A model generated the notes under the pieces. The model was not told the origin of the DNA. It worked only from the letters and a program-made list of their open reading frames with translations, and searched no databases. The position numbers and the translations under genes are program-made. A stretch of 64,000 bases of DNA from a virus: the IMG/VR virus record IMGVR_UViG_3300037264_001145, positions 55,616-119,615 of that record. One strand, 5' to 3'. Of the stretch, positions 1 through 64,000 are shown one piece after another (position 1 is the first letter of the stretch; each line of letters begins with the position of its first letter).

Positions 1-1706
1 TATATGACGGGAAAGCTATAATTCCGGCACCACTAGTGCAAGTGACCAAAGATTATATTAGAACACAAGATGGCACAAAAATAAGTGCTCTCTGGGGGAT
101 TGAACTAACTGGTACAGCCCTACCATTCAGAGGATCTCCTAGTGGCAATTTTGTTTCACCAGCAAATGCTTTTTGGACATTGGCCGGTGATCCTCCGGAC
201 GAAACTTTTGCAGATAACGACGGCGCTTTTTCAAGCCTGGTAAAAAAAGAAGAAGCCCTTAGATATTTATTTAGTTTCGATGGACAGTTATTAGAATTGT
301 ATGCTGGCGCTTCTCCGGCTACTATAAGATGTAATCCTAGAGTTGTTTCGGTAGAATTTTCGTCGGGTCAGTGGGTTGATAGATTAGAATATTCTATAAG
401 ATTAGAGGCCGATTGGGTACAGATTGCCGGTTTAGCAAAAAGTACGGAAGATACTTTTGAAGTTGAGTTGATAAGTGACGGGCAAGAAAAATGGTCTTTT
501 AACGAAGTAACTGGACAAAGTGGTGTGATCCAAGAAGTTTCTCATACTATCACAGCCCAAGGTATTTTAGGGTATGACGCAACAGGACTTCCTTATTCTG
601 GCGCTGGAGAAACAGCGGGTGGAGAGGCGTGGAAGCACGCGAAGACTTGGTGTGACAATAGGGTGCTTGGGTTTGTTGATCCCGATGTGATGCTTGCTGT
701 TCTTGGTGTGACAGGGTTAATTGGTGGGTCTTATGTAAAAAGTTCTAGCATGGGGGAACTCGATGGAGAATATTCCGTTACAGAGGAGTGGGTTTTATCT
801 CCTCAAAACTATTTTATAGAAAAATCATTTTCGTATAATAGAAACAGGGATGGTGTCATAAGCGTAGATTATGATGGAAAAATTATGGGGTTAGAGGACG
901 GAGAAGCAACTGGTGGACCTCTAGCTATAGCAAATGCTAAAGCTGCTATTCCTTCAGATGCCACGGCAAAGACAGAGACAGAACAGGCTCTTTTAGGAAT
1001 GTTGGGAACTTTTGTCTTAGGAGTTTCTCCGTCAGAGAAGAAAATTGTTATTGATAATGGAACCGCCGTAATAGACTTCTCTTTTGGTTGGACGGCTGAT
1101 GACGAGGAAGAATATACAAGAAAATGTGAAGCGGGTCTTAGTTTCAATATTAATGATTCAACTTACACACTGACTTATAGTTGCGATATTGAGGGTCATG
1201 GAGACACACCAGAAGACAGACTTGCCAACGCAGAACTTGGAATATTGAACGATGTAGATGCGAGAGCAGCGGCCATCGCGTTAATTGGAACCTCCCTCCC
1301 TGTCGGTGTCACAATAGCTACGGATTTTCAATCATCTTCTGTATCCAAGAATGAAACCGAAGGAAGTGTTAGATTTTCTTATTCGTGGAAAAATGATGAT
1401 GATGAATTCGGAAAATATGAAATTTCTATTGATATAGATTTCCCGCACGATGTCGTTGCTATACTACCAATCCCCGGAAGGGGAGCCGGACCAATCATCC
1501 AAGACATGGAAACAGTAACCCCACAGATAGTTACCGTCTCGCTTAATAGTCTTGGAAACGACACTAAACCAGATAACGCGACTATTATTGGAATCATAGA
1601 AAATGCGGCTGGTTTTGCTGGTACGTGGCTATTACAAAATGATAAAGAAAATTATTCCCCAACAAGTAAGAAGTACACAAGGACAAGATCTTATTTAGTT
1701 GATTAG
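1..1706 (+). CDS. Putative virion/tail protein, 5' end outside the window
   Basis: The frame is already open at the left edge (codons from base 3 run without a stop), so the true start is outside and at least 567 residues are visible. An in-frame GTG at 36 has no convincing ribosome-binding site and is unlikely to be the start. The product is acidic, without membrane segments or signal peptide, and rich in strand-forming, Gly/Ser/Thr-rich stretches, as phage tail and baseplate proteins often are. It is followed after 9 bases by another large same-strand gene. I do not recognise a family; the structural role is inferred from size, composition and position. Confidence 0.6.
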   Translation, partial: YDGKAIIPAPLVQVTKDYIRTQDGTKISALWGIELTGTALPFRGSPSGNFVSPANAFWTLAGDPPDETFADNDGAFSSLVKKEEALRYLFSFDGQLLELYAGASPATIRCNPRVVSVEFSSGQWVDRLEYSIRLEADWVQIAGLAKSTEDTFEVELISDGQEKWSFNEVTGQSGVIQEVSHTITAQGILGYDATGLPYSGAGETAGGEAWKHAKTWCDNRVLGFVDPDVMLAVLGVTGLIGGSYVKSSSMGELDGEYSVTEEWVLSPQNYFIEKSFSYNRNRDGVISVDYDGKIMGLEDGEATGGPLAIANAKAAIPSDATAKTETEQALLGMLGTFVLGVSPSEKKIVIDNGTAVIDFSFGWTADDEEEYTRKCEAGLSFNINDSTYTLTYSCDIEGHGDTPEDRLANAELGILNDVDARAAAIALIGTSLPVGVTIATDFQSSSVSKNETEGSVRFSYSWKNDDDEFGKYEISIDIDFPHDVVAILPIPGRGAGPIIQDMETVTPQIVTVSLNSLGNDTKPDNATIIGIIENAAGFAGTWLLQNDKENYSPTSKKYTRTRSYLVD

Positions 1707-1715
1707 GAGAAAGAA

Positions 1716-4469
1716 ATGGCTGACACATATACTGAAATAACATCGTCTATACAAGAGACCTTTTTTGGCTTAACACTCCAGAGATTAAATATAGACTTTG
1801 GTATTGGAGACAGTAACGGAAACGCATACACTTTTACTTTGGTAAGAGAAGATGGTCAAATATTTGCATTGAGAAATATTGACTTCACAAACGGAGTGGC
1901 TCCCTTATACCATTTTTTGTTCGGTAATATAGATATTATTGGAGCCTTGGTCTCGTGGGAAGAAAATATTATTGATATAAATGGTAATTCTATTTTTACG
2001 GTAAAATTAGCCCAATACAAAGAAATTTTTCTTGGTTCGTTTACAATAGTAGAAGATGATGAAATAGAAGCTCCTGTACTTTTTGGTAATATTATTAAAA
2101 TAAATACTATTCTTGTCACAGATTCAGAATTTGGTGGAGTTACCTACACCAATGATCCAGCACTCGACGAGGGTACAACGGAACTTGTGGGGGGTGATGG
2201 GGCGGGGGATGAACCTTTTAATCTTGGTGGTGGTGGTGGTGGTGGTAGTAGTTCTTGCGTAGCAGATAAATGTACAGAAGAAGAAACTGGCACTAGCGAC
2301 CAAGAAGTTGTTGGCCCAGACATTGCGCAAATCTTTAATTTATTTGCCGGTAGAATTTTTATGGTCGGCGAAAAACAAGTAATGTTTAATTTTCTTAATA
2401 TACTTTCCTTTAATCTGTACAGGATTCCAGTGGATGGAGAGGAATTAACTTTGTTAAATGTTATTGATTCCTATGCCGAAGACCAGGATTTTACTTATCA
2501 CTTAGGTTTCGAAGTAGTGAACAACGTTTATATTATTTCTTTTATCAAAAACAAAGGCATTAATGAATTAAGTCGTTCTTCTGTAAATTTTACCAATGTT
2601 TTAGACGCTCTTAGAAGTGCTCATGAAGGCGAGATTATGACTTTCAAAAAAGGTCATTCTATTACAGAAGGTTTTTCTCAACAATATGGAATCGAATCAA
2701 TAGTTCTCGATTTCTTCATGCAAGATGTTGTTACTGTTGTTCGTGGTGGATTAATAACGGATTTTCTTAATTTTACCGAAGTCGATATTATACCATTTTT
2801 TGGACTTTCCGAGGGTGGTGTTATTGTTGAACAACCAGACCAGGACACACTTGAGAGAATGGAGAGAATATTAAATGACGAAGAAGAAGCACCACCAGCA
2901 AATACTCGAATTAGCCAATTGATGTCTCGTTGGGGTAAAGAATTTTATGTAAATAGACGAAGATTGACACAACTTCTACCGTATACAGAAGAACAATTAG
3001 CTGCTGTTGCCTTAGAAGAACAGGCTATGATTGATTTTATAGTTGCTATGTTAGCATATTTCAACGCCCTTCCGGTTAGACAAATTGGGGATGCCGCAAG
3101 AGATGGTCGTGCGGAGCTCATAACTTTTATGGATGCATATATTATTGCAGTACCAGATGTTATCGACCAAGCTATTGAAGATATTAAAAATATTATGAAT
3201 GTCGATAATTATAATAACACCCTTAGTCTTGCGGCTGAATTTAATGTTCAAATAAATAGTTATACTCCTGGGTATCCTTCTGTAGATAGTATTTCTGCTG
3301 TTATAGGAACAAAATTAAGTTTAAATTCTACTGCGGATCTTCTTCAACAAAGAGAAGTAAGTGTATCTATACCAGACACAACAAGAGTATTATTTTCCTG
3401 TTTTCCGGTTGTTGATCATCCACTCATGGAAGATTCTATTGCTCAGGGCTTACTTAAAGATGGAGTTGGACGATGGCATTCTTATGTTCAATTACCATCA
3501 CTTAATAATAGTGATTCAACATCTAGTTATACGTGGCAATCCGCCAAGGCTATATTATCTGATGGAAACTATTTTACTAAAGTTGAACATTTCAAAAGTG
3601 GAGACATATACATTATTAGATTGGAGGATCAATTAGTACAAATACAAACAACTGCCGACGGCGAGACATCTCGTTTGACAGTACCAACAACCTTGTCGCA
3701 AACGTTTCTGTCTAGCGCAAGTCCCAATAAAAGATACGGTCCATTTATTTTTCTAGATGGTAAATTAATAGATGAACAAAGTAGTAAATATCAAAATGCA
3801 TTAGACGATCCAAGATATAGAATTAAAAATATTAATAATAATAATTTGATTCCAGAAAATTTTAGTAATAAAGGAACTCTTTCTTATACTGATACTTATG
3901 AAGCAATGGAAAATTTTGTTGTAAGAAATATAAGTGTTTTTGAATCTCACGTACAACTATTACAATCTTTTGGTTCGGTAGAAGTTGCTGGATTACCAGT
4001 ATCATTAGCTTTTGATGGAACAATTTTTCGAGATGGTAGTTTTGTTGATAGAATTGCTATTAATTTTGATGTAGGTGGTATAAAAACCGTTTATCAAGTA
4101 AAATCAAAAGACCCCAAAGGAAAATCAAAGAAAAGACCAGAGAAAAAAACAATAGATGTTCCTAAAACACCGTGCGAAGAACCAGAGCCAAGTAAAATGG
4201 GAAGAGGGGGTAAAGCTATAATTACAGGCAATGGTGGATCAGGTAGTTTTAATGTTGGTGGATATTTTTGTGAATTGGTTGGTGCTACTGATCTGGGTGT
4301 CAGAAGAAACTATGATGCAGAAAATACAGCAGAATGGAATATTGGCCAAGGACATCTTCCTATCGGAACTTTTGTTAGTCTTGAAGTCTATAGAGAAACC
4401 GAATGTGGTCCAGACTTAGCAAGATTTAGTTATCCACTAGAAGTATTTTCTCCTCCGGCGGAAGAATAA
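1716..4469 (+). CDS. Large putative virion structural protein with poly-Gly linker
   Basis: 917 residues; ATG preceded by AGGAGAAAGAA, whose AGGAG overlaps the stop of the gene before. No enzymatic motif seen. Residues 171-177 are seven glycines followed by serines and a Cys-x4-Cys pair, which looks like a flexible linker between an N-terminal globular part (1-165) and a long central part. A Lys/Pro-rich segment lies near residues 795-830, and a Gly-rich C-terminal domain follows. The next gene starts 4 bases after the stop, so the large genes here are probably one late operon. Baseplate, tail-hub or tail-fibre component is possible; the family is unrecognised. Confidence 0.65.
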   Translation: MADTYTEITSSIQETFFGLTLQRLNIDFGIGDSNGNAYTFTLVREDGQIFALRNIDFTNGVAPLYHFLFGNIDIIGALVSWEENIIDINGNSIFTVKLAQYKEIFLGSFTIVEDDEIEAPVLFGNIIKINTILVTDSEFGGVTYTNDPALDEGTTELVGGDGAGDEPFNLGGGGGGGSSSCVADKCTEEETGTSDQEVVGPDIAQIFNLFAGRIFMVGEKQVMFNFLNILSFNLYRIPVDGEELTLLNVIDSYAEDQDFTYHLGFEVVNNVYIISFIKNKGINELSRSSVNFTNVLDALRSAHEGEIMTFKKGHSITEGFSQQYGIESIVLDFFMQDVVTVVRGGLITDFLNFTEVDIIPFFGLSEGGVIVEQPDQDTLERMERILNDEEEAPPANTRISQLMSRWGKEFYVNRRRLTQLLPYTEEQLAAVALEEQAMIDFIVAMLAYFNALPVRQIGDAARDGRAELITFMDAYIIAVPDVIDQAIEDIKNIMNVDNYNNTLSLAAEFNVQINSYTPGYPSVDSISAVIGTKLSLNSTADLLQQREVSVSIPDTTRVLFSCFPVVDHPLMEDSIAQGLLKDGVGRWHSYVQLPSLNNSDSTSSYTWQSAKAILSDGNYFTKVEHFKSGDIYIIRLEDQLVQIQTTADGETSRLTVPTTLSQTFLSSASPNKRYGPFIFLDGKLIDEQSSKYQNALDDPRYRIKNINNNNLIPENFSNKGTLSYTDTYEAMENFVVRNISVFESHVQLLQSFGSVEVAGLPVSLAFDGTIFRDGSFVDRIAINFDVGGIKTVYQVKSKDPKGKSKKRPEKKTIDVPKTPCEEPEPSKMGRGGKAIITGNGGSGSFNVGGYFCELVGATDLGVRRNYDAENTAEWNIGQGHLPIGTFVSLEVYRETECGPDLARFSYPLEVFSPPAEE
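2226..2246 (+). repeat. GGT x7 trinucleotide repeat
   Basis: Seven tandem GGT codons inside the large structural gene encode the poly-glycine linker. A perfect triplet run of this kind can change length by slippage, which would alter the linker without breaking the frame. Confidence 0.8.
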
Positions 4470-4472
4470 TTT

Positions 4473-6263
4473 ATGCCAAATTTTTCAGTAAGATTAATAG
4501 ATGCACCATCCGTAGTAGCCATTATAAATGGATATACACCCTTTACTCCAGATGGAGGGATTTTTTGTGGTGGTTATCAAGGACCATTATATCCAAATCC
4601 TACAACTCTAATTTCCCCTAAGACAAAATTCAATCCATATGATTACATGGGTGGTAATGGAAATATGCCAACTGTTACTTCTCGTTCACTTCCAAATACA
4701 GGAGATAGATATAGAGGTTTAGGAAAAGGTAATCCTGGAATTAGATATAAAAATCCTGGACACATACTGGGAGTTATAGACACTTACTGTAGAATGTCTT
4801 ATGGACTTGGATTTTATAAATTATTAAGGTTGGGACAAGCCAGTTATTCTTTTGCGCCACTCATTGATGTACAAATACCTTTTAAAGTATTAAATAATAA
4901 TGGTTCACTTGATAATAAAACAATAGGGATGGCAGAATTATATCCATATTTTTCACCGTCTCCAAATTCTTGGTTATTCGCTTATGTGCCTAACATATTT
5001 TATAATACAAAAACGACATTTAATCCAAGAACTTTTGAGCCTTTTGTTTTTGATGGAAGCGGTCCAGAAACAGGTGGGAGTTCAATTAGTTTTGAAGCCT
5101 TGTTTGGTGGTGTTTATATAAGATCGTATTTTGATACAATACCATATTTTAGAGCACTCTTTGAAGAAATGGCTACTTTAATAGCTGGAATATATAATTT
5201 TAACACTTTTGAAGAAGGACTTGTGGATGACGAGACTGGTCCGTGGGCCTTAGAAGGAACTCTTGTTGCAGACTTACCGTGTCCAGCAAAACCTATAGAA
5301 GGTTCTCCTTGGCACGAAAGTAGTATTAATCCAACTTTAGGTACTCTCAATGCTCATCCAGAAGGAACAGACTACGGAGAATGGGCTTATCCAATTTCTC
5401 CTTTTCATTACTATAATGCGTGTAAAACTTTGTCTGCTCCAGAAGCCCTACTATTATTAACAGGATCTCCAGACTATCACGAAAACCGTCCTGGTACACC
5501 GTCAGCAAATTACGAATACAGATCTTTAACAGAACTTAATGCTGTAGTAAATTTATTACCAATACAAACAAATAGTTTTCTTTATAGTTTTGGTGCTAAA
5601 TGGGATTCAGTGCCCCCCTCTTTATTACCATTCGCAGAATCAACCCCCATTACCGCCGCAACACAAGTTGTTTATTCTATTTGCGATATTTGTTTTACCA
5701 CTTTTGTGCCAGGTAGCATAACTATATCTGTTAATGCAGAAATAGAAAATTACGTAAGACGGTGGTTTATGGCCGCAAGCTTGGGGGGTGGTCAAGAAAC
5801 TTTCTTTGCAAATTCCGAAAGACGATTTATTTTCAGTACTTCTGTAACCAATAATTTCGGATGGGACAGAGATTGGTTTGGTGTTCAGGGCGAAAGCGTG
5901 AATACTGTTTGGGCTGCGGAAGGAGTTTTTACCGCTGGAGAAAGATTGGGAGAACAAGAAGATATTCAAACGACCACAACTTTCAAGGATTTGTCAAAGT
6001 TTGAATCAGTAGCAAATTTAACAATCCCAGAAGGAGGAGGGTCTCGTACAGTAAGAGCAAGACTTATATTACAATCAAAAACTATGGGTGGGTGGAAGCC
6101 AACCGAAGACGTTTATTTATTATTTGGTCCATTTGACCACGAAACTTTAAAAATGTTTATTACAATTGATATTGGTCATTTCGGTACTATGACCCATAAT
6201 GTTCATATTCCATTGCGTCTAGACCGATATTATGATGTAGAAGGTTTGCCTCCAACGGAGTAA
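4473..6263 (+). CDS. Putative virion structural protein
   Basis: 596 residues, starting 4 bases after the preceding stop, with a weak GGAAG upstream. Rich in Pro, Gly, Tyr, Phe and Asn, with no signal peptide, transmembrane segment or catalytic motif. Composition and its place in a run of large plus-strand genes suggest a tail or particle-surface protein. The gene ends just before a promoter-like element at 6264-6280, so it may be the last gene of the transcript that begins left of the window. I do not recognise the family. Confidence 0.6.
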   Translation: MPNFSVRLIDAPSVVAIINGYTPFTPDGGIFCGGYQGPLYPNPTTLISPKTKFNPYDYMGGNGNMPTVTSRSLPNTGDRYRGLGKGNPGIRYKNPGHILGVIDTYCRMSYGLGFYKLLRLGQASYSFAPLIDVQIPFKVLNNNGSLDNKTIGMAELYPYFSPSPNSWLFAYVPNIFYNTKTTFNPRTFEPFVFDGSGPETGGSSISFEALFGGVYIRSYFDTIPYFRALFEEMATLIAGIYNFNTFEEGLVDDETGPWALEGTLVADLPCPAKPIEGSPWHESSINPTLGTLNAHPEGTDYGEWAYPISPFHYYNACKTLSAPEALLLLTGSPDYHENRPGTPSANYEYRSLTELNAVVNLLPIQTNSFLYSFGAKWDSVPPSLLPFAESTPITAATQVVYSICDICFTTFVPGSITISVNAEIENYVRRWFMAASLGGGQETFFANSERRFIFSTSVTNNFGWDRDWFGVQGESVNTVWAAEGVFTAGERLGEQEDIQTTTTFKDLSKFESVANLTIPEGGGSRTVRARLILQSKTMGGWKPTEDVYLLFGPFDHETLKMFITIDIGHFGTMTHNVHIPLRLDRYYDVEGLPPTE

Positions 6264-6280
6264 AAATGTGTATAAATTAA
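6264..6280 (+). promoter_or_regulatory. Candidate phage promoter, GTGTATAAATTA type
   Basis: AATGTGTATAAATTAA, with GTGTAT starting 26 bases upstream of the ATG at 6294. The same core is found at the same distance before 8625 and in several other intergenic gaps. It resembles T4-type late promoters (TATAAATA) in having a single AT-rich -10-like block and no obvious -35. Confidence 0.45.
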
Positions 6281-6293
6281 ACGGGAGATTTGT

Positions 6294-6920
6294 ATGAGCG
6301 TATCAATTTATGTAGGAGAAGACCAATTACTTCCAAGCACTTCCGGCCTTGGTTTTTATGGGAACGATGGCTTTGGCGAATCAATACTCATAGGAGAGTA
6401 TAATGGAAGAATGTTTGTTACAAACGCCTCCGGAACAGAAGAGGGCTTTGAATGTAACAACAATAAATATTTGAACACATCTGGCGTTATTTATGGACAG
6501 ACCGGAAACGGTATTCAATTAATTAGTTTGCCAAACAGTTTAGCTACTATCAATGTCAGATTTGAATATGTGACAGAGGTTAAAACTCTTGCTGGTAGAT
6601 TTTATATATTCGATGGAACGCTGGACGTAGACGATATACCGATGACAGGCAATCCTCCAAGCGGATTAACCTGTTATACCGCCGAGACAAGACATCAAAC
6701 CGAAACCCAAATTCCTGACGGGATAGGAGATACCGATTGGCTTGACACACAAGGGAGTACTTATCTAGAGGTAATTAGTTCCCCAGGAACAAGCGGATTA
6801 AGGCCGAATGGTTCCAATACCTTAGATACGAGACATGATTGGTATATAGCTATGACCGCTACTCCATTTCAGTTTGGGAATAAGCAATTTGCTATGTATT
6901 TTGAGACTGAATTTTTATAA
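6294..6920 (+). CDS. Small putative virion protein, paralogue A
   Basis: 208 residues, start preceded by GGGAGATTTGT. Clearly homologous to the protein at 7902-8534: both share an N-terminal Gly-[LV]-Gly-Phe-Tyr-Gly, an Asn-Asn-Lys-Tyr-Leu segment, a Pro-Gly-x-Ser-Gly-Leu-x-Pro-Asn-Gly motif and a C-terminal Arg-His-Asp-Trp-Tyr-Ile followed by Ala-Thr-Pro. No signal peptide or membrane segment. A decoration, fibre or tail-surface protein is likely from context but not shown. Its last 29 bases overlap the 3' end of a convergent HNH gene. Confidence 0.65.
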   Translation: MSVSIYVGEDQLLPSTSGLGFYGNDGFGESILIGEYNGRMFVTNASGTEEGFECNNNKYLNTSGVIYGQTGNGIQLISLPNSLATINVRFEYVTEVKTLAGRFYIFDGTLDVDDIPMTGNPPSGLTCYTAETRHQTETQIPDGIGDTDWLDTQGSTYLEVISSPGTSGLRPNGSNTLDTRHDWYIAMTATPFQFGNKQFAMYFETEFL

Positions 6921-7746
6921 GATCTAAAATAGATTGTGTAAGTTTAGCTTCATTAAATACCTGTTTTTGAACAACTCGTATTTTAATTTTTCCGCATATA
7001 CTTATGTTTTTATCTTTATAATTCAATAATATTGTCCGTTTCTTCTTCTTCGATAATAGATTATTTTTTTGTTCATCTGTTAATTTTATGTCACCAACTA
7101 TTCTTCTTAGAGACGTTATAGGGATATCTAGCTCCATGGATATGTCTCTTAACGAACGCCCCAACGCCCTTTGTTGTCTAGCTAAAAATTCTTTTGTTGG
7201 ACCTATTGTAAGATTTATACTATCCGATAATTTTAATATTCTTTGATATTTGTTTGTTTTTTTATTTTTTTTAATAATTTTTTGTTCTTTTAATACTTGT
7301 TTTTTAATATGTTTAATGGTGCATTTATGTATGTTAAATTTATTTACAATTTCATTAAAACCAAGATTGTTTAAAATCATTTCTTTTATTTTAATTATTT
7401 TATTATTGTCGATACTACTAATTTCTTTATCAATCATTGATTTTCTGTGTAATGCCCTATCTTCTCCATTTTCTTTTGGAGTTCCCCATTTTATGTTTTC
7501 TATATTATTGTTTAATTTATTTCCATCAAGATGTCTACATTGAAAACTCTGTGGTCTATTTCCAGAAAAAGTTTCTAAAATAAGTACATGTATTTTTTCT
7601 ATTTTCCCTTTCAAACAAATAGCCATATATCCATTAGACATAATAAATGGTTTTACAAATTCCTTTTTATCTATATTAAATATTCTTCCATCTCTATAAG
7701 CTAATAAGTTATTATACCTTGGTACTATTTTGGTTTTTACTTCCAT
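6892..7746 (-). CDS. HNH homing-type endonuclease
   Basis: 284 residues from the ATG at 7746 (AGGAAAAAAGAAAA upstream); a GTG at 7767 is in frame but less well placed. The HNH_3-type core contains Cys-Arg-His-Leu-Asp-Gly-Asn followed by Asn-Asn and Trp-Gly-Thr, as in phage free-standing endonucleases. The C-terminal half carries two helix-turn-helix-like segments of the kind that give homing enzymes DNA specificity. It lies on the opposite strand between two paralogous plus-strand genes, with its own promoter-like element. Base composition is more AT-rich than its neighbours. It is probably a selfish insertion. Confidence 0.8.
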   Translation of the reverse strand: MEVKTKIVPRYNNLLAYRDGRIFNIDKKEFVKPFIMSNGYMAICLKGKIEKIHVLILETFSGNRPQSFQCRHLDGNKLNNNIENIKWGTPKENGEDRALHRKSMIDKEISSIDNNKIIKIKEMILNNLGFNEIVNKFNIHKCTIKHIKKQVLKEQKIIKKNKKTNKYQRILKLSDSINLTIGPTKEFLARQQRALGRSLRDISMELDIPITSLRRIVGDIKLTDEQKNNLLSKKKKRTILLNYKDKNISICGKIKIRVVQKQVFNEAKLTQSILDLIKIQSQNT

Positions 7747-7773
7747 TTTTCTTTTTTCCTGACACACTTTCTA

Positions 7774-7790
7774 CTTATATTATACACTAT
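7774..7790 (-). promoter_or_regulatory. Candidate promoter for the HNH gene
   Basis: On the minus strand ATAGTGTATAATATAAG, 41 bases before the ATG at 7746. It shares the GTGTAT core of the other candidate elements and also contains a consensus TATAAT. Confidence 0.4.
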
Positions 7791-7840
7791 CACTACCAAT
7801 TATTGTTTGTTTTTCTTAAATTTTTAAAAAGACGTGTTAA

Positions 7841-7860
7841 ATAATGTGTATTTATATATG
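7841..7860 (+). promoter_or_regulatory. Candidate phage promoter
   Basis: ATAATGTGTATTTATATATG, with GTGTAT 56 bases upstream of the ATG at 7902. It closely matches the minus-strand element upstream of clpP (AAATGTGTATTTGTATATG). Confidence 0.45.
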
Positions 7861-7901
7861 TGGTGAAATACAATCAAATTATTTTTGAAAGGGTGATATA
7901 A

Positions 7902-8534
7902 ATGGCTGCTGCGATAACTTTTTTTGGTGGTGTAGGCGCTGGCGAAACCGGCTTGGGAGCTTCTGGTGTAGGATTCTACGGCGCTACCTTTGGTAGCTCT
8001 GTTCAAGTAGCATCTTATCAGGACACGACTTTCATTACTGATACTTTAGGGACAACCAATGGTGGACAAATTGATAATAACAAGTATCTTGGTACTTCAA
8101 GTGGTGTTAAGGTTAATGCGTTTGACAATGAGATTCTTGCTAATGTTCCTACTATCTCTGGAACATTGAATGTGAGATTTACATTTGATACCCCAGTAAT
8201 GACACAAAACGGCGAGTTCAGAATTTTTGACAGAGCGGACATAACCTTACCAGCCACAGGCGTCACCTGTTGGGTAGCTATGATCGGTAACGGCGGTTCT
8301 GGTGTCAACCAGACCACTGGGGAGGCTCAGGCGGGCCATAACGGATGGGCAGCACTGTCTGGAGCATCGCCAAAATGGGTGCTGTTGGCTAGTCCAGGAG
8401 AGTCTGGTTTAAGTCCGAACGGTACGGGAACCAACGACGACAGACATGACTGGTATATATCATTGTCGGCTACACCAACATCTATCGGGTCGAAAACAGA
8501 CTTTGGGGCTTATGTCGCCCTCGAATACCTATAA
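7902..8534 (+). CDS. Small putative virion protein, paralogue B
   Basis: 210 residues, start preceded by GAAAGGGTGATATAA. Paralogue of the 6294-6920 protein, sharing the same ordered motifs at similar spacing. Gly/Ala/Thr-rich and cysteine-poor, consistent with an abundant surface or fibre protein. It has its own upstream promoter-like element and is followed by a strong hairpin terminator, so it is probably transcribed as a single-gene unit. That arrangement fits a highly expressed structural protein. The exact role is unknown. Confidence 0.65.
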   Translation: MAAAITFFGGVGAGETGLGASGVGFYGATFGSSVQVASYQDTTFITDTLGTTNGGQIDNNKYLGTSSGVKVNAFDNEILANVPTISGTLNVRFTFDTPVMTQNGEFRIFDRADITLPATGVTCWVAMIGNGGSGVNQTTGEAQAGHNGWAALSGASPKWVLLASPGESGLSPNGTGTNDDRHDWYISLSATPTSIGSKTDFGAYVALEYL

Positions 8535-8558
8535 GTTAATTGTAGTTTAATTCAAGGA

Positions 8559-8590
8559 AAAGCCAGATTTATTCTGGCTTTTTCTTTTTT
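8559..8590 (+). terminator. Rho-independent terminator
   Basis: A perfect 9-bp stem (AAAGCCAGA / TCTGGCTTT) with a 5-base loop (TTTAT) is followed by TTCTTTTTT. It lies 24 bases after the stop of the gene at 7902-8534 and just before the next promoter-like element. Confidence 0.85.
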
Positions 8591-8594
8591 ATAA

Positions 8595-8611
8595 AATAGT
8601 GTATAAAATAG
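8595..8611 (+). promoter_or_regulatory. Candidate phage promoter
   Basis: AATAGTGTATAAAATAG, with GTGTAT 26 bases upstream of the ATG at 8625 and directly after the terminator. This isolated position, between a terminator and a new gene pair, is the best contextual support for the element being a promoter. Confidence 0.5.
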
Positions 8612-8624
8612 AGGAGCATTCTAT

Positions 8625-8963
8625 ATGAACCAGAGAACATATTGCATGGATGGCGTCACCCTCTGTGATTCGGTTCAGGAATCAAAAATTGCAAACTGGC
8701 TTTATCTAAATGGAATCACCTTTGAAGCCCACAAGAAATTACCAAAACCATCAAGACAAAAATGTGATTTTTACTTGCCGGATTATCAACTATGGGTGGA
8801 ATGGGACGGGTTGATGGCCGTAAGACAACTTTCTTCAGATCACGCAGATCTTCGGGCAGATAGAAAAGTATCATTTTATAAAAGCCACGGAATGAAATTT
8901 GTGGTCTTAAACAGAGAAAATAATTGGGAGTCTTTATTGCATGAGGCTATTTTTTTGTCATAG
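8625..8963 (+). CDS. PD-(D/E)XK-type nuclease-like protein
   Basis: 112 residues; AGAGGAGCATTCTAT precedes the ATG. The order of an N-terminal Glu helix (residue 19 region), an Asp followed by a strand with Glu-Trp-Asp (about residues 48-62), and a C-terminal half with Lys-Phe-Val-Val-Leu-Asn resembles small very-short-patch-repair-like or phage PD-(D/E)XK endonuclease folds. The assignment is by motif order only. It shares a short transcript with the next gene. Confidence 0.5.
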   Translation: MNQRTYCMDGVTLCDSVQESKIANWLYLNGITFEAHKKLPKPSRQKCDFYLPDYQLWVEWDGLMAVRQLSSDHADLRADRKVSFYKSHGMKFVVLNRENNWESLLHEAIFLS

Positions 8964-8971
8964 GATGTGAA

Positions 8972-9223
8972 ATGAAATTCCTTAACACTCAAAAAGTATT
9001 GACTGGATTACTGGTGAGCTTATTGGGTCTGGTTGGGGGAGTAGCTGCCGCATCCTATTCTGTAGGAGTAGAAAAAACTAAAATTACACAAAAGGTTGAA
9101 GAGCACGAAAAAGCGTTGCTTGAGATAAATACATATCTTAAAGAAATAAGTCAATCTATTCGCGCTATAGAACTGGATGTGGCTGTCCTGGCTGACGAAC
9201 ATGCCAATCGAACAACCCCTTAA
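8972..9223 (+). CDS. Small membrane-anchored coiled-coil protein
   Basis: 83 residues with AGGATGTGAA before the ATG. One hydrophobic segment (about residues 9-28) is followed by a charged, heptad-like helix (about 35-75). Such single-pass small proteins at the end of a phage structural block are often holin or spanin-like, but nothing specific marks it. Its last 59 bases overlap the 3' end of the convergent gene at 9165-9677. Confidence 0.5.
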   Translation: MKFLNTQKVLTGLLVSLLGLVGGVAAASYSVGVEKTKITQKVEEHEKALLEINTYLKEISQSIRAIELDVAVLADEHANRTTP

Positions 9224-9677
9224 TTGCTTCCGTTAACAGGATACTTAAAACCACAGCCTCCCCATCTGAAATTGCGTGTTTGAAATTAATAGAAGCGTCT
9301 GTTCCTTTTTTCACACTTAGTCCAATATAATAACCAGCATACATTCCTTTTTCAAATTTCAATACGGCGTTTCCATCTTTATTAGAATGAAATAAGCCCT
9401 TATATTTATCGTTATCCTTTTCTTTCGGACCAGCACCATTTTTAACACCGTCTAAAACCGATAACAGTTCTCCCATATCTGTTACGCCCAATTTGAACAC
9501 AAGCTTTTTTTTCCAATTAAATGTTGCATTTCCATTCTCGTCTTTTGTTGGAAGTTGTGCTGCTATCTCGAAAAACACACACCCCTTGTCTTTTGAAAAT
9601 TCAAATTGCGAGGCAGCGCCACTACCGTCTGGTTTAGCTTTGTATATTTTGTAAGATTCTATGAATTTAGTTTCCAT
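9165..9677 (-). CDS. Putative PC4/Whirly-like ssDNA-binding protein
   Basis: 170 residues, start preceded by AAGGGTGAAGAAAA. Pattern: an N-terminal strand region with Lys-Pro-Asp-Gly-Ser-Gly-Ala-Ala, a central strand beginning Lys-Leu-Val-Phe-Lys-Leu-Gly with a Met-Gly-Glu-Leu-Leu helix, then Phe-His-x-Asn-Lys-x-Gly-Asn strands, and a C-terminal helix around Gly-Glu-Ala-Val-Val-Leu. This resembles PC4/Whirly-type ssDNA-binding folds. It is the most downstream gene of the long minus-strand run and sits beside a Rad52-like protein, which fits a role in recombination or replication. The match is from memory of the fold pattern and is not certain. Confidence 0.45.
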   Translation of the reverse strand: METKFIESYKIYKAKPDGSGAASQFEFSKDKGCVFFEIAAQLPTKDENGNATFNWKKKLVFKLGVTDMGELLSVLDGVKNGAGPKEKDNDKYKGLFHSNKDGNAVLKFEKGMYAGYYIGLSVKKGTDASINFKHAISDGEAVVLSILLTEAIKGLFDWHVRQPGQPHPVL

Positions 9678-9689
9678 TTTTCTTCACCC

Positions 9690-10547
9690 TTATCTTTTCA
9701 ATTTTTCTTGTACGTGTCCAGTTTGTCTCATATTATTGAGATTAGATAAAACAACCAATCCTTCACAATGTTTTAGATATTTCATATCTACTACGCCATT
9801 ATTAACAACAGAAGAAATCTCTAAATCATCAAGCAATTTCTTTATTGAAATACCGAGTCGATCACTTAAAAGTCTGATAGCTGTTATTTGTCCTGTATTA
9901 ATTAGTTTATTAGCATCATCTACTTCTTCGTCTTTTGTAACCCCGATTTCTTCCGCAGAAACAACTCTCTTAAGTTTTAATGCTGCACGATATGCTCTAC
10001 CCTTTGCTCTTGTATCGGCCATTGCCACTGGATAGATTGCAAAATCTTTGGTACAGTTTGACGGACACGCATCGGCTAACGCCTCGAAAATTCGTCCATC
10101 AGAAAAAACAATACTAGCCTTAGCACAAGCCCTTTCTCCATTTTCCATTGTTGGGGCAGATACAAGTTCGCATTGTTCTCTCGATACTTCCCCAAGCAAT
10201 AGTTCTGCAACACGTCGCAACCCTTCGAGACGTGGATGTTCACCATCCATTTCATCATCCTGGAACAACCCTAATACATATTGTGTCCACGCAGGACTGG
10301 ACGGTTCGGGTATGTCATTAACATTTACATCTACTGTTGTAGAAGCATCTTCTTCCGGAGGAGGATCAACCTTGACCGCATCATCTGATTCTAAATCTTG
10401 TTTTAATTTATCTAAAATAATCAAGGAATCTTCTCCGCGCTTTTCTTCTGCCAACATTTCCTTTAATGCTCCAAGCTTTAAACCAGAAATTTCTTCTTTG
10501 TCACATCCCATCATCAACAATTCTTCAACTATGTCAGACTTTTTCAT
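9690..10547 (-). CDS. Putative Rad52-like single-strand annealing protein with SAP-like N-terminus
   Basis: 285 residues. Residues 1-35 resemble a SAP-type DNA-binding helix pair. An acidic, Pro-rich linker (55-85) follows. Residues 100-200 contain His-Pro-x-x-x-Gly-Leu-Arg-Arg-Val-Ala-Glu, a Phe-x-Asp-Gly-Arg strand, Ala-Asp-Ala, and Tyr-Pro-Val-Ala-Met-Ala-x-Thr-Arg-Ala-x-x-Arg-Ala-x-Arg. That pattern is known from Rad52/DdrA-type annealing proteins. Its start overlaps the end of the gene upstream by 14 bases. Annealase function would complement the RecA-like gene further upstream. Confidence 0.45.
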   Translation of the reverse strand: MKKSDIVEELLMMGCDKEEISGLKLGALKEMLAEEKRGEDSLIILDKLKQDLESDDAVKVDPPPEEDASTTVDVNVNDIPEPSSPAWTQYVLGLFQDDEMDGEHPRLEGLRRVAELLLGEVSREQCELVSAPTMENGERACAKASIVFSDGRIFEALADACPSNCTKDFAIYPVAMADTRAKGRAYRAALKLKRVVSAEEIGVTKDEEVDDANKLINTGQITAIRLLSDRLGISIKKLLDDLEISSVVNNGVVDMKYLKHCEGLVVLSNLNNMRQTGHVQEKLKR

Positions 10548-11019
10548 TCTTCATGTCCTCGACTATGAACTTTATTATTTCAACCAAATTAAAAGATTTT
10601 ATCACCTCGCTATTAATTAACTTAACCCTTGGATCGTGACTCCATCCTTCTACGCTATTATACGAGTAAATGTAAATATTTTTTGATCTACTATTAAGGG
10701 CTGATTGAAGCGTAGAATTACTAGTAACTATCAACGGAGATGTCCACGAACAAATAAAGCGTATATCTAAAATTGGGGCCAAAACAAAGATGCACGGCTG
10801 ATCTAAATCATGGGTAAAAATCGACACGTCTACGCCGGCGAAGTTATTAAAAATGTAATTGATGTTGTTAAATGAATCAATATTCATTTGTGATTTTCCT
10901 AGATTATCGAACAGTATTGCTGTTGAAAACAATTCGCTATCCAAAGACATTCCCAATCTTTGGAAAAGAATTTCTCCATCCCTTTTTCTTTTTTCAGCTT
11001 CTTTCTTTTTATTATCCAT
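10534..11019 (-). CDS. Hypothetical protein
   Basis: 161 residues from the ATG at 11019, which overlaps the previous stop (ATGGATAA), so translation is probably coupled; an in-frame TTG lies two codons upstream. The N-terminus is Lys/Glu-rich and helical; the rest alternates strands and helices and is soluble. No family recognised. It sits between a Rad52-like gene and a Cys-rich unknown at the edge of the glycosyltransferase genes, and could belong to either group. Confidence 0.55.
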   Translation of the reverse strand: MDNKKKEAEKRKRDGEILFQRLGMSLDSELFSTAILFDNLGKSQMNIDSFNNINYIFNNFAGVDVSIFTHDLDQPCIFVLAPILDIRFICSWTSPLIVTSNSTLQSALNSRSKNIYIYSYNSVEGWSHDPRVKLINSEVIKSFNLVEIIKFIVEDMKNEKV

Positions 11020-11788
11020 TATCAATAATCACATTTACTGGGCATGACAAGCAAATTCCTGATAATTCTTCTTCTCTTAGGTTTTCCGTAAAAGTTCTGA
11101 ACGCTTCTGTCGGTCGCGTTAATGTCTTATAGGCATCTGTTATATAAAGTCCGTACACTTGTGGGAAAGGAAGAACAATAGTTTTGGCAATCCTATTCAT
11201 GAATGGCCAAAAGACAAATCTTGTGTCTTTATCATTCACTTCTTCTGTCATCGTTATTATATCTTTTCCAGATAAAATTTTGTTACTAGGAACAACAACG
11301 AAATATTTTTCTTTGATTGTTTTGGATATTCTCTTCACAGTTTGTTCTGGTTTTTCTTCTTCGTGACTTGGAACAAGAACGTCCAGATTTTTTAGACCTT
11401 TGTGATTTTTGAATATATCAATTATTTGCGATCTATTAGTTTTTCTTGTGACATCTGCTATGATAATTCTTTTACATAAAATAGGAATATTATAAGAATC
11501 AATAGGGCTTACTGGATATGAACTATAAGTTAAACTACGCCCAAGAGATTGAAGGTTATCGTCGTCACTATGAATAATAACAAGATCAAATTCTAGCTTA
11601 GATTCTTGTATAGCTAATTGTATTAATTTTTCCTGTGTTGCGTTCTTGTTCTTGGCCCATTTTTGGGAACGCCAGTATCGACAAAACCCAACAGCGTATG
11701 CGCATTTAGAAGTATTTATAAAAAATTGGTTAGCTAGACATTTATTATCTTTAAAATGGCAACATTTATTACAATCGCTAGCGATCAC
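11012..11788 (-). CDS. Hypothetical protein with N-terminal Cys cluster, in the glycosyltransferase neighbourhood
   Basis: 258 residues from the GTG at 11788, chosen because AGGAG lies 6 bases upstream; a TTG at 11791 would be too close. The first 40 residues hold seven cysteines plus a histidine (Cys-x2-Cys-Cys-His, then further Cys), probably a zinc or Fe-S site. The remainder alternates strands and helices like a nucleotide-sugar or nucleotide-binding fold, and two further cysteines lie near the C-terminus. No family recognised. It ends 9 bases downstream of a GT4-type glycosyltransferase gene, so a role in glycan modification is possible. Confidence 0.5.
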   Translation of the reverse strand: MIASDCNKCCHFKDNKCLANQFFINTSKCAYAVGFCRYWRSQKWAKNKNATQEKLIQLAIQESKLEFDLVIIHSDDDNLQSLGRSLTYSSYPVSPIDSYNIPILCKRIIIADVTRKTNRSQIIDIFKNHKGLKNLDVLVPSHEEEKPEQTVKRISKTIKEKYFVVVPSNKILSGKDIITMTEEVNDKDTRFVFWPFMNRIAKTIVLPFPQVYGLYITDAYKTLTRPTEAFRTFTENLREEELSGICLSCPVNVIIDNG

Positions 11789-11797
11789 CAAATTCTC

Positions 11798-12808
11798 CTA
11801 ATCAACCAACGTAGCACATGGAGTATCAATTGTAGAATAAAATATCTCGTTCCACTTTTCAATGAAATTTGTGTGGCCGAACTTGTCTAAAATTGTTTGT
11901 CTTGCGTTATTTCCAATTTTTCTTGCTAAATCTTTATCGTTCATCAACTCTTTGCAACGAGAAACCATTTGATCTATATCGTTCGTTATGAAACCATTTT
12001 CACCATCTACTACGACATCTTGTATGTCTGTGGTTTTAGTTGTAACAACAGGACAACCAACAGCCATAGCTTCTAATAATTCATAAGGACAAGATAGCCA
12101 CGTCGAAGTATTGAGAAAAACAGAACATCTCCTATAGTAATCAACTAATTCATTCAAGTCTTTGGCTGGCGCAGAAAAGCCAGGAGACATTCCGATTAGA
12201 AACAATTTTATTTGTTTCCCTATCTTTTCCAGTATATCGAAACCAGTCGGACCTTTTCTGTTCTGAAAATAATCTACGTTTAACAGAACTTTGTTGTCGC
12301 AACCTGTCCAGCCATTGAATATATCTGTGTCCACACATTTCGGCATAATCATAACATCTTGTTCGTCAAGCCCCCATGCGTTACACACAAACTTGGAACA
12401 AAAAATTTGCTTATTGCTAATTTGATCCGCTAACGCCTGGATGACAAACTGATTCATTTCTGGAAAAGGCAGAAAATTATTAACGGATATAATAGGACAA
12501 CTAATACTATTGACTATTTTTAATAGATATGGATAGTCTCTAGCTCTTTGCTGACATATCACTAAGTCAATGCCCATATTTACTTGGTCTTTAGCTTCTC
12601 CTGGCAGCAAGAGAATACAGTTGTCTGGTTTTTCTCTTATTGCTGGGTTCCACATTGGGGTATTTGGTACATTCAAATAATAAAAATTGTGTCCAGTTTT
12701 TGCGAGCATGTCTTGAAATTTTTCTTCGCAATTGACAGTGAATATGTTCAACTTGTCATTGTCTGGTCGATTAATACCCCGAAGGATTGAAGAAAATTGT
12801 GTTGCCAT
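11798..12808 (-). CDS. GT-B glycosyltransferase (GT4-like)
   Basis: 336 residues, start preceded by AGGAAAAATA. The C-terminal half has the retaining GT4 donor-site pattern Glu-Leu-Leu-Glu-Ala-Met-Ala-x-Gly-x-Pro-Val-Val, followed by a Gly-Glu-Asn-Gly-Phe motif typical of group 1 transferases. It should transfer a sugar from a nucleotide-sugar donor in the cytoplasm. It is the last of three consecutive GT-B genes read in this direction. Acceptor and donor cannot be read from the sequence. Virion-protein or host-glycan glycosylation are both possible. Confidence 0.8.
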   Translation of the reverse strand: MATQFSSILRGINRPDNDKLNIFTVNCEEKFQDMLAKTGHNFYYLNVPNTPMWNPAIREKPDNCILLLPGEAKDQVNMGIDLVICQQRARDYPYLLKIVNSISCPIISVNNFLPFPEMNQFVIQALADQISNKQIFCSKFVCNAWGLDEQDVMIMPKCVDTDIFNGWTGCDNKVLLNVDYFQNRKGPTGFDILEKIGKQIKLFLIGMSPGFSAPAKDLNELVDYYRRCSVFLNTSTWLSCPYELLEAMAVGCPVVTTKTTDIQDVVVDGENGFITNDIDQMVSRCKELMNDKDLARKIGNNARQTILDKFGHTNFIEKWNEIFYSTIDTPCATLVD

Positions 12809-12868
12809 TATTTTTCCTAATTCGTTATAAGTTGACCATTATCGGTTAAAATTGTTACTTTTATCAAT

Positions 12869-14041
12869 CTAATCATTCAATAATCCCTTTAAAATAATAC
12901 CCACATTTTCATGAGAAAAAGCCCTGATCCTTTTTTCCGCAGCAAGACCCCTCTCCTTTAAAGTTTCATTCCCGTATTCTAAATAGGCTCTTTTAAGAGT
13001 TTCTACGAAAGATGGTAAGCAAATATCGAACCATTTTTCTGATCCAGTATACATATCATTAAAGCCATTTAATTGGCCAAAACAATACGTTAATTGTCCC
13101 TTAACTAACCACCCACAGTCAATTTCTCCGGGATATATGAATGTCTCTTTGTTGGGTTCCCAATATCTATAAGCCTGCACATAACACAATTCTGGATGAA
13201 ATCCCCAATTGCTTAAAATGACTGGATTTCCATATCCCATGGCGTCCATCGCAGGAATGTTTCCTCCTTCTCCGTGACTTGTGGAAACAAATACGTTGCA
13301 GGACGCATGAAGTTGTGATAATTGTTCGTCTGATAAACGCTCCACAAGAACCATTATTGGGGGATATTTATTTTCTTCGTTGTGTATATGAGTAGCCTTT
13401 TTTATATCGAGGATTAGCTTCCTCATTGTCTGCATTCCCCTTTCGGGCTTAAATCCTGGTACACTCGTCTTGATTACTAAAAGTACATTTTCCTGGTTTG
13501 TGAACGCCGCATAATATCCTCTTATTAAACCGGCAATATTTTTTCTTCTTGTATTTTCTCCAATAAAATAGAAAACACATTTATCTTTTGCCGCTTCAAG
13601 TTTTGATATGTTCGGTTTATTATTGTACTTTTCTATATCGCACGAATGAGGGAAAATTTTTACTGGTACTGTTACTCCGCTATTTAAACAGGCGGTTTGG
13701 TTTTGAATACTTGGAACCCAAACTTCTGTCATTTGATTTAATGAGTCAACCCATGTTTTACAAATAGTATTGGTTTCCCAATCAAAAATACCTATATTTC
13801 TTATGGTTTTAAGTGGGACGTATGTGACTGGTAGACAATGCTGAATAACAACGTCTACATTTTTCAAGTTTTTTTGTTCTAGGTGTTTAACTACACACAC
13901 TTGTTTCGGAGGAGACTGCTCCATTCTGACGGGGCGACACACAACATCGTATCCCATTTTTTCCAACGCAAGTATATTGTCTCTTGCCGCATGAGCATAT
14001 CCGGTCCCGTCTCTGTAAACCGATAAGTAGGCAATTTTCAT
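12869..14041 (-). CDS. GT-B glycosyltransferase (GT4-like)
   Basis: 390 residues; ATG overlaps the preceding stop (TAATG) with GAGGTG upstream. The N-terminus has the Gly-Thr-Gly-Tyr loop typical of GT-B proteins. Residues around 250-285 carry the Ser-His-Gly-Glu-Gly-Gly-Asn-x-Pro-Ala-Met-Asp-Ala-Met-Gly donor-binding motif. It is translationally coupled to the larger glycosyltransferase upstream, so the two probably act on the same glycan. Substrate unknown. Confidence 0.82.
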   Translation of the reverse strand: MKIAYLSVYRDGTGYAHAARDNILALEKMGYDVVCRPVRMEQSPPKQVCVVKHLEQKNLKNVDVVIQHCLPVTYVPLKTIRNIGIFDWETNTICKTWVDSLNQMTEVWVPSIQNQTACLNSGVTVPVKIFPHSCDIEKYNNKPNISKLEAAKDKCVFYFIGENTRRKNIAGLIRGYYAAFTNQENVLLVIKTSVPGFKPERGMQTMRKLILDIKKATHIHNEENKYPPIMVLVERLSDEQLSQLHASCNVFVSTSHGEGGNIPAMDAMGYGNPVILSNWGFHPELCYVQAYRYWEPNKETFIYPGEIDCGWLVKGQLTYCFGQLNGFNDMYTGSEKWFDICLPSFVETLKRAYLEYGNETLKERGLAAEKRIRAFSHENVGIILKGLLND

Positions 14042-15747
14042 TAAAACACCTCGAACTTAAGTTTTGACTTATCAACATTGATCATAGCCACTCTTTTTTC
14101 TTCGGATTGATTTCTGTGGCTTAAAATTTCAAGAAAATGATCTACCAAAGATTGTCTGTTCGTTGCTATTTTTTGACTACCTACAATTCTAAAACCAGCA
14201 TTAAGATGTTTTACCCATTCAGCGGAGAAGGCGGTGTTTACCATTTCTGGTCTATGAAATATACTCACCATGACCCAGTTTACAAACTCTACGGAATCAA
14301 ATTTATCAAAATTATCTGGTTTTGTAATCTCGGTCGTTTCTATTTGTGCAATGGGATTCAACCACGTTAAGTTTGGATCTTTGATTTCACACTGGTTCAA
14401 AACATTTACCCAAATAGCCGCTGTTCTATCCCAAGAAAAGCGAGGAAGTTTTTCCTTTTGTCCATATACGTCTACTAGTTCCGTTGCGTATTTCACGGTT
14501 TCCTTCGACATTTCTTTTCTTTTTTCAGCAGAGAATCTAACGAATTTATCTAATTTTTGTACGAAGTCGTCGTTGTTCGGAAGAGCTCTTCGTTGCTCTG
14601 TCTCCGTAATACTTTCGTAAAAATATCTCCCAACTTCTATGGGGATGCTTGTTGGACAAACAAGGTGATCTTCCATAGCAGAATATCTAACAGCCGCTAT
14701 TGGGGTTCCACAAGCCATTGCGTCGTTACACGGCATACCATAGCCCTCTGATACGCTATATTGAACATACAGATCAAACAACCTCATTATTTCAGCGAGA
14801 ACTTCTCTTGATGGAGAAGAATCGGCATTTGGAGGATGTGCTGCTTTTTGTCTGCATCGTCTACACACAGCCCATTCCCCCTGAAAGAAACTTGGATAAA
14901 CGGTTCCACAGTTGTTACATACATATGTCATTAAAACCTTTGTGCCAACCTTGAATTCTATAATTGCTCTTCCTATGTCATAACCAACGTCTGGATAACT
15001 TGTGTGCAAATATAAAAATGTCTTTTTAACTAAATCTATGTGTCCTTTTGTTTTTGCTTTATATACCCATTTAGAGAAGGCTTCTACTAAATCATAATAT
15101 AATTTTCTTTTTTGATTTCGCATGACCGTACCAATAATTATTGTACCTGGATCAATACTAAGTTTTAATTTGTGCGCCCCTTTGTCGTCTGGTGGTTTAA
15201 AAACGTTCAAGTCTGATCCGGGGGACGCAACGGTTATCATGTTTGTTCCCTTGAACGCATCTTTTTTCATTATGTCCCACGCCCACTGAGAGTATGTCAG
15301 ACACCCATCGCATCTTCTATAGATATCTAGCCACAAATCTCTTTGTGGAATTCCATCTATAGTTAACATCCAATACCAAATAAAATATTTACGAAACACA
15401 GACTTGTCTATAAATTCGTCCATCCAATAGTCACGAATAGAGAGAACAATATCTGGTTTAAAATGCAAACAAACATCATCGAATCTCCATGCTCCGAATT
15501 GATTTATTGGATTAGACTTATAGGCTTCGTGCCCCTCTTCATCACCTTCTCCTGGGGCGACGGTATAAATTTGCCATGGAACCGACTTTATTCTTGCGTC
15601 ACCGTCGCGTCCATACGCACCTAATTCCGCTATCTCGAACTCACCAGTGTCATAAATTCTTTTGATAACTTCGTGCCAATATGTTGCGAAACCAGTTGCA
15701 AGAAAAGAAGCTTCGCCGACAAAAAGAACTCTTTTCTTCCTAGACAT
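14041..15747 (-). CDS. Large GT-B glycosyltransferase with embedded zinc ribbon
   Basis: 568 residues. An N-terminal GT-B domain (Phe-Val-Gly-Glu-Ala-Ser-Phe-Leu-Ala-Thr-Gly-Phe) is followed by a donor-binding domain with Val-Ser-Glu-Gly-Tyr-Gly-Met-Pro-x-x-Asp-Ala-Met-Ala-Cys-Gly. Between them, near residues 277-301, lie two Cys-x2-Cys pairs 16 residues apart, a zinc-ribbon-like insertion not usual for this family. The C-terminal 150 residues are unlike known GT-B parts. Start chosen at the ATG overlapping the end of the sigma-like gene. Confidence 0.8.
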   Translation of the reverse strand: MSRKKRVLFVGEASFLATGFATYWHEVIKRIYDTGEFEIAELGAYGRDGDARIKSVPWQIYTVAPGEGDEEGHEAYKSNPINQFGAWRFDDVCLHFKPDIVLSIRDYWMDEFIDKSVFRKYFIWYWMLTIDGIPQRDLWLDIYRRCDGCLTYSQWAWDIMKKDAFKGTNMITVASPGSDLNVFKPPDDKGAHKLKLSIDPGTIIIGTVMRNQKRKLYYDLVEAFSKWVYKAKTKGHIDLVKKTFLYLHTSYPDVGYDIGRAIIEFKVGTKVLMTYVCNNCGTVYPSFFQGEWAVCRRCRQKAAHPPNADSSPSREVLAEIMRLFDLYVQYSVSEGYGMPCNDAMACGTPIAAVRYSAMEDHLVCPTSIPIEVGRYFYESITETEQRRALPNNDDFVQKLDKFVRFSAEKRKEMSKETVKYATELVDVYGQKEKLPRFSWDRTAAIWVNVLNQCEIKDPNLTWLNPIAQIETTEITKPDNFDKFDSVEFVNWVMVSIFHRPEMVNTAFSAEWVKHLNAGFRIVGSQKIATNRQSLVDHFLEILSHRNQSEEKRVAMINVDKSKLKFEVF

Positions 15748-16294
15748 GTAATTTATCTCTTATTTTCTTAAACATTCTACATTTTTCTGTTCTACTTTTG
15801 TCTGTTTCGTCCGTTAATAATAAGTCCATTTCTTCTTCGGAGAGTCTGTCGTTAATTTCCATCAAATCCACTGGTTGTCTCATGTCTTGTATATCGTCAC
15901 GTATTTCATTAATCGACATAGAAAGTTGTTTTAATTCCATCAATCTTTCATAAGATATATTTAACGTTCTGGCAATATATTCTTCTGTTTTACCATTATT
16001 AATATGCTGTCTAATTTTAGATGCTAAAACTTTATCTACAAATGAAGCATGTAGCGGTCCTGTAGATTTAATAGCCTCGTTTCTCATTTCGTGACTTATT
16101 GACGCACAAACATATGTTTTGAATGAACCTTTTTCTATTTGCCATCGCTTACAAGCCTTCCACAATGCGATTAGTCCTATTTGCGTATAATCGTTGCGCG
16201 ACAAATAGCTGTTGTGATAGATGATGGATACCCTACGAGACAAGCTATTGATAAACCTAATATATTGCTTGTAGTTAGAACGGAATTTCTTCAT
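15740..16294 (-). CDS. Sigma-70-family-like factor
   Basis: 184 residues; GGAAGAGA before the ATG, which lies inside the end of ssb. Residues about 36-76 match sigma region 2: an Asp-x-x-Gln-x-Gly-x-x-Ala-Leu-Trp helix, an aromatic/Arg helix, then Gly-x-Phe-x-Thr-Tyr and a helix ending Arg-Asn-Glu-Ala. A helix-turn-helix-like segment follows (about 105-128). The acidic C-terminus is not a classic region 4. It could direct host RNA polymerase to phage promoters. A second sigma-like protein lies at 49801-50334. Confidence 0.6.
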   Translation of the reverse strand: MKKFRSNYKQYIRFINSLSRRVSIIYHNSYLSRNDYTQIGLIALWKACKRWQIEKGSFKTYVCASISHEMRNEAIKSTGPLHASFVDKVLASKIRQHINNGKTEEYIARTLNISYERLMELKQLSMSINEIRDDIQDMRQPVDLMEINDRLSEEEMDLLLTDETDKSRTEKCRMFKKIRDKLHV

Positions 16295-16766
16295 TCTCTT
16301 CCGCCTCTGATGGTACTGTTACTGGTTCTGGTTGCGGCTGTGATTTAACAGCAGTAGGCTTTGTCTTTTTGTTTTGGGGAGGAGCAGGAGCGGGAGCGGG
16401 AGCAACTTCCTTCTCCACAGAAGCAGCAACGACTGTTTCCCCATTTGTTTTTTGTACGACTTCAAAACTATTCAAAGTTAACACAAGAACCGTTCTTTTA
16501 TCACCCTCCGTACTAGTCCATGAATCTTGTTTAATATAACCTTCAACAAAAACAGGAACACCCTTCTTGACAAATTGTGCAAACTTTTCGGCTCTTGGTC
16601 CAAAAATTTGACACTTAACAAAAGACACTTCCTTTTGCCACGCCCCATCCTTGTCCTTATAACTCTTATTGAAGGCTAAACTTACGTTAGCCACGCTCGA
16701 AGTACCAAGTGGTCGCATTTCACTATCGGTTGTGGCGATCCCAACCCCATAAGCCTTGAGTTCCAT
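16275..16766 (-). CDS. ssb: Single-stranded DNA-binding protein
   Basis: 163 residues; excellent AAAGGAGAAATAA before the ATG. Residues 1-105 form the OB-fold pattern of bacterial SSB (Val-Ala-Asn-Val-Ser-Leu-Ala, then Phe-Val-Lys-Cys-Gln-Ile-Phe-Gly, then Gly-x-Pro-Val-Phe-Val-Glu-Gly). A Pro/Ala/Gln-rich disordered tail follows, and the last residues are an acidic tip ending Ile-Pro-Phe. That tip is the SSB motif that recruits partner proteins, so this SSB may dock host or phage replication and repair factors. It lies immediately downstream of the polymerase C-terminal half. Confidence 0.92.
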   Translation of the reverse strand: MELKAYGVGIATTDSEMRPLGTSSVANVSLAFNKSYKDKDGAWQKEVSFVKCQIFGPRAEKFAQFVKKGVPVFVEGYIKQDSWTSTEGDKRTVLVLTLNSFEVVQKTNGETVVAASVEKEVAPAPAPAPPQNKKTKPTAVKSQPQPEPVTVPSEAEENEEIPF

Positions 16767-16801
16767 TTATTTCTCCTTTAAAAACACTATTTCCATAAGA
16801 T

Positions 16802-16807
16802 ATTATA
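16802..16807 (-). promoter_or_regulatory. Possible -10 box of ssb
   Basis: A consensus TATAAT on the minus strand, 35 bases before the ssb start, in the short gap after the polymerase gene. No good -35 is seen 16-18 bases further upstream, so the call is weak. Confidence 0.3.
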
Positions 16808-16815
16808 CCTGTCAC

Positions 16816-18570
16816 TCAAATTAATTTTCGAAGATCTGTAATAATTATTGATCCATTCTGTTTATGTCCAAAAATCATACAAACTAATGTGTCTTTACAA
16901 AGTCCATGAATTTTCTCATAAGTGTCTGGAAAAACTACCGCATGATCAATACTGTACGAAGAATCAGATATTGTAAGAAAACACATTGGCGCACCAGGAT
17001 TTTTCCCCTTCTTTGTCTTGGTGTGTTTTACGGAATCTATTACAGCACAAACCGAAAAACTTTCGCCGTTCAAAGCCTTAATTAAATCTAAACAATTGTG
17101 TGAAGCAGCACTATCATCTGCGTCGTCAGAAGGAGAACAACTTAAAGAAATACCAAGGAAATATTTTTCTGCTGTTGATTTACCAAGATTCGTGTCTATT
17201 TCATCTTTTGCTAATTGATTCAATTTACCTTCGATGACTTTTAATCTTTTCGGCCCGACGCATGATTTGGAGGAGGATTCGTCATAACCATTTTCTTTTA
17301 ATTTGTTGATAATATCAAGCTTGGTCATTCCAGAAAAATCAAATGTTTCCCCTAGAATATTTTTAGACCATCCTATAATATCATCTTTTTTCATAGACGA
17401 TAGAGACTTGCCTGGCATTTTTGACGCTTGTTCAACCATTTCGGTTAGAACATCTCTCATAGTTTTGTCGTCGCCATCGAACAACTTATCAAAAAACCAA
17501 TCTCTCTCCTTGTCTGTCAAGCCCCTAATTTCTTTATTTTTACCATCCTTGTCCCTGACAGACGTGCCAAATAGAATTTCTAGTTCTTTTACCATTTGCG
17601 ATCTTTCCATTTGGTAACAGTCACAGGCACCGGATTTTATTAAAGCAATCCCAACGCTTCTATGGATAAGAGGTAACGATTTTAAAAACTCGTTCCACGT
17701 AGATAAAGATTCCTTGCTTTGTTCTACGATTTTAGATATCGCAGATTGACCAACCCCCCTTATATTTGAAAGACCAAATTTTATACCGCTGTCTATCATT
17801 TGGAAGTGGACATTACGAACCCTAATATCGGGCGGAAATACATCTATCCCAAACAATCTTGCGTCCTGTACTAGCTTATAGACCTCTTCTTTGGGATCGG
17901 ATTTGTAATTAGAGAATGTTAAATAACTAGTAAAAAATTCGTTTGGAAAGTGTGTTTTTATCCAAGCCGTTGTATAACTAAGCATCCCATAACTTATGGC
18001 GTGGGATTTATTAAAAGAATATCTTTGACTTTTTTCAATCCATCCAAAAATTTGTTTTGCTGTATCTGTTGATACCAATCCTTTTTTAAGACACCCATCT
18101 ATGAATTTGATTTTTAATTTTGCCATTAGCTCTGGTTTTTTCTTACCCATGGCTTTTCTTAGTTCGTCTGCGTTCTCTAACGAGAATCCCGCAACTTCTG
18201 TTGCTATTTTGATGGCTTGTTCCTGATAGACCAAACAACCGTAAGTGTCGCCCAAAATATCTTTGAGACGTGGGTGCAAATAATTGGGTTGTTTTCTACC
18301 AAATTTTATATCTACGTATTCTTCAGATTGTCCACTTTCTAAACAACCCGGCCTCACCAATGCGGTCAGCGCAGCTAATTCCTGAATATTTGATGGCTTG
18401 ACTTTTCTAGCCCATTCTTGTCCAAGTCTAGTTTCCAGTTGAAAAACACCCGTAGTAAAACCAGAGGATATTAGTGCCCAAACCGCAGCGCAATCTAATG
18501 ATATATTATTTGAATCGAATTTGCCTTTTTCGACTTGGCAATCACAAGAAGAAAATTTAATCGTGTCCAT
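16816..18570 (-). CDS. dnaE: DNA polymerase III alpha (DnaE), C-terminal half: fingers to OB domain
   Basis: 584 residues. The sequence begins where the product of 30384-32741 stops. Residues 26-46 match the DnaE segment ending Val-Phe-Gln-Leu-Glu. Then come Arg-Pro-Gly (73-75), Tyr-Gln-Glu-Gln (115-118), Met-Gly-Lys-Lys-Lys-Pro-Glu (141-147) and Phe-Asn-Lys-Ser-His-Ala (186-191) of the fingers, a helix-hairpin-helix (about 270-278) and an OB-like domain (about 504-584). None of the three catalytic aspartates is present, so it must work with the N-terminal half. No intein motif is seen at its N-terminus. A TATAAT lies only 5 bases before the ATG and is probably accidental. Confidence 0.92.
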   Translation of the reverse strand: MDTIKFSSCDCQVEKGKFDSNNISLDCAAVWALISSGFTTGVFQLETRLGQEWARKVKPSNIQELAALTALVRPGCLESGQSEEYVDIKFGRKQPNYLHPRLKDILGDTYGCLVYQEQAIKIATEVAGFSLENADELRKAMGKKKPELMAKLKIKFIDGCLKKGLVSTDTAKQIFGWIEKSQRYSFNKSHAISYGMLSYTTAWIKTHFPNEFFTSYLTFSNYKSDPKEEVYKLVQDARLFGIDVFPPDIRVRNVHFQMIDSGIKFGLSNIRGVGQSAISKIVEQSKESLSTWNEFLKSLPLIHRSVGIALIKSGACDCYQMERSQMVKELEILFGTSVRDKDGKNKEIRGLTDKERDWFFDKLFDGDDKTMRDVLTEMVEQASKMPGKSLSSMKKDDIIGWSKNILGETFDFSGMTKLDIINKLKENGYDESSSKSCVGPKRLKVIEGKLNQLAKDEIDTNLGKSTAEKYFLGISLSCSPSDDADDSAASHNCLDLIKALNGESFSVCAVIDSVKHTKTKKGKNPGAPMCFLTISDSSYSIDHAVVFPDTYEKIHGLCKDTLVCMIFGHKQNGSIIITDLRKLI

Positions 18571-18602
18571 ATTCTATTATACCAGCAAAGCCATTAGATT
18601 TG

Positions 18603-18803
18603 TTAGCCGTCGTACATTCCAAGCAATCTGAATCCGCCTCGTCGGTCCCTAACGTAATCTGTGCCAGGACAACCTAGAGGATAATAGGTTTTACTAACGC
18701 CACAGTTTTTTATACATTTTATTGTGATTCTATCTGTACAAGATTTATCGTGATCTATTACAAAAATACTGCCACAAGCGCATCTATATTTATGTTTTTT
18801 CAT
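18603..18803 (-). CDS. Small zinc-ribbon-like protein
   Basis: 66 residues, start preceded by AGAGATAAAA and overlapping the previous gene by 14 bases. Cys-x-Cys near the N-terminus and Cys-x3-Cys in the middle, with nearby His and Cys, suggest a bound zinc. It is the last gene of the island before the polymerase C-terminal half. No function can be assigned. Confidence 0.55.
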   Translation of the reverse strand: MKKHKYRCACGSIFVIDHDKSCTDRITIKCIKNCGVSKTYYPLGCPGTDYVRDRRGGFRLLGMYDG

Positions 18804-19791
18804 TTTTATCTCTTATCGACCCTAAAAGTCTTAAAATATCAAAACTCCCATCCGAAGATACTGGCACTATCTCTTTTATTCTATCGGGAAAATGATCCCA
18901 ATAAACGATACTTTTACCACTAACATCTTCTTTCCATGGTGTTGTTAATTTAATCGCGTCCGTTAAATAATTTACCAATAATGAAAATGAACCTTGGCCA
19001 GATACAAATATGTCGGATGCGACAAGATGATAAAATGTTGAAAATACATCTTCGTCTATGTGTAATTTTATTTGTCGTTTGTCGGGAAGACGGTGCGATG
19101 ATAAAACTCGCTTTTCTTTCTCTAACATATCCCATACATATATGTGGAATGTAATGTCTTGTAGCTCTTTCATGTTGCTCAAATTTTCTATTATTTTGAA
19201 ATAATGATCAAGGCCCATCCATCTTCTATATCCATTTGCTTCTGTGACATCGCCTCTTCGGATGTGAATTCCAATATTTGTTGTGTCTTTGTCGAAATAA
19301 CACTTAAAATTTTTGACTTGTTTGGAGTTATTGTATTTTCGTTTTAGGTCGTTGTTTTCATAAATATCCCAGTCTATATCAATAAATTGTCCATCTGCCT
19401 GGCTACTTACTCTAAATAGAACATCGAGATCTTGGTTAAGCCCAGGATCTTGTATTAACTTCGCAAATTTTATATCGTCCCATGTAGTTTTTCCTTTCCA
19501 CAACCAAGGAAGTTCTATCTCTTTACACCCCTTGGGAACATCACTTGTCGCCAGTTCGCCTTCGTGAAAGTTTAAAAAATCATTCCACGCTTTCACTGGC
19601 GTTGTTATTTGATAGAAGTTTGTTCCTTTTCTGTCAAACGTTCCATCTGTTTCTCCCTGAAATGGCTGATAAACGAATTTTAGATTATATTTTTTAGCTA
19701 AAGTATATGGCACTAAAAAATTGCTAAATTGATGGCCTATTCCTGCTGCTCCACCATTATTAGCCTTCGGGTTAGATACTATGTATTTCAT
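18790..19791 (-). CDS. GT11-like fucosyltransferase
   Basis: 333 residues. An N-terminal Gly-Ile-Gly-His-Gln-Phe-Ser-Asn loop and a central His-Ile-Arg-Arg-Gly-Asp (176-181) are the hallmarks of alpha-1,2-fucosyltransferase-type (GT11) enzymes, which use a GDP-6-deoxyhexose donor. A GDP-mannose 4,6-dehydratase in the same operon could supply such a donor or its precursor. No GDP-fucose synthase is visible here, so the donor may be another GDP-deoxysugar or come from the host. The start overlaps the FkbM-type methyltransferase stop by 4 bases. Confidence 0.7.
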   Translation of the reverse strand: MKYIVSNPKANNGGAAGIGHQFSNFLVPYTLAKKYNLKFVYQPFQGETDGTFDRKGTNFYQITTPVKAWNDFLNFHEGELATSDVPKGCKEIELPWLWKGKTTWDDIKFAKLIQDPGLNQDLDVLFRVSSQADGQFIDIDWDIYENNDLKRKYNNSKQVKNFKCYFDKDTTNIGIHIRRGDVTEANGYRRWMGLDHYFKIIENLSNMKELQDITFHIYVWDMLEKEKRVLSSHRLPDKRQIKLHIDEDVFSTFYHLVASDIFVSGQGSFSLLVNYLTDAIKLTTPWKEDVSGKSIVYWDHFPDRIKEIVPVSSDGSFDILRLLGSIRDKNEKT

Positions 19792-20474
19792 TGTGGTTTA
19801 ATCCTTTCAAATAAAACATTACATGTATTAGTGCGAAGCTTATTGAAACCTGGCAACAATTTTACCAGATCTCTTTCGTAAACTCCATCTTCCCACATAT
19901 TCCCGGTACATTCTGTATATAAGTATTTTGTTATTTCTAGAGTTTCTTTTGCCCCATCAAGGAATTTGCGTTCTGCGCCATTAACGTCTGCCCATATTAA
20001 ATCTATGTTTTTTATTCCTTCTTGTTTTATAAAAGTGTCCAATCTTCTACCAAAAACACTAACTCCTTTTCCAAAAGGAATATCTGGATGTGCCCTCAAA
20101 TGTTCTTTTGGTTTATTTAAAGATCCAGAGCCGCTCCAGTCTGTTATTCCCTCCTTAATCCAATGTGGAACCCCATGGCTTTCGTAAAAAATAGTTGGTC
20201 CATCAACATCTGATATTGCTTCTTCTATCAACTTATATCTATCTCCGCAGCCCCATAATGTAGACTGGTTTTCTGACAACTCCTTGATCTTTTTTATATT
20301 TCTTGGGTCTGGTTCAAAGCTAAATACCTTGGACTTTGGAAAAACACTAAGAAAATTTCTTGTGTCCTTTCCGTCATAAGCCCCTATTTCTATAATCAAC
20401 GGGTTATCTTTGTTAATTAACCCGCCTATATATCTAATTATGTCTAGATTCATATTATGGTCTACGCTTGTCAC
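19788..20474 (-). CDS. FkbM-family methyltransferase
   Basis: 228 residues from a GTG with GGAG 8 bases upstream. The Rossmann SAM-binding motif Ile-Glu-Ile-Gly-Ala-Tyr-Asp-Gly near residues 25-32 and the following Phe-Glu-Pro-Asp-Pro strand are typical of FkbM enzymes, which O-methylate sugars. It overlaps both neighbours by 4 bases, so it belongs to the glycan operon. It probably methylates a hydroxyl of the glycan or of its precursor. Confidence 0.75.
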   Translation of the reverse strand: MTSVDHNMNLDIIRYIGGLINKDNPLIIEIGAYDGKDTRNFLSVFPKSKVFSFEPDPRNIKKIKELSENQSTLWGCGDRYKLIEEAISDVDGPTIFYESHGVPHWIKEGITDWSGSGSLNKPKEHLRAHPDIPFGKGVSVFGRRLDTFIKQEGIKNIDLIWADVNGAERKFLDGAKETLEITKYLYTECTGNMWEDGVYERDLVKLLPGFNKLRTNTCNVLFERIKPQ

Positions 20475-21007
20475 TTTTCACACTCCGTGTTTAAGCTTAT
20501 CAGTGTCCCGTTTTCAAAATCCATTTTTGGAATATAGGCGCGAGAACAATCGTCATGTTGTGAATGCTCCGTGTTTCTCCAATCCCACAACCTAATATTT
20601 TTGAATCCTATTTTTTCTAACAAATTTTTTAAAGAAACAAAATCGTAGCATGTTTTATGATATATTGTTCCGTCGCCCATTTGCATTTTTCCATAAAGCG
20701 GCCCCAAGAAATTATCTAACGAGAACATCCTTGAAAAATATAAGCGTACCATTTGTTCAAAATCTGGAACAGCTAAACGAAGAGTTCCTCCTTGTTTTAA
20801 AACCCTAAACCATTCCTCTAACACAAGCACGACTTCCGCTCTGTCGAAATACTCAAGAACATGAGAAGCATAAATTATATCAGCAGAATTATCTCCAAAA
20901 GGTAACTTTGTGACATCGTGAGAATGTAGGTATGGGAAATCTCCTCCGTCTATGCTTGTCCAGTCTGATCCAAAATCTCTTTTCCCACACCCCAAATGAA
21001 GTTTCAC
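20471..21007 (-). CDS. SAM-dependent methyltransferase (type 11)
   Basis: 178 residues from a GTG preceded by AAGGAGTTCATATA. Leu-His-Leu-Gly-Cys-Gly (3-8) is the SAM-binding loop. The Asp-Val-Thr-Lys-Leu-Pro-Phe segment and the Leu-Lys-Gln-Gly-Gly-Thr-Leu strand are standard for small-molecule or sugar methyltransferases. It sits between the FkbM methyltransferase and a cupin in a tightly overlapping operon. Substrate unknown. Confidence 0.75.
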   Translation of the reverse strand: MKLHLGCGKRDFGSDWTSIDGGDFPYLHSHDVTKLPFGDNSADIIYASHVLEYFDRAEVVLVLEEWFRVLKQGGTLRLAVPDFEQMVRLYFSRMFSLDNFLGPLYGKMQMGDGTIYHKTCYDFVSLKNLLEKIGFKNIRLWDWRNTEHSQHDDCSRAYIPKMDFENGTLISLNTECEK

Positions 21008-21423
21008 TATATGAACTCCTTGTCTTCTGTTTGGCCGTGATACGGCCCCGTTTTGTATTCGTACACAACCGTATCGTCATCTAACGACATATAGTTATGA
21101 CCGCCCTCTAGTGTGATAGAGCAATCCAAAGAATGCAATACTATGTCATCCCTCAAAATCTTATTGTCGATATCGTACAGGGTAACTTTTACCCTTCCTC
21201 TTAAGACAACCCACGACTCCTGTGCAATCTTGGTTTCATTAGAATTTTTCCATTTATGTTTGTGTGGTTTAAAAGTTTGAAGTTCACGAAGTCTGATTGT
21301 TGCCATCTGTATAAAATTATGACAAGGCACAACATCTTCTCTTCCTTCTTGAATATCAAGAAACCTATTTATTATATGTAAAAGCTTTCCTGGTATAACT
21401 TTTGAATATATGTATTCTGCCAT
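21007..21423 (-). CDS. Cupin-like protein, sugar-modification type
   Basis: 138 residues with a poor ribosome-binding site. The core has a His-Lys-His cluster (about residues 58-60), a Gly-Arg-Val-Lys-Val-Thr-Leu-Tyr-Asp strand and a Gly-Gly-His turn, as in small cupins of polysaccharide loci (WbuC/FdtA-like). Such proteins often isomerise or epimerise nucleotide sugars, or bind them. Activity here is not established. Confidence 0.55.
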   Translation of the reverse strand: MAEYIYSKVIPGKLLHIINRFLDIQEGREDVVPCHNFIQMATIRLRELQTFKPHKHKWKNSNETKIAQESWVVLRGRVKVTLYDIDNKILRDDIVLHSLDCSITLEGGHNYMSLDDDTVVYEYKTGPYHGQTEDKEFI

Positions 21424-21430
21424 AATTTAT

Positions 21431-22459
21431 TTACTTTACTCTAATGGCCCCTGTCCACTTACTGCTCGATTGTATGCCTGATTTTCCGTAGTAACCAAGC
21501 CAGTATTCAACCATCTCATCCAATAATGTTTCAAACGTATATTTTGGTTTCCATCCAAGAATAGTCCTTACTTTTGTAGAATCTCCTCTTAGAAAGTTTA
21601 ATTCTTCTGGTCGTAGAAGTCTTGGATCTTGAACAACAAACTTTCTATAGTCCATACCAAGTTTACCGAAAACATAATCGCAAAGTTCTCTAACAGAATG
21701 GGCTTCGCCAGTAGCAACGGTAAAATCATCTGGTTCTTTGTGGCTTAGAATCATTTGCATCGCTCTTACATAATCATAACTGTGTCCCCAGTCTCTACTT
21801 GAATCCATATTTCCAAGCGTCAAAGTTTTTGTTAACCCAAGACTTATTTCTACCGCCCCCATGACAACTTTAGAAGTTACGAAATTACTTCCTCTGCGTG
21901 GGGATTCGTGGTTGTGAAGTATTCCATTAGAACAGAATAAGCCAAAGGCTCGGCGATAATATCTTACCATATTAAAACTAAAAAGTTTAGAGCATCCATA
22001 GACACTCACCGGGTCTTTTGGTGTCGTCTCTCTTTGAAATTTATCTTCGTCAAAATTATTTCCGAAAATCTCAGAGCTACTTGCTTGATAGAATTTAGCG
22101 CTTGGAGCAAACTTACGAAAAGCTTCTAGCATATTGGCTACGCCCAAAGCATTAATTTGTACTGTATAGATTGGTATATCCGCACTTATTCTTACGTGAG
22201 ACATAGCACCCAAATTATAGATTTCGTCTGGTTGTGATTCTTTTATGACTTTTTCTATGGAAGACCCGTCAGACAAATCTCCATAATAGGTATTTAACCT
22301 TTTAGATAAATGACATATTCTACTGTCCTGATTTTCTGCTACACTATGTCTGCGCAACATTCCATGAACATCATAGCCCAAATCCAATAAATGTTCTGCT
22401 AAATAAGAACCGTCTTGTCCACTTATACCAGTAATAAGTGCAACTCTTTTTTTGCTCAT
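21431..22459 (-). CDS. gmd: GDP-mannose 4,6-dehydratase
   Basis: 342 residues; AAAGGTGTAAA before the ATG. Short-chain dehydrogenase fold with Thr-Gly-x2-Gly-x2-Gly (10-17) for NADP, a catalytic Tyr154-x3-Lys158 and a nearby Ser-Ser-Ser-Glu. The Asp-Tyr-Val-Arg-Ala-Met segment is also family-typical. It converts GDP-mannose to GDP-4-keto-6-deoxymannose, the precursor of GDP-fucose, GDP-rhamnose and GDP-perosamine. The aminotransferase immediately upstream overlaps it by 4 bases, pointing to GDP-perosamine. Full length for the family. Confidence 0.92.
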   Translation of the reverse strand: MSKKRVALITGISGQDGSYLAEHLLDLGYDVHGMLRRHSVAENQDSRICHLSKRLNTYYGDLSDGSSIEKVIKESQPDEIYNLGAMSHVRISADIPIYTVQINALGVANMLEAFRKFAPSAKFYQASSSEIFGNNFDEDKFQRETTPKDPVSVYGCSKLFSFNMVRYYRRAFGLFCSNGILHNHESPRRGSNFVTSKVVMGAVEISLGLTKTLTLGNMDSSRDWGHSYDYVRAMQMILSHKEPDDFTVATGEAHSVRELCDYVFGKLGMDYRKFVVQDPRLLRPEELNFLRGDSTKVRTILGWKPKYTFETLLDEMVEYWLGYYGKSGIQSSSKWTGAIRVK

Positions 22460-23529
22460 TTTACACCTTTCGTGTCTGTATAAACCCTTTTTATTATCTT
22501 ACATATTCTTCGAATTTGCCTACTCGTCAAATCTAAGCTCGACGGTAAATATACTAGTTCTTCGGATATTTCTTTTGCGCCTGGAAATTTAGCTCTTGTT
22601 TTATATACTGGGTTGTCCGAAATACATTTATAGTATTTTGTTGCTTGAATATTTTCTGATTTTAATGCTTCTATTATTTCGTTGGCAAAATGGGTTCTGT
22701 AGACCACCATCCACAAACTTTCTTTGTCTATTGTATTCGGAGAAAATCTGTAAGGTCTAATCCCGTTTATGTAATAGTTATTGAAAACTTGCCATCGTTT
22801 TTCCAGTAGGACTTTAATATCCCTTAATTGACTTAGAACATAACTTGCTTGAATATCACTGTATCTAAAATTGACGCCAATATGCTTGTGTAGACGATCT
22901 TTTCTCCATTGATCCCCATGGTCCCTGATCTGTCCTAATCTTTTGGCTACCTTGTCATCGTCCGTCACCACAGCCCCGCCCTGACCCCCTGTAATCAATT
23001 TAGGGACACTAAAGGAGAACACCCCTACATTTCCTGTCCTGCCCGCATACGGCATCCCAATTGACTGGCATGAATCTTCTATTATTGGTATGTTATGTGT
23101 ACTACAGAATTTTTTAACAGCCCCAATATCATCTCCGTAATATGCGTTGTGATTAACGAATATTACACAACTGATGTTTTTATTAAATTTCAATTTATCT
23201 ACATCTATACAAAGCGTGTATGGATTTATGTCTACAAGCTTTACTTTATATCCCATGAATCTGGCCGCATTTGCTCCCGCCAAGAAGGTGTAGGCGGGGA
23301 ATATAATTGTAGACCCCCTTGGGAGTTTAAGGGCTTCAATAGCCATGATTAGCGCAACTGTTCCGCTCGTGGTTGTAAAGCAATATTTTGAACCAGTTAA
23401 TTTCTTGATTTCTTCTTCCAACAAAAGACATTCTGAACCCGGACCCAAATTGCCTTTGCGAAGAGTTTTAAATACAGCCCATGCATCTTTGAATCGACAT
23501 AATGGACTAAATTGAGATATTTTTTTCAT
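22456..23529 (-). CDS. DegT/DnrJ-family sugar aminotransferase (perosamine-synthase-like)
   Basis: 357 residues. PLP-binding features: Thr-Ser-Gly-Thr (54-57), Phe-Pro-Ala-Tyr-Thr-Phe (77-82), Glu-Asp-Ser (151-153) and the Schiff-base Lys177 in Phe-Ser-x3-Pro-Lys followed by Gly-Gly-Gln-Gly-Gly. Such enzymes transfer an amino group to keto-deoxysugar nucleotides. Coupling with gmd suggests GDP-4-keto-6-deoxymannose as substrate, giving GDP-perosamine; that is an inference from context. No strong ribosome-binding site; the start overlaps the preceding stop. Confidence 0.85.
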   Translation of the reverse strand: MKKISQFSPLCRFKDAWAVFKTLRKGNLGPGSECLLLEEEIKKLTGSKYCFTTTSGTVALIMAIEALKLPRGSTIIFPAYTFLAGANAARFMGYKVKLVDINPYTLCIDVDKLKFNKNISCVIFVNHNAYYGDDIGAVKKFCSTHNIPIIEDSCQSIGMPYAGRTGNVGVFSFSVPKLITGGQGGAVVTDDDKVAKRLGQIRDHGDQWRKDRLHKHIGVNFRYSDIQASYVLSQLRDIKVLLEKRWQVFNNYYINGIRPYRFSPNTIDKESLWMVVYRTHFANEIIEALKSENIQATKYYKCISDNPVYKTRAKFPGAKEISEELVYLPSSLDLTSRQIRRICKIIKRVYTDTKGVK

Positions 23530-24344
23530 ACTAAAACTTTTTCATTTAAACTATTATACAATTCTATTAGTTTGTTATTTGCACAATCTTCTGGACTGAA
23601 ATGCATCAACTTCTTGTCTGCAAAATTTTTGTCTATTCTATGTCCTACGAAATCTGACAATGTTTGAACACCAATCCCATTTGCTAAATTTCCACAATTA
23701 ACAAAAAACATATCTAGGTTTGAATAGTGGTGCAAGATGTATGTATATGTATTAAACCATAATTTTTCGAGGAAATCTTTATTTGCAACAGTTGCTTGTA
23801 AATATTCCGCATTTTTAATTATGTGAGATATGCTTTGCAGAAATTCTGACGGATGCCTAAAGACACAAATAAATTTACAGTTTTGTAAATAAGGAAGCCA
23901 AACAGGTAGGGTATATGAGAATCGCGGGTCTTTGAATAGAAATGGTTGTACGGAAATTAGTTTGAGTATTCTTTCTTGCACGCTTGCATTTACATACGCG
24001 GGATCAATGTTTTTATGACGAGGATTGCGGCGAGAATCTTTGTCAAATAGAAAGCATTCATTAAGTTTTTTAGATTCTGTAATCACTGTGTCGGTCTCTA
24101 AAGTAGCAAGCCATCCTTGTGGTGAGTTTACTTTTGTTCTTATCACATCTACTTTTGGACACGACCATAGAATATCGTCATTCAAGCCATTTACTAATGG
24201 TGTTTCAAAATATCCTTTTTCATTAAATTTATCTGCGAGGTTCCCTGCCCCCCCGATGTTATAGCTTTGTCCAGAAGTAATTGCTCCGGCCACAAGGCTA
24301 GTTCCACTTCTTCCGCATCCAAGAATTATTATATTCTTAGCCAT
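23526..24344 (-). CDS. Sulfotransferase-like protein
   Basis: 272 residues. The N-terminal Gly-Cys-Gly-Arg-Ser-Gly-Thr-Ser (9-16) is the 5'-phosphosulfate-binding loop of PAPS-dependent sulfotransferases. A later Phe-Arg-His-Pro-Ser (after residue 160) matches their 3'-phosphate-binding strand. It would move sulfate from PAPS to a glycan hydroxyl in the cytoplasm. It is embedded in the glycan operon and overlaps the aminotransferase by 4 bases. It could alternatively be a related family member without sulfotransferase activity. Confidence 0.7.
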   Translation of the reverse strand: MAKNIIILGCGRSGTSLVAGAITSGQSYNIGGAGNLADKFNEKGYFETPLVNGLNDDILWSCPKVDVIRTKVNSPQGWLATLETDTVITESKKLNECFLFDKDSRRNPRHKNIDPAYVNASVQERILKLISVQPFLFKDPRFSYTLPVWLPYLQNCKFICVFRHPSEFLQSISHIIKNAEYLQATVANKDFLEKLWFNTYTYILHHYSNLDMFFVNCGNLANGIGVQTLSDFVGHRIDKNFADKKLMHFSPEDCANNKLIELYNSLNEKVLV

Positions 24345-24528
24345 TATTTTCTCGTTCTTGGATTTCGTGTTCCATACTAGCTACTTGCCATCCAATTCTC
24401 CAGTCCATGTAATCGTTTTCTTCTACCCCTTTGTCGTATGGATTGACAATTAAACCGTCACTGTTGGTAAAAGCGTCTTTGCCTAATCTGAAAGCTTTTT
24501 CGTTGAATAAATTTGGCGAATTAACCAT
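24337..24528 (-). CDS. Rmf/CrpP-like small protein
   Basis: 63 residues from the ATG at 24528, which overlaps the previous stop (ATGGTTAA) and has GGGAAAAG upstream; two more ATGs lie upstream at 24549 and 24546. The pattern Ala-Phe-x2-Gly-x2-Ala-Phe, then Asn-Pro-Tyr-x-Lys-Gly-x-Glu and Trp-Arg-x-Gly-Trp, resembles the ribosome-modulation-factor/CrpP family (a repeated Phe-x2-Gly...Asn-Pro-[FY] unit). If it is a true Rmf relative it could act on host ribosomes. Its place inside a glycan operon is unexpected. Assignment by pattern only. Confidence 0.5.
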   Translation of the reverse strand: MVNSPNLFNEKAFRLGKDAFTNSDGLIVNPYDKGVEENDYMDWRIGWQVASMEHEIQERENNG

Positions 24529-25354
24529 TTTTCTTTTCCCATTCATCATAAAGGTAGTTGGGATCTCCTTCTCCCCATTCGACCCCTTCGTTTCTTACTA
24601 TACCTTCTCCACGTTTTTTATTATACAAAATTGTATTATTTCTAAATCTTTTTTTATCTTCCGTATCGGTGTAAACTTGAGGCTTTGGGTGCCAGAGATG
24701 AATTGGACGACAATTTTGATCAAAATATTGTGCTAATCCTGATTTCATTAATCTGTTGTGCATATCAGCATCAACATACCCATATGTTTTGAAATCTTCG
24801 TCATAACCACCAAGTTTCCTAAAAGCTTCCATTGGGGCACAGTGACCAAAATGCCAGCATACGTAGCTTCTTTCGTCTATTTGGTGTTCATGAGTTCTTT
24901 TTTGCAATTCTTCTGCGTTAATTTTACCACTAAAATATAAGTCCGTATCCTTTTTTTCACAAGAGTACGAGAGTCCGCCGCAACGATATAAAACTTCAGG
25001 ATGATCAAAACATCCTTTTATGAAATCTCCAGTATAAAAAAGCTCTGGATCTTTTTGGGCAAGCATTTTTGATTGTCCGTATTTGATTACAATATTTCTC
25101 ATAAAAGCGTCTCCGCGCTCCCACGGTGGAGATCTATCGAAAGTAAAATAATGTAGATTTTTTGCTTCTAGGTCTGAAAAATCTTCATGAATACTATCGT
25201 TAGCTACAAGGATCATCCATTTATCTGATGGAACAACAGTTTTTATGAGTGAGTCTAATACTCTTCTAATGTAATTTCCACGGCCAAAATTTGGTACGAG
25301 CAAGATTAAATCTCTATTTGTTATAGACCAATCAAAAGTTTTGTGTGTAATCAC
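24521..25354 (-). CDS. GT2-like glycosyltransferase, paralogue 1
   Basis: 277 residues from a GTG with AAGGATAAA upstream. GT-A type family-2 pattern: Leu-Val-Pro-Asn-Phe, a Val-Ala-Asn-Asp strand, Gln-Lys-Asp-Pro-Glu as probable metal/nucleotide site, and a C-terminal Gly-Gly-Tyr-Asp-Glu-Asp-Phe with a following Asp-Ala-Asp-Met, as in galactosyltransferase-type enzymes. Paralogous to the genes at 25356-26123 and 28800-29585, which share the opening Asp-Trp-x3-x-[KR]-Asp-Leu and the Gly-Asp-[FM]-I strand. Substrate unknown. Confidence 0.75.
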   Translation of the reverse strand: MITHKTFDWSITNRDLILLVPNFGRGNYIRRVLDSLIKTVVPSDKWMILVANDSIHEDFSDLEAKNLHYFTFDRSPPWERGDAFMRNIVIKYGQSKMLAQKDPELFYTGDFIKGCFDHPEVLYRCGGLSYSCEKKDTDLYFSGKINAEELQKRTHEHQIDERSYVCWHFGHCAPMEAFRKLGGYDEDFKTYGYVDADMHNRLMKSGLAQYFDQNCRPIHLWHPKPQVYTDTEDKKRFRNNTILYNKKRGEGIVRNEGVEWGEGDPNYLYDEWEKKNG

Positions 25355-25355
25355 T

Positions 25356-26123
25356 TTATCCTTCCCCCCAATTAATCTTAAGATTTCTTACAACGTTTTC
25401 GTCTCTTTTTTGAGAATATACGTCTTTCATTCCTTGATGGTTAGTGTTTATAGGTCCATGCCACAAATGAATTGGACTACAACTTTCGTCATAGAATGGT
25501 TTTAGTCCACATTTAAGCAATCTGTCATACATATCATGATCTTCTGGTCCATATGATTTAAAATCTTCATCGTAGCCATTAATTCTTCTAAAATAATCTA
25601 TTGGTACGCAATGACCATAATGCCAATAAGTATATGTATTTTTCGGTATTGTAAATTTTATAGATGCCCGGATCAATTCTGCTTCGTCTATGAACCCGTT
25701 AAAAAAACTATGTTTTTGATATTGTTTGGTTACGTATGCCAATCCCCCACATCTGTATAAAACATCTTGGTGATCTAAACAACCTTTTATAAAATCTCCT
25801 GTAAATAAAATTTCAGGATCTTTTTGTGCAAATAGCTTACATTGACAACGTTTTATGGCTATGTTGCGAATAAAAGCACCGTTACGTTCGATAAGAGGAG
25901 ATCTTTCAAACGTAAAATAATGAACATTCTTCCATTGCAAATCTTCTAGTGGTTCGTGGAACCCATCATTGATAACCAAGACTACCCACCTATCTCTTGG
26001 AACGGATGTTCTAACTAAATTATCTATAGTTCTTTGTATATAGTCCGCTCTTTGAAAGTTCGGTATAAATATAACTAAATCTTTTTTTGTTACATCCCAA
26101 TCGAAATTCTTAAAGGTTGTCAT
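25356..26123 (-). CDS. GT2-like glycosyltransferase, paralogue 2
   Basis: 255 residues; AAGGGGGTAAAAAC before the ATG. Close paralogue of the adjacent downstream gene: same N-terminal strands, Ile-Asn-Asp, Gln-Lys-Asp-Pro-Glu, Gly-Gly-Leu-Ala-Tyr, Gly-His-Cys-x-Pro and Gly-Tyr-Asp-Glu-Asp-Phe motifs. Tandem duplication is the likely origin. The two enzymes may add successive residues or different sugars to one glycan. Confidence 0.75.
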   Translation of the reverse strand: MTTFKNFDWDVTKKDLVIFIPNFQRADYIQRTIDNLVRTSVPRDRWVVLVINDGFHEPLEDLQWKNVHYFTFERSPLIERNGAFIRNIAIKRCQCKLFAQKDPEILFTGDFIKGCLDHQDVLYRCGGLAYVTKQYQKHSFFNGFIDEAELIRASIKFTIPKNTYTYWHYGHCVPIDYFRRINGYDEDFKSYGPEDHDMYDRLLKCGLKPFYDESCSPIHLWHGPINTNHQGMKDVYSQKRDENVVRNLKINWGEG

Positions 26124-27097
26124 GTTTTTACCCCCTTAACAACTGTGTTTCCAAGAGGGCCGATATATTTTACTAGATTATGTTTTGTTAATAGTAGTTG
26201 TGCGTACTCATTTGCTCTTTCGGCCTTAACTTTTTCATAAAACTCATTTTTCCCGTCAAGTTTATCATACCCACCACCGCCACATGGGTGAAAATGATCT
26301 ACTGTAACCCTATCACAATGAGCAACTTTTATTTTCTTAAAAGCTCTCAAAAAGAATACGCTATGTTCAACTACTTTAAAATCATCATCATATCCACCAA
26401 ATGCTTGAATCGCTTCTTTTTTACCCATCCAAAAAGATAGAACTATATCGACCACTGGACAACCGAATTCAATTCCTTTATCTCTTCTCTCAAAGTGAGC
26501 TATTCCTCTCGCAAGTTCCGTTTCGTTAAGACACCCAAAGTAATTAGCAAATCCTGTTACATTTCCACCCACCAAGTCTATGTTTGAATTTTCTAATATA
26601 TTTAACCATATTTCTAGTTGTGTGTGTGCTGTAAAAATAAAATCGTCGTCTAATGAAACAACATACGGGGTTGTAGCTGCGGCCATTGCTCGGTTTTTCC
26701 CATAAGAAATTCCGCTGTTATACGGCAACTTAAGAAAAGTAACATTTGGTCTTGTATTTTTAGACGGCACTCTGCTATCGTCAGCAACAATAATTTTAAT
26801 TCCTGGATAAAATTTGTCTATGCTTTTAAGGAGCCTCTCTAAACACTTAGGTCTTTCGAAGGCTTTGATCATTATTGTAACATTATCAAGCGATCCTTTC
26901 ATACCATCTCCTTTACAAAATTCTATCGGCGGAGAAATAACAATTTGTATTCCTTCTCGTATTACAGTAGCGGCTGGAAGCGTGGAAATTTGTTCCAAAA
27001 CAGAGTCTACCGTAATCGGAACTGGAGTCAAAGCCGGAGCTAATCTTCTTTGTTTCTTTTCTTCTCCAGTTAGTTCGCGCCTTTGATCATGCTTCAT
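26120..27097 (-). CDS. GT2 glycosyltransferase with DxD motif
   Basis: 325 residues; AAGGAAATAAT before the ATG. After a 70-residue N-terminal extension comes a family-2 GT-A domain: Met-Ile-Lys-Ala-Phe-Glu-Arg-Pro, Val-Ala-Asp-Asp-Ser, Asn-Ser-Gly-Ile-Ser-x-Gly-Lys-Asn, and Ser-Leu-Asp-Asp-Asp (Asp150-152) for metal and nucleotide sugar. A later Gly-Gly-Tyr-Asp-Asp-Asp-Phe and a His-Phe-His resemble GalNAc/galactosyltransferase-type acceptor regions. It overlaps the GT2 paralogue downstream by 4 bases. Confidence 0.82.
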   Translation of the reverse strand: MKHDQRRELTGEEKKQRRLAPALTPVPITVDSVLEQISTLPAATVIREGIQIVISPPIEFCKGDGMKGSLDNVTIMIKAFERPKCLERLLKSIDKFYPGIKIIVADDSRVPSKNTRPNVTFLKLPYNSGISYGKNRAMAAATTPYVVSLDDDFIFTAHTQLEIWLNILENSNIDLVGGNVTGFANYFGCLNETELARGIAHFERRDKGIEFGCPVVDIVLSFWMGKKEAIQAFGGYDDDFKVVEHSVFFLRAFKKIKVAHCDRVTVDHFHPCGGGGYDKLDGKNEFYEKVKAERANEYAQLLLTKHNLVKYIGPLGNTVVKGVKT

Positions 27098-27098
27098 A

Positions 27099-28286
27099 TT
27101 ATTTCCTTAAGAACAAGACCGCAGCCCTTTTTTCGTTACAATAATCGTCTTCTTTTCTCATAACAGAGGAGCATGACAAAAATGGGGTTAATCGGTGTGC
27201 TACGAATCCGCTATCTCTAAACCTTTTAGTAATATGATTTATGTCTGGAAGTTTAAGGCTCTGGTGAGTATCAATGTTACCAAAAAATACATCTGTTCTG
27301 GATTTGAGTGCGTTGGTTCCAATCTTAGTGTCTATTAAAACGGCCTCTTTGCTGGACGCAATAAGTTGGTCGATAAGGAAATCGTGTTCTTCTATATGAT
27401 GAAAAATTCCCGCGCAAATTGTAAAATCGAACTTCCTTCCGTAGAAGGTATTTTGCCAAAAGGCAGGATCGAGAATATCACAATTGATAAATTCATACCT
27501 GTCTTCTGGCAAGAACTGATTTGAACTCCAATACAAGAGACCTTGAAGAATGTACTTGTTTCTTCCCTCTAGTGCAGTTAAACTTTTCGCACCGTATCCC
27601 GCATACTTAGAACTCCAATAAGATACGTTGGACCCAATATCTAATATACTCTTGTCTTTAAAATCATATTTATTTACTACTTGATTAACTAGTAGATTTT
27701 CTCTATATGTATTTCTTGCAGATAATTCTTGTGGAGACCGGGGGGTGCCGACACCTGGGATAACCGTTTCCCCTCCTATTTTTAATGGGTAATACCATGG
27801 ATTAAGCATGTTAATAACATGATTTACATTTTGAACCCTTTTCTTTATTTCGCTAGAAGATACGCCTTTGTAGTAGGGTAGTGTGACAATCCTTGTATAA
27901 TGCGGAATGCTGGATTTAATACTTTCCCTAAGTTCGTCATCGTGAGACTCGCTTTCCACAACAACATCTGGTTTTATGTGTAATATGTTTTTGACGGGAG
28001 AATATGTGTCTTGGCAAACTACTAAATCCACATATTTTATAGACTCTATTACCCTAACTCTTTCGTCCATCGACATGATTGGAGGATTTTTTCTCTCCAT
28101 TACCGCTTCGTCTGTCAAAACTCCGACAACCAAGATGTCGCCTAAAGCCTTGGCATTTTTTAGATGAAGCACATGTCCGTAGTGAATTATATCTCCACAG
28201 ACATAAGCATAAACTATTATCGGATCGGCTGATTTCTTATGCACGGTGGATTTCCACAGTGCCATCCCTTTACTGGCGTCTTCCAT
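27099..28286 (-). CDS. Cytidylyltransferase-methyltransferase fusion
   Basis: 395 residues. Residues 23-152 are a TagD/ethanolamine-phosphate-type cytidylyltransferase: the His-Tyr-Gly-His signature (35-38), Met-Asp-Glu-Arg-Val-Arg-Val-Ile-Glu and the Ser-Ser-Ser-Glu-Ile-Lys-Lys-Arg turn. Residues about 190-330 are a class I SAM methyltransferase with Asp-Ile-Gly-Ser-Asn (216-220). The fusion could activate a phospho-alcohol as its CDP form and methylate it or its product. A LicD-type transferase gene overlaps it by 70 bases, which suggests a shared CDP-linked donor. The start may instead be the ATG at 28265. Confidence 0.75.
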   Translation of the reverse strand: MEDASKGMALWKSTVHKKSADPIIVYAYVCGDIIHYGHVLHLKNAKALGDILVVGVLTDEAVMERKNPPIMSMDERVRVIESIKYVDLVVCQDTYSPVKNILHIKPDVVVESESHDDELRESIKSSIPHYTRIVTLPYYKGVSSSEIKKRVQNVNHVINMLNPWYYPLKIGGETVIPGVGTPRSPQELSARNTYRENLLVNQVVNKYDFKDKSILDIGSNVSYWSSKYAGYGAKSLTALEGRNKYILQGLLYWSSNQFLPEDRYEFINCDILDPAFWQNTFYGRKFDFTICAGIFHHIEEHDFLIDQLIASSKEAVLIDTKIGTNALKSRTDVFFGNIDTHQSLKLPDINHITKRFRDSGFVAHRLTPFLSCSSVMRKEDDYCNEKRAAVLFLRK

Positions 28287-28798
28287 TCTCCGTACTGCTC
28301 CTTAAGATATTTTTCTATTTGTTTTACCACATTAACCTTCACACCCTTAAATTCCACTTCTTCAAATTCGTCGAAAACATCAGGAGAATAACAATAATAC
28401 TTCTGCCCAGCATACCAAACTGAACACCATGTACAATTGACCCCTCTGTAATGAATAAACCATTCAATTTTAACCCTATTCCTGATAAAAGAAATCTCCA
28501 TACCGATGTTTCTATTACCAAGTACGTGAGCAAGTTGAAATCCTCTTGCCTTCATTTCATCTATAAGTTCCTGTTGTTTTAAATCGGTAAGATCAGAAAT
28601 ACTTGCTCCAAGATCAATATCGTCATCGTGGGCAATAAAATCTTTTTCTCTATAATAGCCAAGGCACGTACCGCAAGTAAGCCATGTGAATAGACCAATT
28701 TTATTCGCTACTTCGTAAGCGTCTCTTAAATTATCGGTAGCATCTTTCACAACCTTTGGATCAGAACCAAACAATGGCGCTACCATCCCGTTATCCAT
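28217..28798 (-). CDS. LicD-family phosphotransferase
   Basis: 193 residues from the ATG at 28798, preceded by GGGGAATTTGAT next to the previous stop. Thr-Cys-Gly-Thr-Cys-Leu-Gly-Tyr-Tyr-Arg followed by Ile-Ala-His-Asp-Asp-Asp-Ile-Asp is the LicD/fukutin nucleotidyltransferase-fold active site, which moves phosphocholine or a related phospho-alcohol from its CDP form to a sugar. The adjacent cytidylyltransferase would make the donor. Phosphocholine, phosphoethanolamine or ribitol/glycerol phosphate are all possible cargo. Confidence 0.82.
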   Translation of the reverse strand: MDNGMVAPLFGSDPKVVKDATDNLRDAYEVANKIGLFTWLTCGTCLGYYREKDFIAHDDDIDLGASISDLTDLKQQELIDEMKARGFQLAHVLGNRNIGMEISFIRNRVKIEWFIHYRGVNCTWCSVWYAGQKYYCYSPDVFDEFEEVEFKGVKVNVVKQIEKYLKEQYGEWKTPVKGWHCGNPPCIRNQPIR

Positions 28799-28799
28799 A

Positions 28800-29585
28800 T
28801 CAAATTCCCCTTCCCCATTCACAACCACCATTCGCTACCACGTCTAGTCTTTGCAAATCTTGTTTATATGTAGATTCATTGTCTAATATTGTCTTATGAA
28901 ATCGTCTCATTATAGGATGACCTATGTGATAAGTAGTTGTTTCTTTATCTATTAACACAGGCGCTCCTGATTTCTTTAGTCTTTCGAGCATTTGCCAATC
29001 CTCATACCCATAACCAGCTCTATACTTTTCATTATACCCGCCCATATCTTTTAATTTTTGTGTTCTTATACAACAACCAGCATGAAAAGCCTGATTTCTT
29101 TTATCGCTTGCTTCCCATTGTCTTAAAATTGGTAATTTGGTTAAATCAATAAATGGATTGTCAATTATTCTTTGTGTATCACACTCATTTAATTCAACCA
29201 TTCCTCGCGGTCTGTAAACAACATCGTTAAGACCCAAGATCTTAGAAATCATATCTCCTTCTATAATAATTTCTGGATCTTTTGTAGCAAGCCATTCGCT
29301 TTGACACCGTTTTATTACAAAGTTTCTAATCATACACCCATTACGTTCATCAGCGGGATCTCTCTCGAACGTAAAATATCTTAGATTAAAGTCCCGCTCT
29401 AAATCTTCCATTGGTTCATGCGGGCCATCGTTGACAATTAAAAACATCCATTTGTCTTCTGGAACAGAAGTCTTGAATCTCTTGAGGGTTGGGATTAAAA
29501 GATGTTTTCTTTTGAAATTGGGCACATAAAACACCAAATCCCTATTGGTACAAGACCAGTCAAAATCAGTTGCCGATTTGAACAT
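28800..29585 (-). CDS. GT2-like glycosyltransferase, paralogue 3
   Basis: 261 residues. Same family as the genes at 24521 and 25356: opening Phe-Asp-Trp-Ser-Cys-Thr-Asn-Arg-Asp-Leu, Ile-Val-Asn-Asp, Lys-Asp-Pro-Glu, Gly-Asp-Met-Ile, Gly-Gly-Tyr-Asn-Glu-Lys-Tyr and Gly-Tyr-Glu-Asp. It overlaps the gene upstream by 20 bases. Likely adds a sugar in the same glycan pathway; substrate unknown. Confidence 0.75.
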   Translation of the reverse strand: MFKSATDFDWSCTNRDLVFYVPNFKRKHLLIPTLKRFKTSVPEDKWMFLIVNDGPHEPMEDLERDFNLRYFTFERDPADERNGCMIRNFVIKRCQSEWLATKDPEIIIEGDMISKILGLNDVVYRPRGMVELNECDTQRIIDNPFIDLTKLPILRQWEASDKRNQAFHAGCCIRTQKLKDMGGYNEKYRAGYGYEDWQMLERLKKSGAPVLIDKETTTYHIGHPIMRRFHKTILDNESTYKQDLQRLDVVANGGCEWGRGI

Positions 29586-29937
29586 ACCTCGTCGTTTTCC
29601 TTACCTCTACCTTCCTTGTCAAGCTTTCTTTCTTTTCAAAGCAGCCGTCGCAGATAGCTCCTTGAATCCTATAATCCCTATGACTCATCATATCCTCTAA
29701 TTGATCAAACTTGCTACCATAACCAAAATGTATTTCTATTGTTCCACCTTCTAAATTGGGTAACAAGCCTTCGTCGTCGTTCCCTGGTCCATTTGGATCG
29801 AACGGTATTTCTTTCTCGCAAACTATGCATCGCCATTCCCGCGAAGTAGTTGGTCTATTTCTACGCACAGGCTCGTCCTGATGAGGACAACAAACATTTG
29901 CTTCACACCCACAAGAATTGTATGTTTTTTTATCCAT
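29566..29937 (-). CDS. Cys-rich putative zinc-binding protein
   Basis: 123 residues; GAGGATATAAT before the ATG. Three Cys groups: an N-terminal Cys-x-Cys...Cys-Cys-x-His, a central Cys-x2-Cys and a C-terminal Cys-x2-Cys. The middle and C-terminal pairs probably form one zinc finger. Conserved Gly/Asp/Asn loop between them. No family recognised. It lies between the glycan genes and a P-loop kinase. Confidence 0.55.
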   Translation of the reverse strand: MDKKTYNSCGCEANVCCPHQDEPVRRNRPTTSREWRCIVCEKEIPFDPNGPGNDDEGLLPNLEGGTIEIHFGYGSKFDQLEDMMSHRDYRIQGAICDGCFEKKESLTRKVEVRKTTRYVQIGN

Positions 29938-30391
29938 ATATTATATCCTCAAACCCTTCCGATAAATCTGGTTTCTCCAATTGTTTATTTAATTCACAAA
30001 TTACACTGTCGGGAACTTTCTTTTCGTTTCTTCGAAAGTTGTGTTGCAAACAAGAACCCAAGCTTTTGTCAAAATATAAAGCTATGATTTTAAATCCAAA
30101 AGCTTTACCAAATTCAATCCAATAAGTCCTACTTTCTTTATTTATAAGCCACGCACTCTCATCAAGTATTATACTAAGATTTGGATTTTTGGATAAAGCA
30201 AAAATTATATGGCCGACAATTTGTTTTAAATAATCTTCTTTATCTTTATTATATTGTTCTTTGTAGAACGCTAGTCTGAAATCATCTACCGAAATAACAA
30301 CAATATTTTTTTCTCTTTCGGCTATTTTTCTTGACGCCGTTGTTTTACCAGATGCTGGCGGGGCTACGGTTAAATACAAGTACCTAGTCAT
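29930..30391 (-). CDS. P-loop kinase, polynucleotide-kinase-like
   Basis: 153 residues from the ATG at 30391, which overlaps the stop of the polymerase half (ATGACTAG). Walker A Ala-Pro-Pro-Ala-Ser-Gly-Lys-Thr-Thr near residues 10-18, a Val-Asp-Asp-Phe-Arg strand as in 5'-kinases of the T4 Pnk type, and an Ile-Ile-Leu-Asp-Glu-Ser strand. It could phosphorylate 5'-OH ends of nucleic acid or a small molecule. A second protein of this type is at 62623-63108. Confidence 0.65.
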   Translation of the reverse strand: MTRYLYLTVAPPASGKTTASRKIAEREKNIVVISVDDFRLAFYKEQYNKDKEDYLKQIVGHIIFALSKNPNLSIILDESAWLINKESRTYWIEFGKAFGFKIIALYFDKSLGSCLQHNFRRNEKKVPDSVICELNKQLEKPDLSEGFEDIIYG

Positions 30392-32741
30392 CAACCTCAA
30401 CACCTTCCTGTATTTCGATACTGCTATCTATTCCGTTGATCAAGTCTTGTGCTAACCACACTTTGTCCAAGGCAACAACCCCAAGAAAGTCGAACTTTAC
30501 ACATCCAAGAGCTTCACTAGACTCCATTTCTAAGCCAACAATTCTCGTCTTGTTTTTGGGGTCGTAAATAAGAGGCACGAGGTCATTAATTGGTACATCT
30601 GCTATAACGAGACCTGCTGCGTGACGGCTTTGTGATTTTTTAGTTCCTTCCAATCTCATACTTTGATCAAATAGTGGTTTGTACCACTGATAATATTCCT
30701 TCATTTTTTCTATGTTATCAATACTCCAATTTAAAATACCGTAACTAGAATTCTCTGTTTCTTTTCGTATTTTTTGTAAATCATCTATGATCGAAGCTTC
30801 ATCTGGCATTAAACCAGTAATTTCATTGGATAAATCAAATGGGGTCATAGAGACTTCGTTTGGATTCTTGCCCTCTTTTGTTGCCTTAACTTTCATTAGA
30901 TGTTTAACTAAATCTGGCTGGGCACGGAAAACTTCTTTAAGAGCGGCTTTTCCTTGAAGTCTACCGAACGTGACCATTTGAGAGACCTTATCTTCGCCCC
31001 ATTTGTTAATCAAATATTCAACAACTTTTTCCCTAAACACCACACCAATATCCATATCTATATCGGGAAGACTAATATGGCCAGGATTTGTTTGGACGGA
31101 TTTGTTTTCATCCAACTTGCAACACATCCTTAATGCATCCACGATATGTGAATTATTTGGATTTGGAAATTCTAATCCCAAAACCTGGTCCTCTGATGAT
31201 GAACACATTGTTTGATTATTTTTGAATACTTCTAATATATATAACCACATCTTTGGATTATTATTATCTATCCAATCAGCTTCTTCTTTAAGTAATTTTT
31301 TATTATGTATACTTTTGTATTTTAAATTACATTGGATAATTAAATTCTTTATTATATTTCTTGTATCATCAATTTTTTCTTGAGTTATAGAATCGGAATT
31401 ATCTGATAACCATTCCATGAATGTTGTTGGCCCGACATCAAAGTGTGGTGGTATATTTCTTCCATGATTATAGAATCTTTCCCAATATAAATCATACTCA
31501 ATAGGATCTATTCCAGTTATATTTAGTAGATAATTAACCAAAGATCCTGCGCCAGAACCTCTTCCTTTTCCTCTTGGAGCTTTGTTTTCGTCAACAAATT
31601 TACAAGCATCATAAACAATTAGAAAATAGTCCGCAAGTCTAGCCTCTTTGATAACGGACAATTCCCTAAGCAGTCTTGTCCAGTATATTTTTTTCTTGTC
31701 CATTGATAGGTTGGACAAGATGTTTTTGGCTCCTTGAACACATAATTTTTTCAGGTAATCATCAGAAGAATCATTGTTGGGAGTTTGGTATTTAGGTAAG
31801 CAAGGTTTCCTTCCAATGCTTGTAGATTTTATCATATCGGTAATTACAAGCGTTTGTTCCATTTCGGATTTGCTATAGTGTTCCTGCATTTCTTCTGGAG
31901 AGAATATATAGAATGTATCTCGGAAGAAAAAGGACATGGTATCTGCGCCCTCTCCTTTAAGTCTAGCTTGTTCCTCTGCCGTTGTATGAAGTTGGCTATA
32001 CAGAAGTATTCTATGATCTTCAACCTGCTCCCTTTTGGCATAATGTGCATCTAACGTACAAGCAGACGGTACATCCAAAGCCTTTGATACTTCTCTCAAA
32101 CATTCCACGGCAACTTTTTGGGCTGGCATCCCTTCTTCCTGTAATTCTATGAAGTAGTTTTCCTTACCAAAAATTGAAATATATCTAGCAACAATTTCGT
32201 CGGCTATATTTCTCCAATTCGGTTTGAGTAACTTTCTAACTTCGTCCATATCTTCTGTTTGTTCGCCTATTAAACACGCCTGACCGACATCTGTGAATAA
32301 AGATTCTGATAATTCACCGATGATACAACCACTCAAACATATTAAATTGCGATTTTTAGTAAAGAGATGTAAATTATCTACGCCAATTCTAGGTTTTCTG
32401 TAAAAGTGCTCTGGTTGATTGGTGTAGCTAACAAGAGACATTAGTTCTTTTATACCATCGTCGTTTTTGGCCAGGATTGTTAAATGGTTGTGGGACTTAT
32501 TCTCGTTGGTTTTAATGGTTTGATCAAGTTTAGACGTATATATTTCACATCCGTAGACTGGTTTGATTCCATATTTTTTGCAAGCTTTTTGAAAATCAAC
32601 CATTCCAGAAACATTGCCATGATCTGTCAGAGCACAAGCTGGACAACCAATTTCTTTTGCTCTTTTAGCAATTTGTTCGGGACTTGAGAGGCCGTCTAAA
32701 AGACTAAACCAACTATGAACATGCAAACAACTATAACACAC
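30384..32741 (-). CDS. dnaE: DNA polymerase III alpha (DnaE), N-terminal half: PHP and palm
   Basis: 785 residues from a GTG with AGGAGCAATTAA upstream. Residues 1-280 are a PHP domain with apparently intact metal ligands (His-Val-His at 7-9, Asp-His-Gly at 40-42, Cys-Glu at 65-66, Asp-Ala-His at 231-233), so it may be an active proofreading nuclease. Gly-Arg-Gly-Ser-Gly-Ala-Gly-Ser is at 393-400. The catalytic aspartates are Asp562, Asp564 (Pro-Asp-Ile-Asp-Met-Asp) and Asp751 (Lys-Phe-Asp-Phe-Leu-Gly). About 110-130 extra residues (roughly 428-556) sit just before the first aspartates. The protein ends right after the palm; fingers and the rest are encoded at 16816-18570. The opposite end is continuous with the kinase gene, with no intein or intron sequence. 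Confidence 0.93.
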   Translation of the reverse strand: MCYSCLHVHSWFSLLDGLSSPEQIAKRAKEIGCPACALTDHGNVSGMVDFQKACKKYGIKPVYGCEIYTSKLDQTIKTNENKSHNHLTILAKNDDGIKELMSLVSYTNQPEHFYRKPRIGVDNLHLFTKNRNLICLSGCIIGELSESLFTDVGQACLIGEQTEDMDEVRKLLKPNWRNIADEIVARYISIFGKENYFIELQEEGMPAQKVAVECLREVSKALDVPSACTLDAHYAKREQVEDHRILLYSQLHTTAEEQARLKGEGADTMSFFFRDTFYIFSPEEMQEHYSKSEMEQTLVITDMIKSTSIGRKPCLPKYQTPNNDSSDDYLKKLCVQGAKNILSNLSMDKKKIYWTRLLRELSVIKEARLADYFLIVYDACKFVDENKAPRGKGRGSGAGSLVNYLLNITGIDPIEYDLYWERFYNHGRNIPPHFDVGPTTFMEWLSDNSDSITQEKIDDTRNIIKNLIIQCNLKYKSIHNKKLLKEEADWIDNNNPKMWLYILEVFKNNQTMCSSSEDQVLGLEFPNPNNSHIVDALRMCCKLDENKSVQTNPGHISLPDIDMDIGVVFREKVVEYLINKWGEDKVSQMVTFGRLQGKAALKEVFRAQPDLVKHLMKVKATKEGKNPNEVSMTPFDLSNEITGLMPDEASIIDDLQKIRKETENSSYGILNWSIDNIEKMKEYYQWYKPLFDQSMRLEGTKKSQSRHAAGLVIADVPINDLVPLIYDPKNKTRIVGLEMESSEALGCVKFDFLGVVALDKVWLAQDLINGIDSSIEIQEGVEVDD

Positions 32742-33626
32742 TTAATTGCTCCTGTTTACAGAAATTTGATGATATTTATTTTGAACATATTCTTCGCCGA
32801 ACGTATTTAAATCTGACCAAATTTGCGTACACGCATCCTCTTTATTATACGGGCACAACTTACATTTCCATGAACGGCTGCGGCGGATTAAACTGTCTTT
32901 TTTAATCTGCTGAAAAATCTCGTATAGTTGCGACAAAATAAATGGAATATCTTCGTCCGATAAACCTATCGTTGTAGGACCATCTTGTGTGTAATAAAAA
33001 GTTAAAATCACGTTTTTGTACTGTGGGTACAACGCTCTAGCCGCCATAAAATAAAATCTAGCTTGCAATTTTTGAGTTAAGCCATAAAAATCCATCTCGG
33101 TTTTATCAAAAGGACTACTTCTGGTGCCACTCTTGTAGTCTACAATCTCTATCGTGTCCCCATCAATTTCGTGAACTAGGTCAATATACCCACGTACCCG
33201 AATCTGTTTTGTCTCGCCTCCGTCCCGAATCTCCCATTCGGGGCCAGGAAGTTCTACAGCAAACCATTGTTCTGCATCTACTATTTTCAAAACATATGGA
33301 TTATAAAATTTGTCTTCGACAATTTTTAAAAATGATGCTTTGCACTTTTTGTAATCAGCCGACAGTCCGCGACTAGTAAATTTTCTTAAATCTATATGGG
33401 GGTTTTCGTCCCATGATCTATCAAACAACCACGAAGGATCGACATTTGTTTTTCCTTTTTTCTTTAATCTCGCCATCCATTCAAGGGCTGTGTGTATGAT
33501 TGTTCCAACCGTAGCGGCCTTCCCGCTACCACTAGATTCTAGTTCCAGGCAATATGTTAGCCAATATTTAAAGGGACAAAATTTATATGTATCTATGAGG
33601 CTTGAACTAAATTTGATTATACGCAT
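32742..33626 (-). CDS. Cas4/RecB-like nuclease with Fe-S cysteines, copy 1
   Basis: 294 residues; GGAAAATAA before the ATG. Nuclease core: a Gly-Thr-Ile-Ile-His helix, Arg-Gly-Tyr-Ile-Asp-Leu-Val with the motif II Asp, then Ile-Val-Asp-Tyr-Lys-Ser-Gly (Asp-x-Lys) and a Gln helix. One Cys near the N-terminus (residue 17) and a C-terminal Cys-x2-Cys-x6-Cys match the AddB/Cas4-type iron-sulfur cluster. Likely acts in end processing or recombination next to the polymerase and primase. Same architecture as 42313-43227. Confidence 0.78.
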   Translation of the reverse strand: MRIIKFSSSLIDTYKFCPFKYWLTYCLELESSGSGKAATVGTIIHTALEWMARLKKKGKTNVDPSWLFDRSWDENPHIDLRKFTSRGLSADYKKCKASFLKIVEDKFYNPYVLKIVDAEQWFAVELPGPEWEIRDGGETKQIRVRGYIDLVHEIDGDTIEIVDYKSGTRSSPFDKTEMDFYGLTQKLQARFYFMAARALYPQYKNVILTFYYTQDGPTTIGLSDEDIPFILSQLYEIFQQIKKDSLIRRSRSWKCKLCPYNKEDACTQIWSDLNTFGEEYVQNKYHQISVNRSN

Positions 33627-34379
33627 TTATTTTCCAGCTAGTCCATCCAGCCATTGTTCTATATGGGGTTTTATAAAATCACACTGTTCGTCCACACTCA
33701 TATTTCTATTGTCAATAACCAACGAAAATTTATCTCTGGGATAATCGTCTAATACGGTTTCAGACACATGGACATCTTTTCCTGCAACGTCTCTTAGCAA
33801 TCTTATTGTTTTACCACCAATTTCATTAATTGTATTTATTTCATTTGGAAATCTTGCGTCCGTAATTAATGCTAGTTTGATATGGTATGTTGCTGCATCT
33901 CTTCTAATTTTATTTATAGTCGCATTAACCCATGCATTATCACACATATTTCTGATTATATCTGTTCCAAAGTATTGTAAAACTTGCCTTGCTGTCATAA
34001 AACCCCGTTGTGCCACAGAATCCATATTGTATAGTTTAGATGGCATATCTTCGAATTTTAATTGTGTCAAACTGTTTTTTTGTTCTTCTGTGCCGTAACA
34101 TTGTTCATGTGTCAAACCGAGCACATCAATACAAAACTCTTTCAAACAATCAGCAAAACTATAAAGTCTTATCTCTCCGTTGCCGAACACTGTATTGAAT
34201 TCACCTTCTTCGACGGTAAACCAGTGATCATTTTTTCTGGCCTCAATTAGTCCTAATTTGTTGATCTTAAAATCTTTTATATTACCATTTCTTTTCAAAA
34301 AAGATGCGGCTATAAAATTTACAAGAGTATTTTTACCACTTCTTTTTTTGCCAGAAGCACAAACAATCAATAATTTCAT
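33627..34379 (-). CDS. Deoxynucleoside monophosphate kinase-like protein
   Basis: 250 residues; GAAGGATAATTGA before the ATG. Residues 10-16 form a P-loop (Gly-Lys-Lys-Arg-Ser-Gly-Lys-Asn-Thr). The later Leu-Gln-Tyr-Phe-Gly-Thr-Asp-Ile-Ile-Arg and Ile-Thr-Asp-Ala-Arg-Phe-Pro-Asn-Glu segments recur in T4 gp1-type dNMP kinases. It would phosphorylate dNMPs for the phage's dNTP pool, with the reductase, dCMP deaminase and ThyX in this window. Length is usual for the family. Confidence 0.72.
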   Translation of the reverse strand: MKLLIVCASGKKRSGKNTLVNFIAASFLKRNGNIKDFKINKLGLIEARKNDHWFTVEEGEFNTVFGNGEIRLYSFADCLKEFCIDVLGLTHEQCYGTEEQKNSLTQLKFEDMPSKLYNMDSVAQRGFMTARQVLQYFGTDIIRNMCDNAWVNATINKIRRDAATYHIKLALITDARFPNEINTINEIGGKTIRLLRDVAGKDVHVSETVLDDYPRDKFSLVIDNRNMSVDEQCDFIKPHIEQWLDGLAGK

Positions 34380-35516
34380 TCAATTATCCTTCAACAAAAA
34401 TTCCTTCGTATTATCTTTCAACACCTTACCGATTTGTTCTTTTATGTCATCGCTATTTAATTCTGCTACATCGTTTACTCTTTCAAGATTAACTGGAATT
34501 ATTCTAAAGTAATAATTAAGTTCTTCCATTAATGTTTCCGTTGCTTCTGTACCAGTCTTATCGTTGTCCATTATAAGGATCAAAGTAAGTGCGCCGGCCT
34601 TTTGGAGTAAAATTCTTTGTTCTTTAGACATGCTCGGACCCATAAGAGAAATGCTGTTTTTAATTCCAGCCATTTCCATCGCCCACACATTGCCTGGAGA
34701 TTCTACTACTATTGCTGTACCAGTTTTGCTGATACTATACTTGGCAAACCAATAATTGTATAAATACAGTTCTTTTTTGAACCCCTTGGAGTGTAACCAT
34801 TTTTCATAAAATAGACATTTATGCTTTGGTGGACAATCCATTATAGGGTTATGGAACATTTTACATGAATCGCATTTCCCCCAAATACTTCTTCCGCTCC
34901 ATCCCACCACGTATTTGCCAGATATATCTAGTATAGGGAAGAAAGATCTTTCGAAGAACAACTTGTTTTTCTTGTTGCACGAAGAAATATGATATTTGCT
35001 TATAGTATTCTCATCTACTCCACGAGTAGGATAATAGGTTGTATCTTTTACTAGGGACGGAAGCATTGTAGAAAGTGGTATCAAGCCATTTTCTTTTGCG
35101 GATTTTTTTACTCTGTATTGTTTGATGATTTTAAATATTTCTATATTCTCTGCCGTCTCTTCGTCCATTTTAAGATCGGACAAATTTAAAATAGTAGCAG
35201 CAAAGATAACAGATTCAATAAACGTAAATCTTCTGTTTAACTTGTTGGACATAGCGCCTCTTATGAGGCCAAATATACTGGTAGAATTTCCAGATATAGG
35301 ATTTTTATGACAATGTTTAGTATTGCATCTCCAGTGAGAAGTTCTTGTGGCAAAATAGAAACTTCTGTGATTATCTCCAGAGTGACATGGGCATCGACCC
35401 TGGAGATAATCGGATCGTTCAAAATATTCTACGCCAAGAGCATCCAAGATTTCCGAGACTCTTTCACAGGCTCGGTCCTGGATATACTTTATTTCTGCTT
35501 CGTTAAATTGTTTCAT
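34380..35516 (-). CDS. DnaG-type primase
   Basis: 378 residues. An N-terminal zinc-binding domain has Cys42-Pro-Cys-His45 and Cys64...Cys69, with the usual intervening Ser-Phe-Tyr-Phe strand. The TOPRIM domain carries Val-Val-Glu-Ser (Glu272) and Asp-Asn-Asp (317-319). A second Cys group (215, 218, 228, 234) lies between them. It makes RNA primers for lagging-strand synthesis and overlaps the DnaB-type helicase gene by 4 bases, a common pairing. Weak ribosome-binding site, so translation is probably coupled. Confidence 0.88.
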   Translation of the reverse strand: MKQFNEAEIKYIQDRACERVSEILDALGVEYFERSDYLQGRCPCHSGDNHRSFYFATRTSHWRCNTKHCHKNPISGNSTSIFGLIRGAMSNKLNRRFTFIESVIFAATILNLSDLKMDEETAENIEIFKIIKQYRVKKSAKENGLIPLSTMLPSLVKDTTYYPTRGVDENTISKYHISSCNKKNKLFFERSFFPILDISGKYVVGWSGRSIWGKCDSCKMFHNPIMDCPPKHKCLFYEKWLHSKGFKKELYLYNYWFAKYSISKTGTAIVVESPGNVWAMEMAGIKNSISLMGPSMSKEQRILLQKAGALTLILIMDNDKTGTEATETLMEELNYYFRIIPVNLERVNDVAELNSDDIKEQIGKVLKDNTKEFLLKDN

Positions 35517-36943
35517 GTTATTTTCGTATTAATAAAAGAATGCGCAAGATGAGATAGCATTTTACCCTCTTTTAATCTAGCTCTTGATAAATCAGCTAAA
35601 ACGTTTACGTAATCTCCCTTGTCCATACCTGGACCAAATCTTGTGTCGCATACGATTAATTTCTTTGTTCCGTTCGATGGTGGGTCTTCGACAAACTCCT
35701 CTTGTGTTTTACTCTTAAGGATTGTGAAATTACTGCATAACCATAAAATTCTGTCTGATCCACTTATTACTTCGGAGCCTTCTCTTTCAACACCATCTCT
35801 ATTAAGTTGTACTGTTGCCAAGATTGGCAACCCCCATTTTACAGCGAAATTGTGCATGGTAGTCATTAGAAAACCAAGCAATTGTGTTTCCTGTACATTG
35901 GCTTTCAGTCCTTCTGAATCCATAAGTTTAAGATAATCGTATATTATCAAACACGGCTTTGCTAGTCCACTATCTAAAAAGCCAACATTTTTTATCAGCC
36001 ATCTTCTAGCTAACGACAACGTTGACTCTATTGATTGACCAGCTATGTTCGTGTGTGTAATTTGTAGTTTCTTAATATTAACTATACTATCCCATACAGC
36101 GTCAGCTTCTTCTTTTATTGTGGCAAATTTTCCTGTTTCTACGTGTGTTAAATCCACGTTAGAAACGAGAGAAGTAAGTCTGTCTTGTTGCATATTTTGA
36201 TCTAACTCAGTATCCAGATATAGAACTGGGATGCCTAATTCCGCCATATTCTTGGCAACGTTTATACAAAAGAAACTCTTGGCTCCCTTAGCTCTAGCCC
36301 CAACGACGTTGACGCTACATCTTCTTAGCCCACCACCAATGCACTGGTCCCAATTTGGGAAGCCCGTTGGTAAACCAACAATATCTTTGGGGGTTTCGGA
36401 TAAAGCTTTTAATCTTTCTTCTAGATTAGAATGTACTAAGACCAAACCCTTGTCTTTGGAGTTTAATTGCCCGGTGAATTCAAAAATAGGGTTTTCTATC
36501 TTGGCGATTATATCATCTATTTTCTCACTACCCTTGATTTCCTCAATATCCTTCAAAACACCGCTTAAACACTTATGTCCTTGTCTTGCCAAGGACAATT
36601 TATATACAGATAATGCTATAGACTTAGTATTATTTTCGGTTGGACAATTGGCGAACAACGCTTCTAAATACTCTGATTCTTTTGTGTTACCATTGAATTT
36701 ATCATAACTAATCACGTTGGCGTTGGCTACTATAACTGGTATATCAAATTTTTCTAATCCCTTCTCGTGAACTAGATGTTTAATAATTGCGAATATTTTT
36801 TGGTTAATTAACCAATGAAAATCTTTGGTATCCAATATTTCTTCTATGTCAATTAATAGGTTGGCTCCATGGTTCAATATGCCAGAAAGTACGGATCTTT
36901 CGCACCCACTGTCATTTAAAATAGAAGTTTCTTTAGTCTGCAT
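35513..36943 (-). CDS. dnaB: Replicative DnaB-family helicase
   Basis: 476 residues; AAGGGG before the ATG. N-terminal helical domain (1-110), linker, then RecA-fold motor: Gly-Leu-Pro-Thr-Gly (190-194), Walker A region Ala-Arg-Ala-Lys-Gly-Ala-Lys-Ser (216-223), Asp-Thr-Glu (244-246), Walker B Leu-Ile-Ile-Tyr-Asp-Tyr (332-337) and Val-Gln-Leu-Asn-Arg (388-392). The residue before the P-loop lysine is Ala instead of the usual Gly. It should unwind the fork 5'-3' and pair with the primase encoded next. Confidence 0.88.
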   Translation of the reverse strand: MQTKETSILNDSGCERSVLSGILNHGANLLIDIEEILDTKDFHWLINQKIFAIIKHLVHEKGLEKFDIPVIVANANVISYDKFNGNTKESEYLEALFANCPTENNTKSIALSVYKLSLARQGHKCLSGVLKDIEEIKGSEKIDDIIAKIENPIFEFTGQLNSKDKGLVLVHSNLEERLKALSETPKDIVGLPTGFPNWDQCIGGGLRRCSVNVVGARAKGAKSFFCINVAKNMAELGIPVLYLDTELDQNMQQDRLTSLVSNVDLTHVETGKFATIKEEADAVWDSIVNIKKLQITHTNIAGQSIESTLSLARRWLIKNVGFLDSGLAKPCLIIYDYLKLMDSEGLKANVQETQLLGFLMTTMHNFAVKWGLPILATVQLNRDGVEREGSEVISGSDRILWLCSNFTILKSKTQEEFVEDPPSNGTKKLIVCDTRFGPGMDKGDYVNVLADLSRARLKEGKMLSHLAHSFINTKIT

Positions 36944-37472
36944 TACGACCCCTTGAAATAAGAGTTTCTAAGCACTTCCTGCATTTTTGTCCAAAGTCCT
37001 TAGTATCTGGCCTATCTGATTTAAAGTCCGTAGCACAATCAGAACATACAACATCATATTCTTTTGGTGGATCTCTTCTGGTTTTTCTTTTATTTGTTAT
37101 TGCTGCTCTCTTTTTGTTGTCCGCTACCTCTGATCTTGTAACAGTATCGTCAGTAATTGGCACCATAGTATTGCCATAATATCCTTTTTTGTTCGGATCA
37201 ACGGGTAAAACAACAGCACTATCCGCATTTTGTGAACGTTTTTTCTTTTTAGTAGTTTCTGTTGGATTCGAAGATAAAGGAGGAGAAGGATTGACTTCTC
37301 TATATTTATCTAACCATCTTCCAAGAATAATAGCTACCGCTTGATCGTCCGTGGTCGAAGAAGATGATGGAATTTCAATGTGTTCTGATGTTAATTCGTA
37401 ATACGCCTCACATATCAATTCCCATTTTTGTTCACTTATACCTTGTTTTATTTTTGATATTGGATTAGCCAT
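36933..37472 (-). CDS. Hypothetical protein with C-terminal zinc finger, replication cluster
   Basis: 179 residues; GGAGGAAAAAC before the ATG. Helical N-terminus (1-60), a Ser/Thr/Pro/Lys-rich middle that looks disordered, and a C-terminal Cys-x2-Cys...Cys-x2-Cys finger (about 145-170) with basic residues around it. Placed directly before dnaB and overlapping it by 11 bases. A DNA-binding accessory of the helicase is possible; nothing in the sequence proves it. Confidence 0.55.
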   Translation of the reverse strand: MANPISKIKQGISEQKWELICEAYYELTSEHIEIPSSSSTTDDQAVAIILGRWLDKYREVNPSPPLSSNPTETTKKKKRSQNADSAVVLPVDPNKKGYYGNTMVPITDDTVTRSEVADNKKRAAITNKRKTRRDPPKEYDVVCSDCATDFKSDRPDTKDFGQKCRKCLETLISRGRNAD

Positions 37473-37884
37473 GTTTTTCCTCCAGATTTCTTTGTCTTAC
37501 TATGCCTTGTATAGCTTGACAGAACAGTTCTATGCGTCTCGATAGGTACGCAATTCTAGATAGTCTTAGTTCTACCTTTTGAACTAGTCTGCCAGCTTTT
37601 GCTTTGTCCTCATTAAACAGTCTACCAGTAATGTTTTTTGCCCATTTCAAGAATCCGTCACACTCATTGCTTTTCTTTTGAAGAAACATTAAATATTGAG
37701 ATAACATAAAAGCGTATTCTGCAAGAATCATTGTTTTTTCTTCTCTCATCTGTTGTACAGACAATTCAAATATTTTTTCAATTTCTGATCTATTCGGTTC
37801 CCTGATTATCAAACACAAGGATTCTTCCCACAATTGAAGATCGTCATTGTACTTTTTATATTCTGTATCAAAAGCATCACCCAT
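37465..37884 (-). CDS. Possible UvsY-like recombination mediator
   Basis: 139 residues, almost entirely helical, with a basic C-terminal helix (residues about 100-139). The helical pattern and the position close downstream of a RecA-type recombinase and before the replicative helicase resemble T4 UvsY, which loads the recombinase on SSB-coated DNA. Sequence identity is not obvious, so this is a context call. It overlaps both neighbours by 8 bases. Confidence 0.35.
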   Translation of the reverse strand: MGDAFDTEYKKYNDDLQLWEESLCLIIREPNRSEIEKIFELSVQQMREEKTMILAEYAFMLSQYLMFLQKKSNECDGFLKWAKNITGRLFNEDKAKAGRLVQKVELRLSRIAYLSRRIELFCQAIQGIVRQRNLEEKHG

Positions 37885-38230
37885 AAATTTCTACCAATTT
37901 AAAATTGTTTAATTTACACCATTCTCTTTTACGACCATCTCTTTCTTGTTGTTTGTTGAAATCAATTTTGGTTCTATGAAAGAATTTTACGTGTTCAACG
38001 TGTTGTCTCCCCTGACATTCAATTACCATAAATCTTGATGGAATAAAAAAATCTAAATAAAATTTCTCAACAGGCACATACACTTCCTCAAAGATATTAT
38101 CATCTGGATACTGTTGTAATAATCGTATCTTTATTGATTTTTGAAATTTAGACCTACTGAAATTTTTGTCAGAAAGATACTTCTTTAGATTTATCTTTGT
38201 GTGAGAACCGTTTAATAGTTTAAGTATCAT
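37877..38230 (-). CDS. Very-short-patch-repair-like endonuclease
   Basis: 117 residues, start coupled to the recombinase stop (ATGA). The core Leu-Asp-Phe-Phe-Ile-Pro followed by Val-Ile-Glu-Cys-Gln-Gly-Arg-Gln-His is the Asp...Glu-x-Gln/Lys pattern of Vsr-like PD-(D/E)XK endonucleases. The C-terminal Asp-x3-Lys-x-Glu-Trp-Cys helix is also usual. It probably nicks DNA in repair or recombination. It differs from the plus-strand nuclease at 8625. Confidence 0.55.
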   Translation of the reverse strand: MILKLLNGSHTKINLKKYLSDKNFSRSKFQKSIKIRLLQQYPDDNIFEEVYVPVEKFYLDFFIPSRFMVIECQGRQHVEHVKFFHRTKIDFNKQQERDGRKREWCKLNNFKLVEIYG

Positions 38231-39264
38231 TTTGGCAATAGTATCTCACGAATTTCATTCTCAAATTTAACAATGTGTTCTGGATTGTTTTTGAAGTATT
38301 CACGAATCTTGTCTAATCCCTGGAGTTTTAATGGATTTTTATTTTCATCCAATATTGACGGTATATTGTACCAACTTCCACTTTTTTGAATTAATCCAAG
38401 ATTTTCGGCGTGAATTATTACATCCTTTGCTGTGTCTATACCTTCTCCGTATCTCAATGGAATTGAACACGGAATATATGGTTTTCCAAGAGCAGAACAA
38501 ACCACATTTACCATAAGATCTTGACCGTCTGGCTCGTTGGTGTCTGGATCTTTATCCCATATTTTTGCCCAATTAACATTTAGCCAAACAGAACAAGCAT
38601 AGCCTATCGCTAATCCACCCTTCTCTATAAATTTTTTCCCGTTAGGCTCCCTGTTTGTTTGAAGTTGACTAAGAAATATCACAATATTGTCGTTGTCGTC
38701 AATGGTTTGTTGAACTTTTCTAAAGAAAGAAGCTAGCAATTTTGGAGTTCCAGCCATGTCACGATTATCACCAATCAATTCACTCTGTTCTGCCATAGTA
38801 GACAAAGCCGCGATACTATCTACAACCGTGACGGCTCGTGGATTATCTTTGATTGTTTGTTCTATAATTCTAAACCAATCTTCCGCCGACAACACCTTGT
38901 CTGGCGTAGACTTGATGATATTTAATTTTTCGGTATTCAAACCTGCAATAGTTTTTAACAAACTTTGACTACATCTTCTTTCTATGTCAACATAAAAAGC
39001 TGGTCTACCATCGTTTATAGCGTTTTTAAGAATATGCAAGCAAAGACTTGTTTTACCAACCTTTGATTTTCCACTGAGCAAACACGTCACACCAGATGGA
39101 ATTCCGCCAGAGAGAGATATGTCCAATGATAATGCTGTTTTAAGTATTTCTCTTTTCTTGTCTATAATCTTGTCGGCAGTTTGAATAATGCCTTCCCCAT
39201 AGGTTCTTTCAAGAAATTTATCAAAACCCTCTTCAACAACCTTATCCGATTTTTTCTTCGCCAC
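38227..39264 (-). CDS. RecA/UvsX-type recombinase
   Basis: 345 residues from a GTG with GGGAG about 10 bases upstream. Ser-Leu-Ser-Gly-Gly-Ile-Pro-Ser-Gly, Walker A Gly-Lys-Ser-Lys-Val-Gly-Lys-Thr (65-72), a Tyr-Val-Asp-Ile-Glu strand with the catalytic Glu, Walker B Val-Val-Asp-Ser (148-151) and a loop region with Gln-Leu-Gln. It should form ATP-dependent filaments on ssDNA for recombination-dependent replication and repair. It clusters with a nuclease, a possible mediator and the helicase. Confidence 0.88.
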   Translation of the reverse strand: MAKKKSDKVVEEGFDKFLERTYGEGIIQTADKIIDKKREILKTALSLDISLSGGIPSGVTCLLSGKSKVGKTSLCLHILKNAINDGRPAFYVDIERRCSQSLLKTIAGLNTEKLNIIKSTPDKVLSAEDWFRIIEQTIKDNPRAVTVVDSIAALSTMAEQSELIGDNRDMAGTPKLLASFFRKVQQTIDDNDNIVIFLSQLQTNREPNGKKFIEKGGLAIGYACSVWLNVNWAKIWDKDPDTNEPDGQDLMVNVVCSALGKPYIPCSIPLRYGEGIDTAKDVIIHAENLGLIQKSGSWYNIPSILDENKNPLKLQGLDKIREYFKNNPEHIVKFENEIREILLPK

Positions 39265-39724
39265 TATTTTCTAACTCCCTTAAAATCGACAATTTGTTTT
39301 TGCTCCTATCGTCTAAATATCTTGAGTTTTGTTCATCGTTTTTAGACGGGAGAACTCTTGCATGGGCCATAAGCAACCTTCTCTGTCTCTCTTTTTCGTA
39401 TTCAACTTTTAATTTTCCCACTATTTTTGTGACCGTTTTTTTAGCCGACAACGATTTGATACACGTCCTTTTTATTATGTCTATTAATACAGTTTGAGCT
39501 AATGGGTTGTCGAAATTTAATAAACACGCAAATGACTCTAACATGTTTCGTAAGTTATGAACACCTTTGATTTCTCTTTTATATTTATTGGTCCAATAAA
39601 TACTGGATTTCCAAAATCTTGAAGTTAGTTTTCTATCACAGTTTAAGCAAACTAATTCTATCAGATAGTTTGGAAAATCTATCCTTAAACCAGGGGTTGT
39701 CGGAGAATCAAAAGATTTTTCCAT
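39242..39724 (-). CDS. Hypothetical protein next to the recombinase
   Basis: 160 residues. N-terminal 60 residues with a Cys-x2-Cys, followed by a Lys-rich helical region; soluble and basic. Weak ribosome-binding site. Overlaps the recombinase start by 23 bases. No family recognised; DNA-binding accessory is only a guess from charge and place. Confidence 0.5.
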   Translation of the reverse strand: MEKSFDSPTTPGLRIDFPNYLIELVCLNCDRKLTSRFWKSSIYWTNKYKREIKGVHNLRNMLESFACLLNFDNPLAQTVLIDIIKRTCIKSLSAKKTVTKIVGKLKVEYEKERQRRLLMAHARVLPSKNDEQNSRYLDDRSKNKLSILRELENSGEEKIG

Positions 39725-39725
39725 A

Positions 39726-40136
39726 TTATCTATTCTCTATCAAGAAAAATCCGGTCTGTTCTTTACTCCGCGTCTCCTTGGCTACCTTGTCCCCTTTGTT
39801 AGAAATCCAAAACATAGTTGAATTTTCGCCATCAAAATAACCAACACAAACTGCGCCACCCTGTCCACCGAAAGGGAAAACTCTGACCTCCTTCATACCA
39901 TAAATATACCCCTTCTGGTTTTTGGGCATATCGAAAGAGTGGTTTCCTTCTACTAGTCGCATACCAACAATTTTAAGGTCTGTATTTGCTTCCAGAAATT
40001 GTTTCAGTCGTCTCCATGCGTGAGCAGTTTTTTCTCTGGTGTCTTGATACACATCTTTGCCGTTCGATAATTCTGCGACATAAAATCTATTAACACCAAC
40101 CGGCAAGGTAAAACTCACTAATTCCATACTATTCAT
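39726..40136 (-). CDS. Hypothetical protein
   Basis: 136 residues; AAAGGAATTTTTAA before the ATG. Mixed strand/helix pattern with a Gly-Gly-Gln-Gly-Gly-Ala loop near residue 92-97; soluble. Adjacent genes have 1-base gaps on both sides, so they are one transcript. No family recognised. Confidence 0.5.
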   Translation of the reverse strand: MNSMELVSFTLPVGVNRFYVAELSNGKDVYQDTREKTAHAWRRLKQFLEANTDLKIVGMRLVEGNHSFDMPKNQKGYIYGMKEVRVFPFGGQGGAVCVGYFDGENSTMFWISNKGDKVAKETRSKEQTGFFLIENR

Positions 40137-40469
40137 TTAAAAATTCCTTTGCGCAAGTGTAAAATGTGTCTTATTTTTTGTCTTCAAAAACGTTACATAA
40201 TAATCGAAACATGTTTTGTTACATTTTCTGAGACGGAAAAAAAGTCCACCCTTTTCATGATCTACTTTTCCTCTACTCATAGAAGAATTTTGGGGGTTAT
40301 AGAGATCTCCATCACTAGAACTTAAAACAAAGTATATACCACCAATACGATGAGCCAAAAATTCTTTTTCGTCTAAAGGCAATTGTTCTTCATTCAAAGA
40401 AGCAAGTGCTCCGTCAACGTTAATGGGGTGTGGCGTTCCATTAATATCTAAATATATTTCATCATTCAT
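40137..40469 (-). CDS. Hypothetical protein
   Basis: 110 residues, start overlapping the preceding stop by 8 bases with AAGG upstream. Mostly beta in appearance, no Cys cluster, no membrane segment. Expressed within a run of small genes. Function unknown. Confidence 0.5.
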   Translation of the reverse strand: MNDEIYLDINGTPHPINVDGALASLNEEQLPLDEKEFLAHRIGGIYFVLSSSDGDLYNPQNSSMSRGKVDHEKGGLFFRLRKCNKTCFDYYVTFLKTKNKTHFTLAQRNF

Positions 40470-40791
40470 TCGTTGTCGCCTTGAAAATTACGAGACCTGC
40501 TGTTTCACCAACCTTGTCGCTAACGTCAAATTTTGTTTTATCATTGGCGCATCCAGGATAAAACTGACCTTTGATTAACATCAATTTATTCATATGTTGA
40601 CATTTTTCACAAAAAACTGCTACTTTCGTTGTAATAGGTTGTATATTTTCTCTAACAAGTTCTTCGTTTGTTTTTGTTATTTGAAAAACCATTAAATCTT
40701 TTTTACAACTACTGCATGAAGCAACAATGGTCCCATGATCATATAAACCAAGGGGCGCTCGTTCTTCTGGTTTACGCAAATCAAGTCTCAT
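40462..40791 (-). CDS. Zinc-ribbon protein
   Basis: 109 residues from the ATG at 40791, overlapping the previous TGA, with GGAGGAAAATATTTG upstream; a longer in-frame start at 40833 lacks a site. Cys-Ser-Ser-Cys and Cys-Glu-Lys-Cys pairs form a four-Cys zinc ribbon in the middle of the protein. Possibly a small nucleic-acid-binding or regulatory protein. Confidence 0.55.
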   Translation of the reverse strand: MRLDLRKPEERAPLGLYDHGTIVASCSSCKKDLMVFQITKTNEELVRENIQPITTKVAVFCEKCQHMNKLMLIKGQFYPGCANDKTKFDVSDKVGETAGLVIFKATTNE

Positions 40792-40985
40792 CAAATATTT
40801 TCCTCCAAAGTGATTGGTCCTGGTTCCACACAAGGTCCATCTAATTCTCCGTGTTTAAACCATTGTTTTTTACGGTCATCGTCAGACATTATATTTAATT
40901 TTTTCTTTCCAAAAATTCTTTCCCAGTTTGCTTCTTCTACTTCTTTTGATACTTGGCAACGCCTTCTTTTATCTCCTTTTCCCAT
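40791..40985 (-). CDS. Small basic hypothetical protein
   Basis: 64 residues; GGAGGAATTTAA before the ATG. Very basic N-terminus, single Trp-x-Arg-Ile helix, no known motif. It overlaps the zinc-ribbon gene by 1 base. Function unknown. Confidence 0.5.
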   Translation of the reverse strand: MGKGDKRRRCQVSKEVEEANWERIFGKKKLNIMSDDDRKKQWFKHGELDGPCVEPGPITLEENI

Positions 40986-41183
40986 TTAAATTCCTCCACG
41001 CCAATCGGGATAGTTGTCCCTAAGATTTTTTTTGAAAACATCAGTAATATTTTCAAAATCCTCTTCCCTTATTACAATTTCGTCTGACGGTTTTCTGTCT
41101 AAACATCGACAATCTACTGTCTTTATCAATAGAGTAATTTTTCCGCTCCCTTTACAATCAGCGCAATTTGGATCTGCTTCCAT
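40986..41183 (-). CDS. Small DnaJ-type zinc-knuckle protein
   Basis: 65 residues. Cys-Ala-Asp-Cys-Lys-Gly-Ser-Gly is a DnaJ-central-domain-like knuckle, with Cys-Arg-Cys 17 residues later completing four ligands. Another such protein lies at 56448. Weak ribosome-binding site. Confidence 0.5.
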   Translation of the reverse strand: MEADPNCADCKGSGKITLLIKTVDCRCLDRKPSDEIVIREEDFENITDVFKKNLRDNYPDWRGGI

Positions 41184-41189
41184 AAAATA

Positions 41190-41744
41190 CTATACTATAG
41201 ACTTGGTTATTTTTGCGACGAAAGTGCCATTTGCTTTGGTAAATTTCGCCAACATTTCTTTATGTTTTTCAGTAAATGGTCCACCATTAGATGTTTGACA
41301 TTCAATTGAACCTTTAACTCTTCTTTGTGTTTCTGGGTCTGCATTTTTAATCGCGGTTGTAACAAGTCCAAGTAAACTGTTGTTTGCGCTTGCCTTAAGA
41401 TAAAACTTTATGATAAGTCCTATAGCCGTAAGAAAAAGTACAACTATAAGCCCCATACCAACCACAACCCATCCAGCGCCAGAGTATTTAATTATTCCTG
41501 AATTATTTATGGTTTTACTTACTTCTATAACTTTTTGTTCTAACTTTTCTACTGTTTCGATATTGTTGTCTACCACTGATTCAAGTTGACTAAAATTATC
41601 TTCAACAATACCCATTCTATTTTCTAATTTAGCTGCGCCGGGAGAAACACACGCCGCCGTGAAAAAAAGTAATATAATCAATATTAATCCGGTCAATAAC
41701 AGAGCCAGTGCTCCAGTGGCTACTATAAGTTTATTTCTTAACAT
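41190..41744 (-). CDS. Membrane protein with coiled-coil
   Basis: 184 residues from the ATG at 41744 (GGGAAGAAAAAAA upstream); an in-frame TTG lies six codons earlier. Two hydrophobic segments: residues about 5-33, close to a Cys at about 32, and about 90-116. Between them an acidic heptad-like helix with repeated Glu/Val/Asn. The C-terminal 60 residues are charged. Probably an inner-membrane protein of host takeover or lysis control. Function unknown. Confidence 0.55.
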   Translation of the reverse strand: MLRNKLIVATGALALLLTGLILIILLFFTAACVSPGAAKLENRMGIVEDNFSQLESVVDNNIETVEKLEQKVIEVSKTINNSGIIKYSGAGWVVVGMGLIVVLFLTAIGLIIKFYLKASANNSLLGLVTTAIKNADPETQRRVKGSIECQTSNGGPFTEKHKEMLAKFTKANGTFVAKITKSIV

Positions 41745-42156
41745 TTTTTTTCTTCCCACCAAACACCTTGTCCACTAATTCATCTGCTAGTTTATTGTGT
41801 TCACGACCTTCCCATTTTATTGTATACGATTTAAATTTTTCTAATAATTGTGAGACCTTATTTTTATGCTTTAAAAGCTCCACATTATTTGTCTTTGCGG
41901 CATCTGTAACTTGTTTGACTATTAATTGAGAATCAACAATTATATGAACTATTTCGACACCTGTTTTAAGAGCCTCTATTAGCCCAGAAATCAACCCACG
42001 ATATTCAGCAATATTCGATGTGCCCTTTTTACCACACTTTTTAGACCCCTGAAAAATAATTGCTCTCGGCTCTTCTGGATCAAAAGCAATCCAAGCACAC
42101 GCCATTTTTCCTTCCCTAATACCACCATCAGTCCTTAATATTATCTCGTTCAACAT
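41731..42156 (-). CDS. rnhA: RNase H type I
   Basis: 141 residues from the ATG at 42156; longer in-frame starts overlap the upstream gene more. Catalytic residues Asp10 (Arg-Thr-Asp-Gly-Gly), Glu51 (Ala-Glu-Tyr), Asp75 (Val-Asp-Ser) and Asp125 (His-Asn-Lys-Leu-Ala-Asp) are all present. It should remove RNA primers from RNA:DNA hybrids during replication. The next gene starts 14 bases before its end. Confidence 0.88.
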   Translation of the reverse strand: MLNEIILRTDGGIREGKMACAWIAFDPEEPRAIIFQGSKKCGKKGTSNIAEYRGLISGLIEALKTGVEIVHIIVDSQLIVKQVTDAAKTNNVELLKHKNKVSQLLEKFKSYTIKWEGREHNKLADELVDKVFGGKKKNVKK

Positions 42157-42311
42157 ACAGTTATAGTTCCGCCTTTTCTTACAACCCATGACCGAATAGA
42201 ATCCAGGGTTTTTCCAACCATCCAACAACCAATTGGAGCAGAATTTGTAACCTTGTTGTCCATAACGACTATGCCGAATACTGCATAAGATAAAACTATA
42301 CGATACAACAT
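42150..42311 (-). CDS. Small hypothetical protein
   Basis: 53 residues. The ATG at 42311 follows the previous stop by one base, and the TGA overlaps the RNase H start (ATGTTGA). Hydrophobic first half and Lys-Thr-Leu-Asp-Ser with basic end. No clear ribosome-binding site, so coupled translation is assumed. Function unknown. Confidence 0.4.
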   Translation of the reverse strand: MLYRIVLSYAVFGIVVMDNKVTNSAPIGCWMVGKTLDSIRSWVVRKGGTITVC

Positions 42312-42312
42312 A

Positions 42313-43227
42313 TTATCTATTGGCCCCAAGACAAATTTCTTTAAAGTTACAATATTGACATCTTTTAGTGTTATCCGTGTATTTAAAATATTCTTCATTA
42401 TCTCTATTATTATGAGCTTCTCTTAATATAATTGATTCGTTTTTAATTACTGACGCATGACCAAAAAGTTGTTGTTTATTTACGGTCAATTCTGTTTCGC
42501 CGAGTTCTCCAAGATACATTAAATAAACTGGTACTATTACTATGTCAGATAGTTTTTTAGCAAACCCCTTCTTAAGGGCGTACATCGCGTAAGTGACGAG
42601 TTGATCTATGACATTGGAGTTCACCTTCCCAGTTTTCCAGTCAAGCAAAAAAACCTTGTCGTTATGTTTAAATCCGCAGTCTATTTTTACCGAAACCTCG
42701 CTGCCATCATCCATATTAAATTTTTGAAAATCTTCTAATGCAACCCAATCTTCGGGTTTAAGATTTTGTATAATCTGTGCCATCCTAGAACTATAAAATC
42801 CTTCAATAGATTTCAAAACTATTTGTTTGCATCTGTCAGTTTCTTCTTTTACTAATCCTTCTCCGTAATAGTGCTCGAATAAATTGACAGACTTTGGAGT
42901 ATTTTTCCATTCTTTTTTAGTGGAAGAAATCCATCCAGATCGTAATTTATTAACGCCCAACTCTTGTGCGTCCTGCAAAGGCGTCCATGTTCCATTCAAC
43001 TTGTAAGTTTTAATTACATGTTCAATTACTTCATGGACAATACTTCCTGGCCACATATGTTTATTCGTTAGCTGTTTTAATAAATATGCTTGTTGGCTTC
43101 TCTGGGGGGCACTTTTGCGCCAACCTTCCCATGACTCATAATAGTTAAGAAAATACTTGTACGCACATTCTCTAAGAAGTTTTACCCTACTTTCAGACCA
43201 AGCAAATGTTAATTTAATGTCTGCCAT
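42313..43227 (-). CDS. Cas4/RecB-like nuclease with Fe-S cysteines, copy 2
   Basis: 304 residues. Cys21 near the N-terminus, a Gly-Ser-Ile-Val-His helix, Val-Lys-Ile-Asp-Cys-Gly with the motif II Asp, Leu-Leu-Asp-Trp-Lys-Thr-Gly (Asp-x-Lys), a Gln-Leu helix and C-terminal Cys-x2-Cys-x5-Cys. This is the AddB/Cas4 nuclease plus iron-sulfur arrangement, as in 32742-33626, but the two are diverged. Probably processes DNA ends in recombination or packaging. A helicase partner is not visible next to it. Confidence 0.75.
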   Translation of the reverse strand: MADIKLTFAWSESRVKLLRECAYKYFLNYYESWEGWRKSAPQRSQQAYLLKQLTNKHMWPGSIVHEVIEHVIKTYKLNGTWTPLQDAQELGVNKLRSGWISSTKKEWKNTPKSVNLFEHYYGEGLVKEETDRCKQIVLKSIEGFYSSRMAQIIQNLKPEDWVALEDFQKFNMDDGSEVSVKIDCGFKHNDKVFLLDWKTGKVNSNVIDQLVTYAMYALKKGFAKKLSDIVIVPVYLMYLGELGETELTVNKQQLFGHASVIKNESIILREAHNNRDNEEYFKYTDNTKRCQYCNFKEICLGANR

Positions 43228-43371
43228 TTAATAAACCCAAACTTCTATGTAGTCATAACAACATGGTTCTACATAATAAACTGGCGTTGGTACGTAAACA
43301 GTATCGGTAACAAAATCTATATCACAACCGCCCAGAAACAAACAACCAAGCATTATTAATAATTTTCCCAT
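43228..43371 (-). CDS. Small putative lipoprotein
   Basis: 47 residues from the ATG at 43371 (GGAAGGAATAAA upstream). A Lys then Leu/Ile/Met-rich signal ends in Leu-Phe-Leu-Gly-Gly-Cys, a lipobox with the Cys at residue 15, then a Tyr/Val/Pro-rich tail with a Cys-Cys. Expected to be lipidated and anchored in the host envelope. Possible superinfection exclusion or spanin-type role; unproven. Confidence 0.6.
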   Translation of the reverse strand: MGKLLIMLGCLFLGGCDIDFVTDTVYVPTPVYYVEPCCYDYIEVWVY

Positions 43372-43372
43372 T

Positions 43373-43714
43373 TTATTCCTTCCAAAATATATAAACGTCT
43401 TTTCCTGCTTCTCTAGCAAGACTAATACTGTGTGCTGTTCCGCGAGATTTTCCATCCCAGAAGGCTACTACTATATCAGCCCCTTCTATTATAAATTCGT
43501 TTCTAATAAAACCAGCGGACTTGCCGTGAATGTCCCATCTTGGTAAGATTTCTGTTATTTCTATACCATTTTCTTCCGCGAATTTTCTTGCTAGACTGTC
43601 AGCGCCTCTTGCTCCACCACTTATGATTTTTCCTATTGCGAAACACCCAAGAGACTCTTTCATATATTCATAATTCTTGAACGATCTTGAACCAATAATG
43701 GCTACTTTATTCAT
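43373..43714 (-). CDS. SLOG-domain (DUF2493/YspA-like) nucleotide-binding protein
   Basis: 113 residues. Gly-Ser-Arg-Ser-Phe at the N-terminus, Ile-Ser-Gly-Gly-Ala-Arg-Gly-Ala-Asp (30s) and Arg-Asn-Glu are the DUF2493/YspA-type SLOG signature, a Rossmann-like fold that binds nucleotides or nucleotide-derived ligands. Catalytic role unknown. It overlaps the glycosyltransferase-like gene by 8 bases. Confidence 0.72.
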   Translation of the reverse strand: MNKVAIIGSRSFKNYEYMKESLGCFAIGKIISGGARGADSLARKFAEENGIEITEILPRWDIHGKSAGFIRNEFIIEGADIVVAFWDGKSRGTAHSISLAREAGKDVYIFWKE

Positions 43715-44429
43715 TTGCTTTTATCGCTCTTTCAATAATACCCTGATCGTCTATTGTTCCTGATGCAAAATGTAATATAAATGGTTTGTTGATTTTTATT
43801 CGTTTCACCCATTCCTTTACAAATCCAATTCCTCCACTAAGTGGATGACTATTATAGATACTTCCATTTAATAATTTGATATTGGTCTTGGCATTAACTT
43901 TCATTTCTGTAATAACTTCTGACAAAGCCTTTTGATCCCTGCATGGACTATTGACATTTTCTTGCACTATGTTGTTTTGTATATCAACCCATAAATCTAT
44001 TGTAGAACCAGTGTTTATACAATTTTTGAATGCTATAAAACCAGAAGAAATATTTCGTGTTTGATATCTTGGTTTTACTTCTGGATAAATAGTTACCGCA
44101 ACATCAAAATTTTCTTCAAACAAACTTGATAAATCTTTGATTATTAAACAATCGACATCTAAAAATAACGCGTTGGTAAAATTGCTTCTTAAAAAGTTTT
44201 GAATACACAATGCTTTTCTTGCGCAATTGGTTCCAAAATCTGTTGATGGTTCAAAAATATTTCTATAGATAATTTTATTACTATCGTATGTTTTAGGGTC
44301 TAAATAAATTATAGAATCGGTATAAATATATATATTCTTTACGGAAGATTGGCTTGACCAAGAGTTGATTGTTTTTTCTAACCTTGGTGTGTAATGCGCG
44401 GAGCAATATGTGACTATATCGTAAAACAT
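43707..44429 (-). CDS. GT-A glycosyltransferase-like protein
   Basis: 240 residues. Phe-Leu-Asp-Val-Asp (Asp91, Asp93) is the metal-binding DxD of GT-A enzymes. The Ser-Ser-Gly-Phe-Ile-Ala-Phe segment and the C-terminal His-Phe-Ala also fit nucleotide-diphospho-sugar transferases of the GT8 type. It lies apart from the main glycan island, after an HNH gene. Donor and acceptor unknown. Confidence 0.6.
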   Translation of the reverse strand: MFYDIVTYCSAHYTPRLEKTINSWSSQSSVKNIYIYTDSIIYLDPKTYDSNKIIYRNIFEPSTDFGTNCARKALCIQNFLRSNFTNALFLDVDCLIIKDLSSLFEENFDVAVTIYPEVKPRYQTRNISSGFIAFKNCINTGSTIDLWVDIQNNIVQENVNSPCRDQKALSEVITEMKVNAKTNIKLLNGSIYNSHPLSGGIGFVKEWVKRIKINKPFILHFASGTIDDQGIIERAIKANE

Positions 44430-45064
44430 TCGTTCTTCTTTATTAGTTCTTTCATTGTCTCTTCGATTGATTTTTTATATTTTCTTAAGCTTCTATAAAA
44501 GGTTGTTTTAGCAATATCGTATTTTTTGAGACAATCTTCTAAACAAAGATTTGTACCATTTATTTTGATAAAAACATTTGTTCTTTTGTTTCTATTTTGT
44601 TCTTTTGAAGTAGATAATTTGCAATTCTTAGGATAATACCCTTTATTGTTTTTAATTCTATCCAAAGATTTATTAATGGGACATTCCCCTATATCTGCAA
44701 GAAAATTTTCAAATTTCATCCATCGTTTGGATACCTTTATACCGCGACCTCCGTAATTTTTATAATTAGAACATTTAAGATTTGTACATCTTTGAATCAT
44801 AGATTGCCAAATATTATATGTTTTTGAATGTTTTCCCCTTTTAGAGTGGCCGTGTTTTAAATTTTTTTTAAAAGCCATTTCTATTCTTAAACATCCACAA
44901 CTTTTAGTTTCTTTTCTAATTAAGTTATCTCCAAGAATTATTTTTTGATTTCCGCAATCACATTTACACAACCACAAAGATTTAGCAAATTTATTTTGCC
45001 CCATGTATTTGGTTGCGACCAATTTATTAAATTTCTGTCCAATCAAATTAATAAATTTAGGCAT
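44414..45064 (-). CDS. AP2/HNH-like homing endonuclease
   Basis: 216 residues; AGGTTAAAAAACA before the ATG. An N-terminal Cys-x-Cys...Cys-x-Cys zinc site is followed by a Cys-x4-Tyr-x-Asn-Tyr-Gly-Gly-Arg-Gly-Ile segment, a Ser-Leu-Asp-Arg-Ile with Gly-Tyr-Tyr-Pro-x-Asn-Cys, and a C-terminal helix-turn-helix. That order is known from phage free-standing endonucleases with AP2-like DNA binding. It is wedged between a metallophosphoesterase and a glycosyltransferase gene with overlaps at both ends. Confidence 0.7.
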   Translation of the reverse strand: MPKFINLIGQKFNKLVATKYMGQNKFAKSLWLCKCDCGNQKIILGDNLIRKETKSCGCLRIEMAFKKNLKHGHSKRGKHSKTYNIWQSMIQRCTNLKCSNYKNYGGRGIKVSKRWMKFENFLADIGECPINKSLDRIKNNKGYYPKNCKLSTSKEQNRNKRTNVFIKINGTNLCLEDCLKKYDIAKTTFYRSLRKYKKSIEETMKELIKKNECFTI

Positions 45065-46208
45065 TGTTTTTTAACCTATCTCCAATTCCATCTCTGTTTA
45101 AATAATATCCTTTATCAAAGAACGGAAAGAATTCTGGAACGAATTTAGTAATAGATCCTTTAATATCTTGCTGTATTGATACAATTGCAAATCCAACATG
45201 GGCTTCTAGTTTTTTCTTTCTCATAAATCTTGTTTGATCTTGGCAACATCCACATTGTACCATGTGTATAGCTCTTGGGTAACAATAATCAAATTTATGA
45301 TAATGTCCAATCAAACAAACCGCTGGTTTATTTCCTCCCTGAAAAGTTTCTGCTTGTTTTTGTGATGTATAAGATACTGCATATGAACTTCCTCCCCCGG
45401 CGTGCATAAGCTTTATAACACAAGATCCTTTTGGCGCTTTTAGTTCTATATCAGCTTCCATATATCCAAGATAAATTAAATCTTCTCTTCCCTGTGCTTT
45501 AGCTTCCAACATTAAATATCTGCCAAACTCTATTCCTTCTCTTTGTGTCCACCAACCTTCATGATCATCGCCGTCAACATAATATGTATTAATTCCTTTT
45601 CTTTTGGGCCAATTATCTATCGCGTATTGACATTGATCAGCTATACCGTGAGCTTTCAATTCATGAGTATTGAATCTTGCTTCACCATCAACATAATTTC
45701 CGGGACATAACACGGTATTTATTTTTCGTCTAGCAAATTCGTCGTATGCTAAATTTAATACGTCTAATCTTTCACATTTGCTTGCCATGTGCATATCAGC
45801 AACAACACCGAACTCTATGGGTTTTTCATAAAAATGATTTTCAAATGTTATTGTATTTTCTATATTATCTATAGATTTTCCAAGAGAAATATTAGAACCT
45901 TTTTTATAAATTATAAATCCTCTAGCCTCTAAGTCAGAAACTACATTTTCAACATTTTTTTTGTCTGTTTTCATTTCTTCTGAAATTTTATCTATTGTTA
46001 TCGGATTTTTTAATCTTCGCAAGACCTCAGACCTAAAAACAGGATCATTGGGTTCAAGCTTAACAGATGGAGATCCATTGATTATAACTTTTGCTTGACC
46101 GATAAGCTGTCGAGCTTTCCATATAGAAATACCTAGTTCACGAGATATTTGTTTTCGCGTTTTGTTTGATTTGATTAATCTAATTACCTTTTCTAAAAGT
46201 TCGTTCAC
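45057..46208 (-). CDS. Calcineurin-like metallophosphoesterase with N-terminal winged helices
   Basis: 383 residues from a GTG with AAAGG upstream. Residues 1-45 hold a helix-turn-helix and 55-105 a winged-helix segment, both DNA-binding in type. Residues 132-350 carry metallophosphoesterase motifs: Asp138-x-His140, Pro-Gly-Asn-Tyr, Gly-Asp-Asp-His-Glu, a Met-His-Ala-Gly-Gly and Gly-His-Tyr-His. The second motif has Asn where Asp is usual. A DNA-targeted nuclease or phosphatase is the simplest reading. Substrate unknown. Confidence 0.68.
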   Translation of the reverse strand: MNELLEKVIRLIKSNKTRKQISRELGISIWKARQLIGQAKVIINGSPSVKLEPNDPVFRSEVLRRLKNPITIDKISEEMKTDKKNVENVVSDLEARGFIIYKKGSNISLGKSIDNIENTITFENHFYEKPIEFGVVADMHMASKCERLDVLNLAYDEFARRKINTVLCPGNYVDGEARFNTHELKAHGIADQCQYAIDNWPKRKGINTYYVDGDDHEGWWTQREGIEFGRYLMLEAKAQGREDLIYLGYMEADIELKAPKGSCVIKLMHAGGGSSYAVSYTSQKQAETFQGGNKPAVCLIGHYHKFDYCYPRAIHMVQCGCCQDQTRFMRKKKLEAHVGFAIVSIQQDIKGSITKFVPEFFPFFDKGYYLNRDGIGDRLKNNA

Positions 46209-46220
46209 TAATTTGTACCT

Positions 46221-47996
46221 TTATTCTAAAGAGCATTTTCCGGACGAGCAACTATTATCAGTAGATTCTACCTTACATTCGTTTAAATATTTTTTAGCTT
46301 CTTCTGTTGGTAAAATTTCAAGGGGTGATTTACCCTTGGATTCCTCAACGTATATTGTCATGCCTTTTAGATTTCTTATATATTTAAGAATTATATTTGA
46401 CAAATCTTTTTCTGTAGTATTTTTGGGTAAATTTATTGTTTTACTTACAGCATTGCAAATATGTTTTTGACATATTTCTTGAATCTTACAGTGTTGTTCT
46501 GGCAAAATTTGATGAGCATTTTCAAAATTTGAATAATCTTTTTTCTTTTCTATAAATTGTTTCAATAATGGATGTACCACTATTTCGCTAGATTCATTTG
46601 TCATCGAAGAATGAAGGTTTTTGTGTGTATTAAAATTTCTACGATAGACTGTAGCAAATATAGGTTCTATTCCAGAACTACATCCAGATACTATACTAGT
46701 TGTTCCAGTCGGAGCTATTGTCAAAAGAAAACTGTTTCTTATGCCATATTCTAGTATTTTTTTACGTAAACTTGGGGTTAATGATTTTTCACAAAATCCA
46801 CTTTCTATAAATCTGTGCCTATCTAATATTTGAAATTGACCTTTTTCAACACTAAGAAATATACTTGCTTCATACGCCTTCTTTTTAATGAAAAACATTA
46901 CTTTGTCTATAATAACGAGTGCATCTTTTGAACTATATTTTAATCCCATTTTAAGGAGCATATCATGCAATCCCATTATACCCATGCCTATACGACGCTC
47001 CTTTTGTGACCAATCTTTAATTATTTGTAATGGGTAATCATTTTTGTCTATTACATTGTCCAAAAATCTAACGGCAAGACGAATACTATCGTCGAGCAGA
47101 GACCAATCCATTTCTCCGTTTTCTTTAACGTGGACACTAAGATTAATTGCTCCCAAACAACATACAGAATATGGTGGTAAAATTTGTTCTCCGCATGGAT
47201 TGCTGCATGTTTGTTCTCTGCCACAGTAATATAAATTATTCATCTTTCTAGCTAATCCAATATTTAAAAAACCAGGATCTCCAGTTTTTAATGAATTTTC
47301 TATAACTTTATTATACAACCATTTAGCTTTTATGGTTTTTATGATTTTATCTTGCCATTTTAATTCTATATTACCATCGGATTCTACGAGATCAAAAAAT
47401 TTATCGTCAACTAAAACACTTATATTAGCATTATTTAATTCGTGCTTGTCTAACTTGACCGATAAAAATTCTTCTATGTCAGGATGACAATAATTTAAAC
47501 CAAATAACAGTGCGCTTCTTCTTCCTCCTCCTTCTCTTAGTTCGTTGCATATTCCATTTACAATTTTCATTAAAGATACTGCACCAGTAGCTACTCCACC
47601 ACTTCCTTTGATACTTGTACCTCTTGGTCTAATATTATCAAATGAAATTCCTATACCACCACCTAGTCCACTAATAATAGTTACTTCTTTTAAAAGTTCT
47701 CCCCATCCTTCTTTTGAATCTTCCGAAGGAAGCAGAAAACAATTCATACAAGCAGCACGTTTTCGTCCTGCTCCTCTCCATATTCTTCCACCTGGACTAA
47801 ATCTGTTAGTATTAAGTAATTCAAAAAATCTTTCTTCAAATTGTTTTATCTTTTCACCATCTTCGGCGCTGGAGATAAAATTAGAAACGCGAAGACAAGC
47901 CTCTTGAAAATTTTCATTTTCGTGTATAGCGTATCTGTCTTTAAAAATCTGGAGAGCAAAACCTTCGGGGTTGTATAAATTCAATTTATCTTCCAT
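46221..47996 (-). CDS. nrdJ: Class II (cobalamin-dependent) ribonucleotide reductase
   Basis: 591 residues from the ATG at 47996; a TTG one codon earlier is also in frame. Cysteines 83/86 (Ala-Cys-Met-Asn-Cys), the radical-site Asn266-Pro-Cys268-Gly-Glu270 with following Cys-Cys-Leu-Gly-Ala-Ile-Asn-Leu, an Ala-Pro-Thr-Gly-Thr-Thr loop, and a C-terminal Cys-x4-Cys redox pair are present. There is no separate radical subunit gene in the window and no ATP cone, consistent with the monomeric B12-using class. It supplies deoxynucleotides together with the dCMP deaminase upstream. Confidence 0.9.
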   Translation of the reverse strand: MEDKLNLYNPEGFALQIFKDRYAIHENENFQEACLRVSNFISSAEDGEKIKQFEERFFELLNTNRFSPGGRIWRGAGRKRAACMNCFLLPSEDSKEGWGELLKEVTIISGLGGGIGISFDNIRPRGTSIKGSGGVATGAVSLMKIVNGICNELREGGGRRSALLFGLNYCHPDIEEFLSVKLDKHELNNANISVLVDDKFFDLVESDGNIELKWQDKIIKTIKAKWLYNKVIENSLKTGDPGFLNIGLARKMNNLYYCGREQTCSNPCGEQILPPYSVCCLGAINLSVHVKENGEMDWSLLDDSIRLAVRFLDNVIDKNDYPLQIIKDWSQKERRIGMGIMGLHDMLLKMGLKYSSKDALVIIDKVMFFIKKKAYEASIFLSVEKGQFQILDRHRFIESGFCEKSLTPSLRKKILEYGIRNSFLLTIAPTGTTSIVSGCSSGIEPIFATVYRRNFNTHKNLHSSMTNESSEIVVHPLLKQFIEKKKDYSNFENAHQILPEQHCKIQEICQKHICNAVSKTINLPKNTTEKDLSNIILKYIRNLKGMTIYVEESKGKSPLEILPTEEAKKYLNECKVESTDNSCSSGKCSLE

Positions 47997-48002
47997 CAAT
48001 AA

Positions 48003-48503
48003 TTATACACCTTCAACGATTTCTTTTAAATTTTCTAAAATTAAATTTTTGTTGTCCGGCTTCCATTCCACAATCTCAATCCCTTGTCCGTCAAGCATCA
48101 AATTTATTAATTTGTTATCTTGATTATCATTTAAATGAATACTTTGTGAATGATTTGATTTAATACTTCCATATATAACTTTTTTGATTCCGGATTGAAT
48201 TATTAATCTCCAACATTTTACACAAGGAAATCCGGTTATAAATAACGTTGCATTTTCTAAAGAAGAATTGCAATTGAGAATACAATTTTCTTCGCTATGT
48301 AAAATACAATCATATTTTAAGGGTCTTTCTTGAGGCATTAAATTATCGTTTGTGCCACGCACAAATCCGTTGTAACCAACTCCAATTATTTGATTTTTTT
48401 TGTTTACGGCCACACACCCATGTTTTGTTGATATGTCTGGTGATCTTTTAGAAACCCACAAAGCCATTATAGAAAAATAACTATCCCAACTCAAACGATC
48501 CAT
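48003..48503 (-). CDS. dCMP deaminase
   Basis: 166 residues; AAAGGAAAATTA before the ATG. Zinc site: His69-x-Glu71 and Pro-Cys94-x2-Cys97, the cytidine/deoxycytidylate deaminase signature. It converts dCMP to dUMP for thymidylate synthesis by the ThyX-type enzyme at 52025-52846. It lies directly upstream of nrdJ. Confidence 0.85.
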   Translation of the reverse strand: MDRLSWDSYFSIMALWVSKRSPDISTKHGCVAVNKKNQIIGVGYNGFVRGTNDNLMPQERPLKYDCILHSEENCILNCNSSLENATLFITGFPCVKCWRLIIQSGIKKVIYGSIKSNHSQSIHLNDNQDNKLINLMLDGQGIEIVEWKPDNKNLILENLKEIVEGV

Positions 48504-48525
48504 TAATTTTCCTTTTTAAATTTAC

Positions 48526-49254
48526 CTAATCTAATATACAAGGTATGTCATTAGATTTTAGGAATTTAATAAAAGACTTAGAAGAAATAAAATAGGAACA
48601 GTGTGTGAAAAGAATCCCGTTCTCAAACGAGACTTGATCTGCCATGCCAATTAAAAAATACTGTCCGTTACGATGAACGAACAGACCACCGCCGCTTGAT
48701 CCCGGAGAAATTTCTGCGTCAGCTACAATAAACATTCCACTAATTCTAGAAATAATTCCTTTTGTTACCGCTATAGGGTTAGCTAACTGGAACGTAGAAG
48801 TAAAAACCTCGTCCAACACATCGTATTTAGCAGTTATTGGCGCAACTGGAATGTCTCTTGAAGACAAGAAGGTAACTATAATTGAATCTATTGCTAAGTC
48901 TCCACAATGGAACGTTGCATCGTTCACTCCTATAATTTCTTCGTTGTTGTTGTATGAAGTTATTTTGACGCGAGCCGGAGTTGAAGATGAAGATATTTCT
49001 TCTCCCAACAGGATGAATACTGGTGGAGGAGTTATTAGATGATAAGCTGTTAAAACATAATATAAATTTAGATCATCTTGTTTTTCTTTGCCTATAACAA
49101 CCCCGGAACCAAAACCAAACTCGCTTTCTATCTTCACTACTGAATCGGTAATTCTACTAATAGCTTTAGGGATTTTTATAGTAGAGCTTATGTATATCAT
49201 TGTCGCAAAAAAACAACCACAAAGCATCAATAAAACTACCAATCTTTTCTTCAT
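48526..49254 (-). CDS. Exported trypsin-like serine protease
   Basis: 242 residues; AAAGGTAGTATAAT before the ATG. Residues 1-25 are a membrane-anchor or signal segment (Leu/Met/Cys-rich). The catalytic triad of a chymotrypsin-fold protease is visible: His72 in Thr-Ala-Tyr-His, an Asp near 119-123 (Gly-Asp-Leu-Ala-Ile-Asp) and Ser187 in Pro-Gly-Ser-Ser-Gly-Gly. It resembles DegP-type proteases without a PDZ domain. It should act outside the cytoplasmic membrane. Its phage role is unknown. Confidence 0.8.
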   Translation of the reverse strand: MKKRLVVLLMLCGCFFATMIYISSTIKIPKAISRITDSVVKIESEFGFGSGVVIGKEKQDDLNLYYVLTAYHLITPPPVFILLGEEISSSSTPARVKITSYNNNEEIIGVNDATFHCGDLAIDSIIVTFLSSRDIPVAPITAKYDVLDEVFTSTFQLANPIAVTKGIISRISGMFIVADAEISPGSSGGGLFVHRNGQYFLIGMADQVSFENGILFTHCSYFISSKSFIKFLKSNDIPCILD

Positions 49255-49272
49255 ATTATACTACCTTTCTCG

Positions 49273-49758
49273 TTACGGGACTGGTTGACGAAGAGCGTTC
49301 AAGTCTTTAATCTCCTTGAGAAGATCCAATATTTCTTTAAGGGAAGGGGTGTTAGATGTTGGTTGTGGTTGACTATTCACTCCACTGATAACTCCTGGTA
49401 TAGCAGCAATAGCACTATTAATAATACTGGTGAAAGCCTGCATGTCAGCCGTGTGTGCAGCAGCTTGAACCTGATAGAATTGGAACATAGCTTGTGCTCT
49501 TTCGGATTCAGCAGCTATAACGGGAGATGGAGACGAATTAACTTCTGCATCAACATCAAAAGATCCAGTTGTTGCATCATACTTACCTTTGACTTTACCA
49601 TTGAATTCACTACCAGCCTCAAACCTAACACCACTTCTAGTTCTCTCAAACTGAAGGGATGGATTACTAAGTTTTGCTGCGTTTTGCGGTTGAGCAAGTG
49701 TTGCACAACCTCCAATCAAACAAATTTGTGCCATCATTACCAACTTCATTACCTTCAT
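49273..49758 (-). CDS. Putative lipoprotein
   Basis: 161 residues from the ATG at 49758 (AAGGAGAATAGT upstream); the longer in-frame start would overlap a promoter-like element. Signal Lys-Val-Met-Lys then hydrophobic run ending Leu-Ile-Gly-Gly-Cys-Ala (lipobox). The mature part is Ala/Gln/Ser/Pro-rich with one amphipathic helix near residues 85-125. A promoter candidate lies directly upstream, and the exported protease follows. Confidence 0.7.
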   Translation of the reverse strand: MKVMKLVMMAQICLIGGCATLAQPQNAAKLSNPSLQFERTRSGVRFEAGSEFNGKVKGKYDATTGSFDVDAEVNSSPSPVIAAESERAQAMFQFYQVQAAAHTADMQAFTSIINSAIAAIPGVISGVNSQPQPTSNTPSLKEILDLLKEIKDLNALRQPVP

Positions 49759-49780
49759 ACTATTCTCCTTTTCTTTCTTT

Positions 49781-49795
49781 GTTTTATACACTATC
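49781..49795 (-). promoter_or_regulatory. Candidate phage promoter
   Basis: Minus-strand GATAGTGTATAAAAC in the 42-base gap after the sigma-like gene, with GTGTAT 33 bases before the lipoprotein ATG. Same core as the elements on the plus strand. Confidence 0.45.
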
Positions 49796-49800
49796 TAAAC

Positions 49801-50334
49801 CTATAGATTAGTGCCAATCTGTCCTCTAAAGTTATTATTTAGCTTGTGTACCGCCTTGTTTTGTAAGTCTATTATTTTATAGCTAGAGAAACCAGTCAGT
49901 TTTGTTATTTCTAACAGGGTGTGGCTTTCTAAATACCTCATTCGTAACACGGAAGCTTCGTCTGAGGACAAAGAATCTAACAATTCTTGCACTTCTAAGC
50001 CAGAACTTACGGGATTATCGTAATAACTATTGACAAATTCTGGGTGTATCTCGGTATCGTTTCTTTGAAAATACTTGATGCTCGAATCTACATAGTGTCT
50101 TATTGTTCCATTGACTCTGTGGTAAAGAAACGTATTGAAAGATCCCTTGCTTGAATCAAAATGTATCATGGCATACAAAAGTTCTGTTTTTGCAATTGCC
50201 ATAAAATCATCAAGATAATTTGTGTCAAATCTTCCAAACATACCCTTAAATAAATCGTTAACAATTCTTTGTAACAAGTGATACTTTAATTTGTAATAAT
50301 AATTATAATATCCTTCGGTTATTCTCCTGTTCAT
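49801..50334 (-). CDS. Second sigma-70-family-like factor
   Basis: 177 residues; GAGAAATAA before the ATG. A helical N-terminal half with Phe-x-Thr-Phe-Leu-Tyr-x-Arg (region 2-like, about residues 65-80) is followed by a C-terminal helix-turn-helix: Leu-Leu-x-Ser-Leu-Ser-Ser-x-Glu-Ala...Leu-Arg-Met-Arg-Tyr and Leu-x-Glu-Ile-x-x-Leu-Thr-Gly (about 120-150), as in sigma region 4. It overlaps the ClpP-like gene by 4 bases. A middle/late promoter-specificity factor is plausible. Confidence 0.55.
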   Translation of the reverse strand: MNRRITEGYYNYYYKLKYHLLQRIVNDLFKGMFGRFDTNYLDDFMAIAKTELLYAMIHFDSSKGSFNTFLYHRVNGTIRHYVDSSIKYFQRNDTEIHPEFVNSYYDNPVSSGLEVQELLDSLSSDEASVLRMRYLESHTLLEITKLTGFSSYKIIDLQNKAVHKLNNNFRGQIGTNL

Positions 50335-50957
50335 TTATTTCTCACAGAAATATTATTTTCAAGTTCCTTTGACCAAATACCGTCCACTAAACCGATTTGA
50401 ATAGCCTGTTCCGGCGTCAACCAACAGGTTTGAAGCAAGAGTTCTTCAAGTTTTTTCCTCTTGATTTTAAGTTTAGAAGCAAAATCTGCTATTTTTTCTT
50501 CCGAATACTTAATTAAATGCTCGACGCAAATGTTCTGGGCCGATACGCCCGCAGGTGGTAATTCCACACACATGTTGTGTAGGAACATAGTAGAGTTTTT
50601 TGTTATGAAACGACACCCTTTGGTTCCGTACGCTGCTATAGACGCCGCCATGCTCGCTGCGGTGCCTCTTACGATAGTGTAGATCGGGAACATACATAGT
50701 TGCATTTGATCCAAAATCGCGTACCCGGCGTTTAAATCTCCACCCTCACTGTTTATATAAATAAATACGGGTAACGGAGAGGATGAGTAAAGTTGTAATT
50801 TACTATTTATAAAATCTGCTTTTGTTGAATTTATTTCTCCGGTGAGCAGAATCCGTCGTGTTCTAGTGAACATTTGTTCCACCGCCTCAACAAGTTCAAC
50901 CGGAGCATCCTCTTGGGCCGAAGGATTACAAACATCACAATCGCACTCGTTGTTCAT
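50331..50957 (-). CDS. clpP: ClpP-like serine protease
   Basis: 208 residues; AAAGGAATAATAAA before the ATG. Residues 30-200 match ClpP: Leu-x-Gly-Glu-Ile (38-42), Asn-Ser-Glu-Gly-Gly (69-73), Ser102 in Gly-Thr-Ala-Ala-Ser-Met-Ala-Ala and His127 in Met-Phe-Leu-His-Asn. The position of the third catalytic Asp (near 177) appears to be Thr. N-terminal 28 residues carry three Cys. It could process virion proteins or act with host Clp ATPases. An upstream leader reading frame ends on its start codon. Confidence 0.82.
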   Translation of the reverse strand: MNNECDCDVCNPSAQEDAPVELVEAVEQMFTRTRRILLTGEINSTKADFINSKLQLYSSSPLPVFIYINSEGGDLNAGYAILDQMQLCMFPIYTIVRGTAASMAASIAAYGTKGCRFITKNSTMFLHNMCVELPPAGVSAQNICVEHLIKYSEEKIADFASKLKIKRKKLEELLLQTCWLTPEQAIQIGLVDGIWSKELENNISVRNK

Positions 50958-50995
50958 TTTATTATTCCTTTAATTAGCCCAACAGAAATGACCAT
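50954..50995 (-). CDS. Possible 13-codon leader peptide of clpP
   Basis: ATG at 50995 with AGGAG 11 bases upstream; 13 sense codons (hydrophobic, two Lys) ending at a TGA that overlaps the clpP ATG as ATGA. Sized and placed like a translational-coupling leader. It could also be fortuitous. Confidence 0.3.
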   Translation of the reverse strand: MVISVGLIKGIIK

Positions 50996-51044
50996 AACTT
51001 GTTGTCTCCTGCTACATATACAAATACACATTTACTTGTCGGGC
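50976..51044. promoter_or_regulatory. Inverted repeat flanking the clpP promoter candidate
   Basis: 9-base arms AGCCCAACA (50976-50984) and TGTCGGGCT (51036-51044) pair with one G.T, enclosing about 51 bases that hold the GTGTAT element and the leader. A 5'-UTR hairpin or operator is possible; too large a loop for a simple terminator. Confidence 0.3.
51014..51032 (-). promoter_or_regulatory. Candidate promoter of clpP
   Basis: Minus-strand AAATGTGTATTTGTATATG, with GTGTAT 71 bases before the clpP ATG; nearly the same as the element before 7902. Confidence 0.45.
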
Positions 51045-51068
51045 TTAAAAATAAAACACGACTTTATT

Positions 51069-51263
51069 TTATAAATTCACAAGACCAGAGATCGTATTAT
51101 TATTAGATGTAATTTGTTTTCGCAATTTTTTATTCTCCTCTGTTAGTTTTCGTATCTTGTCTACAAGTTGAACCTTTGATAATTCCAATAACTTAGTATC
51201 TTCTTCTAAGGCTTTTATTTTTCTTCTTAATTCTTTTCCACCGCGTTCTAATAAACTACTCAT
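51069..51263 (-). CDS. Small coiled-coil protein
   Basis: 64 residues from the ATG at 51263, which overlaps the previous stop (ATGA) and has GGAAGGAAATAAA upstream. Residues 8-54 are a continuous Lys/Glu/Leu heptad-like helix, then an Asn-rich end. No signal or membrane segment. Function unknown. Confidence 0.55.
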   Translation of the reverse strand: MSSLLERGGKELRRKIKALEEDTKLLELSKVQLVDKIRKLTEENKKLRKQITSNNNTISGLVNL

Positions 51264-51781
51264 TTTATTTCCTTCCATGTTCTTTTCTTTTTAATGTCGC
51301 AAATTGTTGATGGCGACACATTATAATAATAAGCTATTTCTTTTTGTGTTAAAATTTTTTCGTCTATTAATTTTAATATTTCCATAATTTCTTTATTTAT
51401 AAGTTTAGATTTACCGTTTTTAGATCCTCTATTATTTATCCATATCGGCCTTGGTTTATTTCCATGCTTTATTGTATCTTGACAATTTTCGGATCTAGTT
51501 CCCCATATTAAATTTTTAATCATATAGTTGGTTCTAATACCATTTAAGTGACGACACTCCATTTTCTGTGGACATAGACCAACAAAATATTCTAATACTA
51601 AACGATGCATTCTTACGGGTTTACGAGTATCCTTTTTACACAGATTCACACTTGGATACCCACAAGAATCAATATAAATTTTTATAATTTTATTAGAAAT
51701 AACATTTTTCACCCTATATAAGTTGGAAAATTTATATAATCCCTCAAATCCAGTAATATCTTTCCATATCTCATTTTGCAT
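51260..51781 (-). CDS. NUMOD4-HNH homing endonuclease, copy 1
   Basis: 173 residues. NUMOD4 (Glu-Ile-Trp-Lys-Asp-Ile-x-Gly-x-Glu-Gly-Leu-Tyr, 4-16), HNH core (Met-Glu-Cys-Arg-His-Leu-Asn-Gly with Trp-Gly-Thr) and a C-terminal helix-turn-helix (Gln-Lys-Glu-Ile-Ala...Ser-Pro-Ser-Thr-Ile). Same layout as 55685-56203 and a relative of 63080-63607. It likely spreads by homing into related phages. Start overlaps the preceding gene by 11 bases. Confidence 0.85.
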   Translation of the reverse strand: MQNEIWKDITGFEGLYKFSNLYRVKNVISNKIIKIYIDSCGYPSVNLCKKDTRKPVRMHRLVLEYFVGLCPQKMECRHLNGIRTNYMIKNLIWGTRSENCQDTIKHGNKPRPIWINNRGSKNGKSKLINKEIMEILKLIDEKILTQKEIAYYYNVSPSTICDIKKKRTWKEIK

Positions 51782-52028
51782 TTTTTATTTTTTTCAATAG
51801 TTTCTGTAAATCTTTAATATTTTCTTTTTTGAAAATAAAATTATCCCAAGCACCATATTTAGACTTATAACCGAAAACATATCTTATACTAACCCAAATT
51901 CTTTTAAATAAATTTTTATATTGGTTCAAATATATTTCAGTATATAATTCATTATTTTTTTTATCATAAATAAATTTCATTGTATGTTCGGCACTAGAGC
52001 AAGAGCACTCATAAAAAAATGTTTTCAT
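51771..52028 (-). CDS. Hypothetical protein
   Basis: 85 residues; AGAAGAATAAG before the ATG. N-terminal Cys-x-Cys and a Lys/Tyr-rich remainder with an Arg-Ile-Trp-Val-Ser-Ile helix. Lies between thyX and an HNH gene. Function unknown. Confidence 0.45.
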   Translation of the reverse strand: MKTFFYECSCSSAEHTMKFIYDKKNNELYTEIYLNQYKNLFKRIWVSIRYVFGYKSKYGAWDNFIFKKENIKDLQKLLKKIKNAK

Positions 52029-52846
52029 CTTATTCTTCTAACTCCTCTACTTCCATCCGTAAGAGTAAACAATTCCATTTTATATACGATTAATGGAAAT
52101 TCTTTTTCCATTATTTTAAACATTTCTACAGCAAGAGATCTAATTTCTGGTTCAACTCCTTCTCCACCCCTTAGATTCATAAGATATCTAACAGATCTTC
52201 CATTCAAAGTTACCATTATCTTTGTCTCTGTTGCATTTGGTAAAACAGACCTAGCCGCTTGTCTTGCTGCTTTTCTTTGTTCTGTCTTGTTTGACATATC
52301 TTTATACAATTCTGATAATTGAGTTGTTAATGTCTCATAAAAATCTCTTGATTTTAAACAGAACGCTTTCCATTCCTCTACGATTACTGGATTTATTTTT
52401 TCTAATTCTTGAATAGCTTTTGGTATAATGAAACACACTTCTGAAGAGTCCACATATCTTTGACTAAGTTGGCTATATGCTACTCCTATTCTTGTTCTAA
52501 CAAGCTCGTGAGTTAAACTACGAGAGACGTTCCATATCTGAAAATTAAAAGTTGCGTGCTCAAGACACGATTCATGTCCTACGTCTATTAGGTGTTTGAG
52601 GTGGTCTTCGTGACTACGACCCTTTAATTGCTCCCCTTTCTGTGGCCACGACTGATAACAGTTTCTTCCTCCAAACTCTATCAACCATTCTCCGTCATTG
52701 TCTCCAATATCAAGATTTGAATCTAACTTCTTTTGAAATTCTGGCCAACACATTCCTGAATCTTCTAAGAAAGCTAAAAGTCCATCTATATCTACGATAC
52801 TTTTTCCAATTAGTTTGATTTTTGGTTTAGTTACAAAATTTTCCAA
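52025..52846 (-). CDS. thyX: Flavin-dependent thymidylate synthase
   Basis: 273 residues from a TTG with AAGGAG 6 bases upstream. Glu-His-Ala-Thr-Phe (96-100) and Arg117-Thr-Arg119 followed by Gln-Leu-Ser-Gln-Arg-Tyr (126-131) form the ThyX dUMP/FAD site. The usual ThyX signature Arg-His-Arg-x7-Ser is altered: the His is Thr and one extra residue precedes the Ser. Later Ser-Val-Leu-Pro (205-208), Asn-Gly-Arg-Ser (225-228) and Leu-Arg fit the family. It makes dTMP from dUMP with methylene-folate. Confidence 0.85.
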   Translation of the reverse strand: MENFVTKPKIKLIGKSIVDIDGLLAFLEDSGMCWPEFQKKLDSNLDIGDNDGEWLIEFGGRNCYQSWPQKGEQLKGRSHEDHLKHLIDVGHESCLEHATFNFQIWNVSRSLTHELVRTRIGVAYSQLSQRYVDSSEVCFIIPKAIQELEKINPVIVEEWKAFCLKSRDFYETLTTQLSELYKDMSNKTEQRKAARQAARSVLPNATETKIMVTLNGRSVRYLMNLRGGEGVEPEIRSLAVEMFKIMEKEFPLIVYKMELFTLTDGSRGVRRIR

Positions 52847-52856
52847 CGTTTTCTCC

Positions 52857-53216
52857 TTATTGTATAACTTCGTTAATTAAAAACTCTTTTATTCCATAAG
52901 TGTGACTATCTGCCAATTGATAACATTGCTTTTTCCAATTTTTTATTACAAGTAATTCTTCTATTTGCCAAAGAATATTTCTAACTTCTTGTATTCGTTC
53001 CTTAAGCATAAATTTTTCCAGGCAATTTAGACATCTTGTTTGTTCATCCTTTTTTCTACCTGGGCATTCTACCCCTGGATTTTTACCACACGCAAAACAC
53101 ATATTTGACGTTCCTGCCACACACTTAGAGCAAACGTAAGAAGTAGGAGTAATACTACTCCACGAATCTCCTGGTTGTCTACATTTATCACATATTAATC
53201 TATACTTTTTACCCAT
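52857..53216 (-). CDS. Double zinc-finger protein
   Basis: 119 residues; GGAGATATTAAAGA before the ATG. Three Cys-x2-Cys pairs and a Cys-x7-Cys build two treble- or ribbon-like zinc sites in residues 5-65. The C-terminal half is helical. Function unknown; nucleic-acid binding is possible. Confidence 0.5.
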   Translation of the reverse strand: MGKKYRLICDKCRQPGDSWSSITPTSYVCSKCVAGTSNMCFACGKNPGVECPGRKKDEQTRCLNCLEKFMLKERIQEVRNILWQIEELLVIKNWKKQCYQLADSHTYGIKEFLINEVIQ

Positions 53217-53775
53217 TCTTTAATATCTCCAATAAATAAATATTAAACCATGCGTCAAACAACGCATGATGTTGACCAAGTTTATATTGCTCTGGCCTAT
53301 TGGCTTTAAACAAATCATTAGCAAGCCTACTTCTATCCGCCTTAAGGTCTACAAAAGACAAACCTGATGACTGCGACAAGTACATCATCACAGAATTTAA
53401 GTCCATAGAACGATAATCAAATAACGTCATTGTCCCAGGCGAACCTACTGATTGAGATAATTTTTTAATGAATTGTAAATCAAAAAATCCAATATTTAAA
53501 CCCATAATTATTATAGGTTTGTGATGATATTGATTCATCAACCAAGTATTAAAATCACAAATTACAGTGTACGGCTCTGATTTTTGTGTATTTTCTATTT
53601 TGCTAAAATCAATTTTTAAAAATGCTTGGGTCTTTGTAGACACAAATAGATCTTTGTAATATATTTCCCTATAAAACTCGTAACCATCTTTTGGATTAAC
53701 CGCACCAATTGAAATCACATTATGTTTATCTGGATCTAAACCTGTTGTTTCAATATCTAAGGAAATTATATTCAT
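53209..53775 (-). CDS. DnaQ-like DEDDh 3'-5' exonuclease
   Basis: 188 residues; AAAGGATAAATAAA before the ATG. Leu-Asp-Ile-Glu-Thr-Thr-Gly (6-12) supplies the first Asp and Glu, an Asp lies in the Phe-Asp-Leu-Gln strand, and a C-terminal Gln-His-His-x-Leu-x-Asp gives the last His and Asp. It could act as a proofreading subunit for the split polymerase, or in nucleotide recycling. No clamp-binding motif seen. Confidence 0.78.
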   Translation of the reverse strand: MNIISLDIETTGLDPDKHNVISIGAVNPKDGYEFYREIYYKDLFVSTKTQAFLKIDFSKIENTQKSEPYTVICDFNTWLMNQYHHKPIIIMGLNIGFFDLQFIKKLSQSVGSPGTMTLFDYRSMDLNSVMMYLSQSSGLSFVDLKADRSRLANDLFKANRPEQYKLGQHHALFDAWFNIYLLEILKNG

Positions 53776-53776
53776 T

Positions 53777-54313
53777 TTATTTATCCTTTTTTATAATGAA
53801 TTGATTGTTCGTTACTGTTAATTTTAAATCGTTGGTTTTTATAAATTCATCAATAGCTTTTTGGACACCATTGTTCCACCACCCATTATTTCCGTAATCG
53901 TCTCCGATTATCCAACCATTTTCTTTAATTTTCGGATAAAATAATTCTATATCTTGCTTGACAAAATCATATGAGTGATTACCATCTATGTATGCGAAAT
54001 CGAAATATTTGTCTGGAAATATTTTTATTGAATGAGAGGATTTTTTTCTTAATATTGTAACTCTGGAATCCGCTTTAAATTTTTGATAAACATTATTATA
54101 TATATGATCCATATCTTCTTGGCTCTTAACATACCCACCACCGTACCACGAAGAACTGTACGAAGGTTGATATAACCATGGATCAATTAAATATAACTTT
54201 CGGGGGCTTAGGTTGTCTAATATTTCTTGAGAAAAACCTCCTTTCCATACACCTATTTCTGCGCAAATACAATTTTTTGGTAAAATATCAAATAGAAAAT
54301 TTCTTCTATCCAT
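53777..54313 (-). CDS. Class I SAM methyltransferase (family 24-like)
   Basis: 178 residues; GAGGATTAATTAT before the ATG. Ala-Glu-Ile-Gly-Val-Trp-Lys-Gly-Gly (18-26) binds SAM, Leu-Ile-Asp-Pro-Trp is strand 2, and Tyr-Ile-Asp-Gly-Asn-His-Ser-Tyr is characteristic of small O-methyltransferases of this family. Substrate may be a glycan or another small molecule. Confidence 0.72.
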   Translation of the reverse strand: MDRRNFLFDILPKNCICAEIGVWKGGFSQEILDNLSPRKLYLIDPWLYQPSYSSSWYGGGYVKSQEDMDHIYNNVYQKFKADSRVTILRKKSSHSIKIFPDKYFDFAYIDGNHSYDFVKQDIELFYPKIKENGWIIGDDYGNNGWWNNGVQKAIDEFIKTNDLKLTVTNNQFIIKKDK

Positions 54314-54317
54314 ATAA

Positions 54318-54722
54318 TTAATCCTCTACCATCATTACGTTTTGTAAAAAACAATCTTCTACTGTCATTCTTAAATTAAAATAAAACTCGTCTTCGTTAG
54401 ATTCTATATGTCCAGTTAAACTACCAATATTGTTGTTGTCTTCAATTGTAATTTTTCCATATTTGTCTGTTTGTACACTAAAAACAATAAGACCATTATC
54501 CTTTAACTCTTTTACATATGTATATGTCCACCAATAATCTTCTTCTGTTTGTGGACACGAATAACTATTCTTGTATTTGTAATATTTTCCAACATATTTT
54601 TTGAACTCTTTTTCTCTTTCGAGATCTCTTCGTTCTTGAATTTCGTGGAAACAATCACTCTTAATCTTTTCTAATTGTTTCAATGTCATTTCTTCTGGTT
54701 TTTTATTCAATAATTTACTCAT
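54318..54722 (-). CDS. Hypothetical protein
   Basis: 134 residues from the ATG at 54722 (GAAAGGAG upstream), which places the start just downstream of the tRNA gene; a longer in-frame start would lie within the tRNA. Helical N-terminus rich in Lys/Glu, then strand-rich part with Cys, Trp and Tyr. Function unknown. Confidence 0.55.
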   Translation of the reverse strand: MSKLLNKKPEEMTLKQLEKIKSDCFHEIQERRDLEREKEFKKYVGKYYKYKNSYSCPQTEEDYWWTYTYVKELKDNGLIVFSVQTDKYGKITIEDNNNIGSLTGHIESNEDEFYFNLRMTVEDCFLQNVMMVED

Positions 54723-54745
54723 TTTTATTCTCCTTTCAATAAAAA

Positions 54746-54815
54746 ATCCCACGTCAGGAATCGAACCTGGGTCTCGACAATACATTTGCCGGCTTTACCA
54801 CTAAGCTACGTGGGA
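54746..54815 (-). tRNA. tRNA-like gene with an unusual anticodon arm
   Basis: Cloverleaf read by eye: acceptor TCCCACG/CGTGGGA, D-stem GCTT/AAGC with AGTGGTA loop, anticodon stem CGGCA/TGTCG, T-arm CCAGG-TTCGATT-CCTGA (one mismatch). The anticodon loop is AATGTAT, so the triplet would be TGT (Thr), but position 33 is A not U and base 26 is missing. No CCA is encoded. The T-loop and acceptor are convincing; function as a normal tRNA is not. Confidence 0.7.
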
Positions 54816-54822
54816 CAATAAA

Positions 54823-54940
54823 TTATTCGTCACAACCAATTGTCGTATTTATTAATTCTGTGGTATCGTATGAAAACAACTCACTCGCCAACAACACATA
54901 GTAATGCTACACAAGACGTAAAACCAATAAACTTCTTCAT
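54823..54940 (-). pseudogene. Possible frameshifted small exported protein
   Basis: The ATG at 54940 has AAAGGAGTGGGAGTAT upstream and opens a 19-residue reading frame ending at a TGA at 54881 (Lys-Lys start, hydrophobic run, near a Cys). Skipping one base near the end moves to a frame that continues for 20 residues, beginning Leu-Ala-Ser-Glu-Leu-Phe, to the TAA at 54823. Together they look like a signal peptide plus short mature part. May be a real frameshift or chance. Confidence 0.35.
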
Positions 54941-54965
54941 ATACTCCCACTCCTTTAAAAATTTC

Positions 54966-55673
54966 CTAATTTACATTAAATTTAAACAATTTTTCTGTTC
55001 TATTGGCCTTACCCCCATCGGCTGTATTCATACAAGTTTTTCTTTCTATTTGCCAGACACAACTGAAATCGTCTGGTGCTTTATACTCTGACACATATAT
55101 ATCATGGATATTTGAAAATTCTCTTACTACTCTCCAAAATCTTTGATGGTCAAATGGAAATCTATATTGTGTTGTATTTATATATGGAATATCACAATAT
55201 AATAATGATCCAACAGGAACACATTTTAAAACATCTTCGTAATCAGCACAACAAAATTTAACTCCCTCTATTCCCTTTTTAAGTCTTAAAGAACTATTAT
55301 AAGCTCCTTTTATAAAATCGTACCCACCTTTTGGATCTCTTGCCACTCCCCCAAACCATTTCCCTCCAAAGCTTGTAAAGTAACCACAAAATCCAATTTC
55401 CGCATTACAAACACCACTTTTGTATAATTGTTTTAGCTCGTTATATCTATCTTCAGAAAGATTTGTTGGTGGTAGCCATCCCACTTGTATTTGTCTATAA
55501 AATTCTATTAGATATGGACAAATATCAGAAGCTATTCTTTCTCCATCCATTAATGAAATTACAGCACCACCGCCAACAAATGGTTCTACATATATTTGTT
55601 TATGTTTACGAACAGATTTCAAAAAATCAGTAAGTGGTTTTGCTATTCTTACTTTTCCTCCGACGTATCTCAA
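54966..55673 (-). CDS. dam: DNA adenine methyltransferase (Dam-like)
   Basis: 235 residues; AAAGGA lies 7 bases upstream of the TTG start. Tyr-Val-Gly-Gly-Lys (N-terminus), Glu-Pro-Phe-Val-Gly-Gly-Gly-Ala (about 30-37) and Cys-Asp-Ile-Pro-Tyr (about residue 165) are the D12-class motifs X, I and IV, with Ile replacing the first Pro of DPPY. Probably methylates adenine in phage DNA to resist restriction or to mark timing. Confidence 0.8.
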   Translation of the reverse strand: MRYVGGKVRIAKPLTDFLKSVRKHKQIYVEPFVGGGAVISLMDGERIASDICPYLIEFYRQIQVGWLPPTNLSEDRYNELKQLYKSGVCNAEIGFCGYFTSFGGKWFGGVARDPKGGYDFIKGAYNSSLRLKKGIEGVKFCCADYEDVLKCVPVGSLLYCDIPYINTTQYRFPFDHQRFWRVVREFSNIHDIYVSEYKAPDDFSCVWQIERKTCMNTADGGKANRTEKLFKFNVN

Positions 55674-55684
55674 GTCTCATTCCT

Positions 55685-56203
55685 TTATAATATATGTTTC
55701 CATGTTTTATTTAATCTAATATCCCTTATTGTTTGTCTATTAACATTAAAAATTATTCCTATCTTACTATTAGATAAACCATCTTTTATCATTTGTTTAA
55801 TTCTTGGAATATCTTCTTCTTTTAATTTTGCTAAATAATGTTTAGACCCCATTTGAAATGTTTTATGTTTTATGGAATCTTGAGAATTTTCTTTGTTTGT
55901 ACCCCATTTAAGATTATTTGGATTGTTGTTTAATTGATTTCCGTCTAAGTGTCTACAAACTGAATTAACAAAAGGTTTTGGATCAATAAAAGTTTCTATT
56001 ATCAATTTGTGAACAAAAAATCTTTCGCCGATATTGTTTTTCCATAAATCAACACATAAATATCCTTTATTATTCTTATTATTTGATATAATTCTATAAA
56101 GATTATTACACCTTTTGTCTTTATGGATTCTTCTAACAAACCCTTTGTTAGATACTTGATACAACCCCTCGTATCCTTTGATATCTTTCCAAATTTCTTC
56201 CAT
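55685..56203 (-). CDS. NUMOD4-HNH homing endonuclease, copy 2
   Basis: 172 residues from the ATG at 56203 (AAGGGAAAATA upstream, next to the previous stop). NUMOD4 Glu-Ile-Trp-Lys-Asp-Ile-Lys-Gly-Tyr-Glu-Gly-Leu-Tyr, HNH with Val-Cys-Arg-His-Leu-Asp-Gly-Asn and Trp-Gly-Thr, and a C-terminal helix-turn-helix. Lies between dam and small unknowns. Confidence 0.85.
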   Translation of the reverse strand: MEEIWKDIKGYEGLYQVSNKGFVRRIHKDKRCNNLYRIISNNKNNKGYLCVDLWKNNIGERFFVHKLIIETFIDPKPFVNSVCRHLDGNQLNNNPNNLKWGTNKENSQDSIKHKTFQMGSKHYLAKLKEEDIPRIKQMIKDGLSNSKIGIIFNVNRQTIRDIRLNKTWKHIL

Positions 56204-56451
56204 TATTTTCCCTTGGGTAAAAACCATATTTCGTTATATAGTTTTCGTCCATTTAAGTCTTCTATGCCTTTAAATAACATTCCGTCTGCCGATATAGTAA
56301 TATCTAAAACATCCATTTCCAACATAAAAGAATGATCTTCAAGAAAACAATTTAATTTCTTGTCTTTACAATCAATATACCCGGTGTGTTTTTGGGGTTT
56401 TTCTATTTGTAAACCATTTCTTGTTTTTTGGATATAGAAATTTCCTTTCAT
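56203..56451 (-). CDS. Small hypothetical protein
   Basis: 82 residues; AGGAAAATTATATT upstream, overlapping the next gene by 4 bases. Strand-rich, with two Cys. No family recognised. Confidence 0.45.
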   Translation of the reverse strand: MKGNFYIQKTRNGLQIEKPQKHTGYIDCKDKKLNCFLEDHSFMLEMDVLDITISADGMLFKGIEDLNGRKLYNEIWFLPKGK

Positions 56452-56651
56452 AATATAATTTTCCTCCTCTTTGTTTCTTGTATCGGAATTATTTTATCAA
56501 AACTAAAATCGGGATGTTGATACTCCAAACAAAGGCCAGTACCAGAACATTTTAGACAATCTATATATTCTTCACATCCGGATACTCCACAATCATTATA
56601 CAAGATAAATCCACTACCAAGACATCTTTGACATTCTATACATTCTTTCAT
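56448..56651 (-). CDS. Small DnaJ-type zinc-knuckle protein
   Basis: 67 residues. Cys-Gln-Arg-Cys-Leu-Gly-Ser-Gly and Cys-Leu-Lys-Cys-Ser-Gly-Thr-Gly are two DnaJ-like Cys-x2-Cys-x-Gly-x-Gly repeats with two further Cys between them. Likely one zinc-binding domain; partner unknown. Confidence 0.55.
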   Translation of the reverse strand: MKECIECQRCLGSGFILYNDCGVSGCEEYIDCLKCSGTGLCLEYQHPDFSFDKIIPIQETKRRKIIL

Positions 56652-56980
56652 AAAATTATTTTTCTTTTATTGGATTTTATCTTAACGGATTTCTTTTCTA
56701 TTGGTTGTCGATACATTTCATCAATTTCTGATATATAATCCACTCCTTCTAAACTGTTTGTAAATCTTATTTTTAATCCAAAAATAACTATGTCCTCAAA
56801 ATTAAGAGGATAATAAATAGGATAAGATATACGTTCAGCAGTATTCATATATTCTCTGTGTAACATTCTTATAAAACCATATTTATCTTGATCATTTACA
56901 AATAGAACATTGGGTCTTCTATTGGTTACTTTCTCAAAATTTCTTATTGCTTCCCAAATAGATTGTATCGTATCAAACAT
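56648..56980 (-). CDS. Hypothetical protein upstream of the BrxL-like gene
   Basis: 110 residues, overlapping the BrxL-like gene end by 8 bases. Mixed helix/strand, basic C-terminus. No BREX family (BrxA, BrxB) is recognised in it. Function unknown. Confidence 0.5.
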   Translation of the reverse strand: MFDTIQSIWEAIRNFEKVTNRRPNVLFVNDQDKYGFIRMLHREYMNTAERISYPIYYPLNFEDIVIFGLKIRFTNSLEGVDYISEIDEMYRQPIEKKSVKIKSNKRKIIL

Positions 56981-58385
56981 TTTTTATCTCATATTTAATT
57001 TCTTGGTCCTTAAACTCTCCCGGATTAATAATCTTGAGTTGATCTATTACTCGTTGACGAAGAGGTATAGATAAGTCCATGATTAATTGTAATTCTTCTT
57101 TTTCTATATTATTTATTGTTTTATGTGGAAAGATAATTTTTAACAATCCAGAAGCCAATTTAGTTACAGAAATTTGATTTCTAAATCCCATTTCCTTAAA
57201 TTGAATTTTTTCTTTGATAATATGGGAATAATCCATGTCTCTTATTTTATGAAATATCTCAGATAAATAATCTGCTGCAAATCCATAGTCTTGAGATAAA
57301 CTATCAATAGAGATTTGTGGGAACCTCCATCCAGGTATATATCCATTAAGTCTATCCAAGAAAGCTCTATCTCCTTGAATCTTTGGTGGAAGTGGCATAA
57401 AAAGATGTTGGTAGGTATTTTGTGGTTCTAGAGTTTTAAGATTCGTGTTAATGTTACCAAGAAATATTACGCCACATCCAGAAGAAAGTTCTGTTCTATC
57501 GCGGGAAAACTTACCGGAATTCATATAATCCTTGAGTGTATTTATTAATTCTTCGTTATCAAATTTTACTCCTGAAATTTCATCAAAAGCTAAAAAATCT
57601 TTATAACAAATAACACCCTGACTTCTTCTAAGTTTATTATAAAAAAGACTGGCAATAGTAGGATTACTACCGCTCAACACCAGTCCATATTGACTCGAAT
57701 TTCTATAAAAATGTGTCTTACTAGTAGCAACTGGTCCCAACTCAATCAAGTTTACGTTTGATTCAGCAAATATTATCAAACGACAAAGATAAAGCATTTT
57801 TTGTTCTTGATTTAATTTAGATGGATTCAATCCTATACTATTCATCAATATATCTATCCATTCTGTAGTAGAAAACAAATCTCTTTTATTTATATATTCT
57901 TGTAGATTTATATCTGTTATTTGTAACGGAACAAAATCTAGAATTATAAATGGATAATTTTTCTTTTTAACAAGAGTGTGGGGATCATATCCAACAAGAA
58001 TAGTTCCAAAACAATCGTCTGCTAATAAAAGCTCACCAAATTTTTCCAAAACGCTTCCGTGAATTCTAATATTAGAATCTTCTAAGACATTTACCGTAGC
58101 AAAATATTCGTTTTTGAATTGATCTAATCTGACTTGTAGATTCCCCATAAGGGAGTGTCTACCGTTTTCCTTTATTTTGCTTTTTATACTCTCTTTCTGA
58201 GAAGATTCAGTATAATGTTCGTTCAAAAGTTTATTTATTTGTAAAATACCAGGGTTTGGATTTTGTGGATCAACTAATTGAGAAATAAGATAATCTCTTA
58301 CATATGATGGAATTTTCCCAAAGTTATTAGAAATAGATTTATTTATTACTATTTCTTTAGAGAACGTTTCCAAAAACTTATTCAT
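56973..58385 (-). CDS. brxL: BrxL-like AAA+ ATPase lacking the Lon-like domain
   Basis: 470 residues. Residues 20-180 match the BrxL N-terminal region, including Glu-Trp-Ile-Asp (175-178) and Ser-Ile-Gly-Leu. The AAA+ core has Leu-Ile-Glu-Leu-Gly-Pro (213-218), a P-loop Gly-Pro-Val-Ala-Thr-Ser-Lys-Thr (217-224) with Ser for the usual Gly, Leu-Ser-Gly (237-239) with Leu-Phe-Tyr-Asn (247-250), Walker B Ala-Phe-Asp-Glu (266-269), sensor Gly-Asn-Ile-Asn (310-313) and Phe-x-Asp-Arg-x2-Gly-Tyr-Ile-Pro-Gly-Trp (342-353). It ends where cellular BrxL proteins continue into a Lon-like domain. No other BREX gene is nearby. Might interfere with host BREX or act as an MCM-like motor; role unproven. Confidence 0.85.
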   Translation of the reverse strand: MNKFLETFSKEIVINKSISNNFGKIPSYVRDYLISQLVDPQNPNPGILQINKLLNEHYTESSQKESIKSKIKENGRHSLMGNLQVRLDQFKNEYFATVNVLEDSNIRIHGSVLEKFGELLLADDCFGTILVGYDPHTLVKKKNYPFIILDFVPLQITDINLQEYINKRDLFSTTEWIDILMNSIGLNPSKLNQEQKMLYLCRLIIFAESNVNLIELGPVATSKTHFYRNSSQYGLVLSGSNPTIASLFYNKLRRSQGVICYKDFLAFDEISGVKFDNEELINTLKDYMNSGKFSRDRTELSSGCGVIFLGNINTNLKTLEPQNTYQHLFMPLPPKIQGDRAFLDRLNGYIPGWRFPQISIDSLSQDYGFAADYLSEIFHKIRDMDYSHIIKEKIQFKEMGFRNQISVTKLASGLLKIIFPHKTINNIEKEELQLIMDLSIPLRQRVIDQLKIINPGEFKDQEIKYEIKNV

Positions 58386-58532
58386 TTAATTCTTTCTACA
58401 TCGAGACACATCATGTTCTATAGAACTAACTTTATCAACTAAAAATTTTAGAAGAGCAAACGTACTTGGGTGTTCCTTTTCTTCGGCTCTTAATAATAGT
58501 CTTTCTAAAAATTCGTTTTCCTCTTTGGTCAT
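58386..58532 (-). CDS. Small helical protein
   Basis: 48 residues; GGAG 7 bases before the ATG. Glu/Lys/Leu-rich helix, mildly acidic N-terminus, no signal. Sits 1 base before the BrxL-like start and could be part of the same unit. Function unknown. Confidence 0.5.
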   Translation of the reverse strand: MTKEENEFLERLLLRAEEKEHPSTFALLKFLVDKVSSIEHDVSRCRKN

Positions 58533-58533
58533 C

Positions 58534-58770
58534 TTAATTCTCCATAAAATCTAAAATATTGTTTCTTACTATAAATTCTTTTGCTTGACAAGTAAGTTGT
58601 ATGGTTTCATTCATTAAACAATCTATGTGCGCGTAGGCTTCTTCTTGATTACTTATATATGATATACAAGAACCTTTTCCTTTCTCTTCTCTAATCTCTA
58701 TTACTTTAGCGTACCTATTTGCTTGAATAATCTTCTTACATTTAAAACAATTCATACCATTCAAATCCAT
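58534..58770 (-). CDS. Small Cys-containing protein
   Basis: 78 residues from the ATG at 58770; a TTG lies four codons upstream. Cys-x2-Cys near the N-terminus and Ala-His-Ile-Asp-Cys later give a possible four-ligand zinc site. No strong ribosome-binding site. Function unknown. Confidence 0.5.
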   Translation of the reverse strand: MDLNGMNCFKCKKIIQANRYAKVIEIREEKGKGSCISYISNQEEAYAHIDCLMNETIQLTCQAKEFIVRNNILDFMEN

Positions 58771-58842
58771 ATTTTGTGTCAAGCTGTCTTTCTATAGAAT
58801 CTTAATACTATATGCAAGATGTATAGTGTAAAAACCGAGCTC

Positions 58843-58865
58843 TGTTACAACAATTCTGTGTAACA
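58843..58865. promoter_or_regulatory. Inverted repeat, possible operator
   Basis: Perfect 7-base arms TGTTACA and TGTAACA separated by 9 bases, in the 138-base gap between the genes at 58534-58770 and 58909-59070. No T-run follows, so an operator is more likely than a terminator. Confidence 0.35.
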
Positions 58866-58908
58866 AGCATTAAACCCCTGTTTTTATAGTGTTTATTGAT
58901 CAAGATTT

Positions 58909-59070
58909 TTACTCACGAATATCAGTAAAAGGAACAAGAATATTAGCCCTAATATTAATTATATTCACCAGAGCTTTAAGTTCAAATATTTCCATGATTA
59001 TGCCGTCAGAGCATACTCTTCCCCATTCCTCGTCGTCCGTGTCTATATGAACAAGATCATCGACCATCAT
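58909..59070 (-). CDS. Small acidic hypothetical protein
   Basis: 53 residues; AAAAGGAGAAAACCCT before the ATG (a second ATG follows directly). Acidic first third (Asp/Glu-rich), then Ile/Leu-rich helix. No homologous family recognised. The strong ribosome-binding site supports expression. Confidence 0.55.
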   Translation of the reverse strand: MMVDDLVHIDTDDEEWGRVCSDGIIMEIFELKALVNIINIRANILVPFTDIRE

Positions 59071-59115
59071 AGGGTTTTCTCCTTTTAAAATCGGCTCAAG
59101 GGCTTAAATCAATTA

Positions 59116-59325
59116 TTAGATATACACTACGCTTTCTATTTGGGACGAATTGAGGGCGGCAATTAATTTAGATTCTTTTCCCCAACATATAAACCAAGGA
59201 ACTGTATTTACATATTGTACTTCAATTAATTCTACTTCGCTTTTGCCTCCTACTATATAACTACATTGATCGTCAGCCCAAGAGACAGATTTAATTTGTT
59301 GTTGATCAAAAGGAAATGTTTCCAT
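59116..59325 (-). CDS. Small hypothetical protein
   Basis: 69 residues; GGAGAAATAA before the ATG. Strand-rich with two Cys and two Trp near the middle. Function unknown. Confidence 0.5.
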   Translation of the reverse strand: METFPFDQQQIKSVSWADDQCSYIVGGKSEVELIEVQYVNTVPWFICWGKESKLIAALNSSQIESVVYI

Positions 59326-59526
59326 TTATTTCTCCATCCTTTTCAAGATATATTCTTCTAAAATTGAGTTACGTTCACATTCTATGTCGTTTGGAAATCC
59401 ACTTTCGATATCTGCGGTTATATTGTCGTTACTTTTTCTGTATTCTTCTAGTAATTCTATGTTTGATAGATCCCTAATTTTTAAAGTAAATCTTTTAAGC
59501 TTTATTAAAGTTTTTCTATTTATCAT
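59326..59526 (-). CDS. Small helical protein
   Basis: 66 residues from the ATG at 59526 (GGAAAGAAA upstream, overlapping the previous gene by 11 bases). Basic N-terminal helix, acidic C-terminal helix. Function unknown. Confidence 0.45.
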   Translation of the reverse strand: MINRKTLIKLKRFTLKIRDLSNIELLEEYRKSNDNITADIESGFPNDIECERNSILEEYILKRMEK

Positions 59527-59848
59527 TTTCTTTCCATATATTTTCAAAGTCTTTTTCGTTTACATCAAGTCTTGCCGCATATTTTTTAGCTACAGATTTA
59601 ACTCTTTGTCTTATTTGTTTATATCCAGATGGATCATTTTTATAATCTTCTTTTAAGATCATCCATCCAAACCACATATCCTTACTTGTATATTGTTCAG
59701 CTATATAGTTTTGTAACCATTCCCACCATTTTTTACCATCTAATAAAATTTCATAATATGGGTCTGGATTTTCTGGGACAACGCCCCTGCTTTCTTTGAG
59801 GAAAAATTGATGTAATCCCTCTTCGGTTCTAGTAAAAGATTGGATCAT
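59516..59848 (-). CDS. Hypothetical protein
   Basis: 110 residues; GAGAGATGCTCT before the ATG. Trp/Lys-rich helical protein (Lys-Trp-Trp-Glu-Trp, Trp-Phe-Gly-Trp) with Arg-Val-Lys-Ser basic helix. No family recognised. The 87-base gap after its start (59849-59935) holds nothing notable. Confidence 0.5.
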   Translation of the reverse strand: MIQSFTRTEEGLHQFFLKESRGVVPENPDPYYEILLDGKKWWEWLQNYIAEQYTSKDMWFGWMILKEDYKNDPSGYKQIRQRVKSVAKKYAARLDVNEKDFENIWKENDK

Positions 59849-59935
59849 AGAGCATCTCTCAAATCTTGCAACTTCTACTTTAAACCTGTTACTTATTTTA
59901 ATTAGATTTTACCCCATGTGTTTTTTAGATTTATT

Positions 59936-60154
59936 TTACGCATTATCTTCCAATCTATCTTGTATCTCCATTCTAGTTCCAACATCTTCTTTTGGTGGTT
60001 TGGAATGACTCCTGAATTTAGCTACGTTTCCAAACAATACTTTGTCTGGAATTGTTATCTTTATTATTTGACGACAAGAAGGACAACGTGCTGTTTTACT
60101 TATTATATCGTAATCTGAAACAGACATAGTTTTTCCACTAAATTCACAAATCAT
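59936..60154 (-). CDS. Small zinc-binding protein
   Basis: 72 residues; GAGGAGTCTTAAA before the ATG. Cys-x3-Gly-Lys near the start and a Cys-Pro-Ser-Cys knuckle at 24-27 suggest a zinc site. It follows the RNA-ligase fusion on the same strand. Confidence 0.5.
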   Translation of the reverse strand: MICEFSGKTMSVSDYDIISKTARCPSCRQIIKITIPDKVLFGNVAKFRSHSKPPKEDVGTRMEIQDRLEDNA

Positions 60155-60155
60155 T

Positions 60156-62045
60156 TTAAGACTCCTCTATTTCGTCTTGTGGAACATTCTTTTTAAATAA
60201 ACTTAATTCGAAGTGTTTGCAGTTTTGTAGAATGAAAGTTTTTATTGGGTTCTTTTTAATTGGCTTGTGATCTAAGATAGAGAAGCACATTGATAATTTT
60301 TCGTTTTGATACGCTTGTTGTGCCTTTAACGCAAACTCCTTTCGCGGTAGATGCTCGTTTTCTTCTACAAATATAATAACATGGTTTATTATTGCGTCTG
60401 CCACTTTAATTCCATCGTACATGCTACATATCGCGGGCATCACTGTAACCCACGTTTCATAGTCGTATGTTGTTTCAAACTTATATTGAAAAGTACGAAA
60501 ATCTGGCCTGTCCCAAGATAGATATAAATCTATTAGAGATTCTGTAGTAAGTTTAGATTTTAACGCATGTAATATAAAATAATGGTTCGACTTTAATTTG
60601 ACAAGTTCTTGTTCGTTGTTAAAACGAATTACCCATCCTTCTATTTCTTTGTTAGTTTTTAAGTCGTTGATTAATTTATCAATTTCAGATTGATTTTTTA
60701 ATTTATAATAGGGGACACATCGAACACCAATTTCATTAGATATCTCTTCTAATTGTTTCATCGTTGATAAAGAAAAGTCATTATCATACCATTTTTCATT
60801 TTTAAGAAAAGATATTGCTCCAACAAGAAAGATTTCTGGCTTATCATATTTCAAGACAATTTGATTTTCTGGAGAAACCCATTCAAACAGGATTGATGTG
60901 TTAGGATATAAGGACGCATGATTAAGTTTTGGATATCTTCTTATAAATTCGTCTATCTCTCCCTTGTTGTCTAACCCTACTGTCAAAGACCCTCTAGTTC
61001 TCCATTTAACCAACCCGTCTTGTACATATCTTATTAGAAGCGACCCATCTATTTTTAGGGTTGTTATTAAATCTTTGAGATTCTTCTCAAGATCTTTGTC
61101 TGATACATTAAACTTTCCACATCCTTCTCCAAAATTCATGAACTTTGGCATACCAACAGAAACAACGTGATCGTGTTGGTCTATGTGTAAAGATCTCAAC
61201 CACCTTAGATTAAAATCTTGCCACGCATCGTTTCCAACGCCAAATTCTGGACCGATCAATTTGTCAAATCTGTCGTTTGTTGTTATCTTAAATTGTTCTG
61301 GTATCTTCATGTCTCTTTTATATCCCTCCACCTCGACAATCTCATAATTGTTATTTTCAATTACCATTGCTCTAAGAACACCGCCATGTACACAACTTGC
61401 GTCCAGTGCGAAATTCCAAGGAACAGGGTTGACGTTTTTTGATCCTATATGTCCTGAGATTATATAGTACGATCCATCTAAAGTGTCATACCAGATTCCT
61501 TTTGATTCATCGAAATAATTTTTAGAATCAATGCCTCTAATAAAAATACATGTTTCTGGAGTTTGTTGGTCTATTGGATACCTGGTATCAACGCCAGCAT
61601 GTACCACATAACATGGTTTACCATTTAAATCTGGTAGTTTAATCATATAGGGTAAAGCACTCAACCATAATAAAATTGCACCCTTTTTCAAATCGTCTAC
61701 ACACCCATTTTGAAATTCATCTATTGTTTTTTGCAGTGCTTTTCCAACTACTACTTTGTTACCCATCAAATATCTACATAGTTTCCAATCATGGTTTCCC
61801 ATGACGTTATAAATATGATGGTATTCATGTGGATTATCTGGTAGAAAAAATTCTAACACTTTTAAATTTTGTATTCCTCTGTCACATAAATCGCCAGTTG
61901 CGATTACAACATCTTTATCCTTATTATAGTTACATTTTTCTAAAAGACTTTGTAATTGGTCGAATGTCCCATGTATATCACCTATTACTATGAACCTTTT
62001 ATCTTTAAGGTCACTTAAATCTTTTATTTGCGCCAATTTTCTCAT
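60156..62045 (-). CDS. Calcineurin-type phosphatase fused to a T4 Rnl1-like RNA ligase
   Basis: 629 residues; AGGGGTTACGAC before the ATG. Residues 1-230: metallophosphoesterase with Gly-Asp-Ile-His-Gly (22-26), Gly-Asp-x2-Asp-Arg-Gly (51-57), Gly-Asn-His-Asp (83-86), His149 and Gly-His (198-199). Residues about 250-500: RNA ligase, with Lys331-x-Asp-Gly (motif I, the AMP-lysine), Phe-Glu-Trp-Val-Ser (motif IIIa region), Glu-Gly-Trp-Val-Ile-Arg (motif IV) and Leu-Val-Lys-Leu-Lys (motif V). This is the end-healing plus end-sealing order of Pnkp-type RNA repair. The kinase partner may be at 62623-63108. Confidence 0.88.
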   Translation of the reverse strand: MRKLAQIKDLSDLKDKRFIVIGDIHGTFDQLQSLLEKCNYNKDKDVVIATGDLCDRGIQNLKVLEFFLPDNPHEYHHIYNVMGNHDWKLCRYLMGNKVVVGKALQKTIDEFQNGCVDDLKKGAILLWLSALPYMIKLPDLNGKPCYVVHAGVDTRYPIDQQTPETCIFIRGIDSKNYFDESKGIWYDTLDGSYYIISGHIGSKNVNPVPWNFALDASCVHGGVLRAMVIENNNYEIVEVEGYKRDMKIPEQFKITTNDRFDKLIGPEFGVGNDAWQDFNLRWLRSLHIDQHDHVVSVGMPKFMNFGEGCGKFNVSDKDLEKNLKDLITTLKIDGSLLIRYVQDGLVKWRTRGSLTVGLDNKGEIDEFIRRYPKLNHASLYPNTSILFEWVSPENQIVLKYDKPEIFLVGAISFLKNEKWYDNDFSLSTMKQLEEISNEIGVRCVPYYKLKNQSEIDKLINDLKTNKEIEGWVIRFNNEQELVKLKSNHYFILHALKSKLTTESLIDLYLSWDRPDFRTFQYKFETTYDYETWVTVMPAICSMYDGIKVADAIINHVIIFVEENEHLPRKEFALKAQQAYQNEKLSMCFSILDHKPIKKNPIKTFILQNCKHFELSLFKKNVPQDEIEES

Positions 62046-62055
62046 GTCGTAACCC

Positions 62056-62262
62056 CTATAAATTATTGCAGAGAGTATATTTTTCTACTTCTTCGCACAG
62101 GGCTTGTAAGTCATCCCAAAGAATATCTATATTATCAAATTGATCAGAACCTTCATCTATATACTTAACTTTTGTTAATTTTATTGTTTCTGCGCTTATG
62201 TCTCTGGTTAATTTTTGTAATTTTCTATTGAACGTTTTTAATTTTTTAATTTGTCTTTTCAT
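62056..62262 (-). CDS. Small coiled-coil protein
   Basis: 68 residues. Lys/Thr-rich N-terminal helix and acidic C-terminal part; no signal. It lies between the membrane micro-protein and the ligase fusion. Function unknown. Confidence 0.45.
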   Translation of the reverse strand: MKRQIKKLKTFNRKLQKLTRDISAETIKLTKVKYIDEGSDQFDNIDILWDDLQALCEEVEKYTLCNNL

Positions 62263-62433
62263 TTAAAGAATCCCTAATCTCATTAGTGATACAAGCAAGC
62301 AAACTAGACCCAAAACTCCTATGGGATAAGCCATCATCATCCACTCGAAAGAATCTGTACTAGAAGAAAACCAAGTTGAAATTAATACTATTGCACAAAG
62401 CACAAAAATCGACACAAACAATATTGTCAACAT
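62263..62433 (-). CDS. Small membrane protein
   Basis: 56 residues. Two hydrophobic segments (about 1-21 and 34-54) around a short polar loop, no Lys-rich signal. Start ATG at 62433 with GGATAATAAAT upstream. Could be a membrane-altering factor; unknown. Confidence 0.5.
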   Translation of the reverse strand: MLTILFVSIFVLCAIVLISTWFSSSTDSFEWMMMAYPIGVLGLVCLLVSLMRLGIL

Positions 62434-62438
62434 ATTTA

Positions 62439-62633
62439 TTATCCTTTTTCTATCATCTTATATAAGATTGTAATCATTTTATCACACACATCTTGTACTT
62501 GAGATATCGTCGCAAACAATTTTTTAAGTTTTTTGTGGTCGTCTTCATCCTTTTCCAACAAAGATAATTGATGTTCGATCATTTTCAATTTATTTCCCAT
62601 TTTCTTTTTACAAATTTTAAGTTCATTTATCAT
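62439..62633 (-). CDS. Small helical protein
   Basis: 64 residues, overlapping the kinase end by 11 bases; poor ribosome-binding site, a later ATG is possible. Lys-rich helices with two Cys. Function unknown. Confidence 0.4.
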   Translation of the reverse strand: MINELKICKKKMGNKLKMIEHQLSLLEKDEDDHKKLKKLFATISQVQDVCDKMITILYKMIEKG

Positions 62634-63108
62634 CTGTTGGATCTTCTCCTGTTTTAACTTCTGTTATTTCAAAAGGTTCTAAGTCTTCTGGTTTTTCATA
62701 ATAATCACAAAAGAATTTCAATACTTTTTGTTGTGTTTCATAATCCCTGTTACTAATCGTTGGATGATTTTTTCTTTCCTTCATTCTTTTTATACATATA
62801 TGCTCTGGGGCTGTAAAAATATAATACGTTATTTTATATCCAAATCGTTTGGCCGGGAGCACATATTGTAGACGTTGTTCGACAGAGAAATTCATGCGAT
62901 CAATTACTATCAAATCTTGACCAGACAACAATACTTCAAGGAACTTTCTATAATGTCCTTTACCAAAATCGTCCTGGCTGATCCGAAAATAGTTAAATAA
63001 TGTGTGTTGGCAATAGTATGACTTGCCAGAACCAGGTGGTCCCACCAAGACGGCAAGAATCTTTTTATGTGATCTTTTTTTATTTGGTTCTTTTGATTCT
63101 TTTTTCAT
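62623..63108 (-). CDS. Polynucleotide 5'-kinase-like P-loop protein
   Basis: 161 residues. Val-Gly-Pro-Pro-Gly-Ser-Gly-Lys-Ser (22-30), Ser-Gln-Asp-Asp-Phe strand as in the Pnkp/T4 Pnk kinase, Val-Ile-Asp-Arg-Met-Asn-Phe and a Lys-Arg-Met-Lys-Glu-Arg-Lys basic helix for the phosphate. It lies about 580 bases upstream of the phosphatase-ligase and would complete kinase-phosphatase-ligase repair. Start overlaps the HNH gene by 29 bases. Confidence 0.7.
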   Translation of the reverse strand: MKKESKEPNKKRSHKKILAVLVGPPGSGKSYYCQHTLFNYFRISQDDFGKGHYRKFLEVLLSGQDLIVIDRMNFSVEQRLQYVLPAKRFGYKITYYIFTAPEHICIKRMKERKNHPTISNRDYETQQKVLKFFCDYYEKPEDLEPFEITEVKTGEDPTDDK

Positions 63109-63607
63109 AAATTTTAACCGGAGTTGTTAATGCTTTTTCTATACCCCATCCCTTTTTATAAATTCTAGCCCATAACGATGGGTAATTTATACAACATTCA
63201 TTTGCCCAATTTATAAGGGATTGTGTTTTTCCATTAAATGTAATTTTTATACCGTTTGGTTGGACTCTTGTTTTATGTTTTATAGAATCTTTCACATTTT
63301 CAGAGCGTGTTCCCCATTTTAAATTATTTAATTTATTATTTTCTGGATTTCCGTCTAAATGTCTACATTCCATTCCCGGAGGACAGGGACTAATAAAAGT
63401 TTCTAAAACTAATCTGTGTACAAAAAATGATTCATATTTACCATTTTTACACACTTTTATTAATAAATGTCCATCTCTATGTTTATTTAATTTTAAAATT
63501 CTATCCGTTTTACATCTTAGAGATCCGGCCAATCTTTTTATTTTTCCTTTATTAGAAATCATATACAAATTGTGATATCCAGCAATATTTTTCCAAATTT
63601 CTTTCAT
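63080..63607 (-). CDS. NUMOD4-HNH homing endonuclease, copy 3
   Basis: 175 residues; GAAGAAATAA before the ATG. NUMOD4 Glu-Ile-Trp-Lys-Asn-Ile-Ala-Gly, HNH Glu-Cys-Arg-His-Leu-Asp-Gly-Asn with Trp-Gly-Thr, and a C-terminal Gly-Trp-Gly-Ile-Glu-Lys-Ala-Leu helix-turn-helix module different from copies 1-2. Confidence 0.85.
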   Translation of the reverse strand: MKEIWKNIAGYHNLYMISNKGKIKRLAGSLRCKTDRILKLNKHRDGHLLIKVCKNGKYESFFVHRLVLETFISPCPPGMECRHLDGNPENNKLNNLKWGTRSENVKDSIKHKTRVQPNGIKITFNGKTQSLINWANECCINYPSLWARIYKKGWGIEKALTTPVKIYEKRIKRTK

Positions 63608-64000
63608 TTATTTCTTCTTAACGACAATCCAATACGAAAAATTCTTTCTCGTGTGCTTTACATTTTTCCATTTGCTTGAAATCAAGGGAGGTGTCTTTCT
63701 TATTTTAATGAACAAATCATCAACAACTAATCCCAAAGATTTTGCTTTAACGATAAAATCAACATGTGAAAATTGATATTCACTTGAATGTATAAAGTCA
63801 CACAGTTTCGCAAGAACGACCCCTTGAGGCTTAAGTATTCTACGAGCCTCTCTTAGGAAAGGTTCAAATATTTTAGAAATATTATTTCCATCCCTCAATA
63901 CATCAGTATTATCTACCCCATATACCTCTTTATAAATCTTGGACGAACCAACACTATCAGCGTCAGAAGGAAGATGTGGTGGATCGAATACTATCACATC
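63608..64000 (-). CDS. DNA methyltransferase, N-terminus outside the window
   Basis: At least 131 residues; the frame is open at the right edge, so this is a C-terminal part. It begins Val-Phe-Asp-Pro-Pro-His, the motif IV of N6-adenine or N4-cytosine methylases (DPPY/H), followed by a strand with Pro-Gln-Gly-Val-Val. Not a Hen1-type RNA methylase, by this motif. Same orientation as the HNH gene next to it. Confidence 0.65.
   Translation of the reverse strand, partial: DVIVFDPPHLPSDADSVGSSKIYKEVYGVDNTDVLRDGNNISKIFEPFLREARRILKPQGVVLAKLCDFIHSSEYQFSHVDFIVKAKSLGLVVDDLFIKIRKTPPLISSKWKNVKHTRKNFSYWIVVKKK

Follow-up and report, generated by a model that had tools for sequence, protein, structure and literature searches.

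The stretch of DNA analysed here, hereafter the window, comprises 64,000 nucleotides (bases 55616-119615 of a linear IMG/VR virus record of 119,615 bases) from an uncultivated phage whose sole recognisable DNA polymerase is encoded as two separate proteins, with genes about 12,000 bases apart on the same strand (Table 1). A preliminary description of the sequence had proposed a DnaE polymerase divided between palm and fingers, and both open reading frames, each with its own start and stop codon, were recovered as described. Together, the two halves carry the domain set of a family C (DnaE) polymerase from PHP to OB. Pfam searches assign PHP (1.7e-41) and DNA_pol3_alpha (5.3e-61) to the N half, and DNA_pol3_finger (7.5e-48) and HHH_6 (1.6e-13) to the C half; the sequence signal of the OB domain is weak, and this domain is recognised only through the structural model and the alignment to full-length DnaE. 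The halves match complementary, non-overlapping stretches of the same chains among solved DnaE structures (in T. aquaticus 2hpi, the N half ends at residue 626 and the C half begins at residue 642) and complementary parts of the phage polymerase family phrog_405. Aligned end to end with full-length DnaE, they meet at the palm/fingers linker, the break falling between residues ~573 and ~584 of the E. coli protein. AlphaFold models reached a pLDDT of 84 for the N half and 88 for the C half, and the top Foldseek matches of both are DnaE structures. Pfam, alignment and model also agree with the earlier statement that the C half begins at the fingers, contains the helix-hairpin-helix (HHH) and OB domains and lacks a catalytic aspartate. 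The catalytic triad originally assigned to residues 562, 564 and 751 of the N half had to be amended: residues 562 and 751 correspond to E. coli 403 and 555, but the third aspartate is D560 rather than D564, making D560/D562/D751 the equivalents of D401/D403/D555. All four aspartates (D560, D562, D564 and D751) are invariant across 22 N halves.

Table 1. Features of the split dnaE locus and related elements in the window (window coordinates).
Feature	Coordinates	Strand	Basis
SSB-like gene, downstream flank common to split and contiguous relatives	16275..16766	(-)	named by synteny and sequence
dnaE C half, 584 aa: fingers, HHH and OB, no catalytic Asp	16816..18570	(-)	ORF, Pfam, PDB match, alignment, model
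C-half N-terminal cap, residues 1-20, Cys-x-Cys motif; predicted beta hairpin	18511..18570	(-)	alignment and model
GTATAAT-N5-ATG before the C half, promoter -10-like (putative function)	18568..18582	(-)	alignment, 9 group 1 genomes
Gap between the halves, 11,813 bases, ~17 co-oriented genes	18571..30383	(-)	ORFs and Pfam
dnaE N half, 785 aa: PHP and palm, catalytic D560, D562, D751	30384..32741	(-)	ORF, Pfam, PDB match, alignment, model
Palm insertion of ~115 aa (N-half residues 436-550)	31092..31436	(-)	alignment
PHP domain, N-half residues 6-202, HHDHEHCDH metal-site motif intact	32136..32726	(-)	Pfam and motif check
PDDEXK (Cas4-like) nuclease gene, upstream flank common to split and contiguous relatives	32742..33626	(-)	Pfam and synteny
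DEDD exonuclease, candidate proofreading subunit, away from the polymerase genes	53209..53775	(-)	profile and phage-family matches

Among the alternatives to a two-piece polymerase, the one that survives best holds that the halves no longer form a polymerase at all: the PHP domain would make the N half a nuclease, the C half would bind DNA, and replication of the phage could fall to host Pol III. The wide separation of the genes and the intact PHP residues are compatible with such a division of labour; however, the three catalytic aspartates are invariant, finger motifs such as FNKSH are conserved, and the phage has replication genes of its own, including DnaB, a Toprim primase-like protein and RecA. 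Furthermore, dN/dS values of 0.04-0.10 wherever computable, with synonymous sites near or at saturation, indicate strong purifying selection on both halves, and this alternative is considered improbable. A second intact polymerase gene, named in the preliminary description as a finding that would speak against the split, was not detected: searches for PolA, PolB and another DnaE in the record, a linear genome fragment of 119,615 bases, were negative, as was the search for PolB in 10 genomes.

Relatives were collected from close matches in IMG/VR and from whole-record searches, and the loci fall into three groups. Group 1 includes 12 genomes, the window among them, that contain both halves on one strand and always in the order N then C, with protein identities to the window among aligned members down to 53% (N) and 57% (C). 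The halves are separated by 11.8 kb in the window, 13.7 kb in 3300007352_000013, ~18.2 kb in 3300032053_005343, 13.2 kb in 3300012232_000010 and 5.0, 8.5, 9.1, 7.1, 10.6, 8.3 and 6.8 kb in seven further genomes; in 3300031949_000005, the gap would span the record ends and measure ~17 kb if the record is circular. Group 2 (L035, L037, L038, L041, L043, L048, L050, L066 and near-copies) shows the order N half, a gene of ~230 aa and C half. The intervening gene encodes a DEDD exonuclease of the RNase_T family, in which D11, E13, D129, H194 and D199 are invariant, and it can therefore be classified as DEDDh. In group 3 (G018 = L134 and G019 = L135), ~3.2 kb lie between the halves and include a homologous exonuclease adjacent or close to the C half. 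Bacterial and archaeal genomes were scanned as well; the best 80 loci comprised a further N-exonuclease-C locus (L155), whose contig is binned with a Flavobacteriales MAG, and yielded no host of the window phage. Two DnaE ORFs are also present in an Omnitrophota MAG (L197), where they may reflect a frameshift. Two features of the halves vary among these groups: the ~115-aa palm insertion occurs in most of group 1 and is missing from G008 and group 2, and in groups 1 and 2 the majority of C halves begin with the Cys-x-Cys cap, which contiguous DnaEs lack.

DnaE is a known host of split inteins, and one alternative is that the two expressed halves are joined, like those of cyanobacterial DnaE, through a split intein or a trans-splicing intron. 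In relatives, several of the halves do contain inteins, and G002 has a Pfam intein splicing domain. At the break itself, however, the N halves stop within ~20 residues of the palm and the C halves begin ~20 residues before the fingers homology, margins that leave no room for intein parts, and every split locus retains the stop and start codons. Both ends facing the break in the window are free of intein sequence, and the FNKSH motif at the cyanobacterial intein site is intact in the C half, the break lying elsewhere, all as first described. Neither the window nor 146 kb of sequence from relatives contained an intron in an Rfam search, and post-expression joining is thus regarded as very improbable. 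Other mobile elements are frequent in the vicinity: HNH/NUMOD4, LAGLIDADG and GIY-YIG genes adjoin the halves in several relatives, and no homing endonuclease gene is present at the break in the window. In L095, a GIY-YIG gene and an HNH-like ORF divide the N half into 454 and 312 aa, so that the polymerase there would need three pieces. This locus exemplifies the type of event that could have produced the older palm/fingers split.

A joint tree (IQ-TREE, PMSF mixture) places the 22 split polymerases in a single clade together with L058 (support 100/100), and the closest relatives outside it (L065, L052, L064 and L074) are all contiguous DnaEs. The same clade is obtained from the N halves and the C halves separately (SH-aLRT 99 and 96), which argues that both pieces descend from one polymerase and not, as the preliminary description had allowed for, from different families. 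L058, which falls within the clade or beside it, encodes palm and fingers as a single ORF, meaning that the split is not obligatory there, while its OB is a separate gene with an exonuclease in the gap before it. Since grouping the split sequences without L058 was not rejected (AU p = 0.52), re-fusion in L058 is possible. The flanks of the locus are informative as well: split loci have the PDDEXK nuclease gene, often together with dNMP kinase and Toprim genes, before the N half, and SSB and a glycosyltransferase after the C half. Among contiguous relatives, PDDEXK precedes dnaE in L064 and L049, and SSB and/or the same glycosyltransferase follows it in L049, L052 and L065. These matching flanks indicate that DNA was inserted into dnaE without translocation. 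Displacement of one half, or acquisition of the halves from two different polymerases, might be suggested by the 5-18 kb between them in group 1, but is highly unlikely given that the flanks correspond to both sides of a contiguous dnaE and that the N and C trees agree. As for an assembly error or a local pseudogene, the window's clade is known from metagenomic contigs throughout; yet the chain is interrupted in the same linker, after the last palm helix and before the fingers, in all 12 group 1 genomes and ten group 2 and 3 loci, so the split is no assembly error, and recurrence of the junction in more than 20 divergent loci from different metagenomes, where gap length and gene content differ and both reading frames are intact, refutes this explanation and leaves it a practically negligible probability.

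Based on these comparisons, the ancestor would have had a contiguous dnaE between the PDDEXK nuclease gene and the SSB gene. Insertion of DNA at the palm/fingers linker, possibly beginning with the DEDDh exonuclease gene of groups 2 and 3, would then, together with new stop and start codons, have turned one dnaE into two genes, and in the lineage of the window the insert would have been replaced or enlarged into a variable cargo of 5-18 kb that largely consists of glycan-related genes. The order of these insertions is inferred. The present-day inserts are the DEDDh exonuclease gene in group 2, ~3.2 kb with such a gene in group 3 and the variable, longer cargo in group 1. The preliminary description had captured one part of a broader picture, as the results support a split that is old and clade-wide, a gap that arose by insertion into dnaE and gap contents that depend on the group.

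The gap genes of the window are mostly glycosyltransferases, methyltransferases and nucleotide-sugar enzymes. They include an AAA kinase, LicD, a cytidylyltransferase, a sulfotransferase-like protein, a DegT aminotransferase, a GDP-mannose 4,6-dehydratase, and FkbM and other methyltransferases. Much of this gene set is found in common in G001 and G005, and the gap genes of G007 and its kin are mostly different, including capsule-synthesis-like and methyltransferase genes. The exonuclease encoded elsewhere in the window genome is only distantly related to that of group 2 and may not simply be a relocated copy of it; other group 1 records have an exonuclease related to the window's, or none was detected in them. 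As the PHP active-site motif is intact in every group 1 N half examined, PHP-based proofreading is also possible in this group. Before the C half, GTATAAT-N5-ATG is invariant in 9 group 1 genomes amid otherwise poorly conserved sequence, and the C half is nearly the sole ORF bearing the motif within each of these relatives' loci; over the full window, it shows no enrichment. GTATAAT at this position may represent a promoter -10 element. It can be speculated, though only tentatively, that the split dnaE serves as a genomic cargo bay: two conserved halves, both needed, would flank a site in which a proofreading exonuclease lodged first, glycan-related cassettes would now be swapped between phages via recombination in the halves, and a separate C-half promoter at GTATAAT-N5-ATG would shield the polymerase supply from cargo exchange.

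Taken together, it is probable that the replicative family C polymerase of this phage lineage consists of two subunits that were split by insertion at the linker and dock without splicing or ligation. The halves would be translated separately, the N half supplying the PHP domain and the three catalytic aspartates and the C half the fingers together with the HHH and OB DNA-binding domains. The most likely mechanism is that the two chains assemble non-covalently at the natural palm/fingers interface into one active polymerase, by analogy with the phage gp43A/43B and split NrdA proteins discussed below; assembly in trans, activity and the role as replicase are inferred. If true, this would represent a natural two-subunit family C replicase formed without protein splicing and cut exactly at the palm/fingers boundary. 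The stages of the gene (contiguous, with an inserted exonuclease, and with a large inserted cargo) coexist in living lineages, so that how a split replicase assembles, and how essential phage genes are broken and reused as docking sites for variable genes, become directly testable. For genome annotation, a warning can be derived, as such phages appear to carry two partial polymerases.

Several known systems can be compared with this arrangement. In the T4-like Aeromonas phages 25 and 44RR, PolB is split into genes 43A and 43B (Petrov et al. 2010, reviewed in PMC2988022) and, according to the same review, the pieces from phage 25 co-purify and are polymerase-active. As in the window, a phage replicative polymerase is made in two separately translated pieces; however, these are of family B, are encoded close together around a homing endonuclease gene or an untranslated spacer, and occur in a few related phages. 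Group 2.2 jumbo phages encode a minimal PolIII-alpha split into distant genes beside a PolB (Iyer et al. 2021, PMC7824862). Here, too, a PolIII-alpha homologue is split into proteins encoded at distant loci, but it retains the core catalytic and template-binding domains and none of the remaining PolIII domains, and its division is given as an NTP-binding versus an Mg- and template-binding piece, in contrast to PHP-palm versus fingers-HHH-OB in the window. With its full PHP-to-OB set and PolB absent in the 10 genomes searched, the window falls outside this minimal category. Cyanobacterial DnaE likewise derives from two separate genes, with a split intein (Caspi et al. 2003, cited in PMC3919608), yet involves protein splicing and another break site, the intein-free break in the window lying ~170 residues earlier than the intein site next to FNKSH (E. 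coli numbering). In phage Aeh1, the homing endonuclease gene mobE splits NrdA (Friedrich et al. 2007, reviewed in PMC2988022). In both cases an insertion cut an essential phage enzyme in two, and the Aeh1 chains assemble into an active enzyme; Aeh1 differs in that the enzyme is a ribonucleotide reductase and the cutter a single homing endonuclease gene. The window dnaE belongs with these phage genes in pieces, being one enzyme in two separately translated pieces that is contiguous in relatives. The isolate Rossellomorea phage phiT1 (PV767480, L137) has a DnaE split at the same linker (gp20/gp18), although its halves are nearly adjacent, with a 49-aa ORF between them. A place for phiT1 in the split clade is unlikely, as it sits in the tree among contiguous DnaEs of Bacillus phages, away from the clade, and its split apparently arose independently. 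A survey of ~2000 bacterial genomes mentions no PolIII alpha splits other than intein splits and frameshift-type fragments (PMC3919608), and the open-access literature yielded no earlier report of a split DnaE like that of the window beyond the gp43A/B, jumbo-phage, cyanobacterial and NrdA precedents. Relative to these, the new aspects are the full domain set, its status as the only polymerase found, the cut point, the exonuclease in the cut and the variable cargo.

Further interruptions of dnaE were found among relatives. In one relative (L095) a GIY-YIG gene, together with an HNH-like ORF, divides the N half itself into parts of 454 and 312 aa, so the polymerase of this relative would have to be assembled from three pieces. 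In another locus (L058) the cut differs from the palm/fingers split: a single 854-aa ORF, perhaps the product of a re-fusion, comprises palm and fingers, and the OB domain is encoded by its own gene approximately 2.7 kb downstream, with an exonuclease gene in between. Several relatives (L004, L122, L123 and L066) carry inteins within their polymerase halves, at several, differing positions.

In the window, the motif GTATAAT-N5-ATG is present at the start of two genes and is a possible phage promoter with a short or absent leader. The phage genome also encodes a BrxL-like protein, as well as a metallophosphatase-RNA ligase protein that perhaps functions in RNA repair.

Coordinates of the features
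Feature	Source	Position	Strand	Remarks
Interrupted N half	L095 (IMGVR_UViG_3300032894_000182)	697-3980		
Intein-interrupted half	L004	8801-11512		
Polymerase locus	L058	2474-8231		
GTATAAT-N5-ATG	window	18568-18582	(-)	start of polymerase C half
GTATAAT-N5-ATG	window	47994-48008	(-)	start of ribonucleotide reductase gene
BrxL-like protein	window	56973-58385	(-)	470 aa; BrxL_N and BrxL ATPase domains
Metallophosphatase and T4-type RNA ligase domains, joined	window	60156-62045	(-)	629 aa

Other phage DnaE proteins are split inside the palm, namely those of Bacillus phage Jayan (L021; 411 and 634 aa) and of L075 (464 and 680 aa), both close to the site of the 115-aa insertion in members of group 1, the window's own group of split-dnaE genomes.
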